A stretch of DNA of 64,000 bases from Granulicella sp. 5B5 (lineage in GTDB: Bacteria; Acidobacteriota; Terriglobia; Terriglobales; Acidobacteriaceae), in NCBI RefSeq assembly GCF_014083945.1, contig NZ_CP046444.1:1860001-1924000 (forward strand), read 5' to 3'. Below the pieces are notes generated by a model, which saw nothing but the letters and a program-made list of their open reading frames with translations, was not told where the DNA came from and did not search any database. This document shows, one piece after another, positions 1-64,000 of this stretch. The first letter of the stretch is position 1. Every line of letters begins with the position of its first letter. The translations under genes were made by a program, and so were the position numbers.

Positions 1-380
1 TGCTCGGCCTTCCACATCCACTGCTTGCCCACCACGTAGATGTTCAGCGCGTTGGTCGGCGGGTTGTAGATGCGGAAGTACAGCAGCGCGCCCCATACGA
101 ACACGAGCAGGAAGATCGCCAGCGGAATGATGGTCCAGGTGGCCTCAAGCAGCGTCGAGCCTTCGACCTGCGTGGCCACAGGGCTGCGCTCGCGGCGATA
201 GCGGACGGAGAAGAACGTCAGCAGCGCGCCCACCAGCACAACGCCAAACACCGTCATCAGCAGCAGGAAGAAGTAGAGCGCATCGACCCACGGCGAGATG
301 CTGGAGGCTTCAGCCGGGAACAGCGCCGAGCCGTGCAGCCAATTCGTCAAAAATTGCCATAGTACTGGACTAATACCCAT
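1..380 (-). CDS. coxB: Cytochrome c oxidase subunit II, N-terminal part (runs off the window)
   Basis: Only the first 126 codons lie here; the gene continues past position 1. Translation starts MGISPVLWQFL and gives two hydrophobic helices (about residues 34-58 and 79-103) separated by a short loop with RYRRER. These are followed by the start of the periplasmic cupredoxin domain with the family signature VVGKQWMWK, whose aromatic stretch lies on the electron entry path to CuA in characterised subunits II. The CuA ligands are outside the window. The ATG is 9 bp after the SCO stop codon, so it is the next gene of the same operon. It would accept electrons from a cytochrome c domain or directly from Alternative Complex III. 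Confidence 0.93.
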   Translation of the reverse strand, partial: MGISPVLWQFLTNWLHGSALFPAEASSISPWVDALYFFLLLMTVFGVVLVGALLTFFSVRYRRERSPVATQVEGSTLLEATWTIIPLAIFLLVFVWGALLYFRIYNPPTNALNIYVVGKQWMWKAE

Positions 381-389
381 CGTTCGCCT

Positions 390-1337
390 TTATCCGTTTC
401 GCCGGTTGTTGTCCGGTTGAGGTTGTTCCTGATCCGCTTCACGTGCGAGTTGAATGTCGCGCCGGAACATCAAAAACATGAAGCTGCCGAGCGACGCCAC
501 CGTTACGATGCCGCCCAGTTGCACCACCCGCACCACAGCCAGCGAGTGCTTGTTCGTCTGTGGGTCATAGTGGTAGCAGTACGTCAAAATGTTCGCTACG
601 GGCGACCCGATCTTGTTGCCTGAGGCATCGATCAGCCCCAGCAGAATGTCCCGCGGCGAATACTCCACGCCGAGGTAGTACTGCGCTACCCGGCCCGCCG
701 GTGTCGCAAGCTCAATGGCGCTGGCATGGGCGAACTGCGTCAGCCTGCCGTCCGGCCCTGGGACGCGCACGTAGCCATAACCAACCGCGTTGGTCACGGC
801 GTCGATCGCTGGCCGCTGCCCGGTCAGGAAGTGCCAACCATCCGCCGTCTCCGGATGCCCATAGCGCTTGAGGTAGAACGCCTTCTTCCTCGCTGCCAGC
901 TCCGGCGTCTCACTCGGGTCGATCGAGATCACGACAATCTGAAAGTCCTTGCCGGGCACAAGGTGAACCATCAGCAACGAGCTCACCAGCCCGTCCAGCT
1001 CTTCCGAGCAGAGCATCGGGCAGTTGTAGTAGATCGTCGTAAGGATCGCCGGGTGCTTGCCGTCAAAGTATTTGCCCAGCACCACGGGCTGGCCCGTGTC
1101 GTCGACGAACTTCGCGTCCAGCGGCAGTTGCGCGTTCAGGTGCTGCGTGACCTGCACCTTCTGCAGCACGTTCGGCAGCTGGTCGCCTACGTTCTGGCCT
1201 TCCTGCTTGTCGCCGTAACTTGAGACCTGGGCCGAAAGCGAGCCGCCGGCGACCGACACAACACAGCCGAGCGCAAGGGCGGCGCCAAGCATTGCCTTGG
1301 CCGCCATCGCTCTCCGGGTTGTGCTGTACATCGTCAT
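390..1337 (-). CDS. SCO1/SenC family copper chaperone for cytochrome oxidase assembly
   Basis: A 315-residue exported protein. Residues 1-36 form a signal sequence (two Arg, then an Ala/Gly/Leu-rich core ending LSAQ). The thioredoxin-like domain carries NCPMLC, the SCO copper-binding Cys-x3-Cys pair, and a downstream QFAHAS His that matches the third copper ligand of SCO proteins. A C-terminal helix (IVTVASLGSFMFLMF) would anchor the protein to the membrane, so it may be held at both ends. SCO proteins deliver copper to the CuA site of subunit II, which fits coxB starting 9 bp downstream. A second ATG two codons into the ORF is an equally possible start. Confidence 0.92.
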   Translation of the reverse strand: MTMYSTTRRAMAAKAMLGAALALGCVVSVAGGSLSAQVSSYGDKQEGQNVGDQLPNVLQKVQVTQHLNAQLPLDAKFVDDTGQPVVLGKYFDGKHPAILTTIYYNCPMLCSEELDGLVSSLLMVHLVPGKDFQIVVISIDPSETPELAARKKAFYLKRYGHPETADGWHFLTGQRPAIDAVTNAVGYGYVRVPGPDGRLTQFAHASAIELATPAGRVAQYYLGVEYSPRDILLGLIDASGNKIGSPVANILTYCYHYDPQTNKHSLAVVRVVQLGGIVTVASLGSFMFLMFRRDIQLAREADQEQPQPDNNRRNG

Positions 1338-1391
1338 CTCAGTCTCTGCTCTCTTCGTTCGATTCTTGCCTGTCTCACGCTCTGGCGAGGC

Positions 1392-2060
1392 CTATTCCTT
1401 GGAGCCCGTGGCCTTGACGTACTCGTTCTTCTGCTCGCGCGTCTCGATCGCCTCCTGCTCGTAGCCGGTGCGCGCAAAACCGTCGGTCAGGGGGACCGTG
1501 ATCGTCGGCTTCGAGTCGCCAACCATCAGCGTCTCAGTCGGGGCAGCGGTGGCCGGCTTGGGCAGACCGCGCTGCAGCACCAACTCCATCGCCCGCTCAA
1601 TCGGAATCCTCACCGTGCCCGCCGGGATATCGTTCGACGTGCTGTAGTTGTCCAGCAGCAGGTCTTCCTTGGCGTGGAGGTCGGCCGTGTCCTGGTTGCC
1701 ATCGTCGGTCTCCAGGCGCGGTGTCGGGAACGCCTGCGAGACGGCCCGCAACTGGTTCTGTTCGATGACCGCGTTCGAGGTCAGGTCATCGCGCTTCGCG
1801 CCATGCGGCGTCGCGCCGGTGGTGTCCGCGGTGGTCATGTGCCACTTGTCCACCGGGCCGTCCTGTTTGATGAGCACGTAGTTGATCGCCTTGCCCATCA
1901 GGAAGCAGAAGAAGAAGAAGATCACCACGAACCCGGCGAGGCCCGCGACGAACGTCATAACGCCGCCGACGTTGACGTCCTGCGTCTCGTAGCCGGGATG
2001 GTCGGCATCGCGAGGCCCGGTGAAGGTCGGTAGTCCTGGATCGAAGTCGTTAGTGGGCAT
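1392..2060 (-). CDS. Single-helix membrane protein of the Alternative Complex III / oxidase operon
   Basis: This 222-residue protein has a short N-terminal segment, one very hydrophobic helix at about residues 33-57 (rich in Phe: FFFFCFLMG) and a long soluble tail predicted outside the cytoplasm. The tail holds a stretch PTPRLETDDG and, later, VRIPIERAMELVLQRGLP. From memory a similar PRLQ...RIPIDRAM...RGLP pattern recurs in unnamed proteins next to SCO and cytochrome oxidase genes, so it is probably a conserved accessory or assembly factor; I cannot verify this here. Its ATG overlaps the end of actF by 11 bp, which indicates translational coupling. No heme or metal motif is visible. Confidence 0.8.
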   Translation of the reverse strand: MPTNDFDPGLPTFTGPRDADHPGYETQDVNVGGVMTFVAGLAGFVVIFFFFCFLMGKAINYVLIKQDGPVDKWHMTTADTTGATPHGAKRDDLTSNAVIEQNQLRAVSQAFPTPRLETDDGNQDTADLHAKEDLLLDNYSTSNDIPAGTVRIPIERAMELVLQRGLPKPATAAPTETLMVGDSKPTITVPLTDGFARTGYEQEAIETREQKNEYVKATGSKE

Positions 2061-3393
2061 GTTCAGGCTCCAGAAGCTCTTCAGTATGCGGGTCGTTCAC
2101 GTTCAGCAGCGGACGGCGGCCAAGCTCAGTCAGGTAGTACACAGCCCAGATCGCCACCAGCGTGACGGGGACCGTGATGTAAGCCAGCAGGCCGTAGTTG
2201 CCGATCAGGTGCAGCGTATCGCCGGTCTTGTTCCAGCTCGGCTCAATCAGCCAGAAGATGTCGATGAAGCGCGCGCCGATCATCACCGTCGCCACCCAGA
2301 TCATCTTGTGCTTCGAGCGCTTGATGTCGCGCGAGAGCAGGATGCAGAACGGGATCACCCAGTGGCAGATCACGTCGGCGGTACATACTGTCCACCAGCC
2401 CCCCTGGATACGGTGAATATAGTACGTCACCTCATCCGGGATGTTGCCCGACCAGATGATCAGGAACTCCGCGAAGGTGAGGTAGATGTTCAGCATCGTG
2501 AAGGCGAAGGCCAGCTTGCCGAGATCGTGCTGCTCGGTGGTGCGGAAGAGCGTCTTCATCGGCTCATAGCGCGAGAGCAGGATCAGCGTGAGGATGCCGA
2601 CCGCGAGCACACCATAGCCCTGCGCCACAAGGAACTGCAGCCCATACACCGACGACGCCCAGATAATGTCCAGCGACTTGACGAAGACGATCACGAAGTC
2701 CGTCATCAAAATGACGTACAGCAGGATCGAAGGCCCGGAGACATTCTCGAACCGGATGCGCCACTTCTCGTAGCTGCCGATCGTGCCGGCCGCCTGGTCC
2801 CTGTCGCGCAGCAGCGACCAGCGGTTCAGCAGGAAGACCAGGAAGGTCATGAATCCGAGCACCACGCAGGCCTGGAAGATGGCCGCGCCGGGGTTCAGCA
2901 TCGTGTGGCGGAAGTCGATGTCCAGATGCTGCTCGTTGGTGACCAGGCCCTGGTGGTAGGCCTGCAGTGAGGCAGCCTTGGTGGTGTACGCCGCCCACAG
3001 ATACAGCTTGGGCATCATCACCAGCAGGGGAATCGTTAGCAGCAGGACCAGAGGGATCGTGCGCGTCATCGCTTCCAGCGGACGCCGCAGGACGAGGCCC
3101 CACTTACCGCCCGAGACATACTGCACCATCAGGAAGGCCAGTGCGCCGCCCACAAAGTTGAAGCACGTCATATACCCCGCGAGGTACGCGCGCATCAGGT
3201 GGGTGCGGCCGTCGGGAGTCGCCATGAAGATCAGCGAGACGAGCGCGAAGACCACCGCCACGATGGCTGCACGCATCCGCCAGGTCTTGACGACCTCCGG
3301 TGCCGTCAGCACGCTGGGCAGCACGTTCGGGCCGTGATGCCCGTGTCCTCCATGCGCCAACTCCGCTCCGTTATGTTCGTGTTCCAGTGCCAT
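2050..3393 (-). CDS. actF: Alternative Complex III subunit ActF (NrfD/PsrC-like quinol-interacting membrane protein)
   Basis: About 447 residues with roughly ten transmembrane helices and a His-rich cytoplasmic N-terminus (HEHNG, HGGHGHHG). It is the second NrfD-like subunit of the complex, paralogous to ActC; in the known complexes these two integral subunits form the quinol-binding and possibly proton-translocating core. The track-style start is a TTG at 3411. I prefer ATG 3393, preceded by GGAACGC, giving MALEHEHNG. It follows actE after about 80 bp and its 3' end overlaps the next gene. The histidine-rich head could bind metal, but that is inference. Confidence 0.9.
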   Translation of the reverse strand: MALEHEHNGAELAHGGHGHHGPNVLPSVLTAPEVVKTWRMRAAIVAVVFALVSLIFMATPDGRTHLMRAYLAGYMTCFNFVGGALAFLMVQYVSGGKWGLVLRRPLEAMTRTIPLVLLLTIPLLVMMPKLYLWAAYTTKAASLQAYHQGLVTNEQHLDIDFRHTMLNPGAAIFQACVVLGFMTFLVFLLNRWSLLRDRDQAAGTIGSYEKWRIRFENVSGPSILLYVILMTDFVIVFVKSLDIIWASSVYGLQFLVAQGYGVLAVGILTLILLSRYEPMKTLFRTTEQHDLGKLAFAFTMLNIYLTFAEFLIIWSGNIPDEVTYYIHRIQGGWWTVCTADVICHWVIPFCILLSRDIKRSKHKMIWVATVMIGARFIDIFWLIEPSWNKTGDTLHLIGNYGLLAYITVPVTLVAIWAVYYLTELGRRPLLNVNDPHTEELLEPEHAH

Positions 3394-3473
3394 GCGTTCC
3401 GTCGCCTTCAAAGTTCCTAAAGTGTCTTCAGTACTGCCGGTGCTGCTTGGTTCTTCTGGCCGTTACCGCTGGC

Positions 3474-4205
3474 CTACTTCTGGTTCTGGACTGCCGTCAC
3501 CATGCCCGGCGTTGCCGAAGGTGGCAGGACAAAGCTCTTGCCATTCGGCGATCCCTTCACAGCCGTTGCCGGCAACTCATTGCCCCAGTCATCAGCGAAG
3601 CCCGGGGGCAGGCCCTGCTCCTTGGCCAGCTCATGCAGGTCGATGGGGTGCTGCCCGGCCGGCACATCGCTCGCCTTGGCATCCTGGCTCAGCTGCAACG
3701 CGCGGATGTACGCCGCAATCGCCCAGCGGTCCACCGGCGTAATCTGCGCCGAGTAATCCGGCATCGCACCATAACCGTTCGTCATCACGCTGAAGAAGTG
3801 GCCCAGCGGTGCCTGGCGCAGGCGGTCCGTATGGAAGTTGCCCGCCGGCTTGTAGCCGCGCTGCACGATCATGCCGTTGCCGTTGCCCACGCGCGAGTGG
3901 CAGGGCGTGCAGTAGATGTTGTACCGCTCCTGGCCGCGTTCCAACACCGCCGCGGTCAGCTCGATCGGCAGGCCGTCGCCTTCCTTGCCGTTCACCATGC
4001 CGGTATAGAAGTACGTGTCCTCATGCAGTTGGCCACGCGCCACGGTGTTCTCCACCTGCGGGCGCACTGAGCGGCCATCCGCGAAGAACGACGTCCCGCG
4101 CTGGGGAATGAACTTCGGCTGGTTGTGCATGTCCTGCCGGCAACCGGCAACCAGCAGCATCGTCGCCGCTACACCCATTGCCGAAATCGATCGCATCACA
4201 CGCAT
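3474..4205 (-). CDS. actE: Alternative Complex III subunit ActE, monoheme cytochrome c lipoprotein
   Basis: The protein starts MRVMRSISAMG and has a lipoprotein signal ending LLVAGC, so it should be anchored by a lipidated Cys on the outer face of the inner membrane. One heme c site is visible, CTPCHSRVGNG, with a downstream candidate axial Met in the NGYGAMPDY segment. ActE carries electrons from the ActA/ActB module toward cytochrome oxidase. An alternative ATG at 4244 overlaps the actD stop (TAATG) and has its own GGAGGT ribosome site. Between the two starts lie four exact heptanucleotide repeats, so use of the upstream ATG would add 13 repeat-encoded residues. I favour 4205 because it leaves a normal 22-residue lipoprotein signal. 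Confidence 0.85.
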   Translation of the reverse strand: MRVMRSISAMGVAATMLLVAGCRQDMHNQPKFIPQRGTSFFADGRSVRPQVENTVARGQLHEDTYFYTGMVNGKEGDGLPIELTAAVLERGQERYNIYCTPCHSRVGNGNGMIVQRGYKPAGNFHTDRLRQAPLGHFFSVMTNGYGAMPDYSAQITPVDRWAIAAYIRALQLSQDAKASDVPAGQHPIDLHELAKEQGLPPGFADDWGNELPATAVKGSPNGKSFVLPPSATPGMVTAVQNQK

Positions 4206-4207
4206 CG

Positions 4208-4241
4208 TTCCTATTCCCTGTTCCCTATTCCCTGTTCCCTG
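4208..4241 (-). repeat. Heptanucleotide tandem repeat between actD and actE
   Basis: On the plus strand four exact copies of TTCCCTR occupy 4214-4241 with a shortened copy TTCCTA before them; on the coding strand this reads as purine-rich YAGGGAA units. It lies between two candidate actE starts. Because the unit is 7 bp, gain or loss of a copy would shift the reading frame from the upstream ATG and change spacing for the downstream one. Confidence 0.85.
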
Positions 4242-4243
4242 CA

Positions 4244-4786
4244 TTAGTGGTCTACCTCCACCACCGAAACCGGCGAGAAGCTCTCCAGAAGCGCACGTGT
4301 CTCCGTCGTTGAGAAGCGCGGATCGTTCGCCTCCAGGCAGAGGAAAAACTTGTCCGACGTCGCACCGCTTGCGAAGTTTGGCGCGTTGAACAGCGGATGG
4401 TATAGCTGCGGCAGGCCGTTCTGCGCGATCATGCCGAACGCCGTCGACAGGCCCGCGAACAGGATCGTCAGCTCATACTCCGGGATGACGAACGCCGGCC
4501 AGCTGAACAGCGGCATCGCGCGGATGTTCAGCGGATACCCCCACACGTTGACCCACATCTCCAGCAGAAAGCCGGTTGTTAGCCCCATCACGCCGCCCAG
4601 CAGACACATCAGCGGCACACGGGTCTTGTGGAAGCGCAGCGCCTCGGCTGCCTCCTCCACCGGATACGGGGTGTAGCACTCCATGCGGCGATATCCCGCA
4701 CGGTGCGCCATCTCCGTGGCATGCACCAGCTCACTGGGCGTATTGAACTCGGCCAGCAGGCCGTAGACTCCCTCACGCGGCGGCAT
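4244..4786 (-). CDS. actD: Alternative Complex III subunit ActD (DUF3341)
   Basis: A 180-residue protein with an N-terminal soluble domain (GVYGLLAEFNTPSELVHA, typical of DUF3341 ActD) and two hydrophobic helices around residues 58-80 and 95-120. ActD is a small membrane-associated subunit on the cytoplasmic side of Alternative Complex III; its exact job is not settled. Its ATG follows directly on the actC stop codon (TAAATG) and its stop overlaps the upstream actE ATG (TAATG), the tight coupling expected for stoichiometric subunits. Confidence 0.9.
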   Translation of the reverse strand: MPPREGVYGLLAEFNTPSELVHATEMAHRAGYRRMECYTPYPVEEAAEALRFHKTRVPLMCLLGGVMGLTTGFLLEMWVNVWGYPLNIRAMPLFSWPAFVIPEYELTILFAGLSTAFGMIAQNGLPQLYHPLFNAPNFASGATSDKFFLCLEANDPRFSTTETRALLESFSPVSVVEVDH

Positions 4787-6235
4787 TTAGAGCGCCTCCT
4801 GTACAACCACTTCAGCTTCTCCGCTGTGCGGCGGACGAATCTTCGTCGCCGGCAGCATCATTCGGATCTCAGACATCGGAATCATCGGAGCCAGACGCGC
4901 GAACAGCAGGAACAGCGTCGTAAACAGGCCCCATGTACCGATGAACAGCATGTAGTCCCACTTGGTAGCGCGGTACGTGCCCCAGCTGCTGGGCAGGTAG
5001 TCGCGGTACAGTGTGGTCACGACGATGACAAAGCGCTCGAACCACATGCCGATGTTCACGATGAAGCTGAGCACGAACAGGTAGCCCACATTCACGCGCA
5101 ATTTGCGGAACCACAGCGTCGTCAGCGGGATCGCAATGTTGGTCAGGATGAGCATCCAGTATGCCCAGCCCATCGGCCCGAACATGCGGTTCCACATCAT
5201 GAAGAACTCCCAGTGGCTGGCCGAGTACCACGCCATGAAGACCTCCATGCCGTAGCCGTAAGCCACAATCGAGCCCGTCGCCAGCATGACCTTCGCCATG
5301 TTATCGAGGTGACGCAGCGTCACCAGGTCTTCAAGGTGGTAGAACTTGCGGATTGGGATGGCCAGCGTGAGCACCATCGCAAAACCCGAGTACACAGCAC
5401 CGGCCACAAAGTACGGTGGGAAGATCGTCGTGTGCCAGCCAGCCATCGCCGCGACCGCGAAGTCGAAGGAGATGGTGGTGTGCACCGAGAGCACCAGCGG
5501 CGTCGAGAGGCCCGCCAGCAGCAGCGAAGCCGACTCATACCGGATCCAGTGGCGGGTCGATCCGCGCCAACCCAGGCTCAGCATGCCATAGAAGTACTTG
5601 GCGATGGGCAGCGTCGCGCGGTCGCGCAGCGTGCCGAAGTCCGGGATCATGCCGATGTACCAGAAGACCACCGAGATCGTCGCGTACGTCGAGACGGCGA
5701 ACACGTCCCACGCCAGCGGCGAGCGGAACTGCGGCCACACGTTCATCGAGTTCGGGTACGGCAGCAGCCAGTAACCCAACCACGGACGGCCGATGTGCAG
5801 CACCGGGAACATGCCCGCGCAGACCACGGCGAAGATCGTCATCGCCTCGGCAAAACGGTTGATCGAGTTGCGCCACGTCTGCTTGAACAGCAGCAGAATT
5901 GCCGAGATCAGCGTGCCCGCGTGGCCGATACCGATCCACCACACGAAGTTGATGATGGCGAAGCCCCAGGCGCCGGGGATCGTGACGCCCCAGATGCCGA
6001 CGCCCTTCAGCACCAGCCAGGTCACGGCGATCACCACGCCGGTCGCGATCGTCATCGCCAGGAAGATACCGCCGATCCATGCCCACGGCGTGTTGTCCGT
6101 CAGCACGATGCCCGCGATCTTCTGCGTCACGCTCTTGAAAGTGTGGCCCGGTGCGATGACCGCGTACTCACCGGTGCGCGGGTCGATCATCGGGTCGACG
6201 ATCTCGTTCTCGTGAATGGGTCCTTGGGTTGCCAT
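4787..6235 (-). CDS. actC: Alternative Complex III subunit ActC (NrfD/PsrC-like quinol-oxidising membrane protein)
   Basis: A 482-residue integral membrane protein with about ten helices. A cytoplasmic head (GEYAVIAPGHTF) precedes the first helix; the segment WWIGIGHAGTLISAILLL and the loop HIGRPWLGYWLLPYPN are characteristic of the NrfD-like ActC family. ActC carries the quinol site in solved complexes and passes electrons to the iron-sulfur chain of ActB. It starts 2 bp after the actB stop codon and abuts actD, inside the operon actA-actF. Confidence 0.93.
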   Translation of the reverse strand: MATQGPIHENEIVDPMIDPRTGEYAVIAPGHTFKSVTQKIAGIVLTDNTPWAWIGGIFLAMTIATGVVIAVTWLVLKGVGIWGVTIPGAWGFAIINFVWWIGIGHAGTLISAILLLFKQTWRNSINRFAEAMTIFAVVCAGMFPVLHIGRPWLGYWLLPYPNSMNVWPQFRSPLAWDVFAVSTYATISVVFWYIGMIPDFGTLRDRATLPIAKYFYGMLSLGWRGSTRHWIRYESASLLLAGLSTPLVLSVHTTISFDFAVAAMAGWHTTIFPPYFVAGAVYSGFAMVLTLAIPIRKFYHLEDLVTLRHLDNMAKVMLATGSIVAYGYGMEVFMAWYSASHWEFFMMWNRMFGPMGWAYWMLILTNIAIPLTTLWFRKLRVNVGYLFVLSFIVNIGMWFERFVIVVTTLYRDYLPSSWGTYRATKWDYMLFIGTWGLFTTLFLLFARLAPMIPMSEIRMMLPATKIRPPHSGEAEVVVQEAL

Positions 6236-6237
6236 AC

Positions 6238-9200
6238 TTATGCAAGCTCCGCATTCGGGTTGATGACGCCGGCCGTGTACTGTGTGCGCGGGCGATAGTT
6301 CAAGTCGGCCAGCACCTGGTAACTACGCTCCTCGGCCTGGCGCTTGGTCACCTTGGCGTTGGGGTCGTTCAGGTTGCCGAAGACAATGGCGTCGGTCGGG
6401 CAGGCCTGCTGGCAGGCCGTCAGGATCTCGCCGTCCTTGATCGGGCGGTTGTTCTTGTCAGCCTCGATCTTCACCGCCTCGATGCGCTGGATGCAGTAGC
6501 TGCACTTCTCCATCACACCGCGGCTGCGTACCGAAACATCCGGGTTGCGCATGAACTTGAGGCTCTCGGTGTCGAAGTCCGAGTACAGCAGGAAGTTGAA
6601 CCGGCGCACCTTGTACGGGCAGTTGTTCGAGCAGTAGCGCGTACCCACGCAGCGGTTGTACACCATCGTGTTGATGCCTTCCGGCGTATGCACCGTGGCG
6701 CCCACCGGGCAGACCTGCTCGCAGCCGGCACTCTCGCAGTGCTGGCAGGTCATCGGCTGGAAGTGCGCGCGCGGAGCGTGCAGGTCGCCTTCGAAGTAGG
6801 TGTCGATGCGCAGCCACTGCATGTTGCGGCCGATCTTCACCTGCTCGCGGCCGACCACTGCAATGTTGTTCTCCGCATAGCAGCTCACGATGCACGCATT
6901 GCAGCCCACGCAGGAGTTCAGGTCGATCGACATGCCCCACTTGTTCTGCGCGATGTGCGTCGAGGGATCGATGTGGTCATAGCGCCACGCATCCGGGTAG
7001 AAGCTGTCGCCATGCTCCGGCGCTTCGCCCTGCGGGTTGTACCCAACCTTGTTTACGGAGGTGTGGCCGCTCGGCGTACCTTCGCTGGCGAACTTGGGGT
7101 TTTCGGTGGCCTCGGCCAGCGTCGCGTAGCGGATGATCGACCGCTCGAACGCTTCATGCCCAGCCAGCGAGTAGGTACCCTGCGTATCGAACTCAGGGTG
7201 CTCCAGGCCAGTCTGTGCAAAGGCTCCGCGGTGCTCGATGTTGTGCACCTTGGTGACGCAGAGGTCATATGTGCCCTTGCCCTTGGCGATCTGCAGACCA
7301 CCCGAGGAGAGCATCGCGCTTGAGCTGCGCAGCAGGTAGGAATTGAAGCCCACACCCGCACCCACGCGGCCCGCATCCGCCGTGCGGCCAAAGCCGAGGT
7401 GGACAGTCACCGCATCGTTCGGGTGCCCCGGGCTCATCAGCACCGGCGTAATCACCTTGTAGCCGTTGAGCGTCAGCTCGATGGCATCATTCTCCTCGAT
7501 GCCCAGCTTGCCCATCAGGTCCATGTTCATCAGGGCTGCATTGTCCCAGCTCATGCTGGTCACCTGCTTGGGCAGCTCCTGCAGCCAGCCGTTATTGGCA
7601 TAGCGGCCGTCGTAAAGCGAGGGGTCCGCGAGGAACCTGATCTCGACGCCGCCCGCAGCCGGAGCAGCCGTGGCCGTCGCAGCCTTCGGAGCGCCCAGCG
7701 TCTTCGGCGTGAACGCCGTGTCGGCCACCCAGCCATCGTGCAACGCCTTGCGCCACGCGTTGGCGAAGTCAGCGCCCTTAATGTAAGTCTTGGCGTTCGC
7801 AACCACCGCGTCGTACGCGCTGATCGAAGGATCGAGCAGCGCCTGGAAGACATCGTGCGCGCTCTTGCCGCCGTACAGCGGGTCAATCATCGGCTGCACA
7901 ATGGAGATAGTCCCGTCGTACGCACGAGCGTCGCTCCAGCTCTCCAGGTAGTGCGCCTTGTTGATGTGCCAGGTGGAGATCACGCCGGTCTCGTCCTGCA
8001 TCATGCCCAGGTGGACCGTCGTCGGGACCTTGTTGAACGCCGCCGCAAACTCCAGATCGCGCGGCGCGTTGTAGATCGGGTTCACGCCGAGCATCACCAG
8101 CCACTGCACCTTGCCGGCACTCATGTCCGCAACCAGCGACTTCAGGTCAGCCGTCTGCTCGCTCGGCAGCGGGTTCACCGTCTCCGTATAGAAGACCGTC
8201 TTGCCGACAGCGCCCGAGCTGGCGTTTACCGCCAGCGCCGCGTTGTGGCAGGCCAGCGACGACTGTGGCCCGGCGATCACCACGCAACGGCCACCCGACT
8301 TCTTCAGGTCGTCCTGCACGGCCGCAAGGAACTTCTGCGCCTGCGGATTGGAGAGCGTCGCGCTTCCACCGGCGAGCGCGCTCGCAAACGCGTCGATATC
8401 GCTCGGCTTCAGCGCCAGCCGGTGCTCGGCCTTGAAGCCGGTCACGGTGGGCATCGTCTCCACTACATACAGCCGGTTCATCGTCTTGCCGGCCTCATAG
8501 CGATGGCGCTCCGCATACGCGGCTGCCAGCGGCAGGAAGCCCGGGAAGCCGATGCCGCCCAGAAAATCCGCATCGAGCGACACGATGATGTCCGCGTCGT
8601 CGAGCTTGTACTGCGTGTCGTAGTAGTCGCCGAAAGCGGCCTTCGAAGCTGCACGGCCTGTATCCTGGTTCACCGGCTCGTACTGCACCAGCTTGGCCTG
8701 CGGATACTTGGTCTGCACCTGCTTCCACTGCGCAGCCAGCGTGGGTGACGTGACCGTCTCCGACAGGAAGTAGAGCCCCTGCCCACCGTTCAGCTTTTGC
8801 ACTGCGGTCGCGAACTCCTGCTGGAAGTTGCCAAACCCCGACTCATCGCCGCGGTAGAACACCTTCTTGGAACGGTCCGGATCGTACAGGTCCAGCAGCG
8901 ACGCCTGCGTGAACGCATCCGACTTACCCTTGGCGATCGGGTGCTCCGGGTTGCCTTCGAGCTTGATCGGGCGGAACGCATCCGACTTCACCAGCACCGG
9001 CACAGCGCCGGTCGGGAACGGGTGCGCCGTCGCGAAGAACATCGGCTTGCCCAGGACGAGGTCCTCAGGCTGCTTCACATACGGGAAGATCGGCTCATCG
9101 GGCTGCTTGGTGCAACCGGCCAGTCCGGCCAGCGCAAAGCTCGCGCCCATCACCTTCAGAAAGCCGCGGCGGCTCACCGGATCGGTCCACTCACCAGCAG

Positions 9201-9414
9201 ACGACTGGCGTGGGAACTCTTCCTTCATCAGCTCCTGGAACGACTCCGTATCCGCGAGCTCATCCAGGTTCTTCCAGTAGCGGCGCCCGGTCTTGCCTTC
9301 CAGCTTGGCACGGACCTCAGCCAGCGTCATCTTTGCCGGAGCGATCTGCGTTACAACCTGCGCCGGCTGCTCTGCCGTCTGTTTCACTTCAAGTTCCATA
9401 GGTGTCTCGTTCAT
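6238..9414 (-). CDS. actB: Alternative Complex III subunit ActB, Tat-variant molybdopterin-fold/4Fe-4S protein
   Basis: The start used is ATG 9414, which overlaps the actA stop as ATGA and gives MNETPMELEVK, 1058 residues; a longer open frame to 9747 lies inside actA and is not needed. A Tat-like signal is internal rather than terminal: SRRGFLK at residues 81-87, then a hydrophobic run ending LAGC (Cys101). That layout is known for this Tat-variant ActB family. A molybdopterin-oxidoreductase-like region fills about residues 110-740. The C-terminal ferredoxin-like part has four cysteine clusters: CVGCNACIVSC, CQHCESAGCEQVC, CVGTRYCSNNC with YNR before it, and CSYCIQR with CQQACP. In known ActB proteins the molybdenum cofactor itself is absent and the Fe-S clusters form the electron wire. 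Confidence 0.95.
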   Translation of the reverse strand: MNETPMELEVKQTAEQPAQVVTQIAPAKMTLAEVRAKLEGKTGRRYWKNLDELADTESFQELMKEEFPRQSSAGEWTDPVSRRGFLKVMGASFALAGLAGCTKQPDEPIFPYVKQPEDLVLGKPMFFATAHPFPTGAVPVLVKSDAFRPIKLEGNPEHPIAKGKSDAFTQASLLDLYDPDRSKKVFYRGDESGFGNFQQEFATAVQKLNGGQGLYFLSETVTSPTLAAQWKQVQTKYPQAKLVQYEPVNQDTGRAASKAAFGDYYDTQYKLDDADIIVSLDADFLGGIGFPGFLPLAAAYAERHRYEAGKTMNRLYVVETMPTVTGFKAEHRLALKPSDIDAFASALAGGSATLSNPQAQKFLAAVQDDLKKSGGRCVVIAGPQSSLACHNAALAVNASSGAVGKTVFYTETVNPLPSEQTADLKSLVADMSAGKVQWLVMLGVNPIYNAPRDLEFAAAFNKVPTTVHLGMMQDETGVISTWHINKAHYLESWSDARAYDGTISIVQPMIDPLYGGKSAHDVFQALLDPSISAYDAVVANAKTYIKGADFANAWRKALHDGWVADTAFTPKTLGAPKAATATAAPAAGGVEIRFLADPSLYDGRYANNGWLQELPKQVTSMSWDNAALMNMDLMGKLGIEENDAIELTLNGYKVITPVLMSPGHPNDAVTVHLGFGRTADAGRVGAGVGFNSYLLRSSSAMLSSGGLQIAKGKGTYDLCVTKVHNIEHRGAFAQTGLEHPEFDTQGTYSLAGHEAFERSIIRYATLAEATENPKFASEGTPSGHTSVNKVGYNPQGEAPEHGDSFYPDAWRYDHIDPSTHIAQNKWGMSIDLNSCVGCNACIVSCYAENNIAVVGREQVKIGRNMQWLRIDTYFEGDLHAPRAHFQPMTCQHCESAGCEQVCPVGATVHTPEGINTMVYNRCVGTRYCSNNCPYKVRRFNFLLYSDFDTESLKFMRNPDVSVRSRGVMEKCSYCIQRIEAVKIEADKNNRPIKDGEILTACQQACPTDAIVFGNLNDPNAKVTKRQAEERSYQVLADLNYRPRTQYTAGVINPNAELA

Positions 9415-10301
9415 CGGTGGCACACCTCGCAGCTCGAAAGCTCGTTGGCCGTCCGAATGTGGTACTGCCCGGTCAGATACTTGCCCAGGTCTTCCTGGTT
9501 CGTAAACTTCGTGTAGCTGGCCGGCAGCATCAGCACCGGCGCATCCGACATCGTGCCCACCGGCATATTCGGGTTCGTCGAACCCGTCAGCACCGAGCCG
9601 CTGTCGTTCTGTGCAATGTCCGTCCGCCCGGTCTTCGAGGGGTCGGTCGTCACACAGTTCACACCCTGCGCCGTCGGAACACCCGTTCCGTCTGTGTTCG
9701 CCGCCGTCGCGCACCACACCGGCTTCTCCGTCGAAGGACCGGCCCATGCCATGTTGTAGATCTCGCTGGTCGGCCGCAGGTTCTTACCAGGGTTGCGATG
9801 GCAGTTCAAACACCACTCCATCTGCAGCGTGTTCTGCTGGTACATCAACGGCATCTCATCCACGCGGCCATGGCAGCTCGTACAGCCGATGCCCTTGTTC
9901 ACATGGATCTCGTGATTGAAGTACACGTAGTCGGGCAGGTCATGCACCTTGATCCACCGGATCGACTCGCCAGTCGCCCAGCTCTGCCGCACCGGCTCCA
10001 GCAGCTGCGCGTTCGTCCAGATCTGCGAGTGGCAGTTCATGCACGTCTTCGTCGGCGGGATGCCCGCATACGAGCTCTTCTCCACCGACGTGTGGCAGTA
10101 CTGGCACTGCAGGCCCAGACCCTCCACGTGGTGCTTGTGACTGAACGGTACGGGCTGGTCTGGCCGCTGCCCCTGCCGCGTCACCCACGGTGACCGCTGC
10201 AATGAGTTCAGCGCCACACCGAGCGCGATGACGATCAAGCCCGTCAGCACGAGGCTCGCGCGAGCCAGTGCATTCGAACTGCGGTCAAATACTTGCGCCA
10301 T
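9411..10301 (-). CDS. actA: Alternative Complex III subunit ActA, pentaheme cytochrome c
   Basis: First gene of the operon, 296 residues. One N-terminal membrane helix (about 14-35) anchors a periplasmic domain with five CXXCH heme sites: CQYCH, CMNCH, CTSCH, CLNCH and CEVCH; the last sits two residues before the C-terminus. Extra His residues in FSHKHHVEG and FNHEIHVNKG are candidates for the distal heme ligands of bis-His hemes. ActA collects electrons from ActB and passes them to ActE. The ATG is preceded by GGAACGCACTC. About 345 bp without a gene precede it and should hold the operon promoter. Confidence 0.94.
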   Translation of the reverse strand: MAQVFDRSSNALARASLVLTGLIVIALGVALNSLQRSPWVTRQGQRPDQPVPFSHKHHVEGLGLQCQYCHTSVEKSSYAGIPPTKTCMNCHSQIWTNAQLLEPVRQSWATGESIRWIKVHDLPDYVYFNHEIHVNKGIGCTSCHGRVDEMPLMYQQNTLQMEWCLNCHRNPGKNLRPTSEIYNMAWAGPSTEKPVWCATAANTDGTGVPTAQGVNCVTTDPSKTGRTDIAQNDSGSVLTGSTNPNMPVGTMSDAPVLMLPASYTKFTNQEDLGKYLTGQYHIRTANELSSCEVCHR

Positions 10302-10646
10302 GAGTGCGTTCCTGCTTCCTCTGCGTCAAAAAACACTGTGGAGGTTGAATAACTTCTATCGGAGCTGCTACCGCTAAGGACGCCGTTCCACCGCGAATAT
10401 CCATCTGCGGCCTGCCCATGTGCGGCTGACAAACGTAAACTTTATCGAAAGTATAGCAGTGACTTTCGCGTCTGTTGTGACCGCAAACATCTGTTACTGG
10501 CCGATACTCGTATCCACCTTCGATTATCGAAGCCCATTTTTATCCCGCCGGAAACATTCCCTCAAAAACCGCCGCAAATCCCCGCAACGCCCCGTATCTA
10601 CGCAAATAACTCCGTCCACATTAGTCCGAGTTCCACTGCGGAAATC
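10302..10646 (-). promoter_or_regulatory. Gene-free region upstream of the actA operon, with a weak promoter candidate
   Basis: No ORF here has coding character, and the stretch is lower in GC than its surroundings, as expected of a promoter region. On the minus strand a TATACT hexamer lies at 10455-10450, about 150 bp before the actA ATG. I see no convincing -35 box at the usual distance, so this is only a candidate -10. No riboswitch-like structure was recognised. Confidence 0.3.
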
Positions 10647-10865
10647 TCACCACTTGTATAGATCGAATGGCGGCGGGTCGTGAGGACCAACACCTTCAGG
10701 CCCCTTCGCTAACGCGCGATAGACAGCATCCATTCGCGACTGGGACTCTTCGTGTATCTGTATGGCGCGTTCGTTCTGCGCTTGTATCGTCGCTGGGTCA
10801 TCACTCTCACCTGACGCACCGGCGAGATGCACCTCAACCGCGGAACCGTCATGCAGGTTCCACAC
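10647..10865 (-). pseudogene. Short AbrB/MazE-like (swapped-hairpin) protein, probably 5'-truncated or frameshifted
   Basis: The open frame begins at a GTG but reads upstream without an ATG as SKVAGGYAVLIPEDVAKVWN to a TGA at 10928-10926. That upstream part together with LHDGSAVEVHLA looks like the SpoVT-AbrB/MazE DNA-binding fold (basic strand, VxIP turn, LxxGxxVEV strand). A GTG start would cut off half the domain. An ATG at 10929 lies one base out of frame, so a one-base lesion or a rare start are both possible. The tail (about 40 residues) is polar and ends DPPPFDLYKW. No toxin ORF follows downstream. Could be a solitary antitoxin remnant. Confidence 0.4.
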
Positions 10866-11086
10866 CTTCGCAACATCCTCAGGGATGAGGACGGCGTACC
10901 CACCAGCAACTTTCGATGCGAAAGATCATTGTTTGTGAAGTCTCGCTCAGTCGATACGCAAGCAGCAAGCAAGTAGTTCGACAATTCGTTTAGCCTCGTT
11001 CCCTTTTGAGGATTCGAAGCGAATGTCCTGGAAATTTTCTTCGCCTTCTCTTCCCCAACCCGCCTCATCTGTGCCACACTCTCCCC

Positions 11087-11821
11087 ATGCCGCACGCCTC
11101 GCAGCAAAGCGCCAAGCTTCCCTACTCGCGCGAAGACGCCGTCGCCGCCCTCATCGCCGCGGACCCTAAGCTCGCGAAGCTCATCGCCCGCGCCGGCCCG
11201 TTCACCATGCGCCTCGCCGCCAAGCAGTCTCCGTTTGAAGCGCTCACCGAGTCGATCATCTACCAGCAGCTCCACGGCAAAGCGGCCGCAGCCATCCACG
11301 CCAAGCTCCTGCGCAGCTTCAGCGACCTCGCGCATATGTCCGACCCGCGCGAACCATTCGAGCACCGCCACCCCACGCCGCAGGAGATCCTCGACGCACC
11401 CAACGAGCAGCTCCGCTCCGCCGGCCTCTCCGCCAACAAGGCGCTCGCCCTCCGCGACCTCGCCGCCAAAACCATCGACGGCACCGTCCCCACCCTCGCC
11501 AAGATCCGCCGGATGGAGGACGCCGCCATCATCGAGCACCTCACCCAGGTCCGTGGCATCGGCAAGTGGACCGTCGAGATGATGCTCATCTTCCGCCTCG
11601 GCCGCGCCAACGTGCTGCCCACCTCGGACTACGGCATCCGCAAAGGCTTCGCACTCACCTTCCAGGGCCTCAAGCCCACCACCAAGGTCACGCCAGCCCA
11701 CCTCCCCAAGCCCGACGTCATCGAGCGCCGCGCCAAAAAGTGGCAGCCCTTCTGCTCGGTCGCCAGCTGGTACCTCTGGCGCGCCTGCGACCTCGCCAAC
11801 CAAGACAAGGCCGCCAGCTAA
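11087..11821 (+). CDS. DNA-3-methyladenine glycosylase II family protein (AlkA-like, HhH-GPD)
   Basis: A base-excision repair glycosylase of 244 residues that removes alkylated purines from DNA. The helix-hairpin-helix is visible as LTQVRGIGKWTVEMML, followed by the GPD region LPTSDYGIRKG, whose Asp is the catalytic residue of the superfamily. The N-terminal region (LARAGPF-like, PFEALTESIIYQQLHGKAA) matches the usual start of the HhH-GPD domain. I use ATG 11087 (MPHASQQS); an upstream in-frame ATG at 11006 would add 27 residues with no domain character. No alkyltransferase or other repair gene is adjacent. Residues such as Trp in GKWT are typical of AlkA rather than MutY, as no Fe-S cluster cysteines follow. 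Confidence 0.9.
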   Translation: MPHASQQSAKLPYSREDAVAALIAADPKLAKLIARAGPFTMRLAAKQSPFEALTESIIYQQLHGKAAAAIHAKLLRSFSDLAHMSDPREPFEHRHPTPQEILDAPNEQLRSAGLSANKALALRDLAAKTIDGTVPTLAKIRRMEDAAIIEHLTQVRGIGKWTVEMMLIFRLGRANVLPTSDYGIRKGFALTFQGLKPTTKVTPAHLPKPDVIERRAKKWQPFCSVASWYLWRACDLANQDKAAS

Positions 11822-12062
11822 AGCATGTCAAGCCCCGTCACCCGTTGAGCGCCCATAAACAACACAAATGAAAACACTTGCACCTACACACCCGAAACAC
11901 TTTCTCCGCTCGCACCCTCTATACTGGAAGTAGGAACCAAACTGGCTCACTGGATAACTGGCAAACTGACAACTGAAGCCACAAATCCAATCACCGTTCG
12001 CTCTATCCTCTTCCCCTGTCCTCTATCCCCTTTATTTCCCATATCATACCCGCAACTATATA

Positions 12063-12111
12063 CAGAATCAGCCACTTACCCAGGGGATCACCCCGTAAGT
12101 CGCTGATTCTG
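12063..12111. repeat. Long hairpin with 17-bp arms upstream of the GH57 gene
   Basis: The arms CAGAATCAGCCACTTAC (12063-12079) and its near-complement at 12095-12111 pair with a single mismatch. The loop contains a second perfect 4-bp stem (GGGG 12083-12086, CCCC 12091-12094) around ATCA. There is no T-run after it on either strand, so it is not a classical terminator. It may be an mRNA leader structure, an operator or a palindromic dispersed repeat. Confidence 0.85.
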
Positions 12112-12130
12112 CTGGATACCTCATCTACAT

Positions 12131-12147
12131 AGGGGGAGGGGGAGGGG
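12131..12147 (+). promoter_or_regulatory. G-rich tract acting as Shine-Dalgarno or possible G-quadruplex
   Basis: The tract reads AGGGGGAGGGGGAGGGG and contains GGAGG 9 nt before the TTG at 12155. Three G-runs of at least four, and a fourth GGGG in the hairpin loop upstream, would allow a quadruplex in RNA or DNA. It supports use of TTG 12155 rather than ATG 12203. Confidence 0.5.
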
Positions 12148-12154
12148 ATCACGA

Positions 12155-14776
12155 TTGCCTATCGCGTTACCATCAGTACGAACAGGACATCTAACAGACT
12201 TTATGGCTCCGACGAAGACAACGCCCAACCCCGCCGAAGCCGCTCCGCAGCACTACATCTGCGTGCACGGTCACTTCTACCAGCCTCCCCGCGAGAATCC
12301 CTGGCTTGAGACCGTCGAGGTCCAGGAATCCGCCGCGCCCTACCACGACTGGAACGAGCGCATCACCGCCGAGTGCTACGCCCCCAACGGGGCCAGCCGC
12401 ATCACCAACCAGAAGAACGAGATCGTCCGCATCGTCAACAACTACTCGCGGATCAGCTTCAACTTCGGCCCCACGCTCCTTAGCTGGCTGCAGGACTTCG
12501 CCCCGCGCACCTACCGCATGATCCTCGACGCCGACACCGCCTCGGCCGAGCGCTTCAGCGGCCACGGCTCGGCCATCGCGCAGGTCTACAACCACATCAT
12601 CATGCCGCTCGCCAACGAGCGCGACGCCCGCACCCAGGTCCGCTGGGGCATCGCCGACTTCAAGTACCGCTTCGGCCGCAGGCCCGAGGGCATGTGGCTC
12701 GCCGAGACCGCCGTCTCCCGCGACGTGCTCGACCTCCTCGCGCAGGAGGGCATCCAGTTCACCATCCTCGCTCCGCACCAGTGCGCGCGCGTCCGCAAGC
12801 TGGCCGGTGCCGAGCCCGCCAAGGGCCGCAAGAAGGCCACCGACGGTGCCGCCCCCGCCGAGCAGCCCTGGACCGAGACCCCCGGCGCCACCGTCGACAT
12901 CACCCAGCCCTATCTCGTTAAGTTGAATGAAGGCCGCTCCATCGCCGTCTTCTTCTACGACGGCCCTGTCTCCCGCGCCGTAGCGTTTGAGGGCATCCTG
13001 AACAACGGCGAGGACTTCGCCCGCCGCCTGCTCACCGGCATCCACACCGACAAGGACCCTAGCGTCCCACAGCTCTCCCACATCGCCACCGACGGCGAGA
13101 GCTACGGCCACCATCACAAGCACGGCGAGATGGCCCTCAGCTACGCGCTCTACTGGACCGAGCAGCAGAACGCCGCCCGCATCACCAACTACGGCGAGTT
13201 CCTCGCAAAATTCCCACCCGTCTGCGAAGCCGAGGTCGCCGACGACACCTCATGGAGCTGCGCGCACGGCGTCGAGCGTTGGCGCTCCAACTGCGGATGC
13301 AACGGCGGCAAGGTCGGCTGGCAGCAGAACTGGCGAGCGCCCCTGCGCGAGGCGCTCGACATGCTCCGCGACCGCACCGCACCGCTCGCCGAGTCCGTCG
13401 CCGCGGGCCTCTTCAAAGACCTCTGGGCCGCGCGCGACGCCTACATCCAGGTCATCCTCGACCGCGGCGCTGACAACGTCGAGGCCTTCTTCACGGAGCA
13501 CGCCACCCACCCGCTCTCCGAAGCCGAGCGTATCACCGCGCTCGAGCTCCTCGAGCTCGAACGGCACACCCAGCTCATGTACACAAGCTGCGGCTGGTTC
13601 TTCGACGATATCTCCGGCATCGAGACCGTGCAGATCATCGCCTACGCTGGTCGCGTGCTGCAGATCGCAGAACAGCTCTTCGGCGAGCCCGGCAAACAGC
13701 TCGAGCAGGAGTTCCTCGACATCCTCGCCAAGGCGCCCAGCAACCTGCCCGACATCGGCAACGGCGCCGAGGTCTACCGCCGCTACGTCCTCGGCGGCCG
13801 GCTCGACCTTGAGCACGTCGGCGCGCACTATGCCATCAGCTCCATGTTCCGCAGCTATCCAGACGCGGGCCACATCTTCTGCTTCGACGTGCAGCGTTAC
13901 AGCTACGACGTGCGCGCCTCCGGCCACGGCCGCTTCGCCGTCGGCCGCGCCCTGCTGCGCTCCCGCATCACCGAGGAGAGCGAGGAACTCTGCTTCGCCG
14001 TGCTGCACCTCGGCGACCAGAACCTCACCGCCGCCGTCAAGCGCTACGACCCCAACGACCCCTCCGCGAAGCCCGCATGGGACGAGTTCGTCGCGCAGGC
14101 CACCGACGCCGTCCACCGCGCCAACCTGCCCGAGCTCATCCGCCTCATCGACCGTTACTTCGATGGCACGCTCTACTCGCTCACATCGCTCTTCGCAGAC
14201 GAGCAGCAACGCATCCTGCAAAGCATCCTCAACCAGACGCTCTCTGAAGTAGAGGGCTCGCTCATGCGCATCTACGAAGAGCACGCGACGCTGCTCGACT
14301 TCATCAGCCAGGCCCGCGTCCCCGCGCCACCCGCGCTCGCCGTCACCGCAGGGTTCGCCATCAACGCCAGCCTGCGCCACACGCTCGACGCCGAGACATT
14401 CGACGCCACCGAGATTGCCCGCCTGCTCCGCCGCGCTGCAACGGACCACGTCACCCTCGACGCACCGCTGCTCAGCTTCACCGCGGACAAACGCATCAAG
14501 CGCGCCATGGTCCGGCTTGAGAGCGCCGCGCAGATGCAGCAGTCGCAACAGAGCCTCACCATCCTCAACGAGACCCTTACCATCGCCGAAGGCCTCCGCC
14601 TCCTTCCCATGGACATCAATCTATGGCAGGCGCAGAACATCTGGAACGACTTGCTCCGCCGCAGCGACAGCGCTTACTGGTCGCGCGAGTGGCGCGAGGG
14701 CTTCCGCAAGATCGGCATCGCCCTCAACATCAGCGTCGACGAGCTCGTCGTGGACAAAGCCGTCCGCGCTTTCTAG
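12155..14776 (+). CDS. Glycoside hydrolase family 57 protein with DUF3536 C-terminal domain
   Basis: A cytoplasmic-type protein of 873 residues without a signal peptide. The GH57 barrel starts at YICVHGHFYQPPRENPWLE; GMWLAETAVS matches family region 3, whose Glu is the nucleophile, and HIATDGESYGHHHK matches region 4 with the acid/base Asp. The remaining half (from about residue 400) is the DUF3536 region found fused to such GH57 barrels. GH57 enzymes act on alpha-glucans (amylase, branching enzyme, amylopullulanase); the substrate of DUF3536-type members is not established. TTG 12155 has an ideal GGAGG; ATG 12203 is the alternative and removes 16 residues without conserved character. Confidence 0.88.
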   Translation: MPIALPSVRTGHLTDFMAPTKTTPNPAEAAPQHYICVHGHFYQPPRENPWLETVEVQESAAPYHDWNERITAECYAPNGASRITNQKNEIVRIVNNYSRISFNFGPTLLSWLQDFAPRTYRMILDADTASAERFSGHGSAIAQVYNHIIMPLANERDARTQVRWGIADFKYRFGRRPEGMWLAETAVSRDVLDLLAQEGIQFTILAPHQCARVRKLAGAEPAKGRKKATDGAAPAEQPWTETPGATVDITQPYLVKLNEGRSIAVFFYDGPVSRAVAFEGILNNGEDFARRLLTGIHTDKDPSVPQLSHIATDGESYGHHHKHGEMALSYALYWTEQQNAARITNYGEFLAKFPPVCEAEVADDTSWSCAHGVERWRSNCGCNGGKVGWQQNWRAPLREALDMLRDRTAPLAESVAAGLFKDLWAARDAYIQVILDRGADNVEAFFTEHATHPLSEAERITALELLELERHTQLMYTSCGWFFDDISGIETVQIIAYAGRVLQIAEQLFGEPGKQLEQEFLDILAKAPSNLPDIGNGAEVYRRYVLGGRLDLEHVGAHYAISSMFRSYPDAGHIFCFDVQRYSYDVRASGHGRFAVGRALLRSRITEESEELCFAVLHLGDQNLTAAVKRYDPNDPSAKPAWDEFVAQATDAVHRANLPELIRLIDRYFDGTLYSLTSLFADEQQRILQSILNQTLSEVEGSLMRIYEEHATLLDFISQARVPAPPALAVTAGFAINASLRHTLDAETFDATEIARLLRRAATDHVTLDAPLLSFTADKRIKRAMVRLESAAQMQQSQQSLTILNETLTIAEGLRLLPMDINLWQAQNIWNDLLRRSDSAYWSREWREGFRKIGIALNISVDELVVDKAVRAF

Positions 14777-14805
14777 TGATGGCATTTGCGTTTGCCGTTG
14801 TTCTT

Positions 14806-14859
14806 GCTTTTCTTTCTGTCATTCCGAGCGAAGCGAGGAACCTGCTTCTCGCGCGCGAG
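14806..14859. repeat. 54-bp dispersed repeat, copy 1
   Basis: Matches 30601-30654 at 52 of 54 positions. Its core CATTCCGAGCGAAGCGAGGA belongs to a repeat type widely scattered in Acidobacteriota genomes (spurious translations contain VIPSEARNLL). It sits 30 bp after the GH57 stop. Confidence 0.85.
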
Positions 14860-15041
14860 CGCACCTAATGCTGATGCCGCATCTTCTTCGGGAAAAGCTC
14901 AATACCGTTCAGCCGGAAGCTTAACCCGCGCTTAGGCCAATCTGCCGTAAGAGCAGGTAGGCGGCGGAACGGCCACAGTGGACGCGCATAGCGTCAGTTA
15001 TCGGCGGTTTTTAGCATTTCTAGAGTCCAATCTTGCGCTTC

Positions 15042-15070
15042 GCATCCGTAAAACTACGGATGCATCCGTA
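15042..15070. promoter_or_regulatory. Triple GCATCCGTA palindromic site, possible operator
   Basis: GCATCCGTA at 15042-15050, its exact reverse complement TACGGATGC at 15055-15063, and a third forward copy at 15062-15070 overlapping the second. The geometry (9-bp half-sites, 4-bp spacer) suits a dimeric regulator and lies about 160 bp before the receptor start. The binding protein is unknown. Confidence 0.5.
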
Positions 15071-15227
15071 GTAGCACGTATAGCTAGCTGACGCCGGCTG
15101 TCATACAGTTGAAACATATCCCTTCGCGTTGCGTATTCCCTGCCTGGGCTCTGCGCTGGCTGAGCTTTTCCTTACAACCCATTCACTCTTACCCCTGCAC
15201 GAGTTTGCATTTCCTTTTGGAGGCGTC

Positions 15228-18200
15228 ATGAAGTTCCGTAGCATTCTGTCCCTGTTCATACTTGTGGGTCTGTTCGCTGCCACTGCGTTAGGCCAGTCCA
15301 CGGCCACGCTGAGCGGCACCGTCACCGATCCCACGGGTGCCGTCGTCCCTGGCGCGAAGGTGGTCATCCACTCGCTCGCCACCGGCGCCGACCGCGACCT
15401 GACCACCGACTCCGCCGGCCTCTACGCCGCGCCCTCGCTCCAGCCCGGTGACTACTCCGTCACGGTTTCGGCAAACGGCTTCTCCACCACCAGCATTCCG
15501 AAGCTGACCCTGCAGGTCGCGCAGTCGGCGTCCGCCAATCTCAAGCTGTCTATCGAATCCACCGGCACTACGGTGCAGGTGGAAACCACTCCGCCGCAGA
15601 TCCAGACCGAGACGGCCGCTGTCGGCGAAGTCATCGGCAGGACGACCGTGCAGGAGTTGCCGCTCAACGGTCGCCACTTCCTCGACCTCACCGTGCTGAC
15701 TCCTGGCGGCGTCGTCGCCCCGACATCCGGCTCGCTCACCGCCTCCAGCCGCGGCCTCGGCGCCAACTCCTTCATCACCGCCGGCAATCGCGAGGACTCG
15801 GTCAACTTCCAGATCAACGGCATCAACCTCAACGACATCAGTCAGAACCAGATCACCTTCCAGCCCTCCATCAGCACCACCTCTGAGTTCCGCATCAACA
15901 ACCAGACCTTCCCCGCCGAGTTCGGCCGCTCAGATGGCTCCATCGTCACCGTCGCTACGCGCTCGGGCACCAACCAGTTCCACGGCGAAGTCTTCGACTA
16001 CTTCCGCAACGAAGCGCTCGACGCACGCAACTACTTCAACCGCGGCTTCAACCCCACCACCGGCGTCGCTCTCGCCGGCAACACCGGCAACAAGGCCCCC
16101 CTCAAGCGCAACAACTTCGGCGGCTCGGTCGGCGGCCCCATCTGGCGCGGACACACTTTCTTCTACTTCAGCTATGAGGCCCTTCGCCAGCACCAGGGCA
16201 TCCTGCAGAACAGCCCGGTCTTCTCTCCGGCACAGCAGCAGGCATTCGCTGCCAACGCCGCCGCCGATCCCATCGCCGCGGCCTTTGCGGCTCTCGTGCC
16301 GCTGCCCAACAGTGGCTCCAACTACGTCTCATTCACGCCGGGCCCGGTCCAGATCGACCAGTACACCGGCGACGTGCTCCACAACTTCGGCGACAGCGAC
16401 TCTCTGCACGGCTTCTACGCCTTCCAGAAGGACGTTCGCACTGAGCCCTCATTGCAGGGCGACACGCTGCCCGGCTGGGGCGACCACCGCGCCGCGCACC
16501 GCCAGATCGGCACGCTGCAGTACATCCACATCTTCACCCCCTCCATCACCAATGAGGCGCGCCTCGGCTTCAACCGCATCGCCATCGCCTTCAACCCTGC
16601 CAACACGCTCAGCCCATCCAGTATCGGCATCAACGACGGCCTCACCGGCAACGTTGGTATTCCGCAGACCACCATCAGCGACGTAGGCTTCACCATCGGT
16701 GGTCCCTCCGGCTTCCCGCAGGGCCGCGACACCACCACCGGCGTTCTCGCCGACACCGTCACTATGCTCAAGGGCAAGCACGAGATCAAGTGGGGCGGTG
16801 AGTTCCGTCGCTACCTCCTCTATAGCTTCGCCGGCAACATCGGCAGTATGACCCTCAGCTCCGCCAACCTCGCGGCGGACGTCACACCCGTCTTCAGCAT
16901 CCAGCCCAACATTATCGACTACCGCATCTACGCCGATGCCGCGGGCGGATTCATCCAGGACACCTACAAACCCCTTCCCGGCCTCGTCCTCGAGTACGGT
17001 CTGCGCTTTGAGTGGAATGGCACGCCTCTCGAAGGCGAGAACCGCATCGCCATCTTCAACCCAGCCAACGTCACTCTCACCCAAGCCGGCACCAACGGCA
17101 TCCCTGCCAACGGTGCCTACAAGCAGAACTACAACGTCGAGCCGCGCGTCGGCTTCGCCTATGACCTCTTCCAGAACCAGAAGACCGTCATCCGTGGCGC
17201 CTACGGCTACTTGGTCGACCAACCCGTTGCCGGCACCGTCAGCAACCTAACGAGCAATCCGCCCTTCACCACCGCCGTCTCGTACTCCAACAGCGCGGCG
17301 CCCATCTCTCTTGCGAACCCCTATGCCTCCGCCAAGGCGGCATCCGGCTTCGCCCTCAACTGGACCAACCCCAACTTCAAGAACGCCTACGTTGAGGACT
17401 TCAACCTGAATGTGCAGCAGGCCCTGCCCTGGGGCATGGTCGGCTCGCTCGGCTACTACGGTTCCACTGGCCATCATCTGCTCATCGTCACCAATGCCAA
17501 CCAGGCGACCGGCATCCCGGGTAGTCCGCGGCCCTTCAATACACTCTCGTCCACCAGCCCCATCGCTCCGGGGGCTTCGATCGCTTCCAACCTTTCGGAG
17601 CGCAACAGCATCGGCTACTCCAACTACAATGCGCTCTGGGCCACGCTCGCCAAGAATATGAGCAACGGACTCCAATTCAACATGAACTACGAGTTCGCCA
17701 AGTCGATGGATATCAACTCCCTCGGCTCGCAGGGTGGCGCTGTTCTCCCAGACAGCAACAACCCGTCTGAGAACTACGGCCTCTCCGACTTCGACGTCCG
17801 TCATCACTTTGCCGGCACGGCGATCTACGCGCTGCCCTTCAAGGGCAACCGCCTGGTCTCTGGCTATCGCCTCGAAACGATCTTCCAGTACCAGACCGGC
17901 AACCCCGTCAACATCGTCGCCACCAGCGACGGCTACAACGGCAACAGCGGCCTCATCCGCCCCAACATCGTCGGCAAGCTCATTCGTTCCAAACAGCAGG
18001 TCGCAGGTCAGGCGAATGTCTCATACTTCCCTAACCCTGGCGGCCTGAACGCAGGCGGCAACGTCTGCGACATCACCAACTACACGTCTGCCTGCACCTT
18101 TGAGATCGTAGGCACGCAGGCGAGTGCCACTGCGGCCACCGCTCCCACCACCTACACGGGCCTCGGCAACGCGCAACGTAACGCCGGCACCGGCCCCGGC

Positions 18201-18425
18201 TTCGCGGATCTCGATCTATCCGGCGAGAAGGAGACGAAGATTTTCGACAATCTCTCGTTCATCCTTCGCGCCGACGCCTTCGACATCTTCAACCACCCCA
18301 ACTTTGGTCAGCCGACCGGCAACGTGCAGTCAACGTCCTTCGGCCAGATCACCGCAACCCGCTTCGCCACCAGCGATGGCGGCTCCTCACGTCAGCTTCA
18401 GCTCAGCGCCAAGTTCGTCTTCTAG
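15228..18425 (+). CDS. Oar-like TonB-dependent receptor family protein (carboxypeptidase-regulatory domain, plug, barrel)
   Basis: A 1065-residue outer-membrane protein. ATG 15228 has a perfect TTGGAGGCGTC ribosome site. Residues 1-22 are a signal peptide; about 23-110 form a carboxypeptidase-regulatory-like domain (SGTVTDPTGAVVPGAKVVI). A plug-like domain follows with VQELPLNGRHFLDL, then a long beta-barrel ending in LQLSAKFVF, the aromatic terminus recognised by the BAM complex. Proteins of this kind are greatly expanded in Acidobacteriota and are assumed to import or bind large molecules, but substrates are unknown. No TonB-box was identified with confidence. It converges on another receptor gene across a shared terminator. 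Confidence 0.9.
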   Translation: MKFRSILSLFILVGLFAATALGQSTATLSGTVTDPTGAVVPGAKVVIHSLATGADRDLTTDSAGLYAAPSLQPGDYSVTVSANGFSTTSIPKLTLQVAQSASANLKLSIESTGTTVQVETTPPQIQTETAAVGEVIGRTTVQELPLNGRHFLDLTVLTPGGVVAPTSGSLTASSRGLGANSFITAGNREDSVNFQINGINLNDISQNQITFQPSISTTSEFRINNQTFPAEFGRSDGSIVTVATRSGTNQFHGEVFDYFRNEALDARNYFNRGFNPTTGVALAGNTGNKAPLKRNNFGGSVGGPIWRGHTFFYFSYEALRQHQGILQNSPVFSPAQQQAFAANAAADPIAAAFAALVPLPNSGSNYVSFTPGPVQIDQYTGDVLHNFGDSDSLHGFYAFQKDVRTEPSLQGDTLPGWGDHRAAHRQIGTLQYIHIFTPSITNEARLGFNRIAIAFNPANTLSPSSIGINDGLTGNVGIPQTTISDVGFTIGGPSGFPQGRDTTTGVLADTVTMLKGKHEIKWGGEFRRYLLYSFAGNIGSMTLSSANLAADVTPVFSIQPNIIDYRIYADAAGGFIQDTYKPLPGLVLEYGLRFEWNGTPLEGENRIAIFNPANVTLTQAGTNGIPANGAYKQNYNVEPRVGFAYDLFQNQKTVIRGAYGYLVDQPVAGTVSNLTSNPPFTTAVSYSNSAAPISLANPYASAKAASGFALNWTNPNFKNAYVEDFNLNVQQALPWGMVGSLGYYGSTGHHLLIVTNANQATGIPGSPRPFNTLSSTSPIAPGASIASNLSERNSIGYSNYNALWATLAKNMSNGLQFNMNYEFAKSMDINSLGSQGGAVLPDSNNPSENYGLSDFDVRHHFAGTAIYALPFKGNRLVSGYRLETIFQYQTGNPVNIVATSDGYNGNSGLIRPNIVGKLIRSKQQVAGQANVSYFPNPGGLNAGGNVCDITNYTSACTFEIVGTQASATAATAPTTYTGLGNAQRNAGTGPGFADLDLSGEKETKIFDNLSFILRADAFDIFNHPNFGQPTGNVQSTSFGQITATRFATSDGGSSRQLQLSAKFVF

Positions 18426-18451
18426 GCGCTGTTCTAAATCTCGCACACAAC

Positions 18452-18492
18452 ACAAGAGCGCCGCAGCCATCCATCGGCTGCGGCGCTCTTGT
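18452..18492. terminator. Bidirectional terminator between convergent receptor genes
   Basis: A perfect 17-bp stem (ACAAGAGCGCCGCAGCC paired with 18476-18492) around a 7-nt loop, 26 bp after the stop of the plus-strand receptor and 29 bp after that of the minus-strand one. TTCTT follows on the plus strand; the symmetric position suggests it serves both genes. Confidence 0.85.
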
Positions 18493-18504
18493 TCTTACAC
18501 TCAC

Positions 18505-18518
18505 TACTTGCTACTTGC
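18505..18518 (-). repeat. Heptanucleotide repeat at a receptor 3' end
   Basis: Two exact TACTTGC units (GCAAGTA on the coding strand) lie directly after the stop codon of the minus-strand receptor gene. Same unit as at 22313-22326. Confidence 0.75.
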
Positions 18519-18521
18519 TTT

Positions 18522-21500
18522 CTAATACAAAATCTTCAACCCAAACTGGATCACGCGCGGCGAATATGTGCTGGTGATCTGACCATTGGTCGAAGGCGCC
18601 GCCGTGATGGCCGACACCGGGACCGAACCGCCCGCACCCACTACCGCCGTCGTCGTTCCCTGCGAGGCACTGATGCCGCCCGGCAGGTAGTAGTTCGTGT
18701 GGTTGAAGAGGTTATAGAACTCCGTGCGGAACTCCACCTTCACCTGCTCGATCGGCGTTGCAAACTTCTTGTTCAGCGTCAGGTCCGTCTCGTTGAACGG
18801 CGGCGTGCGGCCGGGGTTGCGGCTCGCATTACCGAACGGGCTCAGCAGATTGCCCGCACCGTCCTTGATCGGAGGCAGCACGAACGCATTCGGGTTGATG
18901 TAGTTCACATACCCCGTGTTCGCCGCGCGGTTCTTCACGCCCTGTGTCACCGACTGCCCTGGCACCTTGTCCGGACGGTACTCGTTCGCACCGCGGTAGG
19001 TCGCCGCGATCTGCGGGCTCACAGCCTGCGAGGAGTTCGGCGAGTAGGTGACGTTGAACGGCGTGCCGGCCTGCGTCGTGTTGATCGCGCTCACCTGCCA
19101 TCCGCCAACCACCTCATTCAGCGCGCCGCCATGGCTCAGGTAGCGTGCTCCATGGCCGAAGGGAAGGTCATACACCAGGCTCGTGATGTTCGAGACGGGC
19201 AGGTTGTAGTCCGACTGCGCATAGTCGGCCGCGATGTTGAACCCGTTCTGCGGCGAAGGCGTGTTGCCCTCCAGCGAAGCGCTCGCATTGTCCAGCGAGT
19301 GCTCCCACGTAAATGAGTTCAGCAGCGTCAACCCAGCCACCATACGCTGCTCATACTTCACCTGCAGCGAGTTGAAGTTCGAGTAGAACTCATTCAGCGC
19401 CTCGGTAATGTCCGAAGGCCAGTTCGCATACGGCCGCGTGAACGCACCATTCGTAATCACCGCCGGGTTTAGCTGGTTCGCGTTCAGGAAGCCCTCAAGT
19501 TTGAGCCCGTGGTTACCCACATATGCAATGTCCAGCAGCGAGTTCTTGAACAGCTGCCGCTGCACGCTCAGGTAGTAGCTCTCCACGTAGCTGTCTTTGG
19601 TGTTCTTCGGGACGTACGTGATGTTGTCCGTTGCCGAGTTGAAGCTCGTCACCAAGCCGCTCGGGAAGCCCTGGTCAGCCGTCGCGTAGCAGCTCGGCGT
19701 CGTCCCACCCGGTGCGATAATCTGCGCCGGCAGCGGCGAGGAGCAATGGTTGGCGGCCGTTGGAGTATTTGTGGGCGTTGTGGCCTGCGTCACCGACGCA
19801 AACTGTGCCTGCGGTGCGTTGATCCCCAGGATGTCGCCCGAACCGGCGCGCGTGTAGTGCGCATAGCTGATGCCGAAGCCGCCGCGGATCGCCGTCTTCG
19901 GGTCCACTGCGTACGCAAAACCGATGCGCGGCGCGAAGTCGTCATAGTCCGGATTCACCAGCGTCTTGCCGTACGTCCCGCCGTAAGAAACCGGCGTGAT
20001 GCCGTTACCGGCAACAGCACCCGGCGTGGTCGTCAACACCGTCTGTGTGGTCGGGTCGAAGTTCGAGATCCGGTTGTACAGATCGGCATACGGCGAAGCA
20101 TACTCCCAGCGCAGACCGATGTTCAGCGTCAGGTTCGGCAGTGCCTTCCAGTCGTCCTGCGCATAGATGTTGTGCATGTTCCGCGTCAGATGCGCTTCAT
20201 AGAAGTTCGCCAGCGAATACTGGTTGGTCAGCCCAAACAGAAAGTCCGCCCAGTATGTATCCGAGACGGCGCTCGTCGCCGACGCTGTGCCCGTGCTGTT
20301 GGTCGCGCAAGCAGGCCCATACGTTGCTGCCGGGCACACGCTGTAACCGCCGCTATACGAGAACGACCCATACAAAGGATTGTTGTCGTTCACCGCCATC
20401 CACACCCGCTCATACTCATAGCCGAACTTCAGTGTGTGATTGCCCTTCACCCAGGTAAAGTTCACCTTCGGATCGGCGAGCGCGGGGTCCTGCCACTGCG
20501 GATTGGTGCTCTGCCGCCCGAAGCCCGTGAAGCCGCTGATGCCGATCGAAGGCAGACCACCCGCAACCACAGGGTTCGTCGTCGGCAGGCCGGGGATGTT
20601 GTTGAATGCCGTGTTGCCGATCGAGAGGTTGTACTTGCCGGCCTTCGTGCGGTCCAGCCCAAGACGCGCGTCCAGCACCTTGTTCGAACCGAACAGCTGC
20701 GTCACGCCCAGCGCAATCTGCTGGTCGAGGATGCGGATGTGACCGTTCGTCTGCCCATCCAGCGGAATGGGGATCGCAGCATCGTTCACGCCGTTTTCCT
20801 TGCGATCACTGATACGCAGGAAGAACGAGCGGTTCGGCGTGTTCTGCCAGTCGAAGCGCAGGTCGCCCTTGTCGGCGTTGTCAGTAAACGGCACCTGCAC
20901 CGCATAGTCGTTCGAAGCCAGGCCCGTCACGCCGTTCGCCGTCGAAGCCGTCTGGATACCAGTCGCCGGCAACGCGCCTTCAATCTGCTTGAAGTAGCTC
21001 AAAATCTGCAGCGACAGCGGATTGATCGCGTTGGTCGGAATTGCCTGCCCAGCCTGATAGATGTTGCCGGTCAGCGGGTTCCGCACCGGCTGCACCAGAA
21101 CGCCGTTCAGCTCGTTCTGCGAGGGCAGCGTCAGCACGCTCAACGGCTTCAGCACCTGCCGGAAGCCCTCATAGTCCAGAAAGAAGAACAGCTTGTTCTT
21201 GATGATCGGGCCGCCCACATTGAACCCAAACTGGTTGCGGTTAAACGTCGGCTTCTTGAACGCGGTCGTGATGCCTGTACCGCCCACCACCGTCGGCTTG
21301 AAGAACCCCGCTGCGTTCAGGTCCGTGTTACGGATGAACTCATATACCGTAGCGTGGAACTGGTTCGTTCCGCTCTGCGACGCCACGTTGATCGTTGCGC
21401 CCGAGCTGCGCCCATACTCCGCGCTCTCGTTGTTCGTCACTACGCTGAACTGCGCCACCGAGTCCGGCGGCACCGCGATGATCTGGTTATCGAAACCCTG

Positions 21501-22142
21501 GTTCGACTCGCCGTACGCATTGTTGTCGATGCCGTCCAGCAGGAAGTTGTTGAACATCGACCGTTCGCCGTTCACGTTGAACGACCCCGCACGCAGCAGC
21601 GAGTTCACCGAGCTCGTCAGCGCCGCCGTCGGCGCCTGCCGCGATCCCGGAATCAGTGCCAGCAGGTCGCTGTAGTTACGCGTCACCAGCGGGAACGCCT
21701 CGCTCTGGTAGTTCGTGATCGTCTGATCGCGCTGGCTCTCCTGCGTCTCGGCCTGCAGCGTCACGTCGCTCACCTCCACCGACGCCGTCGCCCCACCCAC
21801 CTGCAGTGTCAGGTCGATGTTCTGGCGGCCACCTACGCTGATCGCAATGTTCTGCGCCACGGCATCGCCAAATCCTGCCGCCGTCGCCGACACGTTATAC
21901 GTGCCCACCTTCAGCTCGGGGGCCGTGTACTGCCCCGTCGCGTTCGTCTTTGTCATTGTTGCAATTGCCGTTGCAGTGTTGGTGATCGTCACGCTCGCAC
22001 CGGGAATCGGCGCACCTGTCGCGTCCTTGATCGTGCCCACAAGGCTGCCATTGTCATACTGCGCATACACTCGCGCACTCAGCGTACTCAACAGCAGCAC
22101 AACACCAGCCATCCAAAGAAAAGACAAACATTTTTTGATCAT
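18522..22142 (-). CDS. Oar-like TonB-dependent receptor family protein
   Basis: A 1206-residue outer-membrane protein starting MIKKCLSFLWMAGVVLLL with a signal peptide to about residue 27. Next comes the regulatory-like domain (VGTIKDATGAPIPGASVTI), a plug region with TRNYSDLLALIPGSR, the conserved SRSGTNQFHATVYEF-like strand (here ASQSGTNQFHATVYEF) and a barrel ending FGLKILY. The 169 bp upstream separate it from a GntR/LacI-type regulator on the same strand, which makes it a plausible regulatory target. Function in uptake of a polymer or of metal-binding compounds is inference from the family. Confidence 0.9.
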   Translation of the reverse strand: MIKKCLSFLWMAGVVLLLSTLSARVYAQYDNGSLVGTIKDATGAPIPGASVTITNTATAIATMTKTNATGQYTAPELKVGTYNVSATAAGFGDAVAQNIAISVGGRQNIDLTLQVGGATASVEVSDVTLQAETQESQRDQTITNYQSEAFPLVTRNYSDLLALIPGSRQAPTAALTSSVNSLLRAGSFNVNGERSMFNNFLLDGIDNNAYGESNQGFDNQIIAVPPDSVAQFSVVTNNESAEYGRSSGATINVASQSGTNQFHATVYEFIRNTDLNAAGFFKPTVVGGTGITTAFKKPTFNRNQFGFNVGGPIIKNKLFFFLDYEGFRQVLKPLSVLTLPSQNELNGVLVQPVRNPLTGNIYQAGQAIPTNAINPLSLQILSYFKQIEGALPATGIQTASTANGVTGLASNDYAVQVPFTDNADKGDLRFDWQNTPNRSFFLRISDRKENGVNDAAIPIPLDGQTNGHIRILDQQIALGVTQLFGSNKVLDARLGLDRTKAGKYNLSIGNTAFNNIPGLPTTNPVVAGGLPSIGISGFTGFGRQSTNPQWQDPALADPKVNFTWVKGNHTLKFGYEYERVWMAVNDNNPLYGSFSYSGGYSVCPAATYGPACATNSTGTASATSAVSDTYWADFLFGLTNQYSLANFYEAHLTRNMHNIYAQDDWKALPNLTLNIGLRWEYASPYADLYNRISNFDPTTQTVLTTTPGAVAGNGITPVSYGGTYGKTLVNPDYDDFAPRIGFAYAVDPKTAIRGGFGISYAHYTRAGSGDILGINAPQAQFASVTQATTPTNTPTAANHCSSPLPAQIIAPGGTTPSCYATADQGFPSGLVTSFNSATDNITYVPKNTKDSYVESYYLSVQRQLFKNSLLDIAYVGNHGLKLEGFLNANQLNPAVITNGAFTRPYANWPSDITEALNEFYSNFNSLQVKYEQRMVAGLTLLNSFTWEHSLDNASASLEGNTPSPQNGFNIAADYAQSDYNLPVSNITSLVYDLPFGHGARYLSHGGALNEVVGGWQVSAINTTQAGTPFNVTYSPNSSQAVSPQIAATYRGANEYRPDKVPGQSVTQGVKNRAANTGYVNYINPNAFVLPPIKDGAGNLLSPFGNASRNPGRTPPFNETDLTLNKKFATPIEQVKVEFRTEFYNLFNHTNYYLPGGISASQGTTTAVVGAGGSVPVSAITAAPSTNGQITSTYSPRVIQFGLKILY

Positions 22143-22311
22143 GGTCGCAATGTTAGAGGTCTGTCCATTACAGTCCGTTCACACAATGATGAACGCTCGA
22201 TGTAAATCCCTATCCGATCCAGAACGTTTCCACATCCCTATTCGTCGTATGAGCATTGCCTTGCGAAGTCAAAACCTGCATCTTCAACCGGCACTCGGTT
22301 TGATTCGCCCG

Positions 22312-23502
22312 CTACTTGCTACTTGCCAAAGAACTCATCCCACACGACTCCCTCACCACCAGTTCGCAGCGCACCAGCACCTCGCGCACCGGCATCTCCG
22401 GCTGCCGCAGCCGCTCCAGCATCATGTCCATCGCCACAATGCCGATCTCCGCGCAGTTCTGCCGCAGCGTCGTCAGCGGCGTCGGCAGAAACTTCGCATA
22501 ACTCACATCGTCGATACCCACCATCCGAATGTCCTCTGGCACCTTCACGCCCAGCGACACCAGGGTCTTCATCAAACGCGCCGCGGTAATGTCATTCGCG
22601 CAGACAATCCCGTCCGGCTTATGGCGGTTCAGCACCTGTTGCACGAACTTCGCATTCTCAAAGTCCCCGCTGACCACTGACGCTCCGCAGTCTCCTTGCG
22701 CGCGAAACAGCGCCTCGCGATACCCCGCCATCCGCGCCTCCACCGTCGAAGCCGAGTTCTGGCGTACTGCGAACAAAATACGCTTCGCCCCCGCCTTCAA
22801 CAGGTGCTCGGTCAGAAGAAACCCCGCGCGGTGGTTGTCGATCCCCACCATGTCGAACCCTGACCGCCCCGGATACCGCTCAAAGTCGCGGTCCAGCAGC
22901 ACCACGGCGATCCCCGCACGCTGCAGCATCGCCGCCATCCGGTAGTTGGCCTCATCACGCATCGCCGCATACTCGGTCGGCGCAAAGAACACGCCATCCA
23001 CCTTCTGCGCGATGTACTGCTGGCACAGCCGTTCGGTCGCTTTCAGCTTGTCTGTCTCATCCAGGTTCTGGTGCCCCCACGTCAGCGAGTGCGACCGAGC
23101 CGCCGGCGACCGCATGATCCCCTGGCAGATCGGCTCAAAGATGTCCGTGCTCCCCAGGTCCGGGATCAGCAGCCCGAACTTCAGCGAGCTCTGCTCCGCC
23201 GGCTTCTCCACGTATGTCCCGGACCCCGGCCGCCGCCGCACCAGGTTGTCGCGCTGCAGATTTTGAAACGCCTTGGCCACCGTGATGCGCGAAGCCCCGA
23301 ACCGTTCGCACAGCAGGGCCTCACTCGGCAAACGTTCACCTGGCTTGTATACACCGGTTTGGATCTCTTCCAGCAGCTGTTCGTAGATCAGTCGGTGCAG
23401 CGGCGCGCTCGAGCTATCCTGGCTCGGGCTGCCGCCCCCTTTGCCCTTACCACTGACAGGCGGCGTCTTGCGGGGCTTTTGCTTCCTGGCTGATGGGCTC
23501 AT
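22312..23502 (-). CDS. GntR-family transcriptional regulator with LacI-like ligand-binding domain
   Basis: A 396-residue regulator. After a basic Ser/Gly-rich head (residues 1-30), a winged helix of the GntR type is clear: LHRLIYEQLLEEIQTGVYKPGERLPSE, then SRITVAKAFQNL and the wing RRRPGSGTYVEK. The remainder is a periplasmic-binding-protein fold as in LacI/GalR (FGLLIPDLG, GIAVVLLDRDFERYPG, DGIVCANDITAARLMKTL, VGIDDVSYAKFLPTPLTTLRQN). This architecture is that of AraR-type sugar-responsive repressors, so a sugar or sugar acid is the likely effector. The last codons (ASSK, stop) fall in a heptanucleotide repeat. A palindrome 8 bp before the start may be an autoregulatory site. Confidence 0.93.
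   Translation of the reverse strand: MSPSARKQKPRKTPPVSGKGKGGGSPSQDSSSAPLHRLIYEQLLEEIQTGVYKPGERLPSEALLCERFGASRITVAKAFQNLQRDNLVRRRPGSGTYVEKPAEQSSLKFGLLIPDLGSTDIFEPICQGIMRSPAARSHSLTWGHQNLDETDKLKATERLCQQYIAQKVDGVFFAPTEYAAMRDEANYRMAAMLQRAGIAVVLLDRDFERYPGRSGFDMVGIDNHRAGFLLTEHLLKAGAKRILFAVRQNSASTVEARMAGYREALFRAQGDCGASVVSGDFENAKFVQQVLNRHKPDGIVCANDITAARLMKTLVSLGVKVPEDIRMVGIDDVSYAKFLPTPLTTLRQNCAEIGIVAMDMMLERLRQPEMPVREVLVRCELVVRESCGMSSLASSK
22313..22326 (-). repeat. Heptanucleotide repeat over the stop codon of the GntR gene
   Basis: Two exact TACTTGC units; the stop codon TAG and the last codons are encoded by the repeat. Confidence 0.75.
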
Positions 23503-23509
23503 TGAGCTT

Positions 23510-23525
23510 ACTAAATCCTTTTAGT
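23510..23525. promoter_or_regulatory. Perfect palindrome ACTAAA-TCCT-TTTAGT before the GntR gene
   Basis: Six-bp arms around TCCT, 8 bp upstream of the regulator start. GntR-type repressors often bind palindromes near their own promoter, so this is an autoregulatory operator candidate. The rest of the 292-bp gap to 23795 is AT-rich and shows no gene. Confidence 0.4.
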
Positions 23526-23794
23526 TCGTTCTATTCTTTCCCTGTCAAGCATCGACACCCGCACTGAACAGGTCGAGAGAGACACAAATATAATATGTCG
23601 CTTGAAGATATACTTACGCAATACAGCTAAGGTAATCGGCACTAACAGCCTATTCAAACTACCCTTATCTTTTGCCTTTGACCAGAGTTTTTTCGTGAAA
23701 AAGCACGGCCCCGCTCTGGCAGCGTATGATGACGATGTTTTTCGGTACTGTACGCTTGGCGGGCACTCTTGGAAGGCACCCTACAGCTCTGCTT

Positions 23795-25687
23795 ATGATC
23801 AAATACGCAATCCGATATGCGTTGGTTGCCGTCGCCGCAGCCTCCTTTCTGAATACCGCCCATCTTCAGGCCCAGACCCCGCTTGAGTCCCAAAAGGGCT
23901 CGGCGCAGGAAGGCGCTCAGCCCGCCGCCAGGGGTGGTTCCGCCGACGCCGGCGTCTTCCCCCCGGTCCTCGACGCCGAGCACCGTCCCATCACCGCGGG
24001 CGGCACCGTCAAAACCGGCCCCATCATCTTTCAGGACATCGCGAAGAAGGCCGGCCTCACCACCTGGCACCACGTCATGGGCTCGCCCCAGAAGCGCTAC
24101 ATCCTCGAGTCCATCGGCTCCGGCGTCGCCCTGCTCGACTACGACAACGACGGCTGGCTCGACATCTACCTCGTCAACGGCAGCACTCAGGCCGCCATCG
24201 ACAGCAAGTCCATGCCCCCGCACGCCGCCCTCTTCCACAACAACCACGACGGCACATTCACTGACGTCACCGAGAAGGCCGGCGTCGCCAACGATCGCTG
24301 GGGTTTTGGAGCAGCAGTCGCCGACTACGACAACGACGGCTGGCCCGACATCTATGTCTCCAACTTCGGCAAGAACCGCCTCTATCACAACAACCACGAC
24401 GGCACGTTCACCGACGTCGCCGAGAAGGCCGGCGTCCAGCTCGGCAACTGGTCCACCGGCGCCACCTGGGGCGACTACGACGGCGACGGCAACCTCGACC
24501 TCTTCGTCCCCGGCTACGTCCACTACGACCTCTCCAAACAGACCACCGCCTCCGACGGCATTCCTCTCGCCTTCTGCAGCTACCGCGGCGTCAAGACCAT
24601 CTGCGGTCCGCGCGGCCTGCCCGGCGAAGGCGATCATCTCTTCCACAACAACGGCGACGGCACATTCACCGACGTCTCCGAACGCGCCGGCGTCTCCGAC
24701 AAGCCCGGCTACTATGGCCTCACCTCGCTCTTCATCGACGTTAACAACGACGGCCGCGTCGACCTCCTCGTCGGCAACGACTCCACCCCCAACTACCTCT
24801 ACATCAACAAGGGCGACGGCACCTTCGACGACGAGAGCTACCCCTCCGGCTACGCGCTCGATAAGAACGGCCGCGAGACCGCCAGCATGGGCATCGCCGT
24901 CGGCGACTACCGCAACAACGGCCAGCTCGACATCTTCAACACCACCTTCTCCGACGACTACAAGGTCCTCTACCGCAACGACGGCGATGCCAACTTCACC
25001 GACGTCTCCGACGACCTCCACATCGCTGCCCTCACCATTCCCTTCCTCGGCTGGGGCACCGCCTTCCTCGACTACGACAACGACGGCTGGCAGGACCTCC
25101 TCGAAGTCGACGGCCACATCTACCGCAACGCCGACGCCAACAACTGGGGCACCACCTGGGCGCAGCGCCCTCTGCTCTTCCACAATGAGCAGGGCAAAAA
25201 AATCGCACCCGTGCCCGCCGTCGAAGACACAGCACTCGCCGAGACCTACACCTCACGCGGCCTCGCCGTCGGCGACCTCTTCAACGACGGCCGCGTAGAC
25301 GCCGTCGTCAACAACATCGACTCCGTACCCGCGCTCTTCCGCAACGTGGACAAGAACGATAACCACTGGGTCGCCTTCCACCTCATCGGCAGCGGCCAGC
25401 CCTTTGGCCCTGACGGCCTCAAGTCCTCACGCGACGCCATCGGCGCAACCCTCTACCTCACCGCCAACGGCATCAAGCAGCGCCGCGACATCTTCTCCGG
25501 TGGCAGCTTCGCCTCCACCTCCGACATGCGCCCCCACTTCGGCCTCGGCTCCTCAACCAAAGTCGACGCCCTCGAAGTCCGCTGGCCCAGCGGCCGCGTC
25601 GAAACCTTCCCCATCCCCGCCATCGACTGCCTCCAGACCCTCACCGAAGGCAAAGGCACCGCCGTGACTCCCACAGCCAAGCCATGA
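23795..25687 (+). CDS. Exported FG-GAP repeat protein with ASPIC/UnbV domain (CRTAC1 family), copy 1
   Basis: About 630 residues from ATG 23795 (MIKYAIRYALVAVAAASF, signal peptide ending LQAQ). A beta-propeller of FG-GAP/VCBS-type repeats follows, each with calcium-loop motifs such as DYDNDGWLDIYLVNG, DYDNDGWPDIYVSNFG, DYDGDGNLDLFVPG and DVNNDGRVDLLVGND. The C-terminal ASPIC/UnbV domain is visible as GATLYLTANG and HFGLGSSTKVDALEVRWPSG. Members are secreted calcium-binding scaffolds of unknown chemistry. It heads a plus-strand group with a pentaheme cytochrome-TPR protein and a monoheme cytochrome. An upstream ATG at 23726 is unlikely. Confidence 0.9.
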   Translation: MIKYAIRYALVAVAAASFLNTAHLQAQTPLESQKGSAQEGAQPAARGGSADAGVFPPVLDAEHRPITAGGTVKTGPIIFQDIAKKAGLTTWHHVMGSPQKRYILESIGSGVALLDYDNDGWLDIYLVNGSTQAAIDSKSMPPHAALFHNNHDGTFTDVTEKAGVANDRWGFGAAVADYDNDGWPDIYVSNFGKNRLYHNNHDGTFTDVAEKAGVQLGNWSTGATWGDYDGDGNLDLFVPGYVHYDLSKQTTASDGIPLAFCSYRGVKTICGPRGLPGEGDHLFHNNGDGTFTDVSERAGVSDKPGYYGLTSLFIDVNNDGRVDLLVGNDSTPNYLYINKGDGTFDDESYPSGYALDKNGRETASMGIAVGDYRNNGQLDIFNTTFSDDYKVLYRNDGDANFTDVSDDLHIAALTIPFLGWGTAFLDYDNDGWQDLLEVDGHIYRNADANNWGTTWAQRPLLFHNEQGKKIAPVPAVEDTALAETYTSRGLAVGDLFNDGRVDAVVNNIDSVPALFRNVDKNDNHWVAFHLIGSGQPFGPDGLKSSRDAIGATLYLTANGIKQRRDIFSGGSFASTSDMRPHFGLGSSTKVDALEVRWPSGRVETFPIPAIDCLQTLTEGKGTAVTPTAKP

Positions 25688-25990
25688 CAATCATGCCCCT
25701 AAAAGCTCGTCATCTCGACCGAAGGCGGAGCGTAGCGGAGACGCAGCGGAGAGACCCCTGTATTTTTCGCAGCATGCTTCCAACAGACTCCACCTTTCGA
25801 TGGAGCTAGACATCCACCCATCGGCTCGCTGACAACCATCCGATCTGCGATGTAGTGTTGATGGGTTCACAGGATGCACGCAAGGCGTGGGGCAGAATCT
25901 GTTTTGAAGGGGATGGGCTTTAGCCCGTCCGAAAGCAATGCCAGGAAAGATAAGGGGCTTTAGCCCCGGAGCGCTTCCAAAGCAATCACC
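25688..25990. repeat. Repeat-filled spacer between the FG-GAP and pentaheme genes
   Basis: No gene. It holds a GTCATCTCGACCGAAG...GGAGAGACC dispersed element (25709-25755, related to 42043-42094) and two TTTA-loop hairpins, GGATGGGCTTTAGCCCGTCC at 25911-25930 and GGGGCTTTAGCCCC at 25954-25967. Confidence 0.75.
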
Positions 25991-28330
25991 ATGAAGCTCG
26001 CCCTCTCAATCCGCAAGCTGCTCGCCGCAATTTTTCTCACCGCTGCGACGGCCATCCTTCTCGCCCCGCACACAGTCCGCGCTCGCGCCACCGACGACGA
26101 CACCCACGCCGAAGCCCGTGCCGCCTACAACAAAAAGATCGCAGCCATCTACAACTACAAGTTCGGCGAACAGCACCCCTTCTACCCCTCCAACGCCACC
26201 ACCGACACCGGCGCCTTCATCGACCCCAAGGACTTCCCCACCGCCGCCTACTGCGGCCACTGCCATCAGGCCGCGCACGCCCAGTGGCGCGAGTCCGCCC
26301 ACTCCAACTCCAACCGGGTCCCCTACTACCTCCGCAACGTCAACCTCCTCGCGGCTGAAAAAGGCATCGCCTACACCCGCCACTGCGAAGGCTGCCACGA
26401 CCCCATCTCCGTCGTCTCCGGCGCACTCACTGAGAGGTCCCCGCGCACCCGCCCCTACGACCAGGACGGCGTCACCTGCATGGTCTGCCACTCCATCCAG
26501 TCCGGCACCACGCGCGGCACCGGCAGCTACGTCATGGGTATCCCCGCCGTCATGGTCGACGAAAACGGCAACCCCATCCACCACGCCGTCTCCGACGCGG
26601 AGATCCTCGCTCACCTCGACCGCCACTCCGCCGCGGTCATGAAGCCCTTCTACAAGACCAGCCAGTTCTGCTCCGCCTGCCACGAAGCCGCGCTCCCCAA
26701 AATGCTCAACGACTACAAGTGGCAGCGCGCCATCTCGCTCTATGACGAGTGGCAGAACTCCTCCTTCGCCAAGCAATCGCCGCTGCCCTTCTATCACAAG
26801 CCCGTCGTCTCCACCTGCCAGACGTGCCACATGGCGCGCGAGGCCATAGGCTCGCTCTCCGATTACAGTGCCAAGTCCATCGACGGCGGCCCCAAGTCCA
26901 TCGTCTCCCACCGCTGGCTCGGCGCCAACACCTCCATCCCCAAGATCTATCACTACCCTGACCAGGCCCGCCTCGTCACCGAGTTCCTCCAGAACCAGGT
27001 CTTCAACGTCGACATCTTCGGCGTCGAGAAAGAGCCTAAAAACTTCAACACACCCGCCGCCGAGCTCGCTGAAAACTCCGTGAACGGCAAGCTCATCGCC
27101 CCTCTCGGCACCGTGCCGTTCTCGCTCGACGCCGGCCAACGCGTCGTCGTCTCCGTCGTCATCCAGAACAAGGGCATCGGCCACTCGCACGTCCCTGAGC
27201 AGCGCGATATGTACGAGTCCTGGGTCGACTTCACCGTCAAGAACACCGCCGGCAAAACCCTCTATGAGTCCGGCGCGATTCAGCCCAAAGACGACGAGCT
27301 CGATCCCTCCGCGCACAGCTTCACCAACCGCCTCATCAACAAGCAGGGCAGCCTCAACGCGCTCCACCAAGTCTGGGACAACCGCGTCGTCGCCTACAAC
27401 AACACCGTCCAGTCCGGCCGTTCGCAGCTCGTCCGCTACGCCTTCACCATGCCCCGCGATGGCAGCCCTGTCTCTGTCACTGCCACCGTCCGCTACCGCC
27501 GCTTCGATCAGCACTTCATGGACTTCGGCATGAGCGTCCCCATCGGCCAGGGCCACTGGCAGCAACCCATCGTGGACATGGTCTCCACCACCCGCATCTT
27601 CAAGTCCGGCTCAAACGACCCCATTCCCAATCCCGATCCCAAGTCCGTCAACCCCGAATGGATGCGTTGGAACAACTACGGCATCGGCCTGCTCGACGCG
27701 CAACAGTATGCCGCCGCCGTCTCCGCCTTCGAGCGCGTCGCCGCCATGCACCCCGACGACTTCGACCCGCCCACCAACATCGCCGTCACCTACATCGCCT
27801 GGGAGAAGTACGACGACGCCGTCCCCTACCTCAACAAATCGCTCGCGCTCAAAAAGGACAATGCCCGCGCGCTTTACTATCTTGCTCTCGTGCAGCGCAA
27901 CTCCGGCGACGTCAACGAGGCCATAGCCAACCTGCAGAAAGTCGCGGCCGCCTTCCCTGATTCTCTCGACGCCCATCGCGAGCTCGGCTTCTCCTACTAT
28001 CAGCTCCACAACTACGCGCAGGCCCGCACCGAGTACGAGCTCGTCCAGTCCATCGCGCCCGACAACCTCGCCGCCCACTACAACCTCGCCATCATCTACC
28101 GCCGCCTGCACCTCAAGGACCAGGCCGCCGTCGAGGCCGCCTACTTCGCCGACGAGAAAGACGACCCCACCGCCTCCACCTACGCACTCGAGTACCTCCG
28201 CAAGCACCACGACATCGCGCAGGAGTCCGTCCCCTGGCATGTCCACGACCTCGACCACCACGGCGCCGACGAGCTCAACCCCATGCTCCCCGCCAGCGAC
28301 TCCGGCTCCGTCACGGGCGGCAGCCACTAG
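25991..28330 (+). CDS. Exported pentaheme cytochrome c with C-terminal TPR domain
   Basis: A 779-residue protein with a signal peptide (to about residue 33, VRARA). Five CXXCH sites lie in the N-terminal third: CGHCH, CEGCH, CMVCH, CSACH and CQTCH; spacing resembles cytochrome c-554-type multiheme proteins (QAAHAQWRESAHSNS after the first). A beta-rich region around residues 370-530 follows (VVVSVVIQNKGIGHSHVPEQ). From about residue 550 there are several tetratricopeptide repeats (YAAAVSAFERVAAMHPDDF, YDDAVPYLNKSLALKKDN). It ends 18 bp before a small cytochrome c gene. Periplasmic or surface electron transfer with the TPR part as docking platform is inference. No Shine-Dalgarno is obvious. 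Confidence 0.88.
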   Translation: MKLALSIRKLLAAIFLTAATAILLAPHTVRARATDDDTHAEARAAYNKKIAAIYNYKFGEQHPFYPSNATTDTGAFIDPKDFPTAAYCGHCHQAAHAQWRESAHSNSNRVPYYLRNVNLLAAEKGIAYTRHCEGCHDPISVVSGALTERSPRTRPYDQDGVTCMVCHSIQSGTTRGTGSYVMGIPAVMVDENGNPIHHAVSDAEILAHLDRHSAAVMKPFYKTSQFCSACHEAALPKMLNDYKWQRAISLYDEWQNSSFAKQSPLPFYHKPVVSTCQTCHMAREAIGSLSDYSAKSIDGGPKSIVSHRWLGANTSIPKIYHYPDQARLVTEFLQNQVFNVDIFGVEKEPKNFNTPAAELAENSVNGKLIAPLGTVPFSLDAGQRVVVSVVIQNKGIGHSHVPEQRDMYESWVDFTVKNTAGKTLYESGAIQPKDDELDPSAHSFTNRLINKQGSLNALHQVWDNRVVAYNNTVQSGRSQLVRYAFTMPRDGSPVSVTATVRYRRFDQHFMDFGMSVPIGQGHWQQPIVDMVSTTRIFKSGSNDPIPNPDPKSVNPEWMRWNNYGIGLLDAQQYAAAVSAFERVAAMHPDDFDPPTNIAVTYIAWEKYDDAVPYLNKSLALKKDNARALYYLALVQRNSGDVNEAIANLQKVAAAFPDSLDAHRELGFSYYQLHNYAQARTEYELVQSIAPDNLAAHYNLAIIYRRLHLKDQAAVEAAYFADEKDDPTASTYALEYLRKHHDIAQESVPWHVHDLDHHGADELNPMLPASDSGSVTGGSH

Positions 28331-28348
28331 CTCCGCGCCCCTTATAGA

Positions 28349-28759
28349 ATGTCCTCTGTGTACACTCCCTTTGCGAAACATGGCTCACTCTGCGTACTCT
28401 GCGTGAGCGCTTTGGCCTTTGCTTTCGTCCTCCATCAGCCAAAGACCGTCACCGCCTCTTCCACAGCGCGAGCCCGCGGGGCAGAGCTCTTCGCCACCCG
28501 CGGCTGCGCCCACTGCCACGGCACCGACGGCGTCAACGGAGAGATCGGCCCCGACCTACAGCTCGTCCGCAAGCGCATGAACGCCGCCCGCATCTTCGCC
28601 CAGATTCACGACGGCAGCAAAGACATGCCCGCCTTCGCCGACTCTCTCTCCACCCCGCAGATCGACGACCTCGTCGCCTACCTCCGCACCAAACGCAAAC
28701 ACATCATCCCACCACCTCCACCCACAAAACCTGCCGCCACCGACCCCAACAGCAACTGA
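28349..28759 (+). CDS. Monoheme cytochrome c, exported
   Basis: A class I-like cytochrome c of 136 residues with one heme site, RGCAHCHGTDG, and a candidate axial Met in GSKDMPAFAD. The tail is Pro/Lys/His-rich. Residues 11-31 (GSLCVLCVSALAFAFVLHQ) act as signal peptide; the DNA coding this part resembles dispersed sequence near 39975-40020, suggesting it grew out of repeat DNA. It would shuttle electrons for the pentaheme protein encoded 18 bp upstream. It converges with the next FG-GAP gene, 85 bp away. Confidence 0.87.
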   Translation: MSSVYTPFAKHGSLCVLCVSALAFAFVLHQPKTVTASSTARARGAELFATRGCAHCHGTDGVNGEIGPDLQLVRKRMNAARIFAQIHDGSKDMPAFADSLSTPQIDDLVAYLRTKRKHIIPPPPPTKPAATDPNSN

Positions 28760-28844
28760 CTTCCTGCGTACCCGACAACACGGCCGTGGCGAAACTTGGC
28801 CCACTTCGCGAACGTGGCGGGAAGGCTTTGATCCTCCCTCCGTA

Positions 28845-30617
28845 CTACCTCGCTCCGGCCAGCTTCCCCTTCCCCTCGGTCAGCTCCACAAACCGATCCA
28901 CACCATCCACCGCAAACATCTCGCTCTCCCCATTCGGCCACCGCACCTCGATCGCAGCGATCTTCGTCTCCGCGCCCAGCCCAAAGTGCAACCGCAAATC
29001 GCTTGAGCTCGAATAGCTCGACCCGCTCCGCACCTCATCCACCCAGCAGCGTTTCGTGCCACGCACCGTCACCCGAGCCCCAATCCCATCGCGGTTCGAC
29101 GTCGTACCCACCAGCCGCACTCCCAGCCAATGGTTCGTGTTCGAAGCCTCATTCACCAGCAGCAACGGCAGCTCGCTCAGGTTGTTCACCACCACCTCCA
29201 ACCGCCCATCGTTCCACAGGTCGCCCACCGCCAGCCCGCGCCCTGATAGCGGCTCCGTCATCCCCGGGCCACTGACCTGCGACACATCCTTGAACTTCCC
29301 GTTCCCCTGGTTCCAGTACAAAAACCGCGGCTCCTTGAACTTCGTCCCCAGATTGTCCTTATCGACCTCTGGATACACATGCCCGTTCGCCACCAGCAGG
29401 TCAGGAAATCCGTCATTGTCCACATCGGTAAACATCGTCCCCCAACCCAGCGCATCGAGGTTCCTGCCCAACCCCGCGGCAAACGTCACATCCTCAAACG
29501 ACCCATCGCCGTGGTTCCGATACAGCGTCGCCGTATCGTCTGAGAAGTTCGTCTTGAACAAACTGATGTGCCCATCGCCAATGTAGTCCGCAGCGGTCGA
29601 CCCCATCCCCGCCTGTTCGCGACCGTCCTCATTGAACGCCACGCCCGCATCCGCACCCACATCCGTGAACGTCCCATTGTGGTTGTTCTTATACAGCGCC
29701 GAAGGCGTCGAGTCGCACGCCACATAGATGTCCGGCCAGCCATCTTCGTTGTAGTCCAGCGTCGTCACCGAGAAGCAGTAATGCGCATACGTCTTCTCGA
29801 TCCCGCTCGCCGCGCTTACATCCTTAAACTTGCCGCCGCCCTCATTGTGATACAGAATGTTCTTCGCGCTCGGCAGCCCACGCGGCCCGCACATCACCGG
29901 CGCTCCCTTCCACATGCAACCTGCATCCGCGCCCGGCGCAGGCGTCGTCGCAAGGTCAAAGTGCACATAGTTCGACACCATCAGGTCGAGCTTGCCATCG
30001 CGGTCATAGTCCACAAATGCGCAGCCCGTGCCCCACTCCTTGCCTGTGCCAGCCACGCCCGCCTGCTCGGCCACATCGGTAAACGTGCCATTGCCGTTGT
30101 TGTGATACAGCCGGTTCTTCCCATAGTCCGTAACGTAGAGATCGTCCCATCCATCGTTGTCATAGTCCCCAACACAAACCCCCTGCCCCCACGCAGTCTG
30201 TATCAGCCCAGCCTTCGCCGTCACATCGGTAAAGGTCCCATCATGGTTGTTATGGAACAGATGGCTCGTCGGCGGACTCTTCTCCTTGGCATCGTCCTTC
30301 AGCTCCTGCCCATTCACCAGAAAGATATCCGGCCACCCATCGCGGTCATAATCAATAATCGCAACACCCGACCCCGTCGCCTCCACAATGTAGCGCTTGT
30401 TCGTCGCACTGCCATTCACGTTCATCACCTGGATGCCCGCCTTCGCAGCCACATCCACAAACCACGCCGGCGTCGGATGTTCCGCGCTCGCCGGATACAC
30501 CTTCTGCTGCATCTGCGCTCTCGACAACCCATACAACATCAAAAATACAGCGACAACCGCACAAGCCCGCGCCACTGCACCCGCTCTTGCTTTTGCCGTT
30601 GCTTTTCTTTCTGTCAT
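28845..30617 (-). CDS. Exported FG-GAP repeat protein with ASPIC/UnbV domain (CRTAC1 family), copy 2
   Basis: From ATG 30617 (MTERKATAKARAGAVARACAV begins the signal peptide, cleaved after about SRAQ) the protein has 590 residues. Repeats carry DYDRDGWPDIFLVNG, DYDNDGWDDLYVTDYG, DYDRDGKLDLMVSNYV and DVDNDGFPDLLVANG; the ASPIC/UnbV end shows GIGARVTVRG and HFGLGAETKIAAIEVRWPNG. The open frame also extends to a GTG at 30686 that overlaps the upstream gene's stop (GTGA), but those 23 extra residues are encoded by a dispersed repeat. Either start puts repeat-derived sequence at the N-terminus. Same family as the genes on both sides. Confidence 0.88.
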   Translation of the reverse strand: MTERKATAKARAGAVARACAVVAVFLMLYGLSRAQMQQKVYPASAEHPTPAWFVDVAAKAGIQVMNVNGSATNKRYIVEATGSGVAIIDYDRDGWPDIFLVNGQELKDDAKEKSPPTSHLFHNNHDGTFTDVTAKAGLIQTAWGQGVCVGDYDNDGWDDLYVTDYGKNRLYHNNGNGTFTDVAEQAGVAGTGKEWGTGCAFVDYDRDGKLDLMVSNYVHFDLATTPAPGADAGCMWKGAPVMCGPRGLPSAKNILYHNEGGGKFKDVSAASGIEKTYAHYCFSVTTLDYNEDGWPDIYVACDSTPSALYKNNHNGTFTDVGADAGVAFNEDGREQAGMGSTAADYIGDGHISLFKTNFSDDTATLYRNHGDGSFEDVTFAAGLGRNLDALGWGTMFTDVDNDGFPDLLVANGHVYPEVDKDNLGTKFKEPRFLYWNQGNGKFKDVSQVSGPGMTEPLSGRGLAVGDLWNDGRLEVVVNNLSELPLLLVNEASNTNHWLGVRLVGTTSNRDGIGARVTVRGTKRCWVDEVRSGSSYSSSSDLRLHFGLGAETKIAAIEVRWPNGESEMFAVDGVDRFVELTEGKGKLAGAR

Positions 30618-30654
30618 TCCGAGCGCAGCGAGGAACCTGCTTCTTGCGCGAGCG
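30601..30654. repeat. 54-bp dispersed repeat, copy 2, overlapping a start codon
   Basis: Differs from 14806-14859 at only 2 of 54 positions. Reverse orientation relative to the flanking minus-strand genes. Its internal CAT (30615-30617) supplies the ATG preferred for the copy 2 FG-GAP gene. Confidence 0.85.
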
Positions 30655-30682
30655 GAGCGAGCGCTAGCTGCTTCAGCAAATC

Positions 30683-32578
30683 TCACTTCGCCGCCTTCTC
30701 AACAACCCCACCCATCGCCACCGCCCGCAAAATCTTCCCACCCTCCTGCACCACATACAGATGGTTCGCCGCAAGGTCCTTCAGCGAGTCCCTCGTCCCC
30801 GAGGGCCACGCAATCGTCACCTCATCCACCTTCACCGCCTGGTCCAATCCAAAGTGCATCCGCAGATCGTTCTGCGAGTAGTAGCTCCCGCCGCTGCGCA
30901 CCTCATCAATCTGCTTCATCGGCTGTTTGCACACGCCACTCATCGCCTGCGGAGCCGTCGTCGCCGTCACCGTAATCCGCGCGCCAATTCCCGTCCGATT
31001 GCTCTTCGTCCCCACCAGCTTGATCTTGATCCAGTTCCGCTGAATCCCATTCATGAGAACAGCATCGCACCGCAGCAGCTGCGGCACGGCATTCACACAG
31101 TTCACAACTACATCCATATCACCATCATTGTCATAGTCCCCGATTGCGCACCCCCGCGCCGGAACAGCATCCGTCATGCCGCTGCCCGCCTTGCTCGTCA
31201 CCTCTTCAAACTGCCCATTGCGCAGGTTGCGATACAAATACTTGTGCTCTGCATATGGCGCATCGAGGTGCGAACCATCCACCTCCGGATACACATGCCC
31301 ATTCGAAATCAGGATGTCCAACCAGCCATCATTGTCCACATCCACAAAGCTCACGCCCCAGCCAAGATACCGCGTATTGATCCCCAGCCCCGAAAGATAC
31401 GTGTGGTCCTCAAACGATCCATCGCCTAGGTTCTCATACAGCGAATCTGTATCGCCCGCGAAGTTCGTCTTCACAATATCCAGCAGCCCATCGCGATTGA
31501 AGTCCCCCACCGCAACACCCATGCCCGCCTGCGGCTTTCCATCAGGCGAGTACGCAATCCCCGCCTCAATCGCAACATCCTTGAACGTGCCGTCCTTCTG
31601 GTTCTGGTAGTACGTCGCCGCCGTCGAGTCGTTCGCAACATAAATATCCGGCCAGCCATCGTTATCAAAGTCCGCCACCGTCACGCTCAGCCCATACGTG
31701 CCGATCGTGTCCCACATCCCCGCCTTCTGGCTCACATCGGTGAATGTGCCATCGCCGTTGTTGTGATACAGAATGTTCTTCCCGCCATCCAACCCCGGCG
31801 GCCCGCACGCCACCTGGATGCCCTTGTACTCGCACCCCGCGGCCTCCGGCAGCGGCGCCGTCTTGATGTCGAAGTCGATATAGTTCGCCACAAACAAATC
31901 GAGATGCCCGTCCTTGTCGTAGTCCAGAAACGCACACCCCGAGTTCCACCGCGTCTTCGACTGTGTCAGTCCAGCCTTCGCCGTCACATCCGTAAACGTG
32001 CCATCGCCATGGTTCTTATAAAGGATCGGCTGCCCGTAATAGCTCACAAACAGATCGTCGAGCCCATCGTTGTCATAGTCGCCCACGCAGCAACCCTGCC
32101 CCCAGCCCGACCGCGTCATCCCTGTCTTCGCAGTGATATCGGTAAACGTGCCATCGCGATTGTTCTTGAACAACCGGCTGATCGGCTCCTGCCCCTTCGG
32201 AAACCCCTCCAGCCGTGTGCCATTCACCAGAAAAATATCGAGCCAGTCATCATGGTCGAAGTCATAAAACGCAACGCCACATCCAGTCGTCTCCAGCAGA
32301 AAGCGGTTCTTATGCTCATCGCCATAGATGGTCTTCGCATGCAGCCCGCTCTGCTTCGCTACATCCACAAAGCTGAACCCCAGCGGCATCCCCGTCACCG
32401 GCGAAGGCAGCGTCTTCGGCGCGGGCCTCGGCTTCGCATCATAGCTCGGCCTGGCTCCGATCTGCGGCACCTGTTGCTGCGCTCCCGCAGGCATGGCGAG
32501 CTTCAGCACATCCTCAAACGGCAACACCAGCGCCGTGCGAGAGAGAGACCTGATAAATCCGCGTCGCGTCCAAATCAT
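30683..32578 (-). CDS. FG-GAP repeat protein with ASPIC/UnbV domain (CRTAC1 family), copy 3, Tat-like signal
   Basis: ATG 32578 has a good GAGAGGACGAG ribosome site and gives 631 residues starting MIWTRRGFIRSLSRTALVL, a twin-arginine-like signal. The propeller carries DFDHDDWLDIFLVNG, DYDNDGLDDLFVSYYG, DYDKDGHLDLFVANYI, DFDNDGWPDIYVANDS and DVDNDGWLDILISNG. The ASPIC/UnbV end shows GIGARITVTATT and HFGLDQAVKVDEVTIAWPSG. A Tat signal would mean export after folding, unlike the two sister proteins. It lies 58 bp after the TPR gene and runs straight into copy 2 with overlapping stop and GTG. Confidence 0.9.
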   Translation of the reverse strand: MIWTRRGFIRSLSRTALVLPFEDVLKLAMPAGAQQQVPQIGARPSYDAKPRPAPKTLPSPVTGMPLGFSFVDVAKQSGLHAKTIYGDEHKNRFLLETTGCGVAFYDFDHDDWLDIFLVNGTRLEGFPKGQEPISRLFKNNRDGTFTDITAKTGMTRSGWGQGCCVGDYDNDGLDDLFVSYYGQPILYKNHGDGTFTDVTAKAGLTQSKTRWNSGCAFLDYDKDGHLDLFVANYIDFDIKTAPLPEAAGCEYKGIQVACGPPGLDGGKNILYHNNGDGTFTDVSQKAGMWDTIGTYGLSVTVADFDNDGWPDIYVANDSTAATYYQNQKDGTFKDVAIEAGIAYSPDGKPQAGMGVAVGDFNRDGLLDIVKTNFAGDTDSLYENLGDGSFEDHTYLSGLGINTRYLGWGVSFVDVDNDGWLDILISNGHVYPEVDGSHLDAPYAEHKYLYRNLRNGQFEEVTSKAGSGMTDAVPARGCAIGDYDNDGDMDVVVNCVNAVPQLLRCDAVLMNGIQRNWIKIKLVGTKSNRTGIGARITVTATTAPQAMSGVCKQPMKQIDEVRSGGSYYSQNDLRMHFGLDQAVKVDEVTIAWPSGTRDSLKDLAANHLYVVQEGGKILRAVAMGGVVEKAAK

Positions 32579-32636
32579 CTCGTCCTCTCTCCCAGCAGAA
32601 GTATGGTGACCCTCAAAGATCGCCACTCGCCTCGCA

Positions 32637-33698
32637 TCAGTGCTGCGTGTCGATCCTCGGCTCACTCGCCTGCTGTATCTTCTCTGCCTTCTCCGTCTCA
32701 CGCGCCGCGTCTTCTACGCGCCCCATCGCCCTGTACGCCTGCCCCAGCAGACTATGGGTCCGAAAGTTCTGCGGGTCGAGCTGCTCCGCGTGTTGCAGAT
32801 ACGTCAGCGCAGCCACCGCATCGCCCTTCTTCAACATCGTCTTCCCCAGCGAGATATACGGCCCCGTCGCATTCGGCTCAAGCAGGATCGACGCCTGCAG
32901 GTTACGCTGCGCGTCGTCATACTTCGCCGCCCGGTTATACGCTTCGCCGAGTCCCGCATACACACTAGGCTCCAGCGGATTATTCACCTTCTCCTTTTCC
33001 AGCTCCGCAATCGCCTCATCGAGATGGTCCCCCGCCAGTGCAATCTCACCCAGCAACTCATGCGCCAGCGGCAGGTTCGGATTGATCGCCAGCGCCTTCT
33101 GCGCAAAGCTCTGCGACACCGGCAGATACTCCCGCCGCAACAACATCCGCGCCGCGATCAGGTACGCTGCTGCGCCATCCGGAGCGAAGCCATATTGCGC
33201 CGCAAACGCATGGCGAGCATCGTCATACCGTCTCGTGTCCATATAGCAGAGCGCAAGAATATAGTTGGGATCAGCCTTTCCCAGCGCGCCCTGCTTGCCC
33301 GCCGCCTCCAACAAAGGAATCGCATCCGCGGGCCGCCCCAACCGAAACAGCGTAAGCCCACGCATCTGCGACGACTCCACATCATGTGGGTCTTCAAACA
33401 GCGCCGCCGCAAACGCCTTATCGGCAGCATGCAGATCGCCCAACTGATACTCTGCAAGCCCCTCGAGCCGGTTCAGCCCGGCCATAACGCCGTGCCCTGC
33501 ACGCAGCGTCGCAATCTGCTTCAAAGCAAGGTCTGCATGTCCCATGTCGATGCTATGGCGAACGGTCTTGGCATCCAGCGAATCAGCGGAAGTTGCGCCT
33601 GCCGCACTCTGCGCACGCATCAACGAGCACGAAAGCAGGCACACAGCCACCGCGCTCATAAGAGCGCACAGACCGCGAACCGAAGAAGATCGAAACAT
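32637..33698 (-). CDS. Exported TPR-repeat protein
   Basis: ATG 33698 gives MFRSSSVRGLCALMSAVAV, a signal peptide ending LMRAQ, and 353 residues. Tetratricopeptide repeats fill most of the protein (LADKAFAAALFEDPHDVESSQ-like helices, YDDAQRNLQASILLEPNATG, AVAALTYLQHAEQLDPQN). The open frame reaches back to 33791 but that part overlaps the preceding terminator. It is the first gene of a minus-strand unit with two ASPIC/UnbV proteins, suggesting that it serves as their assembly or docking partner in the periplasm; that role is inferred from context. Confidence 0.85.
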   Translation of the reverse strand: MFRSSSVRGLCALMSAVAVCLLSCSLMRAQSAAGATSADSLDAKTVRHSIDMGHADLALKQIATLRAGHGVMAGLNRLEGLAEYQLGDLHAADKAFAAALFEDPHDVESSQMRGLTLFRLGRPADAIPLLEAAGKQGALGKADPNYILALCYMDTRRYDDARHAFAAQYGFAPDGAAAYLIAARMLLRREYLPVSQSFAQKALAINPNLPLAHELLGEIALAGDHLDEAIAELEKEKVNNPLEPSVYAGLGEAYNRAAKYDDAQRNLQASILLEPNATGPYISLGKTMLKKGDAVAALTYLQHAEQLDPQNFRTHSLLGQAYRAMGRVEDAARETEKAEKIQQASEPRIDTQH

Positions 33699-33763
33699 GC
33701 TGAAAAAGCCCCACAGACCTTTGCTGATCAAACTACTACAGTCGCCGTACCAGTAAAAGCAAA

Positions 33764-33793
33764 GGGTGAAGGGAGATCGCTCTCCCTTCACCC
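33764..33793 (-). terminator. Intrinsic terminator of the third Oar-like receptor gene
   Basis: A perfect 13-bp stem (GGGTGAAGGGAGA with 33781-33793) around TCGC, followed on the minus strand by TTTGCTTTT. It lies 17 bp after the receptor stop, so the TPR-FG-GAP unit downstream probably has its own promoter. Confidence 0.85.
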
Positions 33794-33810
33794 GTTTGCA
33801 GTATGGCGGG

Positions 33811-36800
33811 TTAGAACGCTAAGTGCAGTGTGAACTGCAACTGGCGCGGGTTGGTCGTGCCATTCGGCCCGGGGCCACCGCCAATCGAGTTGCCGTTCTG
33901 AATATTGCCGCCCGGGTTCTCAAAATTGATGTGGTTGAAGGCGTTGAACGCATCCATGCGGAACTGCACCGTGTAGCGCTCATGGAAGGTCACATTCTTC
34001 ATGATGGACATATCGCTGTTGAACAAACCAGGACCCCAGGCCGTATTGCGCCCGGCGTTGCCGATAGTATCCAGACCCGGATCGGTGAAGGTCGTCCCCA
34101 GTGTCTGCTGCTGGAAGAACGTGACGCCGGTCGGGCCGCCAGGAAATCCCTTGACCCCCGTGTGCAACGACGAAGGATTGCCGTTGACCTGGCATGGAGC
34201 ATCGCCAGGCAGATCGTTGCCGCAGCCGCTGAATGACAGCGTGAATGGCAAGCCGCTCTGCCACACAAACGTGGGGCTGTACTCCCAACCGCCGACGATA
34301 TAGTTCAGCGCCCTGTTGCTGTTCAGGAACTTCTGGTCTTTGCCGAAAGGCAGCTTGTACAGGCCATAGGCTGTGAACGCGTTGCGGCGAATGGAGCTGT
34401 CATTTCCGATCACAGCCTGCTTGTTCCACGTGGCAAAGCTGCTGTTCGCATCGCGGCCTCGCTGGTAAGCGTAGTTCGCATTGACCGAAAGCCCGTGCGC
34501 GTACGTCTTCGCCAAACTGACCTGCAGTGAGTTGTAATGAGTGTCCTGGTCATCGCCGTAGTAGCTGATAGCCTGCGTCCAGTTACAAGCTGCCCCGCCG
34601 CACGCTGGCAGTGTGCCATTTGTATAGCGTTGCAGCAGCGTCTGGTTGCTGGTTGCGCCCGTCGTCGTACTTACAGGATTGGTACAACCCGCCGTGCCGG
34701 CAAGGCAGGTGCCACCAGCCGGATCGAAGTGCAGCGCCTGGTTCGTCGTCACATTGAACGATGCCGGAAGCGAGATCGCCGCCTCATTCGGATTTGTGGT
34801 ATTGCCACTCAAATCGCTGAGAGTATGGGTTCCCTTGTTGGCAACGTAGGCCACCGTCACCGTGGTAGTCGGTGTGATGGACCGCTGTACGCTGAAGTTC
34901 CAGGCATCCAGTGTCGGCAGCCGCTCTGTAAACGGACGCGCCTTCATATTGACCGAACCGCCAGCCGTTGCGCAGTTGGCACCGGCTTGCGAGCAAGGAA
35001 CATCGGCTCCCAGTGCACTGGTGCCCGGAATTGGTGCCGTGACCGGGATCTGGCCCTGCGCGTTCGCCGCGACAGGCGTGTAGTTCACCAGCCCCGCGGA
35101 GTTCGTGCCGCTTACCGCCGGATTATCCAACTGGAACGCGTAGCTCTGGGCACCGTTCAGAGAGGAGATCGACTGGTTCGCCAGAACGGGAATGTTCTGC
35201 GTGACCACATGGCCGAACTCCGAGCCGAAGACACCAAGATCGAAGCTGCGCCCATAACCGGCCCGGATGACCGTCTTCTGGTCGATCTGGTAGGCCACGC
35301 CGAGACGGGGGTTCCAGGTGTTCTTCGCTGCCGCCACGCCCATGTTGAGCGGGATGCCGCCTTCACCTGCCACATTGAGGTAGCCCGTAGCCAGGTTCAG
35401 CAGAGCGCCGTTACCTTTACCGTTCACGCGTTCCGGAGCGTAGTACTCATAGCGTGCGCCGACGTTCACCGTCAACTTGGGAGTTGCGCGCCAGGTGTCC
35501 TGTCCGTAGAAGAAATCCCGTGGCTGGAATTCCTTTGCGTTCAGCTCGCTCGGCGTGCCCGCATACCGGTTGAAGCTGGTCACGTCACCCAGAACCAGGC
35601 TCGCGAAACCGAGACCGCCCGTCGATCCATTTGACGTGGGGCCTGTGCCGAAGTTGTTCAAGCCGGTGCGGTCCGAATCCGACGGTACGCGCAAGTTGCG
35701 AGCGTAACGCAGATCGATACCAACCTTGACGGAATGATTGCCGATCGTCCTCGTCCAGTTGTTCACAAGCTGGAACTGGTCTTCACGCTCCGTCAATGGG
35801 CAGTTGCAGCGATTGATGTTCAAACCGGCGCCGTACTGCGCTCCTCCCCCTGTTGGGTTGTTCGGGCTTGCAGTCGGGTTCGTGACGTTCAGGTCCGAGA
35901 TATTGAAGCCCGGCGCGCCGAAGTCCTGCGCCACCGTGAGTGACGCGTTGGCTCCCGTGCCGCTCACGTTCTCGCCCTGGATGGGCAGGTTCGTGTTGCC
36001 GGTATCGTACTTCGCGGTGGTGATGCCATAACGGAAGTAGCCGAGTCGAACGTCTGTCACCAACTTGGAGTTGATGGCGATGTCCGTGCCGAGCGCGACG
36101 CTGTCGTTTGCGCCCTTGGACGTGCCGCCATAGCCGCCCAGACCGAAGCCCGGGCCACCCGCGTTGCCGAACATCGTCTTGCCGGTCAGCGTATCGGTAA
36201 AGCGGCTGAAGCGCCCGAAGATGTGTATCTTCTCGTTCAGCACCGCATCACCGCGAACGTCCCATTGGTCACTATTGAAAAGACCTGAGCCGCTGCCCGC
36301 GTAGTTCTGCGAAAACCCGCCATCTGTACCCGCCGTGTTTGGCGCGTACGGCTGAAGCAGTTTGAGCAGCTGTAGCGCCGCTGGCGAAAGGGCCGAGTTC
36401 GGGATGATCGCGTTCGGATACGGCGTGGTGCTGTTGGGCTCGTAGATCTGGTACGGGTTGTACGATACGCCTGTGCTCGTCGTTGCCGGGTTCGCCGCGC
36501 CGTAGTTCACATACTCACTGAAGTCACACCCATTGCCGCTCAGGCAGGTGGTAATCAGGTGCGAGGTCGGCACGGTCGCCGTGCTGGCGATACCCACCTT
36601 CTGACGAACACCCTGGTAGTCGCCAAAGAAGAAGACCTTATCTTTGATGATCGGCCCGCCGATCGAACCGCCGAACTGGCTCTTGATGCCGCCCGGGAAA
36701 CCGCCGCTCGAAGCAAGCTGCGTCGGTCCCTGCTGGAACGGATCGCGTGCCAGGTTGGCATTGCTCTCGCGATTGTCGAACACCGTTCCGTGGAACTGGT

Positions 36801-37572
36801 TCGTACCGGACTTCGTCTGGATTGTATCCACCGAAGCGACGGCCTTGCCGAACTCCGCGTCGAAGTTCTGCGTGGCAATCTTCGCCTCCGACATCGACTC
36901 CGAGTTCGGATTGATAACGATAATGCCCAGGACCGCATCCTGATTGTCCGTGCCGTCCAGCGTGTAGTTCACACCCGCAAACGCCTGGCCGTCGATCTCG
37001 ATTTGCTTCGAACCCTGCGGGTTTTCATCCGCGGCGTGTGACCAGCCCAGTTGCACCGCGCCTGGCAGCAGCAACTGCAGGTTCGCAAAGTTGTGGTCCG
37101 GAATCGGCAGCTCAGTCAGCTCCTGCGCCGTGTAGGTCACTGCGACGTCAGCGTGGTCTGTCTTGAGTTGCGGCACCGCATCGGCGTCCACCTCCACCGT
37201 TTCGCCGTTTGCCGCGCCAACTGGCAACACCGCCTTCACCGTCGCCGAATCGTCGGCAAAGACCTGAAGTCCCTTCGCTTCATACCCCTTGAAGCCCGCA
37301 GCTGTGACCTTTACGTCGTAGGTGTCCGGAATAAGGTGTTGCGCTGTAAACTCACCCGCGCCGTTGCTGGTAAGGGTCACCGCTGTATTCTTCGTGACGT
37401 CCGTGACCGTAATCGTCGCGCCCGGAACCGCCGCGCCTGTCGAATCGGTCACGCTGCCCAGAATCTGGCCATAGACCGCCTGCGCTGCCGCGCTTGGCCC
37501 CGATGCCAGAAAGGCGGCCGCGGCGGCCATCAACAGCGGTAGCTTCGCCCCCTTGATCCAGTTCTTGTACAT
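33811..37572 (-). CDS. Oar-like TonB-dependent receptor family protein, 1253 residues
   Basis: Starts MYKNWIKGAKLPLLMAAAAA after a GGAGGACTAGAT ribosome site; signal peptide to about residue 31. The regulatory-like domain reads LGSVTDSTGAAVPGATITV. The plug region has the less usual ELPIPDHNFANLQLLLPG in place of the LPLNGR loop, followed by ADENPQGSKQIEIDGQAF. The barrel ends LQFTLHLAF, the expected aromatic terminus. Several Cys pairs occur in the barrel half (CSQAGANC, CLAGTAGC, CGGAAC), likely disulfides in extracellular loops. The 457 bp upstream are shared with a divergent GH13 gene, suggesting common control. Confidence 0.9.
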   Translation of the reverse strand: MYKNWIKGAKLPLLMAAAAAFLASGPSAAAQAVYGQILGSVTDSTGAAVPGATITVTDVTKNTAVTLTSNGAGEFTAQHLIPDTYDVKVTAAGFKGYEAKGLQVFADDSATVKAVLPVGAANGETVEVDADAVPQLKTDHADVAVTYTAQELTELPIPDHNFANLQLLLPGAVQLGWSHAADENPQGSKQIEIDGQAFAGVNYTLDGTDNQDAVLGIIVINPNSESMSEAKIATQNFDAEFGKAVASVDTIQTKSGTNQFHGTVFDNRESNANLARDPFQQGPTQLASSGGFPGGIKSQFGGSIGGPIIKDKVFFFGDYQGVRQKVGIASTATVPTSHLITTCLSGNGCDFSEYVNYGAANPATTSTGVSYNPYQIYEPNSTTPYPNAIIPNSALSPAALQLLKLLQPYAPNTAGTDGGFSQNYAGSGSGLFNSDQWDVRGDAVLNEKIHIFGRFSRFTDTLTGKTMFGNAGGPGFGLGGYGGTSKGANDSVALGTDIAINSKLVTDVRLGYFRYGITTAKYDTGNTNLPIQGENVSGTGANASLTVAQDFGAPGFNISDLNVTNPTASPNNPTGGGAQYGAGLNINRCNCPLTEREDQFQLVNNWTRTIGNHSVKVGIDLRYARNLRVPSDSDRTGLNNFGTGPTSNGSTGGLGFASLVLGDVTSFNRYAGTPSELNAKEFQPRDFFYGQDTWRATPKLTVNVGARYEYYAPERVNGKGNGALLNLATGYLNVAGEGGIPLNMGVAAAKNTWNPRLGVAYQIDQKTVIRAGYGRSFDLGVFGSEFGHVVTQNIPVLANQSISSLNGAQSYAFQLDNPAVSGTNSAGLVNYTPVAANAQGQIPVTAPIPGTSALGADVPCSQAGANCATAGGSVNMKARPFTERLPTLDAWNFSVQRSITPTTTVTVAYVANKGTHTLSDLSGNTTNPNEAAISLPASFNVTTNQALHFDPAGGTCLAGTAGCTNPVSTTTGATSNQTLLQRYTNGTLPACGGAACNWTQAISYYGDDQDTHYNSLQVSLAKTYAHGLSVNANYAYQRGRDANSSFATWNKQAVIGNDSSIRRNAFTAYGLYKLPFGKDQKFLNSNRALNYIVGGWEYSPTFVWQSGLPFTLSFSGCGNDLPGDAPCQVNGNPSSLHTGVKGFPGGPTGVTFFQQQTLGTTFTDPGLDTIGNAGRNTAWGPGLFNSDMSIMKNVTFHERYTVQFRMDAFNAFNHINFENPGGNIQNGNSIGGGPGPNGTTNPRQLQFTLHLAF

Positions 37573-38029
37573 ATCTAGTCCTCCGAAAATGTCTTGCTTC
37601 GTTTGGAGCCAATCGGTGGTGCGTACTCTTACCGCCGCCTATGCCAAACTGCGTAGCGGCCCGTTGGCTCTCGACTGCATCCACCAAAAGATTGAGATTG
37701 GCATCCGCAGATATGCCTGCTTTTGAACCTCGCAAACATTACGCAAGTGCCCTGCAAATTGTCAACATATTCCTGCGCCGGAAACCAAAGAAATGCCCGT
37801 CAATTGTCATGACATTACTTCGCCACGCAAAAATTATGATTTCTTTATGTCGCGAAGTTTTTCGTTTTACCTTGAATATCGACGCAAACGCAGCCTCCCG
37901 ATCGCCCTCCTGCCAACCCCATTCATCGCCCCCGGTTCGACTTGACCGCAGAACGAACTGACATGACAGATTCGCTGTCTATCGGCAGCGAATGCTATAT
38001 TTCTCCCGTTTGCATTTGGAGGAGTTTTT
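37573..38029. promoter_or_regulatory. Divergent control region between receptor and GH13 genes
   Basis: No gene. It is AT-richer than its flanks. Palindrome TGTCATGACA lies at 37805-37814. On the GH13 side, ATTCGCTG (37970-37977) and CAGCGAAT (37986-37993) form a perfect inverted repeat just before TATATT (37996-38001), a candidate -10; the repeat would cover the -35 area, the position of a repressor operator. TTTGGAGGAG at 38015-38024 is the GH13 ribosome site. Confidence 0.5.
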
Positions 38030-39901
38030 ATGTCGTTTCGCCCCGCACACGTGCTCCGCACGCACATTTCCCGCCGACTGGCGTCGCTTCGCACGATGTA
38101 TCGCCCTGCCTCGCTGACCACCCTGTTTGCGGCCCTTCTCTTCGCCGCTACTCTCTTCTCCGGCACCGCGATCGCGCAGTCCCTGCCGGGTTCCACTATC
38201 GCCGGCGCTCCCTGGTGGCAGCACGCCGTCGTCTACGAGATCTATCCCCGCAGCTTTCAGGACACCAACGGCGACGGCATCGGCGACCTCAACGGCATCA
38301 CCTCGCGCCTCGACTACCTCCAGCATCTCGGCGTCGACGCCATCTGGATCGCCCCCATGTACCCCTCCCCACAAGTCGACTTCGGCTACGACATCTCCAA
38401 CTACGAGGCCGTCGACCCCCAGTACGGCACCCTCGCCGACATGGACCGCCTCATCGCCGAAGGCAAAAAGCACCACGTCCGCATCCTCCTCGACATGGTC
38501 CTCAACCACACCTCCGACAAGGCCCAGTGGTTCATCGACTCCGCCAGCTCCCGCACCAACCCCAAGCACAACTGGTACGTCTGGAACGACGGTATCTCCG
38601 CAGATACCCCCGGCGTCTCCGCGTGGCAAAAACGCTTCGAGCACGAAGGAAAGGTCCCGCCCAACAACTGGGTCTCCGGCTTCGGCGGCTCCGCCTGGCA
38701 GTGGGTGCCCGCCGTTCATCAGTTCTACTACCACGAGTTCTACAAGCAGCAGCCCGACCTCAACTGGCGCAACCCCGAGGTCGAAAAGGCCTGCTTCGCC
38801 GCCATGCGTTTCTGGCTCGACCGCGGCGTAGCCGGCTTCCGTCTCGACGCCATCCCCACGCTCTTTGAGGACCCCAAGCTGCACAACAACCCGGAGCTCG
38901 GCGGCACCAACGCCTACGGCGATCCGCGCGTCGGCGACACCTACACCAGCAACCTGCCTGAGGTGCACGGCGTCATCCGCCGCATGCGCGCGATGGTCTC
39001 CAGCTATCCCGGCGACCGCGTCCTCATCGGCGAAACCTACCTGCCCAACACCGCCGAGCTCGACAAGTGGTACGGCGGCGCCGCGCAGAACGAGCTCCAG
39101 CTCCCCATGGACATGCTGCTCGGCTTCCACGGCGACCACGACAAGCTCGACGCCGACAGCTTCCGCAAACACATCATGGAGGCTGAAACCCAGGTCCACG
39201 GCGGCCGCCCGCTCTTCGTCTTCGACAACCACGACAACGTCCGCGCCATCAATCGCTACGGCGATGGCACACCCAACCCCGCCGTCGACCGCCCGCTAGT
39301 CAACAAGGTCCTCGACGCCGTCCTTTTCACCGTCCCCGCCACCGCGCTCACCTACTACGGCGAGGACATCGGCATGGTCACCACCACGCCCACCCGCCGC
39401 GAAGACGTCAAAGACCCCATCGGCATCACCGGCTGGCCCAAGGAGAAAGGCCGCGACGGCGAGCGCACGCCCATGCAGTGGACACCCGGCCCGCAGGCTG
39501 GCTTCAGCACCAACCCCCACACCTGGCTCCCCATTCCACCCAGCTACAAAACGGTCAACGTAGAAGTCGAGTCCAAAGAGGCCCACTCGCAGCTTGAGTG
39601 GTTCGAAAAACTCACCGCTCTCCGCCGCGACAACCCCGCCCTCCGCGACGGCGGCATCACCATGCTCGACCCCACCAACCCCAGCGTGCTCTCCTACCTC
39701 CGCTCCACCGGCTCCGGCGCAGTTACCGTGGTTGCACACAACTTCACCGCGCAGCCGCAAACGGTCTCGCTCACCAGCGCAGCCGTCCCCCACGGCGCAG
39801 TCCACACGCTGCTCACCGACGCCCCCTCACTCGAATCCACCACCTCGCTCACCCACATCACGCTGCCGCCATACAGCAGCTGGATCGGTAGCGTAAAGTA
39901 A
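38030..39901 (+). CDS. Exported alpha-glucosidase/alpha-amylase family GH13 enzyme, copy 1
   Basis: ATG 38030 has an ideal GGAGGAG site. The 623-residue protein has a long N-terminal export signal (two Arg-containing stretches, core ending GTAIAQ at about residue 50); a later ATG at 38099 would give a shorter signal. The (beta/alpha)8 barrel begins WWQHAVVYEIYPRSFQDTNG, with calcium-loop DTNGDGIGD. Catalytic residues by family pattern: nucleophile Asp in GFRLDA (about 273), acid/base Glu in LIGETYL (about 335) and transition-state Asp in FDNHDN (about 402). The GMVTTTPTRREDVKDP segment and RTPMQW follow oligo-1,6-glucosidase/alpha-glucosidase type members. It probably splits maltose-type or isomalto-oligosaccharides in the periplasm. 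Confidence 0.92.
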   Translation: MSFRPAHVLRTHISRRLASLRTMYRPASLTTLFAALLFAATLFSGTAIAQSLPGSTIAGAPWWQHAVVYEIYPRSFQDTNGDGIGDLNGITSRLDYLQHLGVDAIWIAPMYPSPQVDFGYDISNYEAVDPQYGTLADMDRLIAEGKKHHVRILLDMVLNHTSDKAQWFIDSASSRTNPKHNWYVWNDGISADTPGVSAWQKRFEHEGKVPPNNWVSGFGGSAWQWVPAVHQFYYHEFYKQQPDLNWRNPEVEKACFAAMRFWLDRGVAGFRLDAIPTLFEDPKLHNNPELGGTNAYGDPRVGDTYTSNLPEVHGVIRRMRAMVSSYPGDRVLIGETYLPNTAELDKWYGGAAQNELQLPMDMLLGFHGDHDKLDADSFRKHIMEAETQVHGGRPLFVFDNHDNVRAINRYGDGTPNPAVDRPLVNKVLDAVLFTVPATALTYYGEDIGMVTTTPTRREDVKDPIGITGWPKEKGRDGERTPMQWTPGPQAGFSTNPHTWLPIPPSYKTVNVEVESKEAHSQLEWFEKLTALRRDNPALRDGGITMLDPTNPSVLSYLRSTGSGAVTVVAHNFTAQPQTVSLTSAAVPHGAVHTLLTDAPSLESTTSLTHITLPPYSSWIGSVK

Positions 39902-40034
39902 TCCCGTCCTGCATCACCGAGACGGCAGGAGTCGCCAACTCCTGCCGTCCTCGCTTTTGCTGTTGCTTGTTTTCCATTGCGTCCTCTGCGGGCTTTTCCT
40001 CTGCGCACTTTGCGTGAACGCACTTGCCGTAGCG

Positions 40035-40058
40035 AGAGCCGAAGGCGCGAGCGTACCC
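40035..40058. repeat. 24-bp dispersed repeat
   Basis: AGAGCCGAAGGCGCGAGCGT plus ACCC, matching 42111-42134 with one difference. It lies in the 198-bp spacer between the two GH13 genes, together with a CTTTTGCTGTTGCTTG run related to the flanks of the 54-bp repeat. Confidence 0.7.
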
Positions 40059-40099
40059 CCTCAAACCCGGCACTCGACTTTCCTTGACAGGTACCGCCC

Positions 40100-41881
40100 A
40101 TGACGCGCCGCACACTCCTCGCCCTCACCCTAGCCTTCCTCACACTCCCTGCCCTCACGCAAACCGCCAGCAACGACCCCTGGTGGCAGCACGGCATCAT
40201 CTACGAGATCTACCCTCGCAGCTTCCAGGATACCAACGGCGACGGCATCGGCGACATCAACGGCATCACCTCGCGCCTCCCCTACCTCCAGTCCCTCGGC
40301 ATCGACGCCATCTGGATCACCCCCATGTACCCCTCGCCGCAGGTCGACTTCGGCTACGACATCGCCGACTACACCGCCATCGACCCGCAGTACGGCACCA
40401 TGGCCGACTTCGACCACCTCATGGCCGAAGCCAAAAACCACCACATCCGCGTCATCATGGACTACGTCCCCAACCACACCTCCGACCAGAACGCCTGGTT
40501 CAAGCAGTCGCGCTCCTCGCGCACCAACCCCAAGCGCAACTGGTACATCTGGAACGACGGCATCCCCGCCAACTCGCCCAGCCTCGTCGCCCTGCAAAAG
40601 AAGAACGAGCACAACGGCCTCCACGGCCCTGTCGTCCCGCCCAACAACTGGCAAAGCTGGTTCGGTGGCTCCGCCTGGCAGTGGGACGAAACGACAAAGT
40701 CTTTCTACTACCACTACTTCTACGTCCAGCAGCCTGACCTCAACTGGCGCAACCCCGAAGTCCAGAAGGCGATGCTCAACGTCCTCCGCTTCTGGATGGA
40801 CAAGGGTGTCTCCGGCTTCCGCATCGACGCCGTCTCCCGCCTCTTTGAAGACCCGCAACTGCGCAACGACCCCAGCCTCCCCGGCACCAACGCCTTCGGC
40901 GACCCCAACATCCAGCACAAGTACACCGACGATCTCCCCGAGGTCCACGACATGCTCCGCGCCATGCGCGCCGTCGTCGACAAGTATCCCGGCAACCCCG
41001 TCCTCATCGCCGAAGCAGACGAGCCCAACATCGCCGCTCTATCCAAGATGTACGGCAGCAACCACGACGAGATCCAGCTCCCCATGGACTTCCAGGTCGC
41101 GGACATCAACCAGCTCTCCGTGCCGAAGTTCCGCATGTACATCCAGCAGATCGAGAGCAACCCGGCGCACGGCCAACCCTACTTCTTCTTCGGCAACCAC
41201 GACCAGGACCGCATCTGGGACCGCTATAGCCACGCCGTCACCGGGCCAGCCGTCACCGACCCCGCCATGAAGGCCCGCATCGCCCGCATCATGGCGACAC
41301 TCCTGCTCACCTCCCGCTCCACGCCGCAGATGTACTACGGCGACGAGATCGGCATGGTCACCACCACCCCTACCCGCAAAGAAGACGTGAAGGACCCCGA
41401 AGGCATCACCGGCTGGCCCAAAGAAAAAGGCCGCGACGGCGAACGCACCCCCATGCAATGGGACAACGGTAAGGATGCCGGCTTCTCCACCGCCGCCAAA
41501 ACCTGGCTCCCCATCCCACCCAGCTACACCACCACCAACGTCAAGGCAGAGAGCTCTGAACCTGACTCCCTCCTCAACTGGTACAAGCACCTCATCCAAC
41601 TGCGTCGCACCAACCCGGCCCTCATCTCCGGCGAGATGAAGATGATCGACACCACCAACAACAACGTCCTCGCCTACATCCGCACTACACCGGACCACAC
41701 CGTCCTCGTAGCGATGAACTTCACCGCCCAACCCCAAACCCTCAACCTCACCGACTCCAACACAACACACCTCACCACCCTCCAAACCGACGACCCCAAT
41801 CTGACGGACGCCGTACCGCACAAAATCCTCACCCTCGCCCCATACGCTACCTACATCGGCGACCCGACCGGGCCAAAGTAA
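40100..41881 (+). CDS. Exported GH13 alpha-glucosidase family enzyme, copy 2
   Basis: A 593-residue paralogue of the preceding gene, same architecture and many identical segments (VVYEIYPRSFQDTNG-like start, VDFGYDI, RTPMQW). Signal peptide MTRRTLLALTLAFLTLPAL, shorter than in copy 1. Catalytic pattern: Asp in GFRIDAVS (about 243), Glu in LIAEADEPN (about 305), Asp in FGNHDQDR (about 368). The third motif differs from FDNHDN in copy 1, and the loop before PPNNW is longer (about 5 residues, HNGLHGPVV). These changes lie next to the active site, so substrate range has probably diverged after tandem duplication. Both genes likely share transcription across a 198-bp spacer. Confidence 0.92.
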   Translation: MTRRTLLALTLAFLTLPALTQTASNDPWWQHGIIYEIYPRSFQDTNGDGIGDINGITSRLPYLQSLGIDAIWITPMYPSPQVDFGYDIADYTAIDPQYGTMADFDHLMAEAKNHHIRVIMDYVPNHTSDQNAWFKQSRSSRTNPKRNWYIWNDGIPANSPSLVALQKKNEHNGLHGPVVPPNNWQSWFGGSAWQWDETTKSFYYHYFYVQQPDLNWRNPEVQKAMLNVLRFWMDKGVSGFRIDAVSRLFEDPQLRNDPSLPGTNAFGDPNIQHKYTDDLPEVHDMLRAMRAVVDKYPGNPVLIAEADEPNIAALSKMYGSNHDEIQLPMDFQVADINQLSVPKFRMYIQQIESNPAHGQPYFFFGNHDQDRIWDRYSHAVTGPAVTDPAMKARIARIMATLLLTSRSTPQMYYGDEIGMVTTTPTRKEDVKDPEGITGWPKEKGRDGERTPMQWDNGKDAGFSTAAKTWLPIPPSYTTTNVKAESSEPDSLLNWYKHLIQLRRTNPALISGEMKMIDTTNNNVLAYIRTTPDHTVLVAMNFTAQPQTLNLTDSNTTHLTTLQTDDPNLTDAVPHKILTLAPYATYIGDPTGPK

Positions 41882-41900
41882 CCGCTTTTATGGTCTGTTC

Positions 41901-41930
41901 TTCTATGAGCTGCTCTTCTATGAGCTGCTC
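41901..41930 (+). repeat. Direct tandem repeat, 15 bp x 2
   Basis: TTCTATGAGCTGCTC occurs twice without spacer, 20 bp after the GH13 copy 2 stop. Confidence 0.85.
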
Positions 41931-41953
41931 TTCGCCTGCCACAGCTCAGGTAG

Positions 41954-42197
41954 CCCGAGGCTTCAGCCTCGGGTCTCATAGGCACGCAAAAGAACGGGCT
42001 TTAGCCCCAAGGTTTGCTTTCACCCTCACTCACCACAAATCTGTCATCTCGACCGAAGCATCGCAGCTTCATCGCGATGCGCAGTGGAGAGACCTGCATC
42101 AACCGCAGAGAGAGCCGCAGGCGCGAGCGTACCCGGGAGGTTTCAGGGGCCTTCAGGCCCCTGAAACCGACCCCGGAAGAAAGGGGCTTCAGCCCCG
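41954..42197. repeat. Composite cluster of dispersed repeats and TTCA/TTTA-loop hairpins
   Basis: Within the 492-bp gene-free stretch 41882-42373: hairpin CCCGAGGCTTCAGCCTCGGG (41954-41973), GGGCTTTAGCCC (41996-42007), the GTCATCTCGACCGAAG...GGAGAGACC element (42043-42094) with its own GCATCGC/GCGATGC stem, the 24-bp repeat (42111-42134), a perfect 12-bp stem TTTCAGGGGCCT (42141-42152 with 42155-42166) and GGGGCTTCAGCCCC (42184-42197). No ORF. Confidence 0.8.
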
Positions 42198-42238
42198 GGC
42201 CTTTCCCCCTTGACACGCCAATTACAATAGAAGCAGCA

Positions 42239-42262
42239 AAGACCCCGCCCAGGCGGGGTCTT
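42239..42262. terminator. Probable bidirectional terminator
   Basis: AAGACCCCGCC pairs with GGCGGGGTCTT across CA, then TCTCGTTT on the plus strand and a poly-purine/T-poor flank on the minus strand. It lies between convergent glycosidase genes. Confidence 0.65.
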
Positions 42263-42373
42263 CTCGTTTAGCGCTCTTCCTCAATCGAAAGCAAGGTAAC
42301 CACCAAACCGGTTACGACACTAACCCCAATCCGCTGCGGATCATAGCCCCAAAACCGGGGGAGGGTGCAGCAC

Positions 42374-44821
42374 CTACCATTGCAGCATCACCACCTGCGT
42401 CCGATAGCCACCGCCATCCGCAAACCGCACCCGCAACACATCGCCCTCAAGCACACCACCCTCAACCCGCACCACCGCACCAGCAACATTTCGCCGCACC
42501 TGCAGCACCGCAGTCGTCCCACCAACACCTTCCAGCTCCAACCGCAGCGAGTGCTCTGACGAAGTCGCCTGCAGCACCTTCATCTGCGCCGTCCGAGCCC
42601 CACGCATCGGCAACCCATGCGCAATCGCCACCTCCACCGCAGGCAGCGGCACCCGAGCCTCAGACCCCAGCACAACCCGCGGCCCCGAAACCTGGACCAG
42701 CGAAACCACCATCGCCGCACCATCGCGCTTGTAGTTCACATCCACCACCGAATCACCCACCCGCAACCGCTTCACAGCCGCATGGTCCCAATCCGCAGGC
42801 AGCCGAGGCGCAACCCGCACCTCATGCTTCAGCGCATCCACCTCGATGCCGAACATCCCACGCAGCAACGGCGTCACCACCATCGCCGACGACCACAACT
42901 GATGACTCGTACTTCTCCCAAACGGCTCAAAGAACGCGCCCGACAGCAACTCCGTCACCGCACCCGGGTCCTGCGCCGTCGTCAGGTCCACATTCTGCAT
43001 CAGTAGCTGATACCCGCTCAACGGCTGCCCGCCGCGATACTCCGCCATCGCCGCCCACCCCGTATACAGCGGCCAAACCGACCCCTGGTGATAGCTGATC
43101 GGGTCATACAAAGCCTGGTCCTCCGCCACATCCCGGTCCCCCCAATCCGTATCAAACCGATGCGAAGCCCACAACTTCAAGCTCGCTTCAGGATGCTGTA
43201 ACGCCTCACTGCTATCCCACCACGCAACCGCCGGAAACACCGTAGCCGTCGTATCCAGCTTGCCGTTGTTCCAACTAAACGCATACTCTCCGCTGCCCGC
43301 CTCGTAGTACTCCTTCTCAATCGTCGCGCGCACCGTCTTCGCACGATTCGCCGCCGCAACCGCCGTCGCATCGTCACCCAGCAACCGGCTCAAATCCTCC
43401 ATCGCCCGCGAGGCCTGCTCGTCGAACAACGCCAGATACACCTCCTGCTTCGGCATACCGGGCGGCCAACTCTCCACCCACCCCGTGCCCTGTGCGTTGT
43501 CATAAATTCCGTCACCATCCGCATCATGCGTCGTCTCAAACTGCCACGCCCGCATCACCGCATCGCGATGCGCCTTCAGAAACGCCACATCGCCGCTCGA
43601 TTTCACATAATCCAGCAACGCCGTCAGAAACAACGGCGTTGCATCCGCCGCCGCATACTCATACGGAAACTGGCTCCAGTCCAGCGTCCCCGCTGTCTGC
43701 GAGTACTCATGCATCATCTTGCCGTCCGCACGCTGCCGCTTCAGCAGGAACTCCAGCTCCTCCTTCGACAGCGCAAAGTCCCCATAGCTGTTCACGGCGT
43801 ACAACGTGTACAGAGCATCCCGCCCGAAGTACCACCCAAACCCAGGCCGCGCCGAATCACCCGAAGCATAGTACCCCGCAACCAGCGCCTCTTCGCCATC
43901 GGTCGCCTTCGCGCGGAGCTGCTCAATCGAAGTCTCCGCCCACCCAAACTCCGCATCCAGCTTCGCCTCCGGAGTCTCAATCGCAGTCCGCTGCTCTTCC
44001 TCCGTGCGATACCGCGCAGCATGCGCCGCGTAGATCTCCGGCAGTTGCCGATCGAGCTCCGCCAGCTTCGCCTCCAGCGCGGCATTCGTCGCCGTCGCCT
44101 TCGTCTGCCCCACCGCCATCAGCAACGGATACACCTTGCCACTGTCCGTCTTCGGATCGTAGTGCAACCGAAACTCCAGCGGATGCACCTGTGGCCGCTC
44201 CTGATACGGCGCCATAATCCCGTCCGTCGCACCCGGCAGCGCCACCGCGCCGGCAAACTCCGGATAGTCCGTATGCAGCACGTAATACCCGCTAGTCCCT
44301 TGCGTCACCCACTCGGCAGAAGGCGTACCAAACCCCTTCGCCGGCCACATCGGCCGCATCTCCGCCGTAAACCGCAGCGTCAGCTCCACCGGCCGCACCG
44401 CATCTACCTGAAACACAACAACAGCGCCCGTTCCCTCGAGCATGTCCTTCGCAGCAAACATCGTCTGCCGCACCGTCACCGCAATGTGCGAGTAAGTAAT
44501 CGTCGTGTGGTCCGGCCTAACCTCAATCTCGCGCGCCATCGAGTTCAGATCCAGCGGCACCGGATACCCTTCCACCTCCGCCTCAACCGTCAGATGGCTC
44601 AACAGCTTCACCGGTAGCACCCACGCCTCCAGTTCACCCTGCTGCTGCCCCACCAGCACCCCCTGCGGCCCAGCCACCGTGAACGGCTCGCCTGTATGGA
44701 CAGCTTGCCGCAGCACAGGCCCATCGCTGCGCAGCGGAAACGCATTCACCGGCTCCAGCGTCTGCGCCATTGCCCCCACACTCATCAACAAACTCAACCC
44801 AATAGCACCCCGCAGAAACAT
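42374..44821 (-). CDS. Exported (alpha/alpha)6-barrel glycoside hydrolase (amylo-alpha-1,6-glucosidase/GH63-like)
   Basis: An 815-residue protein with signal peptide MFLRGAIGLSLLMSVGAMAQ. The N-terminal half is a beta-sandwich-like region (LPVKLLSHLTVEAEVEGYPV). The catalytic (alpha/alpha)6 region starts near residue 320 with PGFGWYFGRDALYTLYAVN and continues KRQRADGKMMHEYSQTAG, FLTALLDYVKSSGDVAFL and GTGWVESWPPG. The GRDA motif and helix pattern resemble glycogen-debranching and GH63 enzymes; I cannot fix the exact family. Being exported and opposite two GH13 enzymes, it probably completes alpha-glucan or trehalose/kojibiose-type oligosaccharide breakdown. The C-terminal 80 residues look like a beta domain (VVLGSEARVPLP). 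The next gene is divergent, 63 bp away. Confidence 0.8.
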   Translation of the reverse strand: MFLRGAIGLSLLMSVGAMAQTLEPVNAFPLRSDGPVLRQAVHTGEPFTVAGPQGVLVGQQQGELEAWVLPVKLLSHLTVEAEVEGYPVPLDLNSMAREIEVRPDHTTITYSHIAVTVRQTMFAAKDMLEGTGAVVVFQVDAVRPVELTLRFTAEMRPMWPAKGFGTPSAEWVTQGTSGYYVLHTDYPEFAGAVALPGATDGIMAPYQERPQVHPLEFRLHYDPKTDSGKVYPLLMAVGQTKATATNAALEAKLAELDRQLPEIYAAHAARYRTEEEQRTAIETPEAKLDAEFGWAETSIEQLRAKATDGEEALVAGYYASGDSARPGFGWYFGRDALYTLYAVNSYGDFALSKEELEFLLKRQRADGKMMHEYSQTAGTLDWSQFPYEYAAADATPLFLTALLDYVKSSGDVAFLKAHRDAVMRAWQFETTHDADGDGIYDNAQGTGWVESWPPGMPKQEVYLALFDEQASRAMEDLSRLLGDDATAVAAANRAKTVRATIEKEYYEAGSGEYAFSWNNGKLDTTATVFPAVAWWDSSEALQHPEASLKLWASHRFDTDWGDRDVAEDQALYDPISYHQGSVWPLYTGWAAMAEYRGGQPLSGYQLLMQNVDLTTAQDPGAVTELLSGAFFEPFGRSTSHQLWSSAMVVTPLLRGMFGIEVDALKHEVRVAPRLPADWDHAAVKRLRVGDSVVDVNYKRDGAAMVVSLVQVSGPRVVLGSEARVPLPAVEVAIAHGLPMRGARTAQMKVLQATSSEHSLRLELEGVGGTTAVLQVRRNVAGAVVRVEGGVLEGDVLRVRFADGGGYRTQVVMLQW

Positions 44822-44884
44822 CGCACGTCACCTCATAAAAACCGCTCCATTCTACCTTGCAAGCGCTAGCTGCAGTTCCGTAGG

Positions 44885-45433
44885 ATGAGCCTTACCATGA
44901 CAAGCCGTCTACGCTCGCTCATCACCGCAACGCTCATCGTTATCCTCGGAACCGTCGCGGCCTGCGCGCAGACTACCGCAGCGCCCGCGCCCGGCCTGCT
45001 CAACCGCACCGAAGCCGCGGCCATTCTTCCCGCAAAGGTTTTCTTCCGCGGTCAGTCCGCCACCATTCAGGGACGCAACTCCGCAGGCATCCGCGTAGCC
45101 GACGGTAAGCTCATCCTCTTTACCGTCGTCGACACCTCCGGCTACTCCTCTGCCATCCAGCAGAACTACCAAGCCTATCTCCTCACCGAAGTCCCGCTGC
45201 ACATCGGCGACCACACACTCGCTCCCGGCGCCTACGGCTTCGGCTTCATCGCCAACAATCAGATGATCGTCATGGACATCGGTGGCAACGAACTCTTCCG
45301 CACCGCCACCGTGCATGACGCTGAGATCGCTCGCCCGACGCCTTTGCAGCTTCTCGCGCAACCCGGCAGCGCGGACCACTATCGTCTCTACCTCGGACGC
45401 ACTTATGTTGTCCTCTCGCCCGTCTCAAAGTAA
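44885..45433 (+). CDS. Exported protein of unknown function
   Basis: A 182-residue protein with a signal peptide ending ACAQ (about residue 29). The mature part is predicted to be mostly beta: FFRGQSATIQGRNSAG, GKLILFTVVDTSGYSSAIQQ, YQAYLLTEVPLHIG, LAPGAYGFGFIANNQMIVMDIGG and ADHYRLYLGRTYVVLSPV. No catalytic or metal motif is seen. A second ATG at 44897 is equally good because AGGATGAG lies 7 nt before it. It stands 5 bp before a TPR gene and shares a unit with it and a heptaheme cytochrome, so it may be a partner of that system. Confidence 0.78.
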   Translation: MSLTMTSRLRSLITATLIVILGTVAACAQTTAAPAPGLLNRTEAAAILPAKVFFRGQSATIQGRNSAGIRVADGKLILFTVVDTSGYSSAIQQNYQAYLLTEVPLHIGDHTLAPGAYGFGFIANNQMIVMDIGGNELFRTATVHDAEIARPTPLQLLAQPGSADHYRLYLGRTYVVLSPVSK

Positions 45434-45438
45434 TTTCA

Positions 45439-47229
45439 ATGACACCGCAGCGTCCCCATCGCAGAGCCATCGCCATCCATGCGATCCTCTGCCTGCTGAC
45501 GTTTTCTGTTTTAGCGCAACAGAACAATATAAATCTCGACCAGGCGAAGGCAGCGATGATTCAAGGCATCGACGCCACCAACAAGGGAGATCTATCTACA
45601 GCCGAGTCCGCCTTCGCACGCGCAGTATCACTCGCACCGCAGGTCTCCGCGACCCACGCAGCCCTCGGTGCCGTCTACCTCGATGAGGGAAAGATCGACC
45701 TCGCGGAGAAGGAGCTAGACCAGGCACACGCACTCGCACCGGCTGACGCATCCATCGATCTCAACCTTGCTCGCGCTGAGGTCGCGAGCGCTCACTACGA
45801 CACAGCTCTTGGCCTCTTTCATCAAGCACTCGCTACACCGTCAGCACCGCAGCTCTCCACTCCTGAGACGATCGCCTACGCCGCAACCCTTTCAGCCACA
45901 GGCGATATCGCAATGGCCCAGTCGACGCTCGCAGCTGCTCTGACCAACACACCCAACTCCGCGCAGCTACACGACGCCTACGGCACACTGCTCGCTCAGC
46001 ACGAAAACCTCGCCCAGGCGCTCCCGCAGTTCCAGCAAGCTGTCTCTCTCGATCCCACACTCTCCGATGCGCAATACCATCTCGGCACCACGCTCCTCGC
46101 GCTCAACCAAGCTGACGCCTCCATCGCCCCACTCAAGCTCGCCGTCGAAGCCACCCCAAACAGCTTCGATCCGCACCTGCAGCTCGGACGCGCTCTTTCT
46201 GCTCAGGGCAACGACACGGACGCTCTCGACCAACTCCATCGCGGAGCCGAACTCAGCACAAACGTAACGAACCTGCGGGCGCTCTATGCACTCGCACTCG
46301 CACTCCAGGCCAGCGGAGACGCAGCAGGCTCTCTCCCAATCTTCGCCCGCGCCACAAACAATTCCAACGCGTGGAAGCCCGCCGACTACTCTTCTGCACT
46401 CACGAACTACGCACTCGCTCACGTGCAAACCGGAGATGCAAAGGGCGCGATTCAACTTTATGCGCAAGCCCTCTCCATCGGCCCTGACGTCCCAACGCTT
46501 CGCGAAGACTACGGCGCGGCGTATCTGCAGGAGCAGGAGCTCGACCACGCCATCGAGCAGTTCCGTGCCGGTCTTGCGCTTGAGCCCAATGATCCGCACC
46601 TGCACTATGATCTCGGCCTCGCACTTAAGCTGAAGGACAACCTCGCTGCAGCTGTCCCCGAGTTCGAACACGCCGCTAAACTCGATCCTTCGCTGCCCGA
46701 TCCCCCGTACACGCTCGGCGTCATCTACATGCAGCAGGGCAGGTTCGCGGACTCCGCCACGCAACTGCAACATGCCGTCGCTCTACAACCTTCCAATGGA
46801 GACGCATGGGGCCTGCTCGGCAGCGTCCTCCGCGACTCCGGCAACCCCACCGGCGCCATGGAAGCTCTCAAACGCGCCATCGCTCTCCAACCAGACCAGC
46901 CCAACCTGCACGTCGAGGTCGCCGCACTCGAAGTACAGGCTGGCCTAAAAGAGGAAGCTGCCGCCGAGCGCAAGATCGCCGCCGACCTCAGCCGTGCCGC
47001 CGTCAGCCGCCAGCGCGCCAGCTTCGCATTGAAGAGCGGTCGTGCCCTGCTCGCTGAGAACAAGCTCGACGACGCAATCGTTCAGCTAAACACCGCAGTA
47101 CAAGCCGCGCCGAACTCCGCCGAAGCCCATCAGCTCCTGGCCGACGCGTACACTCGTCAGGGAAAAACTGCAGACGCTGCCCTCGAACGCAGCCGAGCCG
47201 CTGCACTCGCAACTCCTCCAGCAAAATAG
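45439..47229 (+). CDS. Exported TPR-repeat protein (about 14 repeats)
   Basis: A 596-residue protein with signal peptide to about residue 28 (LTFSVLAQQ). Almost all the rest is tetratricopeptide repeats in phase of 34 residues, for instance LSTAESAFARAVSLAPQVSA, IDLAEKELDQAHALAPADAS, LAQALPQFQQAVSLDPTLSD, ELDHAIEQFRAGLALEPNDP and FADSATQLQHAVALQPSNGD. A superhelix of this length is a protein-binding scaffold. It follows the unknown exported gene by 5 bp and precedes the heptaheme gene by 19 bp, so the three are one operon. No membrane anchor apart from the signal is visible. Confidence 0.88.
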   Translation: MTPQRPHRRAIAIHAILCLLTFSVLAQQNNINLDQAKAAMIQGIDATNKGDLSTAESAFARAVSLAPQVSATHAALGAVYLDEGKIDLAEKELDQAHALAPADASIDLNLARAEVASAHYDTALGLFHQALATPSAPQLSTPETIAYAATLSATGDIAMAQSTLAAALTNTPNSAQLHDAYGTLLAQHENLAQALPQFQQAVSLDPTLSDAQYHLGTTLLALNQADASIAPLKLAVEATPNSFDPHLQLGRALSAQGNDTDALDQLHRGAELSTNVTNLRALYALALALQASGDAAGSLPIFARATNNSNAWKPADYSSALTNYALAHVQTGDAKGAIQLYAQALSIGPDVPTLREDYGAAYLQEQELDHAIEQFRAGLALEPNDPHLHYDLGLALKLKDNLAAAVPEFEHAAKLDPSLPDPPYTLGVIYMQQGRFADSATQLQHAVALQPSNGDAWGLLGSVLRDSGNPTGAMEALKRAIALQPDQPNLHVEVAALEVQAGLKEEAAAERKIAADLSRAAVSRQRASFALKSGRALLAENKLDDAIVQLNTAVQAAPNSAEAHQLLADAYTRQGKTADAALERSRAAALATPPAK

Positions 47230-47248
47230 CTTCCTCTGCCTACTTCTT

Positions 47249-48970
47249 GTGCCCGTCCTCACTCCAATCCGTCGTCTCCTCGCTACCCTCTTCTGTGTCT
47301 CGGTAGTCGCAGCAGCGGCTGTGATCGCTTCAACACCACACATCGTTGTAGCTGCCTCCACGCCTGTCACGCCCGCGCTCGTGACCCCACTCGATAACCC
47401 CGACAAAGTCTGCGCGCAATGCCATCAGGCCATCTACGACAAGTACGAAGCCACCGCTATGGCGCGCGGCAGCGGCGTCGCAACGGACGGCCTCATTCCC
47501 GGGGCGTTCCATCACACGCTCTCATCCATCGACTACCGTGTCTTCCTCCGCGACGGCGCCGCATGGATGACCTATACTCGCCCCGCATCGTCACCACAGG
47601 GCGCATTATCCGGCGAGCAGCAACTGCTCTACTACATTGGCTCCGGCCATCGCGGCCGCACCTATCTCTTCCAGCAAAACGGCCAGTGGTTCGAGCTACC
47701 CATCAACTTTTACACGCGCCGCAACACCTGGGCGATGGCTCCGGCCTTCGACAACGCGACCTCCATGCCCGCGCCGCTGCCCGTCGACCCCAACTGTCTC
47801 CACTGCCACGCCACCGACGTGCAACCCAGCCTCCCCACTGCACGCAGCCGCTTCGCCAACATCCCCTTTCATCAGGGAGGCATCGGCTGTAGCTCCTGCC
47901 ACGGCGACCCCACACAGCATCTCGCTGCTAAAGGTCACGCGCCTATCGTGAACCCTGCAAAGCTCTCACCCGCACGCCGCGACAGCTCCTGTATCCAATG
48001 CCATCTCGAGGGCAACGCCGTCGTCTACCGTCCCGGCAAGTCGCTCTCGCAGTTCAAGCCCGGTGACGACCTCGCCGACTTCGCCGTCTACTTCGTACGC
48101 TCTCACGAAGACGGCGACGGACGCCGCGCCACCAGCCAGTACGAAGCCCTGCTGCGCAGCGCCTGCAAGCGCGCCAGCGGGGACAAGCTCACCTGCACCA
48201 CCTGCCACGACCCGCACTACGATCCCACACCCGCCGAGCGCGTGCAATACTTCCGCACTCGCTGCCTCCAGTGCCACAGCTCTCCAGCCATGGCCACACA
48301 CCACGCGGAGCAGCCTGACTGCGCTAAATGCCACATGCCTTCACGCAGCACCACCGACATCTCGCACGAACAGGTCACCGACCATGACATCGAAGCACAG
48401 CCCGCCGGCGCGTCATCGCATCTGTCACTGCACAATCTAGAAGCGACCTCCACCGATGAGCTAGTCCCCGTCGGCAGCTTTCCCGCAAGCGATCGCGAAT
48501 ATGGCCTCGCCTACGCGCAGGAGGCCCTCAAAGGCGACCGCCACGCTGCTGAGCTCTCACTCAACTACCTGACGAAAGCCTTTCTCGCCGGAGCGAACGA
48601 TCCAGAACTGAACGTCCGTCTCGGCTATCTGCAACAGATCAACGACGAACCCGCGAAGGCTCGAGCCTCTTACACGGCCGCACTCAACGTCGACCCCTAC
48701 GAGCCCGCCGCACTCGCAAATCTCGCCGTGCTAGATGCCTCCTCCGCTCACCTTCCAGAGGCAATCAATCTGCTCGAGCGCCTCATCGACAACGATCCCA
48801 CGCAGACTGCAGCAGGCCTCAACCTCGCTTACATTGACTGCAAGCTCGGCCGGCAGGCACAGGCCCACAACGTGCTCCAACAGTTGCAGCGCGCCAATCC
48901 TGACAGCCCGCAGCTACGGGACTACATAAACACCGGCAACTACGCCGGTAGCCGCTGCCTCGTGCAATAG
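47249..48970 (+). CDS. Exported heptaheme cytochrome c with TPR domain
   Basis: Begins at GTG 47249 (VPVLTPIRRLLATLF, signal to about residue 36), 573 residues. Seven CXXCH sites: CAQCH, CLHCH, CSSCH, CIQCH, CTTCH, CLQCH and CAKCH. Extra His residues in GAFHHTL, FHQGGIG and ATHHAEQ are candidate distal ligands. From about residue 400 tetratricopeptide repeats follow (AELSLNYLTKAFLAGANDPE, EPAKARASYTAALNVDPYEP, LPEAINLLERLIDNDPTQ). The order hemes-then-TPR equals that of the pentaheme protein at 25991-28330, but heme number and spacing differ. It is last in its operon, followed by a strong terminator. Confidence 0.88.
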   Translation: MPVLTPIRRLLATLFCVSVVAAAAVIASTPHIVVAASTPVTPALVTPLDNPDKVCAQCHQAIYDKYEATAMARGSGVATDGLIPGAFHHTLSSIDYRVFLRDGAAWMTYTRPASSPQGALSGEQQLLYYIGSGHRGRTYLFQQNGQWFELPINFYTRRNTWAMAPAFDNATSMPAPLPVDPNCLHCHATDVQPSLPTARSRFANIPFHQGGIGCSSCHGDPTQHLAAKGHAPIVNPAKLSPARRDSSCIQCHLEGNAVVYRPGKSLSQFKPGDDLADFAVYFVRSHEDGDGRRATSQYEALLRSACKRASGDKLTCTTCHDPHYDPTPAERVQYFRTRCLQCHSSPAMATHHAEQPDCAKCHMPSRSTTDISHEQVTDHDIEAQPAGASSHLSLHNLEATSTDELVPVGSFPASDREYGLAYAQEALKGDRHAAELSLNYLTKAFLAGANDPELNVRLGYLQQINDEPAKARASYTAALNVDPYEPAALANLAVLDASSAHLPEAINLLERLIDNDPTQTAAGLNLAYIDCKLGRQAQAHNVLQQLQRANPDSPQLRDYINTGNYAGSRCLVQ

Positions 48971-49007
48971 ATGTTGCCATCAGCAGTGCAACGTGCCTCC
49001 CCATCAT

Positions 49008-49040
49008 GAAACAAGGGTGCCATCTTGGCACCCTTGTTTC
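49008..49040. terminator. Perfect 15-bp bidirectional terminator hairpin
   Basis: GAAACAAGGGTGCCA (49008-49022) pairs fully with 49026-49040 around TCT, between the convergent heptaheme and receptor genes. Confidence 0.88.
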
Positions 49041-49075
49041 GCGGTAATAGGTTGGATTCGTTGCCGAACGTTGGG

Positions 49076-52000
49076 TCAAAAAGTGATTCTCCCACCCATT
49101 TGTATCTGTCGATTGAAGCCGACTGTTCCTTGAACGATGCCCGTCGTGCTGGACTTCGTCAGCGTCGGAGCCGCCGTCGCGTTGGTCTGTGTTGCATTGA
49201 ACGAAAGCCCTGGATTCGCAAACTCCGGCGTGTTGGTCGCGTTCAACGCCTCGGCACGGAACTGCACCTTCACGCGCTCTCCAATAGAGAAGGTCTTGTT
49301 CACGGAGAAGTCGCTGTTGGCATAACCTGGACCTTTGCACGGCAATGAGCGCGGCATCGTGCTATAGGTAAACGCCGGTGTTGGCGCAAAGGCCGCTACG
49401 TTGAAGTATGCGTTATAGCGGCTCTCCGGCGAGCCGGAGAGACAGGGGTTGCCGATCAGTGTTGGACGCTGCGTGCTGCCTCCAAAGCCGGATGTGCCCA
49501 GCGTTGAGCTCAGGTTCGTCTGCGTAATGGAGAGCGGGCTGCCATTCTGCAGGATACTCACGTCGTTGATCTCGTAGCCGCCAAGCGCATAATCGACGAG
49601 CTTCGGCATATTGCCGAAGAACTTCCGCCCGCGCCCAACCGGCACCTCATACGTTGCGCTGACCGTCATGCGGTTCGGAATATCATTCACCGCGCGAGCA
49701 TACTCACCCTTCAGGTTGTAGTTGTCCTGCGGGCCCGACGTGCTATTAAGCGATGAGCTGTACGCGCTTGCAGCCCCGTAAAAGTTGTCCCAGTTCGATG
49801 ACCACGTGTACGTGGAAAGCACTGTCAATCCGTGATAACGCTTCTGCACCTTGATGTCCAGCGAGTTATATAGCGAGTAGCCGACGCTCTCGATCAACGT
49901 GACACCATTACCTGCAAACTGCGGATACGGCAGCAGCAGCTGTGCTGGCGCGATCGTTGACGATGCAAGTGCTCCTGTCGTTGGATACGTTGTTTTGCCG
50001 TTCGTCAGCGTCGGAGCATAGTACGGGTTCGCCACCTTGGTGGTGCTCACCGTCTGCGCGCCCGAGGCAAACTGCGCGAGCTGCCCATCTGTCAGCTGGT
50101 TGATGCTGACATTCTGCGGAAAGTACTTCGAATGCGCACCGATGTAACCCACTTCGATGGACACACCATAGGGCAGCTGATGCTCTACGTTCAGCGAGTA
50201 CTGCTCCACCAGCGGATACTTGCGGTGAAAGTCCTGCACACTCACAGAACCACCCGTGCCTGTAAGATAGCTGAGCGTGTTGCCGCTCGGGGCAAGGATC
50301 GCCGAAGCGCCGCCAAACGGATTTGACAGCGGCGCATCAGTCCCTACCGGCGACGTTGTCGTCACCGTCGCGCCCGTCGGGGCGGAGTACGTCGTCTGCG
50401 AGTAACCCGTTGTGTCCGTCACTGTTGCAACCGGCGCATAGAAGATGCCGAACCCGCCACGTAACGCCGTCCCCGGACGGATCTCGTACGCAAACCCCAC
50501 GCGTGGTGAGATCTTCGCGTGGCTGAAATCATTCGCATGCGTCGGGTAACCATTTTGGCCCGCGAAAGCGAGTCCACCATGCGCCTGCGCGCACGCGGTG
50601 CCCGCTGATGCGGAACACGGAAACACATAGCCAATATTGGGATCGAATCCGACGACATACTGGTTCTTCGCTTCCTTCTGTCCCAGCTCATACTCATACC
50701 GCACGCCGAGGTTCAAGGTCAGCTTCTGCGACGCGCGGAAGTTATCCTGCACAAACAGCGCATGGTACGCGATGATCTGGTTGAAGTTGCCCGCTGCATT
50801 CGCCACCTGCGATAGCGACTCCGGACTGCCGTTGTTGGTGCTCGGCGCTGCACCCGGTTGACCCATCAGAAGATCGGCTAGCGCATTACCTCCGTTTGCC
50901 GCGCTCGGCTGGCCGCCATTCGCGGACGTGTACTGTCCGTCGAAGTAGAACGCACCCGAACTCCCCAGGGGTTGCTGGAAGTTACTCAGATGGCGGTACA
51001 CGTATCCGCCCTTGATGTCCTGCTTGCCCACCGTCTTCGCAATCCCAATCACAACGTTGCGAGAAGACTGGATCGTTGGGCCGGAGTCAGAGGTTCCCAG
51101 ACTCGCCGTCGAAGTCGAACCACCTGCAAGGCTGCTACCGCCCGAAGGCCCAACGCCGTTCACATAAATCGACGGGAACGTGTGCGACTGCACCAGTGCT
51201 ACATAGGGTGCCGGGAAGCCAACACCGCCGAACCCCGTTGCCTGATTGAAGCCACCCGGAAAACCCGACTCCGAGTACGGAACCTGATGGCTGTAGTAGC
51301 GATTGAACCCATAACCCACGGTCAGGATCGTCGTCGAATTGAGCTGAAATACATTGTTGTAAGCAGTCGCATCGTTGAAGCGATGCAGGATGCCGTCAGC
51401 GTTATCGATCGTATGGATGAAGCTGCCCGACGGCTCCTGCGTCGCCAGGTGCACATACGAGAGCGTCGCCGACCACCACGGCGTAAACACATGGTCGAGC
51501 TTGCCGCTGTACATGTCCGAACGGGTCTTGAAGTCATCCGACGAGAAGTAGTTGTTCACACCGCCGCCATTGGAACACGCCGTACAAGCAGGAAACGACT
51601 TCGCAATCGCGAGCCCGATTGGACTGATATAGCTCGGGTTTATCACATTCGCCTTCCCCATATAGGAGATTGGCGTTCTGCCTGTTCCGGTCGATGGCGT
51701 TGTCGGATCGTACAGCGTCACCCCTGTATCTCCGCTGAAGTCTCCACTCAGCTCCGCCGGTGTGGGCACAATATAGCTGCCACTGCCGGGAAGCGGCTGC
51801 GCCTGACGATAACCTTCTTCGACGATCCAGAAGAATGTGTTCTTCAGATACTTCACCTTGTCGCTGAAAGGCACTGGCCCACCGATAGCGCCCGCATACA
51901 GATACGTCTCCACAGCCGGCCTTGGCGTTTGGCTCGCCACCTGCACGCCATTCACCAGGTACGGCGTGCGGTTGTTCGTGAACGAGTTCGCGCTCCAGTT

Positions 52001-52801
52001 GGTCTGGCGCGTCATGCCGTACAAAGCGCCGTGATATTGGTCCGTGCCGGACTTCAGGGTCGTGTTGAACATGCCACCGCCCGTGCGGCCCACTTCGGCA
52101 TCATACGTGTTGGACTGCACCTTCACGTCCGAAACGGCTTCCAGGGATGGAATAAACGTAACGCCGCCGTTCGACTGCGAAATCGGAATGCCGTCTACTG
52201 CAAAGTTGTTCGCCCCAATCGGCGCACCGGAAACAGAGATCGTCGATTGTCCCGTCTGGTCCTCCGCACGTACATAACGAGGATCACCCACCGGCGTCGT
52301 CGCTGTATCGAGCTTCTCAAAGACAAACGGATTGCGACCCAGGTTCGGTAACTCTTCCAACTGCGTACTGTTGAAACTCTGGCCTCCGTTGGCGTTCGCG
52401 GTGTCGATCAATGGCTCCGCTGTCGATACCTCTACCGTCTCTGTCGAGCCACCTAACTGCATCGATAAATCCACCGTGTCCGTCGCGCCTGTCTCGACAC
52501 CCACACCCCGGTTCGACGTGTTCTTGAATCCGCCCATCGTCACCATCACCGTATACAACCCTGGCTCAACGGAGGTGAAGTTGTACTCGCCCGACGCGTT
52601 CGACACCGTCTTACGCGCGATCTTCGTTCCTTCATTCACCAGCGTCACAGTAGCACCGACCAGCGCAGCTCCCTGCGGATCTTTTACGATTCCACGCACA
52701 GCGCCATAGGTGGTCTGCGCCATCGTGGTAGCTACACCTAAGGAGAACGACACGACAATCAACAGGGCAGCGATCCAGATGCGACGACGACGCAAAGACA
52801 T
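49076..52801 (-). CDS. Oar-like TonB-dependent receptor family protein, 1241 residues
   Basis: ATG 52801 has GGAGGCAAA directly before it and gives MSLRRRRIWIAALLIVVSF, a signal ending TTMAQ; the open frame to 52867 adds 22 residues without support. The regulatory-like domain reads VRGIVKDPQGAALVGATVTL, the plug has ELPNLGRNPFVFEKL, and the barrel ends FNRQIQMGGRITF. Cys pairs CPAATYGPAC-like are absent, but CTACSNGG and CSASAGTAC occur in predicted loops. It converges on the heptaheme-TPR operon, the second instance of this gene combination in the window. Confidence 0.9.
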   Translation of the reverse strand: MSLRRRRIWIAALLIVVSFSLGVATTMAQTTYGAVRGIVKDPQGAALVGATVTLVNEGTKIARKTVSNASGEYNFTSVEPGLYTVMVTMGGFKNTSNRGVGVETGATDTVDLSMQLGGSTETVEVSTAEPLIDTANANGGQSFNSTQLEELPNLGRNPFVFEKLDTATTPVGDPRYVRAEDQTGQSTISVSGAPIGANNFAVDGIPISQSNGGVTFIPSLEAVSDVKVQSNTYDAEVGRTGGGMFNTTLKSGTDQYHGALYGMTRQTNWSANSFTNNRTPYLVNGVQVASQTPRPAVETYLYAGAIGGPVPFSDKVKYLKNTFFWIVEEGYRQAQPLPGSGSYIVPTPAELSGDFSGDTGVTLYDPTTPSTGTGRTPISYMGKANVINPSYISPIGLAIAKSFPACTACSNGGGVNNYFSSDDFKTRSDMYSGKLDHVFTPWWSATLSYVHLATQEPSGSFIHTIDNADGILHRFNDATAYNNVFQLNSTTILTVGYGFNRYYSHQVPYSESGFPGGFNQATGFGGVGFPAPYVALVQSHTFPSIYVNGVGPSGGSSLAGGSTSTASLGTSDSGPTIQSSRNVVIGIAKTVGKQDIKGGYVYRHLSNFQQPLGSSGAFYFDGQYTSANGGQPSAANGGNALADLLMGQPGAAPSTNNGSPESLSQVANAAGNFNQIIAYHALFVQDNFRASQKLTLNLGVRYEYELGQKEAKNQYVVGFDPNIGYVFPCSASAGTACAQAHGGLAFAGQNGYPTHANDFSHAKISPRVGFAYEIRPGTALRGGFGIFYAPVATVTDTTGYSQTTYSAPTGATVTTTSPVGTDAPLSNPFGGASAILAPSGNTLSYLTGTGGSVSVQDFHRKYPLVEQYSLNVEHQLPYGVSIEVGYIGAHSKYFPQNVSINQLTDGQLAQFASGAQTVSTTKVANPYYAPTLTNGKTTYPTTGALASSTIAPAQLLLPYPQFAGNGVTLIESVGYSLYNSLDIKVQKRYHGLTVLSTYTWSSNWDNFYGAASAYSSSLNSTSGPQDNYNLKGEYARAVNDIPNRMTVSATYEVPVGRGRKFFGNMPKLVDYALGGYEINDVSILQNGSPLSITQTNLSSTLGTSGFGGSTQRPTLIGNPCLSGSPESRYNAYFNVAAFAPTPAFTYSTMPRSLPCKGPGYANSDFSVNKTFSIGERVKVQFRAEALNATNTPEFANPGLSFNATQTNATAAPTLTKSSTTGIVQGTVGFNRQIQMGGRITF

Positions 52802-53322
52802 TTTGCCTCCAGCAATTGCTTGTAGGAAAGTGGTGTTGTACGGCGATAGCAGTGGATACAAGTACACGCCTGCATAGCAGCCATCACTGGCAGCTGGGCT
52901 GCTCGGAGCGCACTCGCACCCAACGGGACGAATTGTGAGGATTGCTTATATCCAGCGGCATCGGCGTGGATGCTGCTCGGATCGGAATCTTTGGCCCATC
53001 AAGGGCCGCATCTCTCCTGGAGAGAAACAGGGATAAATCACAGTGGCCGCGCGAAGAGTGAGTGGCTCCTGCGTGGATACGGTTCATCACGCCGAATGGT
53101 TTGCCGCCATTCGGTTGCGTGCAGCAACGACCGTTTAGGTATTGTTACTGAAAATACAATCTCATGAGCACAGTGTCAATCGCTGCAGCAATCTCTCTGC
53201 CCTCTACATGCAGTACGCCTGCCTCAAGCCTCTGCAAACACATGGCATCACTGCAATATCACCTGAATCCTTTTGGGTTCTCGCATACACTGGCGGTATC
53301 CCTGCTCACCGGAAAGGCCCGC
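52802..53322. other. Gene-free 521-bp region with hairpins
   Basis: Between a receptor gene and a divergent dipeptidase gene. Small ORFs here have no coding character. Structures seen: TCTCTCC-T-GGAGAGA near 53011-53025, and CCGAATGG (53092-53099) with CCATTCGG (53107-53114), extended by an outer CACG/CGTG pairing (53088-53121). The second is 200 bp before the dipeptidase start. No known riboswitch was recognised. Confidence 0.5.
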
Positions 53323-54597
53323 ATGATCTCGCGAAATCACTCTGCCGCCATCCTCGCTCTTGCCCTGCTGCCACTCAGCCTCTATGCCCAGCAACCGCGC
53401 GCGCCTCGCACAACGCCGGTCACACAAGCTGAAGTCGACAAGATCACTCACGACGCGATCCTCATTGACACGCATGACGACGTCACCTCACGCACCGTCG
53501 ACGGCTACGACATCGCCACTCCCAACAAGCGCGGCCAAACAGACCTTCCGCGTATGAAAGGTTTCCTCTCCGCCGAGTTCTTCGCCGTCTACGTCGATGC
53601 CTCCTACGTCAACGGCAACCACTCCGCCAACCGCGCACTACAGATGATCGACACCATCCGCACCGACATCGTCGCAAAACATCCCAACGACTTCGTCCTC
53701 GCCACCACCGCCGACGACATCGTCGCCGCGCACAAGGCTCACAAGATCGCCGCGCTCGAGGGCATCGAAGGTGGTCACGCCATCGAAGACTCCCTCCGTC
53801 TCCTCCGCGACTACTACGTCCTCGGCGTCCGCTACATGACCCTCACCCACTTCAACACCAACGACTGGGCCGACTCCCAGGGCGACATCAACGACCCCAA
53901 GGTCCATCACCACGGCGGCCTCACGCCCTTCGGCGTCGACGTCGTCCACGAGATGAACCGCCTCGGGATGATGGTCGACATCTCTCACACCGCCGACGCC
54001 ACCTTCTATGCCGCTATCGCCGCCTCGTCCGCGCCCATCATCGCCTCGCACTCCTCCTGCCGCGCCATCTCGAATAACACTCGGAACATGACCGACGACA
54101 TGATCCGCAAGCTCGCGGCCAACGGCGGCGTCATCCAGATCAACTTCGACTGTGCCTACCTCTCGCAGCGCTATGAGGATGACTCCAAACCTCTCCAGAA
54201 GGAGCTCCGGCCCCGCTATCAGGAGGCCATGAAGATCGCCGACCCCGCCGCCCGCGAGGCCGCCATCGAAGCACTCGCCACGGAGAGCGCTGCCAAACTC
54301 CCCCCTGCCACCCTCGCCGATGTCGTCGCCCAGATCGACCACGCCGTCCAGATCGGCGGCATCGACCACGTCGGCATCGGCACCGACTTCGACGGCGTCG
54401 GCTGCGTCCCCGCCGAACTCAGCTCCTACGACAAGTTCCCACGCCTCACACGCGCCCTCCTGCAAAAGGGTTACTCGGCGCAGGACATCGAGAAGATCTA
54501 CGGCGGTAACCTCCTTCGTGTCATGCGCGCCGTCGAGCAGCGGGCTCGCGAGCTCAAAAACGAACCACCCATTGAGGCTTCAATCGACCAAAAGTAA
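53323..54597 (+). CDS. Exported membrane-dipeptidase family metallopeptidase (M19)
   Basis: ATG 53323 has GGAAAGG five bases upstream and starts MISRNHSAAILALALLPL, a signal peptide ending LYAQ; 424 residues. Zinc site residues of the M19 family are visible: His and Asp in LIDTHDD, Glu in LEGIEGGHAIED, His in VDISHTAD and His in IIASHSS. GIGTDFDGVG near the C-terminus is the conserved final barrel segment with Asp. M19 enzymes cleave dipeptides, including those with a C-terminal D-residue. In the periplasm it may recycle peptides or peptidoglycan fragments. Longer open frame to 53164 lacks a ribosome site. Confidence 0.93.
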   Translation: MISRNHSAAILALALLPLSLYAQQPRAPRTTPVTQAEVDKITHDAILIDTHDDVTSRTVDGYDIATPNKRGQTDLPRMKGFLSAEFFAVYVDASYVNGNHSANRALQMIDTIRTDIVAKHPNDFVLATTADDIVAAHKAHKIAALEGIEGGHAIEDSLRLLRDYYVLGVRYMTLTHFNTNDWADSQGDINDPKVHHHGGLTPFGVDVVHEMNRLGMMVDISHTADATFYAAIAASSAPIIASHSSCRAISNNTRNMTDDMIRKLAANGGVIQINFDCAYLSQRYEDDSKPLQKELRPRYQEAMKIADPAAREAAIEALATESAAKLPPATLADVVAQIDHAVQIGGIDHVGIGTDFDGVGCVPAELSSYDKFPRLTRALLQKGYSAQDIEKIYGGNLLRVMRAVEQRARELKNEPPIEASIDQK

Positions 54598-54635
54598 CGT
54601 GTCCACGCGGGGCAGCCGATGAAACAATAAAGCTT

Positions 54636-55079
54636 ATGTTAGCGACACAAACACTGCCGGCCACCGAAGAAGAGATTTTGCTCTTCCTCGCTGCTTTTGA
54701 GGACGGCACTCTCCCCAAAGAGCGCTGGACCCACGGCGCCCACCTACTCGCCGGCGCATGGTACGTCCACCAGCTCGGCGAAACCGACGCGCTCAACCAC
54801 ATGCGCACCTGCGTTCAGCGCTACAACGTGGCCGTTGGCGGCAAAAACACCGCCACTGACGGCTACCACGAGACCGTGACCGTCTTCTGGATCAAGCTTC
54901 TGGACGCCTATCTCCAGCGCAAGCAGCCCATCGACCCCATGGCCTTCGCCACTGCCGCAGTCAACCACTTCGCCCCGCAGCGTGACATCTACAGTCGCTT
55001 CTATGACTATGACGTCGTCTCCTCCACCGAGGCTCGCTCCCGCTGGATGCCCCCCACTCTCCAACCCATCACACTTTAA
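54636..55079 (+). CDS. Conserved-looking protein of unknown function
   Basis: A 147-residue soluble protein without signal peptide. Predicted mostly helical: EEEILLFLAAFEDGTLPKERW, THGAHLLAGAWYVHQLG, ALNHMRTCVQRYNVAVGG, HETVTVFWIKLLDAYLQ. His in WTHGAHL and in GYHETVT could form a metal or catalytic site. I have the impression of a family common in many bacteria but cannot name it. It begins 38 bp after the dipeptidase stop in the same direction and is probably cotranscribed. It converges with the RidA gene. Confidence 0.8.
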   Translation: MLATQTLPATEEEILLFLAAFEDGTLPKERWTHGAHLLAGAWYVHQLGETDALNHMRTCVQRYNVAVGGKNTATDGYHETVTVFWIKLLDAYLQRKQPIDPMAFATAAVNHFAPQRDIYSRFYDYDVVSSTEARSRWMPPTLQPITL

Positions 55080-55116
55080 ATAATCAACGGCGAGACCATC
55101 AGGCCTCGCCGCTTTC

Positions 55117-55147
55117 TACTCCCTATTCCCTACTCCCTGCTACTTGC
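55117..55147 (-). repeat. Heptanucleotide repeat over the RidA stop codon
   Basis: TACTCCC, TATTCCC, TACTCCC (55117-55137), then TGC and TACTTGC (55141-55147). The RidA stop TAG (55140-55142) falls in it. Confidence 0.8.
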
Positions 55148-55631
55148 TCTTCACCGCGACAACCTGGATCTCCACCAGCCCCCAGCTTGTCGCCAGCGCG
55201 GCCACCTGCATCGCCGCGCGCACCGGCTTGTTCGGCTGCTCCGCCGTGCCGAAGAACTGGCTATAGGCCTCATTCATCCCCGCGAAGTCCATCTTTCCTG
55301 TCGCTGGGTCCGGTGCCATAAACACATCCATCTGCACCACGTCACCCATCGTCAGACCCTGCGACTTCAGGATCTTCTCAATCGTCGTTAGCGCGCTCAG
55401 GGTCTGCATCTTGGTATCGCCATACACCGCGGGAGTGCCCTTGGCCCTGTCCGCTGGCGTAATCGGCGAAGCCATCTGCCCGGCCACATACAGCGTGTCG
55501 CCCGCCCACACCGCATTCGCAAACTTCTGCTGCGGAGGCCCATATACCCGCGTCACCTTCGTCTGCGCCTGCGCCCCAACACACGAAGCAGCCAGCAGCA
55601 CCGCCCCCATCATCCAATTCCTCGACTTCAT
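55140..55631 (-). CDS. Exported RidA/YjgF/YER057c/UK114 family protein
   Basis: The second of two ATGs (55631) has AAGGAG at ideal distance, giving MKSRNWMMGAVLLAASCVG and 163 residues; a signal peptide ends GAQAQ. The chorismate-mutase-like RidA fold is recognisable from AVWAGDTLYVAGQM, ALTTIEKILKSQGLTMGDV and KPVRAAMQVAAL, where the Arg binds the carboxylate of the imine substrate in active RidA proteins. Most RidA members are cytosolic; this one should be periplasmic. It follows the Tat-exported amine oxidase gene, whose imine products RidA enzymes are known to hydrolyse in other systems. The pairing therefore suggests an envelope amine-oxidation pathway. Confidence 0.9.
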   Translation of the reverse strand: MKSRNWMMGAVLLAASCVGAQAQTKVTRVYGPPQQKFANAVWAGDTLYVAGQMASPITPADRAKGTPAVYGDTKMQTLSALTTIEKILKSQGLTMGDVVQMDVFMAPDPATGKMDFAGMNEAYSQFFGTAEQPNKPVRAAMQVAALATSWGLVEIQVVAVKSK

Positions 55632-55650
55632 CGCCATCTCCTTGTACTCC

Positions 55651-55664
55651 TACTCTCTATTCCC
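55651..55664 (-). repeat. Heptanucleotide repeat between the amine oxidase and RidA genes
   Basis: TACTCTC and TATTCCC in phase, in the 40-bp spacer; the purine-rich coding strand merges with the RidA ribosome site. Confidence 0.65.
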
Positions 55665-55671
55665 TGCTTTT

Positions 55672-57213
55672 TTACCCCTTCACGCGATCACTGATCATCT
55701 GCAGCGCACGAATCCCACTCAACAGCGCGCCCTCCTGCCATCCGACCACGTGGCTCATCGCATCGCCGGCAAAATAGATCGGTCCATCCGGCTGACACAT
55801 CACGTCATACTCCGCCGCCGGTTGAGCGCCGATCCACGAGCCCTCGAACCACTTCATCCGCCGCCACGACATGAACACCGGTTTCTCCAGCTCCTTGCTG
55901 TGTCCCGGATGCAGCCGTTCCACGCTCTCCTTCGACTTCTCGAAAACCTGCGGCAGCGTCATCTTGTCCAGCCCGCCAATCGACTCGTCCTGATACCCGG
56001 CCACCAGGATCCCGCGGTCCGAGAACAAATTCGCCGACGGATACCACAGCGGGCTCACACCCTGAGACAGGAACGACAGCCCGCCATAGATGTTGTAGTC
56101 CTTCTCCCAGAACCGCGGCGCCTCCCACGGAATCTTGTACGACCCGCGATAGTTCGCCTTCTCCACCGCATTGCGATGCGCAGGATCGAGATCCGCCTTG
56201 ATCTTCCGCAGGATCGTCAGAGGCATCGCGCTCACGCAATAATCGGCTTCTATATGGTGCTCCGCGCCATGCTGCGTATAGCTCACCGTCACGCCATTGC
56301 CGGTCTTCGCAATCGCGGTCACCGGCGAATTCAGCTTCAACGCCGGTCCCAGCCGCTTCGCAAACGCCATCGGGATCGCGTCCATCCCGCCCACCGGCTG
56401 GAACATCGTCGCCTGCCAGTCCCACGCCTCCTCGTACATCTCATAGCCCAGAAAGTTCGCCTTCAGCAGCGTGTCCAAAGGGATCGTGTCTTCATTCACG
56501 ATCATCTCCTTCGGCCCCGCCCCCGGATACTGCTTGATGTCCGCGCGGTCCGATCCCTTGTATTTGCCCGTCCTGTCCAGCGGGCCGTAGTACTGCAGCA
56601 TCTCGTAGAGCTTCAGCTTGTCCTCGCCTGTCAGCGCCTGGTCGAGAGCCCCGCCCATCACGCACTTGCTCAGCAGCTCGCTCACATGCCCGCGCGTATC
56701 GTTGACCACCTTCCGCTGCGTATACGCTTTGCCGCCATTCACCTTGTCGTTCTGCAGCAGCGTCGACCGCGACGTATTGACCTCGATCTCCATCGGGATA
56801 CCGAACTCGCGCACATACCCCAGCGTCGTCCCATGAATCGACGGCAGCCGCCCAGCTCCCATGTTCTGATACAGCCCCTTGCTCCACTCGATCGTCTGCT
56901 TCGTCCCATCGACAAACTCGATCGTGTCGCCCTGGCGGCCCGTCCACACGCGCCCACCCGGCCGCGACATCGGCTCCAGCACCGTCACCTCGTAGCCAAG
57001 CTTCTTCGCCTCATACGCCGTCACCAGCCCTGCGACACCCGCTCCCGCCACCACAATCTTCTTGCCCTTGCCCACACCCGCTGCGGCCTGCACCGTCACC
57101 GGCGCCTCGGCCTTCATCGGCAGCAGACCCAGCGCCTGCATCGTTGCGAACGTCGCGCTATAGCCGCCAAGCTGCCCAACGCGTGTCAGAAAATCCCGTC
57201 GAGTTACACTCAT
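55672..57213 (-). CDS. Tat-exported flavin monoamine oxidase family protein
   Basis: A 513-residue flavoprotein with an N-terminal twin-arginine signal (SVTRRDFLTRVGQLGGYSA). The FAD-binding Rossmann segment reads KKIVVAGAGVAGLVTAYEA with the acidic end VTVLEP and RPGGRVWTG. The C-terminal FAD motif is YFAGDAMSHVVGWQEGAL. Aromatic cage residues around SIGG-DKMTL cannot be assigned from sequence alone. The family oxidises amines or L-amino acids to imines with release of hydrogen peroxide. No catalase or peroxidase gene is adjacent. Upstream 438 bp separate it from a divergent permease; downstream is the exported RidA. Confidence 0.9.
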   Translation of the reverse strand: MSVTRRDFLTRVGQLGGYSATFATMQALGLLPMKAEAPVTVQAAAGVGKGKKIVVAGAGVAGLVTAYEAKKLGYEVTVLEPMSRPGGRVWTGRQGDTIEFVDGTKQTIEWSKGLYQNMGAGRLPSIHGTTLGYVREFGIPMEIEVNTSRSTLLQNDKVNGGKAYTQRKVVNDTRGHVSELLSKCVMGGALDQALTGEDKLKLYEMLQYYGPLDRTGKYKGSDRADIKQYPGAGPKEMIVNEDTIPLDTLLKANFLGYEMYEEAWDWQATMFQPVGGMDAIPMAFAKRLGPALKLNSPVTAIAKTGNGVTVSYTQHGAEHHIEADYCVSAMPLTILRKIKADLDPAHRNAVEKANYRGSYKIPWEAPRFWEKDYNIYGGLSFLSQGVSPLWYPSANLFSDRGILVAGYQDESIGGLDKMTLPQVFEKSKESVERLHPGHSKELEKPVFMSWRRMKWFEGSWIGAQPAAEYDVMCQPDGPIYFAGDAMSHVVGWQEGALLSGIRALQMISDRVKG

Positions 57214-57651
57214 CCATCAACCTTTCTTTGTGGCTTCGGACAGCCGCCTCGCCTTCGCAAGCGGTTATCCGCGGTTCCAAATCGAACGATGGCTCCTACG
57301 CGCCGAAATTACCTCTTCGGCCCATAACAAGCTCATACACGGCATACTGGGAATCTCAATCGAGCCCTGCCATCCGCGGGCATCGTGGCCTCAAGCGGCG
57401 GCAGCGGAGAACCTCGCCCACATCGCAACGGTGCAATACAACGATTCAGGGCGGTGACTTCAGTTATACACTCCCCCGTCCTCGTCCAACCTGTGACCCC
57501 CATCACCCTTGCATGACGCCACCTTCATCCTTCTCGCCATCAGTGCGCCTTACTCATCTTTCCCGAAACGCCCGCCTCTCCGCCGCATCCAACTCTCTGG
57601 AACTGCTACCCTTTAAGAACAGCGCACGGAGCGCCGCAGCGACACCGCCTC
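57214..57651. other. Gene-free 438-bp divergent region
   Basis: Lies between the amine oxidase (minus) and permease (plus) starts and must hold both promoters. I see no strong palindrome, repeat or RNA structure in it; open frames on both strands lack ribosome sites and coding bias. Confidence 0.45.
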
Positions 57652-58923
57652 ATGGTCACCGCAACCCCAACCCGCGACACCTTCGACAGCACGCTCCGCA
57701 GCGCACGCTCCACTGTCTCCTTTCGCGAGACCCTCAATCTCGCCGTCGACAGCTTCCGCGCCAGCAAGACCCGTTTTCTGCTCACCATGCTCGGCATGGT
57801 CATCGGCTCGGCGGCCATCGTGCTCGTCGCCACCGTCGGCCTCACCGGCCAGCAGTATGCGCACGACACCATCGCCGGCCTCGGCCCCAACAAGGTCGAG
57901 ATGCAATACTCCGGCGGCGAAGTCATGGGCCCCAACAACGTCTCCACGCCCGACTACATGACCCGCGAGGACATGAAGGCCGTCGACGACCAGGTCCCCG
58001 GCATCGTCGCCAGCTCACCCATGCTCGAGTACCACGACCGCATCGCGATCGGCAACGGCATCAGCAAAGACGCCATGCTGCTCGGCGTCAGCCCGCAGTA
58101 CAAAGAGGTCCGCAACCTCAAGGTCCTCGCCGGCCGCTTCTTCGACAGTGAAGATGCCGAGACCCACGCCCACGTCGCCGTAGTTGTCTACAACATGGCA
58201 CGAGAGCTCTTCGGTTCCGACGGCGCCGCCATCGGCCGCACCGTCTCCGTCCGCGGTATCCCCTTCACCGTCATCGGCGTCTTCAAAGAGAGCATCGACA
58301 CCTTCGGCAACTCTGAAATCTCCGAACACACCATGCTCGTGCCCTACGAAGTCGCTCGCTACTTCACCGGCTCCGACACCCTCAAAGAGATCTTCTTCTC
58401 CATGGCCACACCCTCTGAGGTCGAGCCCGCCGCCGCGCGCATCACTCAGATCATCCACGACCGTCACCGCAACACCAGCGTCTATAAAGCGCAAACGCTC
58501 ACTGACATCCTGCACACCTTGGATCAGGTCACGCACATGCTCACCATCGTGATGCTGCTGGCCTCGCTCATCACGCTCATCGTGGCCGGCGTCGGCATCA
58601 TGAACTCCATGCTCGCCAACGTCCAGTCCCGCATCAAGGAGATCGGCATCCGCAAGGCCCTCGGCGCCACCGGCCGCGAGATCCGCCTTCAGTTCCTCAC
58701 CGAAAGCGTCTTCATGTCTCTCTCCGGCGGCCTCATCGGCACTGTCATCGGCTTGGCGATCCCCTTCAGCGTCGGCTTCTTCACCGACTTCGCCATCCCC
58801 GTCAATATGTGGAGCGCGGTCATCGCCCTCGCGACCTCGGTCATCGTCGGCGTCATCTTCGGCACGCTCCCCGCCAACCGCGCCGCCGCCCTCAATCCCG
58901 TCGACACCCTCAAGTACGAATAG
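57652..58923 (+). CDS. MacB/FtsX-type ABC transporter permease, no ATPase gene adjacent
   Basis: A 423-residue membrane protein: first helix at about 42-66 (RFLLTMLGMVIGSAAIVLVAT), a periplasmic core domain to about residue 290 (GLGPNKVEMQYSGGEVMGP, GRFFDSEDAETHAHVAVV), then three helices of the FtsX domain (MLTIVMLLASLITLIVAGVG, IRKALGATGREI, PVNMWSAVIALATSVIVG). This is the MacB permease layout, working by mechanotransmission for export of lipoproteins, peptides or drugs. The partner ATPase and periplasmic adaptor are not next to it. It is therefore an orphan or served by genes elsewhere. The C-terminal ANRAAALNPVDTLKYE is the classical ending. Confidence 0.92.
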   Translation: MVTATPTRDTFDSTLRSARSTVSFRETLNLAVDSFRASKTRFLLTMLGMVIGSAAIVLVATVGLTGQQYAHDTIAGLGPNKVEMQYSGGEVMGPNNVSTPDYMTREDMKAVDDQVPGIVASSPMLEYHDRIAIGNGISKDAMLLGVSPQYKEVRNLKVLAGRFFDSEDAETHAHVAVVVYNMARELFGSDGAAIGRTVSVRGIPFTVIGVFKESIDTFGNSEISEHTMLVPYEVARYFTGSDTLKEIFFSMATPSEVEPAAARITQIIHDRHRNTSVYKAQTLTDILHTLDQVTHMLTIVMLLASLITLIVAGVGIMNSMLANVQSRIKEIGIRKALGATGREIRLQFLTESVFMSLSGGLIGTVIGLAIPFSVGFFTDFAIPVNMWSAVIALATSVIVGVIFGTLPANRAAALNPVDTLKYE

Positions 58924-58982
58924 CCATGCCCCAGAGTTTTATCTATGCCGAGGCATGGCTCATTCGGTAAACACTGTTGTTT

Positions 58983-60032
58983 CTATTGCGCAGCAATATC
59001 CGTTGACAGCGTAGTTGCGTTGTTTGTTTGGAACGCTAAAGACACATCACCGTTGAACAATGCAATTGCGGGAGTAGCCCCCACTTTGATGCCAGAGTAC
59101 TCTTGGGCGGTCCAATTAACTCCATCCGTCGAGCTGAAGATGAACAGAGCATGATTAGAGTTGTTCTGTTGGTTAGCTAAAACCAAAGTATTCCCTATCG
59201 CAACCATCGTTGCGCCGCCACCGACTTGCAGGCTTGAGTCCTCTCCGTACTGACCTACACTGGGATACCATGTAACTCCATCTGGGCTGTAATAGAGGAA
59301 CAAATTATGGCTGGAATTGTTCTGCTGGGTACACATGTGCAACGTTCCATTAAGCACCGCTAGGGCTGGCTGAGAAGCACTGGCAATGCGTAGGTTCGGG
59401 TTATTGGCCCCCAAGTTCGCATCAGAGGGCTGTGTCCAGTTCGTGCCGTCAAACGTTGTTTCGAAGAAAGCATTATTTATGCCCGAGACGCTGCTCGTTC
59501 CATAGATATAAATAAGCTGGTTATTGAATACCGCAACTCCGGGCGAGGTCGTCAACTGTACGCTGTTGAACTGCTGAACTAGCTGAAACTGATATCCAAC
59601 GTTCCCGCTAACAGGCGTGGCGGTCACAATATCCAGTCCTCGCGTGCTTGCATCCGCATATGCGATGTAAATCACCCCATTGAAAACAGTCACGGTTGCA
59701 GCACATGTAGAAGGTGTGGGTGCGTCGCAGTCGATATTTGGCAGCCCGCTGCCTGCTCCCCCGCTATATGCAGGCGTCAAACCATCTGGCATCACGGAAT
59801 AACCTAGAAGATTATCCTGGATTGTGTACGTGGCCAGAAGGGCAGTGCTATAAAGCCCGTTGGGTGCTTGTACTGCCGAAACTCCATAGTTGACAAACGG
59901 AACGCTGCTTTGTACGTCAGCCGGTGATGCAAATGCAGGAAATATCTGCGCTGCGGCGACTCCGGATATCAAAACGAGTGCACCAAAAAGCAGGCCTAGT
60001 TTAGCTGGAATGTTACGAATACTTGTCTTCAC
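58983..60032 (-). CDS. Secreted beta-propeller-like protein of unknown function
   Basis: GTG 60032 follows GGAGCAATTTTC and gives a signal peptide (VKTSIRNIPAKLGLLFGALV, ending VAAAQ) and 349 residues; an ATG at 60080 is possible but less natural. The protein is built of repeats of about 50 residues with Asn/Gln-rich strands, each around a motif like GTLHMCTQQNNSSHNLFLYYS, then SPDGVTWYP or STDGVNWTAQEYSG. The DGxxW element recalls Asp-box-bearing sialidase-like propellers. Base composition is clearly lower in GC than in the neighbours, and Asn/Thr are enriched. Acquisition by transfer is plausible. Function unknown; carbohydrate or surface binding is a guess. Confidence 0.78.
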   Translation of the reverse strand: MKTSIRNIPAKLGLLFGALVLISGVAAAQIFPAFASPADVQSSVPFVNYGVSAVQAPNGLYSTALLATYTIQDNLLGYSVMPDGLTPAYSGGAGSGLPNIDCDAPTPSTCAATVTVFNGVIYIAYADASTRGLDIVTATPVSGNVGYQFQLVQQFNSVQLTTSPGVAVFNNQLIYIYGTSSVSGINNAFFETTFDGTNWTQPSDANLGANNPNLRIASASQPALAVLNGTLHMCTQQNNSSHNLFLYYSPDGVTWYPSVGQYGEDSSLQVGGGATMVAIGNTLVLANQQNNSNHALFIFSSTDGVNWTAQEYSGIKVGATPAIALFNGDVSLAFQTNNATTLSTDIAAQ

Positions 60033-60164
60033 GAAAATTGCTCCATGTGTGAATGAGATAGGTAAACACAATGAATTCAAATAGTTTCAATTGAAGATCG
60101 CGTTACCAAGAGCAAGGATATCCCGCCGCATCGAGCATGCCCAGTAAATATTCGCCTCGCGATA

Positions 60165-61691
60165 TTACCGAAGGCTGTACACCTCGAATCCTGGACGTCG
60201 TTCGCGCCTGTTCCAAAGCAGATACTCTTGGGAGGAAACAGATATCGTTCGCAACGAATACTGTTTGGATAAGAAATCGGAGAACTCCGGCCACTGTTGC
60301 AAACGACGAAATCCAGGATCAGGCACAAAGCAGTTCTGATCGATCACCACTACAAATTGCGGCCTCCTGCGCTTTAGGTCTGCAAGGTAGGCATCCCGAT
60401 ACTGAGCCTGTAGCGCACCTCCCCCCTGAAACAGGTAGCAATCATAGAGATACCCGCTGCTCTGAACCACGCCCATCTCATACAACGTCGTCAGGCAACC
60501 ATTGAAGGTATCCACGCACTGTACCGAGGAGTCCCTTTTCACCCCCAACATCTCAAGTTGGCTGCTAAGTGCCGTCTCCAATGGCGCAACAGCTTCGAAA
60601 GAGCGAATCTTCCGTAGCATCCCCGGACATAGCCACAGCGCCACCACCGCATAGATAGCCAGGGCAGTTAATGTCCCTTGTTTAGAACGCGTTCGCGCAC
60701 GCTCTATCTCCACAAACAGAGCTAAAAGAAGCAGAGCAAGAAATGGATACCGTTGATACGGGAGCCCCTTCCCCTGCGCAAGGTACGAAGTAAATCCACA
60801 TAAAACTGCCAGCCCGGTCACGATGCGCTCAGGGCTCCGCCACCGGCCATTGACAATAGCAAATGCGATCCAAAGTACAAAAAACGCCGCCACCGGCGAC
60901 CCCGCATGGACACAAAGGTAGAGGATGCCTCTGCGCGGTAACTCGGCATGCATGGTCCCTATCGTGCGCAAGTTGTCGAGAAACGCCTTGCCCGCATGCT
61001 CATGCATCAGCCAAAACCACGCCAACATTGGCGCGATCAACGCGCTCACCACGCTAGCTCCAGCCACTTGCCCGGCTGATGGCCTCTCTTCATCAAAACA
61101 GGTAGCCACCAGCGGCACAAGGAACATCAGGGCTAACGTCGGCTTAAGAATGAAAATGCAGCCCACTAGCAATTCGTATGCGATCAACGCAACGATGCGG
61201 CGCTTTTGCAGCCTCAGGTAAAAGCTGCAAGCCAACACCGCCAAAACAGCCATGGCAAAATCGCGTTGCCCCTCCTGCGCCAAACCGTCTTGAAGGTGGA
61301 TCAGAAGAAGAAGGCTCCCGGCGATCATCCCGGCGACATGGGCCCAGCGTGTTCTTCCCACACCTAAAATAAAGCCGATTCCGGCTGCAGCGCACAGCAG
61401 CAAGTCGTATATGCGCTCTCCACCTCCAGCGGCACCTAGCGCACACATCACGAAGGCATCCAGAAAATAGGCCCCCGGAAAATTCAGATCTTTAATATCG
61501 ACGTAGGGCTTCATGCCATGCTGCATAGAGAACACGATGTGGTGGAATATCCCTTCATCTCCAGCCAGAGGCCACCTTTGAGCCGCACATACCGCCAGAA
61601 GGGCACATAGGAATGCGATGGCTGCGCACACAATTTCCGCAACATACCATGCTCTCGACTCAGCCAATAATTTGTTACCGCTCTGCTCCAT
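60165..61691 (-). CDS. GT39-like membrane glycosyltransferase (ArnT/PMT fold)
   Basis: A 508-residue membrane protein with about eleven helices. The first loop after helix 1 carries the acidic motif WPLAGDEGIFHHIVFSMQ and then MKPYVDIKDLNFPG, which match the catalytic Asp/Glu loop and following helix of dolichyl-phosphate-mannose type (GT39/GT83) glycosyltransferases. The soluble C-terminal part includes CVDTFNGC and VVVIDQNCF with several Cys. Such enzymes move a sugar from a polyprenyl-phosphate donor to lipids or proteins on the outer face of the membrane. GC is lower than in neighbours. It may be linked to the secreted propeller gene 84 bp downstream. Confidence 0.82.
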   Translation of the reverse strand: MEQSGNKLLAESRAWYVAEIVCAAIAFLCALLAVCAAQRWPLAGDEGIFHHIVFSMQHGMKPYVDIKDLNFPGAYFLDAFVMCALGAAGGGERIYDLLLCAAAGIGFILGVGRTRWAHVAGMIAGSLLLLIHLQDGLAQEGQRDFAMAVLAVLACSFYLRLQKRRIVALIAYELLVGCIFILKPTLALMFLVPLVATCFDEERPSAGQVAGASVVSALIAPMLAWFWLMHEHAGKAFLDNLRTIGTMHAELPRRGILYLCVHAGSPVAAFFVLWIAFAIVNGRWRSPERIVTGLAVLCGFTSYLAQGKGLPYQRYPFLALLLLALFVEIERARTRSKQGTLTALAIYAVVALWLCPGMLRKIRSFEAVAPLETALSSQLEMLGVKRDSSVQCVDTFNGCLTTLYEMGVVQSSGYLYDCYLFQGGGALQAQYRDAYLADLKRRRPQFVVVIDQNCFVPDPGFRRLQQWPEFSDFLSKQYSLRTISVSSQEYLLWNRRERRPGFEVYSLR

Positions 61692-61726
61692 GTAACCAGA
61701 TTACAACCAGCCCCAATAACCACAAC

Positions 61727-61759
61727 AAAGCCCACGCTCCAATCGGAGTCGTGGGCTTT
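61727..61759 (-). terminator. Terminator hairpin after rplI
   Basis: AAAGCCCACG (61727-61736) pairs with CGTGGGCTTT (61750-61759), with an inner CTCC/GGAG stem around AATC. It lies 23 bp after the rplI stop on the minus strand and closes the ribosomal operon. Confidence 0.8.
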
Positions 61760-61782
61760 GCATTGCAGTTCCTGCAATAGAA

Positions 61783-62316
61783 CTAGTCGCGGTCCCAGTC
61801 CAGCTCGCCCGTATAGGTCGACTTGAACACGGTATCGGCGAGCGCATCGCTCTCCTCCGCGGCCTTCTCCGGCGCATCGCTCTTGATCGTCACCTGCAGG
61901 TGAGCGCTCACCTCGCGGTGCAGCTTGATCGGTACATGGAACTCGCCGATCGTGCGCAGCGGGTTCTCCAGGTGGATCTTGCGGCGATCGACAGGGTAGC
62001 CCTGCAGCTCGAGCTCGTGCGCGATGTCCTGGCTCGTCACCGAACCGAACAGGTGATCGTTCTCGCCCGTCTTGCGCTCGAACGTCAGCACCAGCTCGTT
62101 CAGCTTCGCCGCCAGTTCCTCGGCTCCGCCCTTCTCCGACGCCGACTTGCGGATCGCCGAAGCCTTCATCTGCTCGATGACAGCCTTGTTCGCCACCGTG
62201 GCCTCAATGGCCAGCTTGTACGGCAGCAGGTAGTTGCGCCCGTAGCCGTCCGCGACCTTCACCACATCGCCGCGGTGGCCCAGCTTGTTTACATCTTCCT
62301 TCAGAATCACTTCCAT
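61783..62316 (-). CDS. rplI: 50S ribosomal protein L9
   Basis: ATG 62316 gives MEVILKEDVNKLGHRGDVVK, the standard L9 start, and 177 residues. The N-terminal rRNA-binding domain (YGRNYLLPYKLAIEAT), the long helix (EELAAKLNELVLTFERK) and the C-terminal domain (LFGSVTSQDIAHEL, PIKLHREVSAHLQVTIK) are all present. At 177 residues it is longer than the typical 150, with an acidic tail (AEESDALAD...GELDWDRD). It is last of the pth-rpsF-rpsR-rplI operon and followed by a terminator. Confidence 0.97.
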   Translation of the reverse strand: MEVILKEDVNKLGHRGDVVKVADGYGRNYLLPYKLAIEATVANKAVIEQMKASAIRKSASEKGGAEELAAKLNELVLTFERKTGENDHLFGSVTSQDIAHELELQGYPVDRRKIHLENPLRTIGEFHVPIKLHREVSAHLQVTIKSDAPEKAAEESDALADTVFKSTYTGELDWDRD

Positions 62317-62383
62317 GACACATCTCCGATTCTCACCTCGTCTAGGCACCGCAGCGAGGCACTCAATCTGTTCTTCGGAGTAG

Positions 62384-62436
62384 CCGTGGACTTCAGCCCA
62401 CGGAACCCGAGCCGCAAACTCCTTGCCCTTCAGGGC
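62384..62436. repeat. Two TTCA-type hairpins between rpsR and rplI
   Basis: CCGTGGACTTCAGCCCACGG at 62384-62403 (one mismatch) and GCCCT-TC-AGGGC at 62425-62436. They belong to the same loop type as the hairpins near 25.9 and 42.1 kb, but sit inside a core operon. Confidence 0.7.
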
Positions 62437-62450
62437 TGGAGCTGCGCCAA

Positions 62451-62831
62451 CTAGTACTTCGCCGCGTACGGCAGAAGCGCGATCGCGCGGGCCTGCTTGA
62501 TGGCGCGCGTCAGCTTGCGCTGGAACGGAGCGCTCGTGCCGCTCAACCGGCGCGGAATGATCTTGCCGCGGTCGCTCACGAACTGCTGCAGCAGGCGCAC
62601 ATCGCGGTAGCTGATCGTGTCGATCTTCTCCACCGTGAACTTGCAAACCTTCTTGCGGCGGAAGAACTTCCGGCCGCCGCCAGGACCGCCTGCTCCTGCA
62701 CCCGCCGGGCGCGGAGGACGCGGTCCACTCGGGCGCGAACCCTGGTAGCCACCCGTACGCGGCGCCGGCGCGGCGCCCTCACCGGCAGCTGCCGCCGGAG
62801 TTGCTGCTTGATTCACAATCTCATCAGCCAT
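62451..62831 (-). CDS. rpsR: 30S ribosomal protein S18 with long N-terminal extension
   Basis: ATG 62831 ([13 protein letters not shown]), with AAGGA upstream, gives 126 residues. The conserved S18 core starts at [12 protein letters not shown] (about residue 55) and runs through [24 protein letters not shown] and [14 protein letters not shown]. The first 55 residues are a low-complexity Ala/Pro/Gly/Arg stretch ([19 protein letters not shown]-like), roughly doubling the basic charge. S18 binds S6 on the 30S platform. The gene lies 183 bp after rpsF. The open frame to 62948 has no support. Confidence 0.96.
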
Positions 62832-63014
62832 GTTGCTTGTCCTTTGTCTGCTCAGCGGCATTGCTCGCTGAACCGGTTCTGCTGCGCTTGCTCCAGACTC
62901 GCATTGGAATCTCTGGACTCGGCCACTCTCTCTGACCTTCGGAAGCACTCTGCAGCGTTGCTCTCGTCCTCATCGGCAGAGCGCGTTGAGCGCTCTGCGA
63001 AACTCTTGTTCTTG

Positions 63015-63500
63015 CTAGACCTGCGCGGCCACTGGCTCTGCGGCTTCAGCAGCGGCAGGCTCGGCAGCAACAGGTTCGGCAGCAACAGGCTCGGTCACAG
63101 CAGCCGGAACTTCCACCGCAGCCTCCGCGTTCACCTGCGGCAGCGCGCTACGCTTCACATGCGCATCGCGGTGGGCCTTGATCTTCGCCACGCGCTTGTT
63201 CTCCTCGTCCATGCGCACCGTGATGAACTTGATCACTGGCTCGCTTACGCGCAGACGACGCTCGATCTCCGAGACCAGCGACGCGGGCGCCTCAACGAGC
63301 AGCAGGATGTAAAAACCGTCGTTGAACTTGTTCACCGTGTATGCCAGGCGGCGACGGCCCATCTTCTGCTCGACGCGGCTGTTGGTCACAGCTCCACCGC
63401 CGTCCGTGATGTAGCCGCTGAAGGTGTCGATCAACTTGTCGATCTCGGCCTCTTCAACATCGGGCCGCACGATAAACATAATTTCGTAGGTGCGATTCAT
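63015..63500 (-). CDS. rpsF: 30S ribosomal protein S6 with acidic Ala/Glu/Pro tail
   Basis: ATG 63500 gives MNRTYEIMFIVRPDVEEAE and 161 residues. The S6 fold is complete by about residue 110 (EQKMGRRRLAYTVNKFNDGF, SEPVIKFITVRMDEENK). A repetitive tail follows with units of EPVAAEPVAAEPAAAEAAEP, ending VAAQV. Usual S6 length is 95-135 residues. S6 pairs with S18, whose own extension is basic here. A TTG-type longer frame to 63533 is not needed. Confidence 0.96.
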   Translation of the reverse strand: MNRTYEIMFIVRPDVEEAEIDKLIDTFSGYITDGGGAVTNSRVEQKMGRRRLAYTVNKFNDGFYILLLVEAPASLVSEIERRLRVSEPVIKFITVRMDEENKRVAKIKAHRDAHVKRSALPQVNAEAAVEVPAAVTEPVAAEPVAAEPAAAEAAEPVAAQV

Positions 63501-63639
63501 GGGTACTTCTTTCTGCGGGGTTCTGCCCCGCACCGCTTCGGTTCTGCTTCCGACCGAAACCGGTATGGAAGATCACTGCTGTCCTTAACGAGCAGAAAGT
63601 TCTGTTTCAAAGCCAGCGCAAATCTTTCGCGCTCTTCTC

Positions 63640-63667
63640 TACTCTCTACTCACTACTGTCTACTCAC
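63640..63667 (-). repeat. Heptanucleotide repeat at the pth 3' end
   Basis: Four in-phase units TACTCTC, TACTCAC, TACTGTC, TACTCAC. The pth stop codon TAG (63660-63662) is formed inside the last two units. Confidence 0.85.
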
Positions 63668-64000
63668 TGCCTTCAGGCCCAACCTTGCGGTTGAACTCAC
63701 TCATCGCCGCGCTGACACCCTTCGTCAACACAACCTCGACCGCGCGTACCGCCTCGTCGAGCACTTCATCCAACGCCGCCAGCTCCTTGTTTCTCATGGG
63801 AGCCAGCAGATAACTAGTACCGCCTGCCTTCACCTCGCGTCCGGATTCAAGCGGTGGTTTGCCCACTCCGATCCGGACCCGCGTCCACTCTTCCGTGCCC
63901 AGCACGCCGGAGATCGACTTCACTCCGTTGTGTCCTCCCGCCGAACCTCGCTCGCGTATCCGCAGCGTGCCCAACGGTATGGCCAGCTCATCGTAAAGGA
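63660..64000 (-). CDS. pth: Peptidyl-tRNA hydrolase, C-terminal part (starts outside the window)
   Basis: Only the last 113 codons or so are inside. Reading from the window edge gives LYDELAIPLGTLRIRERG, then SAGGHNGVKSISGVLG, the signature of bacterial Pth with the Asp and GGHNG motif near the active site. RVRIGVGKP and a Ala-rich C-terminal helix follow. Pth frees tRNA from peptidyl-tRNA drop-off products. The order pth-rpsF-rpsR-rplI is common in bacteria. Its stop codon lies in a heptanucleotide repeat. Confidence 0.94.
   Translation of the reverse strand, partial: LYDELAIPLGTLRIRERGSAGGHNGVKSISGVLGTEEWTRVRIGVGKPPLESGREVKAGGTSYLLAPMRNKELAALDEVLDEAVRAVEVVLTKGVSAAMSEFNRKVGPEGSE

Follow-up and report, generated by a model that had tools for sequence, protein, structure and literature searches.

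The window (the whole 64,000-nt stretch of DNA analysed here, from Granulicella sp. 5B5) contains, between positions 23726 and 37572, a module encoding three ASPIC/UnbV propellers, a pentaheme cytochrome ending in TPR repeats, a monoheme cytochrome c, a TPR protein and an Oar-like receptor. As the sequence-only reading had described, these genes are all present and lie together without intervening genes, with intergenic gaps of -65 to +303 bp. A location of the products in different compartments, which would have spoken against a joint system, is not indicated, because they bear exported-type N-termini as judged by eye. On the forward strand, UnbV1 (23726..25687), an exported FG-GAP propeller with an ASPIC/UnbV domain (PF13517, PF07593), precedes the cytochrome-TPR gene (25991..28330), whose product comprises a pentaheme part (residues ~79-540) and C-terminal TPR (~556-738) and matches TPR and Cytochrome_C554/C7 models. 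An exported monoheme cytochrome c (28349..28759; PF13442) follows 18 bp further on the same strand. Position 23795, the left edge of the cluster as it had been drawn, is a plausible later start codon for UnbV1. The reverse strand carries the exported propeller UnbV2 (28845..30686) and UnbV3 (30683..32701; likely start at 32578), which begins with a Tat-like RRGFIRSL (PF13517 and PF07593 in both), an exported TPR protein (32637..33791; TPR families) and the receptor (33811..37572), identified as an Oar-like TonB-dependent receptor by its CarboxypepD_reg domain (PF13620) and OMP_b-brl_4 barrel (PF25183). The Pfam assignments of the UnbV, cytochrome-TPR, TPR and receptor genes are above the curated cut-offs.

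The core set proposed from the sequence stands, but the unit was drawn too small, as it is flanked by a regulator, two GH13 enzymes, a debranching-type enzyme, a further TPR protein and a heptaheme-TPR cytochrome, each of which has homologs in the locus of relatives. Upstream, a reverse-strand gene (22312..23502) fuses a GntR-type DNA-binding domain (PF00392) to a LacI/periplasmic sugar-binding domain (PF13377) and probably encodes a sugar-responsive regulator; of the 16 relative stretches compared, 8 have a homolog with 54-68% identity at the corresponding position. Beyond the receptor, the forward strand encodes an exported GH13 of the alpha-glucosidase/glucosyltransferase type (38030..39901; PF00128; best PDB relatives 6aav and 3wy1) and a second exported GH13 (40100..41881; PF00128), with homologs 67-71% identical in the locus of five relatives. 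The exported debranching-type glycosidase on the reverse strand (42374..44821), for which the Pfam scan gave zero matches, has the amylo-alpha-1,6-glucosidase 7vma as PDB relative (E 1.4e-9) and homologs 60-64% identical in the relatives' locus. The forward strand then encodes a small exported protein (44885..45433), also with zero matches in the Pfam scan, whose cluster is present in 14 compared loci, a second TPR protein (45439..47229; TPR families), 47-50% identical to the first operon gene in loci L033-L037, and, 19 bp further, a cytochrome with TPR and seven CXXCH motifs (47249..48970). This heptaheme-TPR family adjoins UnbV in L026, L027 and L168, and two relatives (L158, L162) have a homolog at the corresponding locus. 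Homologs of the first TPR protein (32637..33791) are found beside Oar in relatives with 58-68% identity. Judged from this gene content, the window module lies inside an alpha-glucan locus conserved in relatives. The target had been proposed to be an extracellular polymer or a mineral; the GH13 and debranching enzymes favour a polymer, most likely alpha-glucan, and not a mineral.

SusC/SusD-type PULs of Bacteroidota combine a TonB receptor, exported glycosidases, a sugar-type regulator and a helical-repeat protein beside the receptor. The window resembles them in each of these elements, and its exported glycosidases for one substrate class and its sugar-type regulator are kept in relatives. It differs in that the TPR protein next to the receptor has no SusD family match, the receptor is Oar-like and multiheme cytochromes are included. 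A SusC/SusD-type assignment through a SusD/RagB lipoprotein was rejected, the receptor-adjacent protein consisting of TPR-type repeats with the SusD model absent at E<=0.001.

Relatives of the receptor (E<=1e-200) were found in 17 of the 45 genomes searched. In raw counts across loci, 14 of these 17 genomes place a relative of the first GH13 (38030..39901) no more than 10 kb from the Oar relative, while the Oar relative lies within 25 kb of a cytochrome-TPR gene in 9 of the 13 genomes holding both. Among the remaining four, three have the genes on different contigs, which says nothing on their linkage, and one (G359) has them far apart on one contig; four genomes (G217, G352, G382 and G394) have an Oar relative and no cytochrome-TPR at that cut-off. 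Because the GH13 is tracked more closely than the cytochrome, the Oar-like receptor, present at the locus as had been noted, need not belong to the redox unit. Hence, it is conceivable, if rather unlikely, that two modules share the site by chance, one for alpha-glucan uptake (Oar, TPR, UnbV2, UnbV3 and GH13) and the other a redox pair (UnbV1, cytochrome-TPR and cytochrome c) acting on another substrate. This would fit the second cytochrome-TPR/UnbV pair of the same genome (L017), which occupies a separate site with no sugar genes among the listed ORFs, and the distant loci L063-L081, in which no constant sugar enzyme was found among the neighbours. However, in four genomes of another genus, g4 (L034-L037), a same-strand row of relatives of the second TPR protein, UnbV3, UnbV2, UnbV1, cytochrome-TPR and cytochrome c adjoins GntR-LacI, two GH13, the debranching-type gene, Oar and TPR, and the linkage is retained there and in the window despite a different gene order.

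All three window propellers carry UnbV_ASPIC and FG-GAP matches above the curated cut-offs. The top fold match of UnbV1 is murine CRTAC1 (9etn; E 2.4e-30), followed at far lower scores by GlcNAc lectins and aldos-2-ulose dehydratase. The likeness to CRTAC1, a strong fold match that covers the FG-GAP propeller and the ASPIC/UnbV domain, does not extend to the genetic context, as the genes of the bacterial members described here accompany that of a multiheme cytochrome, while vertebrate CRTAC1 is not known to have such a partner. In the tree, 34 of the 49 members of the UnbV1 group lie directly upstream of cytochrome-TPR, UnbV2 belongs to a separate group of 10 members, and an RR motif is found in 31 of the 38 members of the UnbV3 group. 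TPR and UnbV are fused in a single protein in the same genome and in L121, so docking of propellers by TPR parts is plausible.

The sequence-only reading had set co-occurrence against genome-wide copy number, and the linkage of UnbV with cytochrome-TPR far exceeds that expectation. UnbV lies within 500 bp in 39 of 60 homologous cytochrome-TPR loci, compared with 0.27 expected, and is missing within 500 bp in 21 and within 5 kb in 18; these loci are related by descent, hence the counts are not independent. On the same strand and within 700 bp, the pairing is seen in 40 of 62 loci (own two included) and in 37 of the 73 named loci, and in each of these two groups six pairs overlap by 4 bp. A cytochrome c-like gene lies directly downstream of cytochrome-TPR in 19 of the 62 survey loci and 25 of the 73 named loci. 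Among f1 genomes, UnbV is carried by all 23 others with the cytochrome (E<=1e-60) and by 11 of the 20 listed without it. Two genomes, G051 and G063, have a cytochrome-TPR homolog and no UnbV match.

A chance cluster of families abundant in Acidobacteriota is a negligible prospect and already refuted for UnbV and cytochrome-TPR. It draws on the abundance, in this genome, of 48 Oar-type barrel matches (>200 bits) and about two dozen TPR genes (by grouping), and on a weak TPR-Oar neighbourhood, but the genome has only eight UnbV matches and two cytochrome-TPR genes of the window type, and the two families are also paired in an apparent second phylum. When the UnbV set was rotated 5000 times in the genome (some gene ends being rounded), the four of eight UnbV genes within 3 kb of a cytochrome-TPR gene (null mean 0.044) were reached in 3 rotations. 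Proximity to a TPR gene was reached once within 2 kb (6/8; null 0.35) and 30 times within 500 bp (3/8; null 0.21), while that to an Oar-type barrel was reached 39 times within 5 kb (6/8; null 1.2) and 115 times within 2.5 kb (4/8; null 0.89). The Oar association is the weakest because of the large number of such barrels.

The cytochrome-TPR protein has CXXCH motifs at residues 88, 132, 163, 227 and 276 and no other cysteine. Its predicted structure (pLDDT 85.9, pTM 0.86) superposes over residues 79-537 on Thermochromatium tepidum c552 (TtC552; 5ze8) with Z 15.6, 338 aligned residues and an rmsd of 3.5, while the sequence alone gives E 0.22. By the predicted model only, it thus shows the TtC552/PHC-type arrangement of five c-heme motifs followed by a beta domain, within the same fold. 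This likeness extends to the PHC/ExtKL family known from cable bacteria and Geobacter, according to the available part of PMC11976967, where the beta domain is termed Ig-like. What sets the window protein apart is its C-terminal TPR and its pairing with UnbV; distant forms additionally have a hydrophobic N-terminus with four histidines. Identity with ExtKL (equivalog NF040886) was rejected at 18.7 bits, the NCBIfam cut-off being 250 bits. CXXCK is the active-site heme motif of NrfA-type nitrite reductase; it is absent from the window protein and all 62 homologs, and that identity was likewise rejected.

H104, H212, H307, H398 and D406 are invariant in 62 of 62 homologs and likewise in a set of 31, 20 of which are from the second phylum. 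With only four invariant histidines outside CXXCH for five hemes, the pentaheme protein could be an enzyme with one open heme, a reductase or peroxidase with UnbV as calcium-stabilised partner, acting in small-molecule reduction or detoxification. A structurally similar pentaheme family was placed among potentially catalytic open-heme cytochromes in the available part of PMC11976967. We consider this explanation improbable, as CXXCK is found in none of the 62 sequences, less conserved residues, for example H131 or H459, could serve as ligands, and activity does not follow from fold similarity.

An electron-transfer role, as had been proposed, is supported by the predicted pentaheme fold and by distant homologs whose N-terminus is of membrane type. 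In these long forms, three to six hydrophobic segments precede the first heme (16 of 17 loci in L065-L081 and 19 of 20 in L179-L198), and His 71, 89, 144 and 158 (L077 numbering) are kept in 35, 32, 35 and 32 of 35, respectively. No Pfam family above cut-off was found for this domain among the matches listed for eight proteins. In diheme-b proteins, two helices of a bundle carry two pairs of histidines; the long-form N-terminus may be a quinone-linked cytochrome b of this type, and the long form may be ancestral. NapC/CymA and the b-type subunits of respiratory enzymes are quinone-linked membrane cytochromes, and the long forms would similarly connect the quinone pool with extracytoplasmic c hemes. 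Unlike them, they would be single-chain b-pentaheme c-TPR fusions, and the window member has no membrane part.

In the second phylum, apparently Bacteroidota, UnbV adjoins cytochrome-TPR in 10 of 20 loci, and several UnbV and TPR proteins have lipoprotein-like starts. Six of the loci with UnbV (L179-L184) also contain TPR genes and a receptor with a low Oar-profile score (26-87 bits), which in L183 has carboxypeptidase-like and plug domains per Pfam. UnbV was not found in seven loci (L187-L193); it is weak and 1.6 kb away in L198 and on the opposite strand in L196, and L186 is a cut locus.

TtC552 is related to the archaeal nanowire AvECN, according to the available part of PMC11976967, and outer-membrane receptors lie nearby, hence minerals as partners in extracellular electron transfer, or a cytochrome filament at the cell surface, were weighed. 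Both are very unlikely, since the window surroundings are dominated by sugar enzymes and no porin-cytochrome conduit of the MtrCAB type, in which a decaheme cytochrome is inserted into a large outer-membrane porin, was recognised among the window genes in a general Pfam scan.

The propeller/cytochrome pairing in other acidobacteria and an apparent second phylum points to an envelope electron-transfer machine, of which no description was found in the literature searched. With somewhat less than even confidence, we favour an envelope electron-transfer complex whose propellers and TPR proteins present or bind the substrate, here tied to sugar use. Its core would be a conserved redox module in which an ASPIC/UnbV propeller is co-produced with the TPR-ended pentaheme c-type cytochrome, assisted by further TPR proteins. 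The long form would start in the membrane with the probable diheme-b bundle and therefore exchange electrons with the quinone pool. The window family lacks the membrane part, and its cytochrome would be exported as a soluble protein, with the small neighbouring cytochrome c probably shuttling electrons. The module would have been recruited into the alpha-glucan locus, where the exported debranching and alpha-glucosidase enzymes would cut the glucan, propellers and TPR proteins would bind or present sugar or enzymes at the outer membrane, and the Oar receptor would import the product. The cytochromes would carry electrons from extracytoplasmic sugar oxidation into respiration. The oxidative attack on the polymer suggested earlier stays a conjecture. 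Against the favoured reading, the window locus yielded no recognisable sugar dehydrogenase, a GMC oxidoreductase and gluconate-dehydrogenase subunit 3 pair lies beside the module in only three loci (L023, L024 and L086), and 3-keto-sugar genes do so in one (L182).

If true, this complex would add a respiratory arm to the glycan-use loci of soil bacteria and tie outer-membrane receptors to electron flow. A bolder and more doubtful proposal is a cross-phylum respiratory machine, in which a single-chain, quinone-linked diheme b-pentaheme c-TPR conduit would pass electrons to UnbV propellers or receive them from these, the propellers serving as its outer-side substrate-binding or catalytic subunits, the window module being a soluble derivative captured by the alpha-glucan locus. 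In that case, bacterial CRTAC1-type proteins would gain a function in the redox processing of bound glycans. ASPIC/UnbV proteins are common in Acidobacteriota, with as many as 30 matches in a single genome of the 74 counted. No function was found for the bacterial ones in the available parts of the literature searched; with a frequent partner of predicted electron-transfer fold, their role therefore becomes testable. In the available part of PMC12758564, hydrazine-synthase-like loci contain a CRTAC1/FG-GAP gene that adjoins the subunit genes or separates them. As in the module, a gene of the CRTAC1 type thus neighbours those of extracytoplasmic heme proteins; unlike the module, these loci encode hydrazine synthase homologs, and the likeness noted here is in gene neighbourhood.

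In the window of Granulicella sp. 5B5, an FG-GAP propeller with an ASPIC/UnbV domain (UnbV1, 23726-25687, + strand) is followed by a pentaheme cytochrome with a C-terminal TPR part (cyt-TPR, 25991-28330, +) and a monoheme cytochrome c (28349-28759, +), and then by two further propellers, UnbV2 (28845-30686, -) and UnbV3 (30683-32701, likely start 32578, -), a TPR protein (32637-33791, -) and an Oar-like TonB-dependent receptor (33811-37572, -). As a sequence-only reading had observed, these genes are contiguous from UnbV1 through the receptor, with no foreign gene interposed. The upstream flank carries further Oar barrels and a regulator of GntR-LacI type. Following the receptor are two exported GH13 enzymes, one of which (38030-39901) is closest in the PDB to the alpha-glucosyltransferase 6aav and the alpha-glucosidase 3wy1, a debranching-type glycosidase (42374-44821; closest to the amylo-alpha-1,6-glucosidase 7vma, E 1.4e-9), a small unknown protein, a second TPR protein (45439-47229, +) and a heptaheme-TPR protein (47249-48970, +); another Oar barrel (49076-52867, -) also lies after the sugar enzymes. 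The module is best described as a set of UnbV propellers and a pentaheme-TPR cytochrome for envelope electron transfer, which in the window would be part of an alpha-glucan locus. No publication on such a gene set was found by title or abstract start, in a search that left most subscription journals outside.

The single 3.93 Mb contig of this genome contains 8 UnbV matches, two cyt-TPR genes of the window type, each with an UnbV neighbour, and 48 matches to Oar-type barrels above 200 bits. Of the 8 UnbV genes, 4 have a cyt-TPR gene within 3 kb, 6 have a TPR gene within 2 kb and 6 have an Oar barrel within 5 kb; these counts were reached in 3, 1 and 39 of 5000 rotations of the UnbV set, respectively. 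Across Acidobacteriota, a cyt-TPR homolog (E<=1e-60) occurs in 70 of 396 genomes. The neighbourhood survey covered 60 loci out of 84 matches from other genomes; these loci share descent and are not independent trials, and UnbV lies within 500 bp of cyt-TPR in 39 of them, where copy numbers predict 0.27, and within 5 kb in 42, where they predict 1.1. The possibility, raised by the sequence-only reading itself, that these families co-occur no more often than their copy number predicts did not hold for UnbV with cyt-TPR, and the 39 loci together with the rotations in the own genome reject chance clustering for this pair. Counting the own genome, 40 of 62 loci have a same-strand UnbV within 700 bp, as do 37 of 73 named loci, with a 4-bp overlap between UnbV and cyt-TPR in 6 of the 40 and 6 of the 37 pairs; the survey and named sets overlap, since L089, L099 and L103, on contigs equal in length to those of L032, L038 and L040, seem to duplicate these.

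In about 20 Terracidiphilus- and Occallatibacter-like loci (e.g., L094, L097, L102, L104 and L109), cyt-TPR has no adjacent UnbV and adjoins apparent NADH dehydrogenase genes, of which one subunit was confirmed (L102). A separate minus-strand row of the window (390-10301), some 13 kb from the module, encodes an SCO1-like protein, a protein without a Pfam hit, a cytochrome c, an NrfD-type membrane protein, an iron-sulfur protein and a multiheme cytochrome, and resembles an alternative complex III operon.

The AlphaFold2 model of cyt-TPR, built from 63 sequences, has a pLDDT of 85.9 and a pTM of 0.86. Its best Foldseek E-value (2.4e-10) is to 5ze8, the pentaheme cytochrome c552 of Thermochromatium tepidum, with which residues 79-537 would have a pentaheme fold in common (VIA: Z 15.6, rmsd 3.5, 338 aligned). 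By Z-score, 5ze8 ranks 21st behind TPR chains, and the TPR part (about 556-738) resembles many TPR structures. Because the sequence of the cytochrome domain alone gives weak PDB matches (1bvb, E 0.056; 5ze8, E 0.22), the pentaheme family assignment rests on the predicted fold. Four histidines outside the CXXCH motifs (H104, H212, H307 and H398) and D406 are invariant in 62 sequences, none of which has a CXXCK motif, and also in a 31-sequence set including 20 homologs from a second phylum. Five hemes against four invariant candidate ligands would leave room for one open heme. In a cable-bacteria paper (PMC11976967), a pentaheme family that includes ExtKL and Gsu2801, resembles T. tepidum c552 and has an Ig-like domain is counted among the cytochromes with open hemes, and c552 is reported as linked to an archaeal nanowire.

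UnbV1 gives a good model (pLDDT 85.0, pTM 0.85), which has murine CRTAC1 as its predicted top fold neighbour (E 2.4e-30), followed at far lower scores by fungal GlcNAc-binding lectins and aldos-2-ulose dehydratase. The invariant propeller residues are chiefly Asp, Asn and Gly, which fits calcium sites, and among them no redox cofactor signature was seen. Proteins fusing TPR and UnbV (L020:10853-14815 and L121:16125-19664) directly support an association of TPR parts with propellers. The heptaheme-TPR family adjoins UnbV in L026, L027 and L168, hence UnbV has a second multiheme-TPR family as a partner.

In a tree of 134 UnbV proteins, the three propellers of the window fall into three separate groups. 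Of the 49 proteins in the UnbV1 group, 34 are encoded immediately upstream of the cytochrome and 3 immediately downstream; the UnbV2 group has 10 members, and the UnbV3 group has 38, of which 21 lie directly downstream of the cytochrome and 31 carry a Tat-like RR motif. In four genomes of another genus (L034-L037), relatives of the window genes form a single same-strand row, TPR-UnbV3-UnbV2-UnbV1-cyt-TPR-cytochrome c, adjoined by a block encoding relatives of the debranching-type enzyme (60-64% identity to the window), the two GH13 enzymes (65-71%), the GntR-LacI regulator (54-55%), Oar (53-68%) and TPR (59-62%). The two genera thus have the same genes in different order, showing that the linkage outlived rearrangement. 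A Reg_prop/Y_Y_Y sensor kinase (L037:11248-14244; cluster of 25 loci) and a putative response-regulator cluster recur near the module, as do small proteins adjoining it, without a Pfam match (window 44885-45433, L049:8366-8875, L151:15422-15919 and L089:1392-1994).

A relative of the Oar receptor (E<=1e-200) is present in 17 of 45 searched genomes, 14 of which have GH13 within 10 kb of it. At E<=1e-60, cyt-TPR is missing from four of these genomes (G217, G352, G382 and G394); among the 13 having both, cyt-TPR lies within about 25 kb of the Oar relative in 9, coordinates being read by eye, and in the remaining four the two are on different contigs (three genomes) or far apart (G359). In the own genome, TPR-Oar adjacency amounts to 3/23 within 300 bp (reached by 678 of 5000 rotations), 4/23 within 1 kb (417) and 6/23 within 2 kb (86). 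The receptor as a strict member of the redox unit is not upheld, since TPR-Oar adjacency is weak and the Oar relative tracks GH13 rather than the cytochrome.

At single other loci, the neighbours include trehalase, GH43, arabinofuranosidase, and GH35/42-like, GH88 or cyclomaltodextrinase-type enzymes. L023, L024 and L086 encode a GMC oxidoreductase, gluconate-dehydrogenase subunit 3 and a sugar-isomerase-like protein (one member per cluster scanned), and L182 has 3-keto-disaccharide hydrolase, Gfo/Idh and isomerase-like genes. Such neighbours suggest a link to sugar oxidation, short of proof. At the second cyt-TPR locus of the own genome (L017), there were no sugar genes among the ORFs listed. 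Pfam censuses counted 96 of 108 candidate neighbours at L063-L081 and 99 of 231 in a second set; among the first 25 families listed, the commonest were TPR families (6/96 and 8/99), alpha-amylase and GH43 reached 4/99 and 3/99, and neither census revealed a constant enzyme.

Distant homologs (L065-L081 and those of the second phylum) have a long form, mostly of about 850-1000 residues, a few of 665-691. By a plain Kyte-Doolittle window, 3-6 hydrophobic segments precede the first heme in 16 of 17 loci L065-L081 and 19 of 20 second-phylum loci, the exceptions, L065 (1 segment) and L187 (0), looking truncated; in the window-like group (n=45, including L063 and L064), 43 have one segment and 2 have none. 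Four histidines are conserved in 35, 32, 35 and 32 of 35 aligned long N-termini, with a spacing like that of the ligands of two b hemes; among the matches listed for 8 proteins scanned, this possible diheme-b domain had no Pfam match above cut-off.

The second phylum, apparently Bacteroidota, is that of the genome behind L145 (labelled Mucilaginibacter), a 3.2 kb contig that may be mis-binned. There, 20 of 296 genomes encode a homolog (E<=1e-30), that of L145 counted, and 20 loci (L179-L198) from 19 genomes were compared. UnbV directly adjoins on the same strand in 10 (L179-L185, L194, L195 and L197); it is on the opposite strand in L196, weak and 1.6 kb off in L198, and not seen in L187-L193, and L186 is cut off by the end of its contig. 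L179-L184 also contain TPR genes and a receptor matching the Oar profile at 26-87 bits, that of L183 having carboxypeptidase-regulatory and plug domains by Pfam, and several UnbV and TPR proteins have lipoprotein-like starts. All 20 homologs have CX4CH in place of CXXCH as their first heme motif. L183 also encodes two further proteins between its receptor and its TPR-cytochrome-UnbV genes: one of 745 residues that has no Pfam hit (4085-6322), and one that weakly matches outer-membrane families including PorV (6335-7393).
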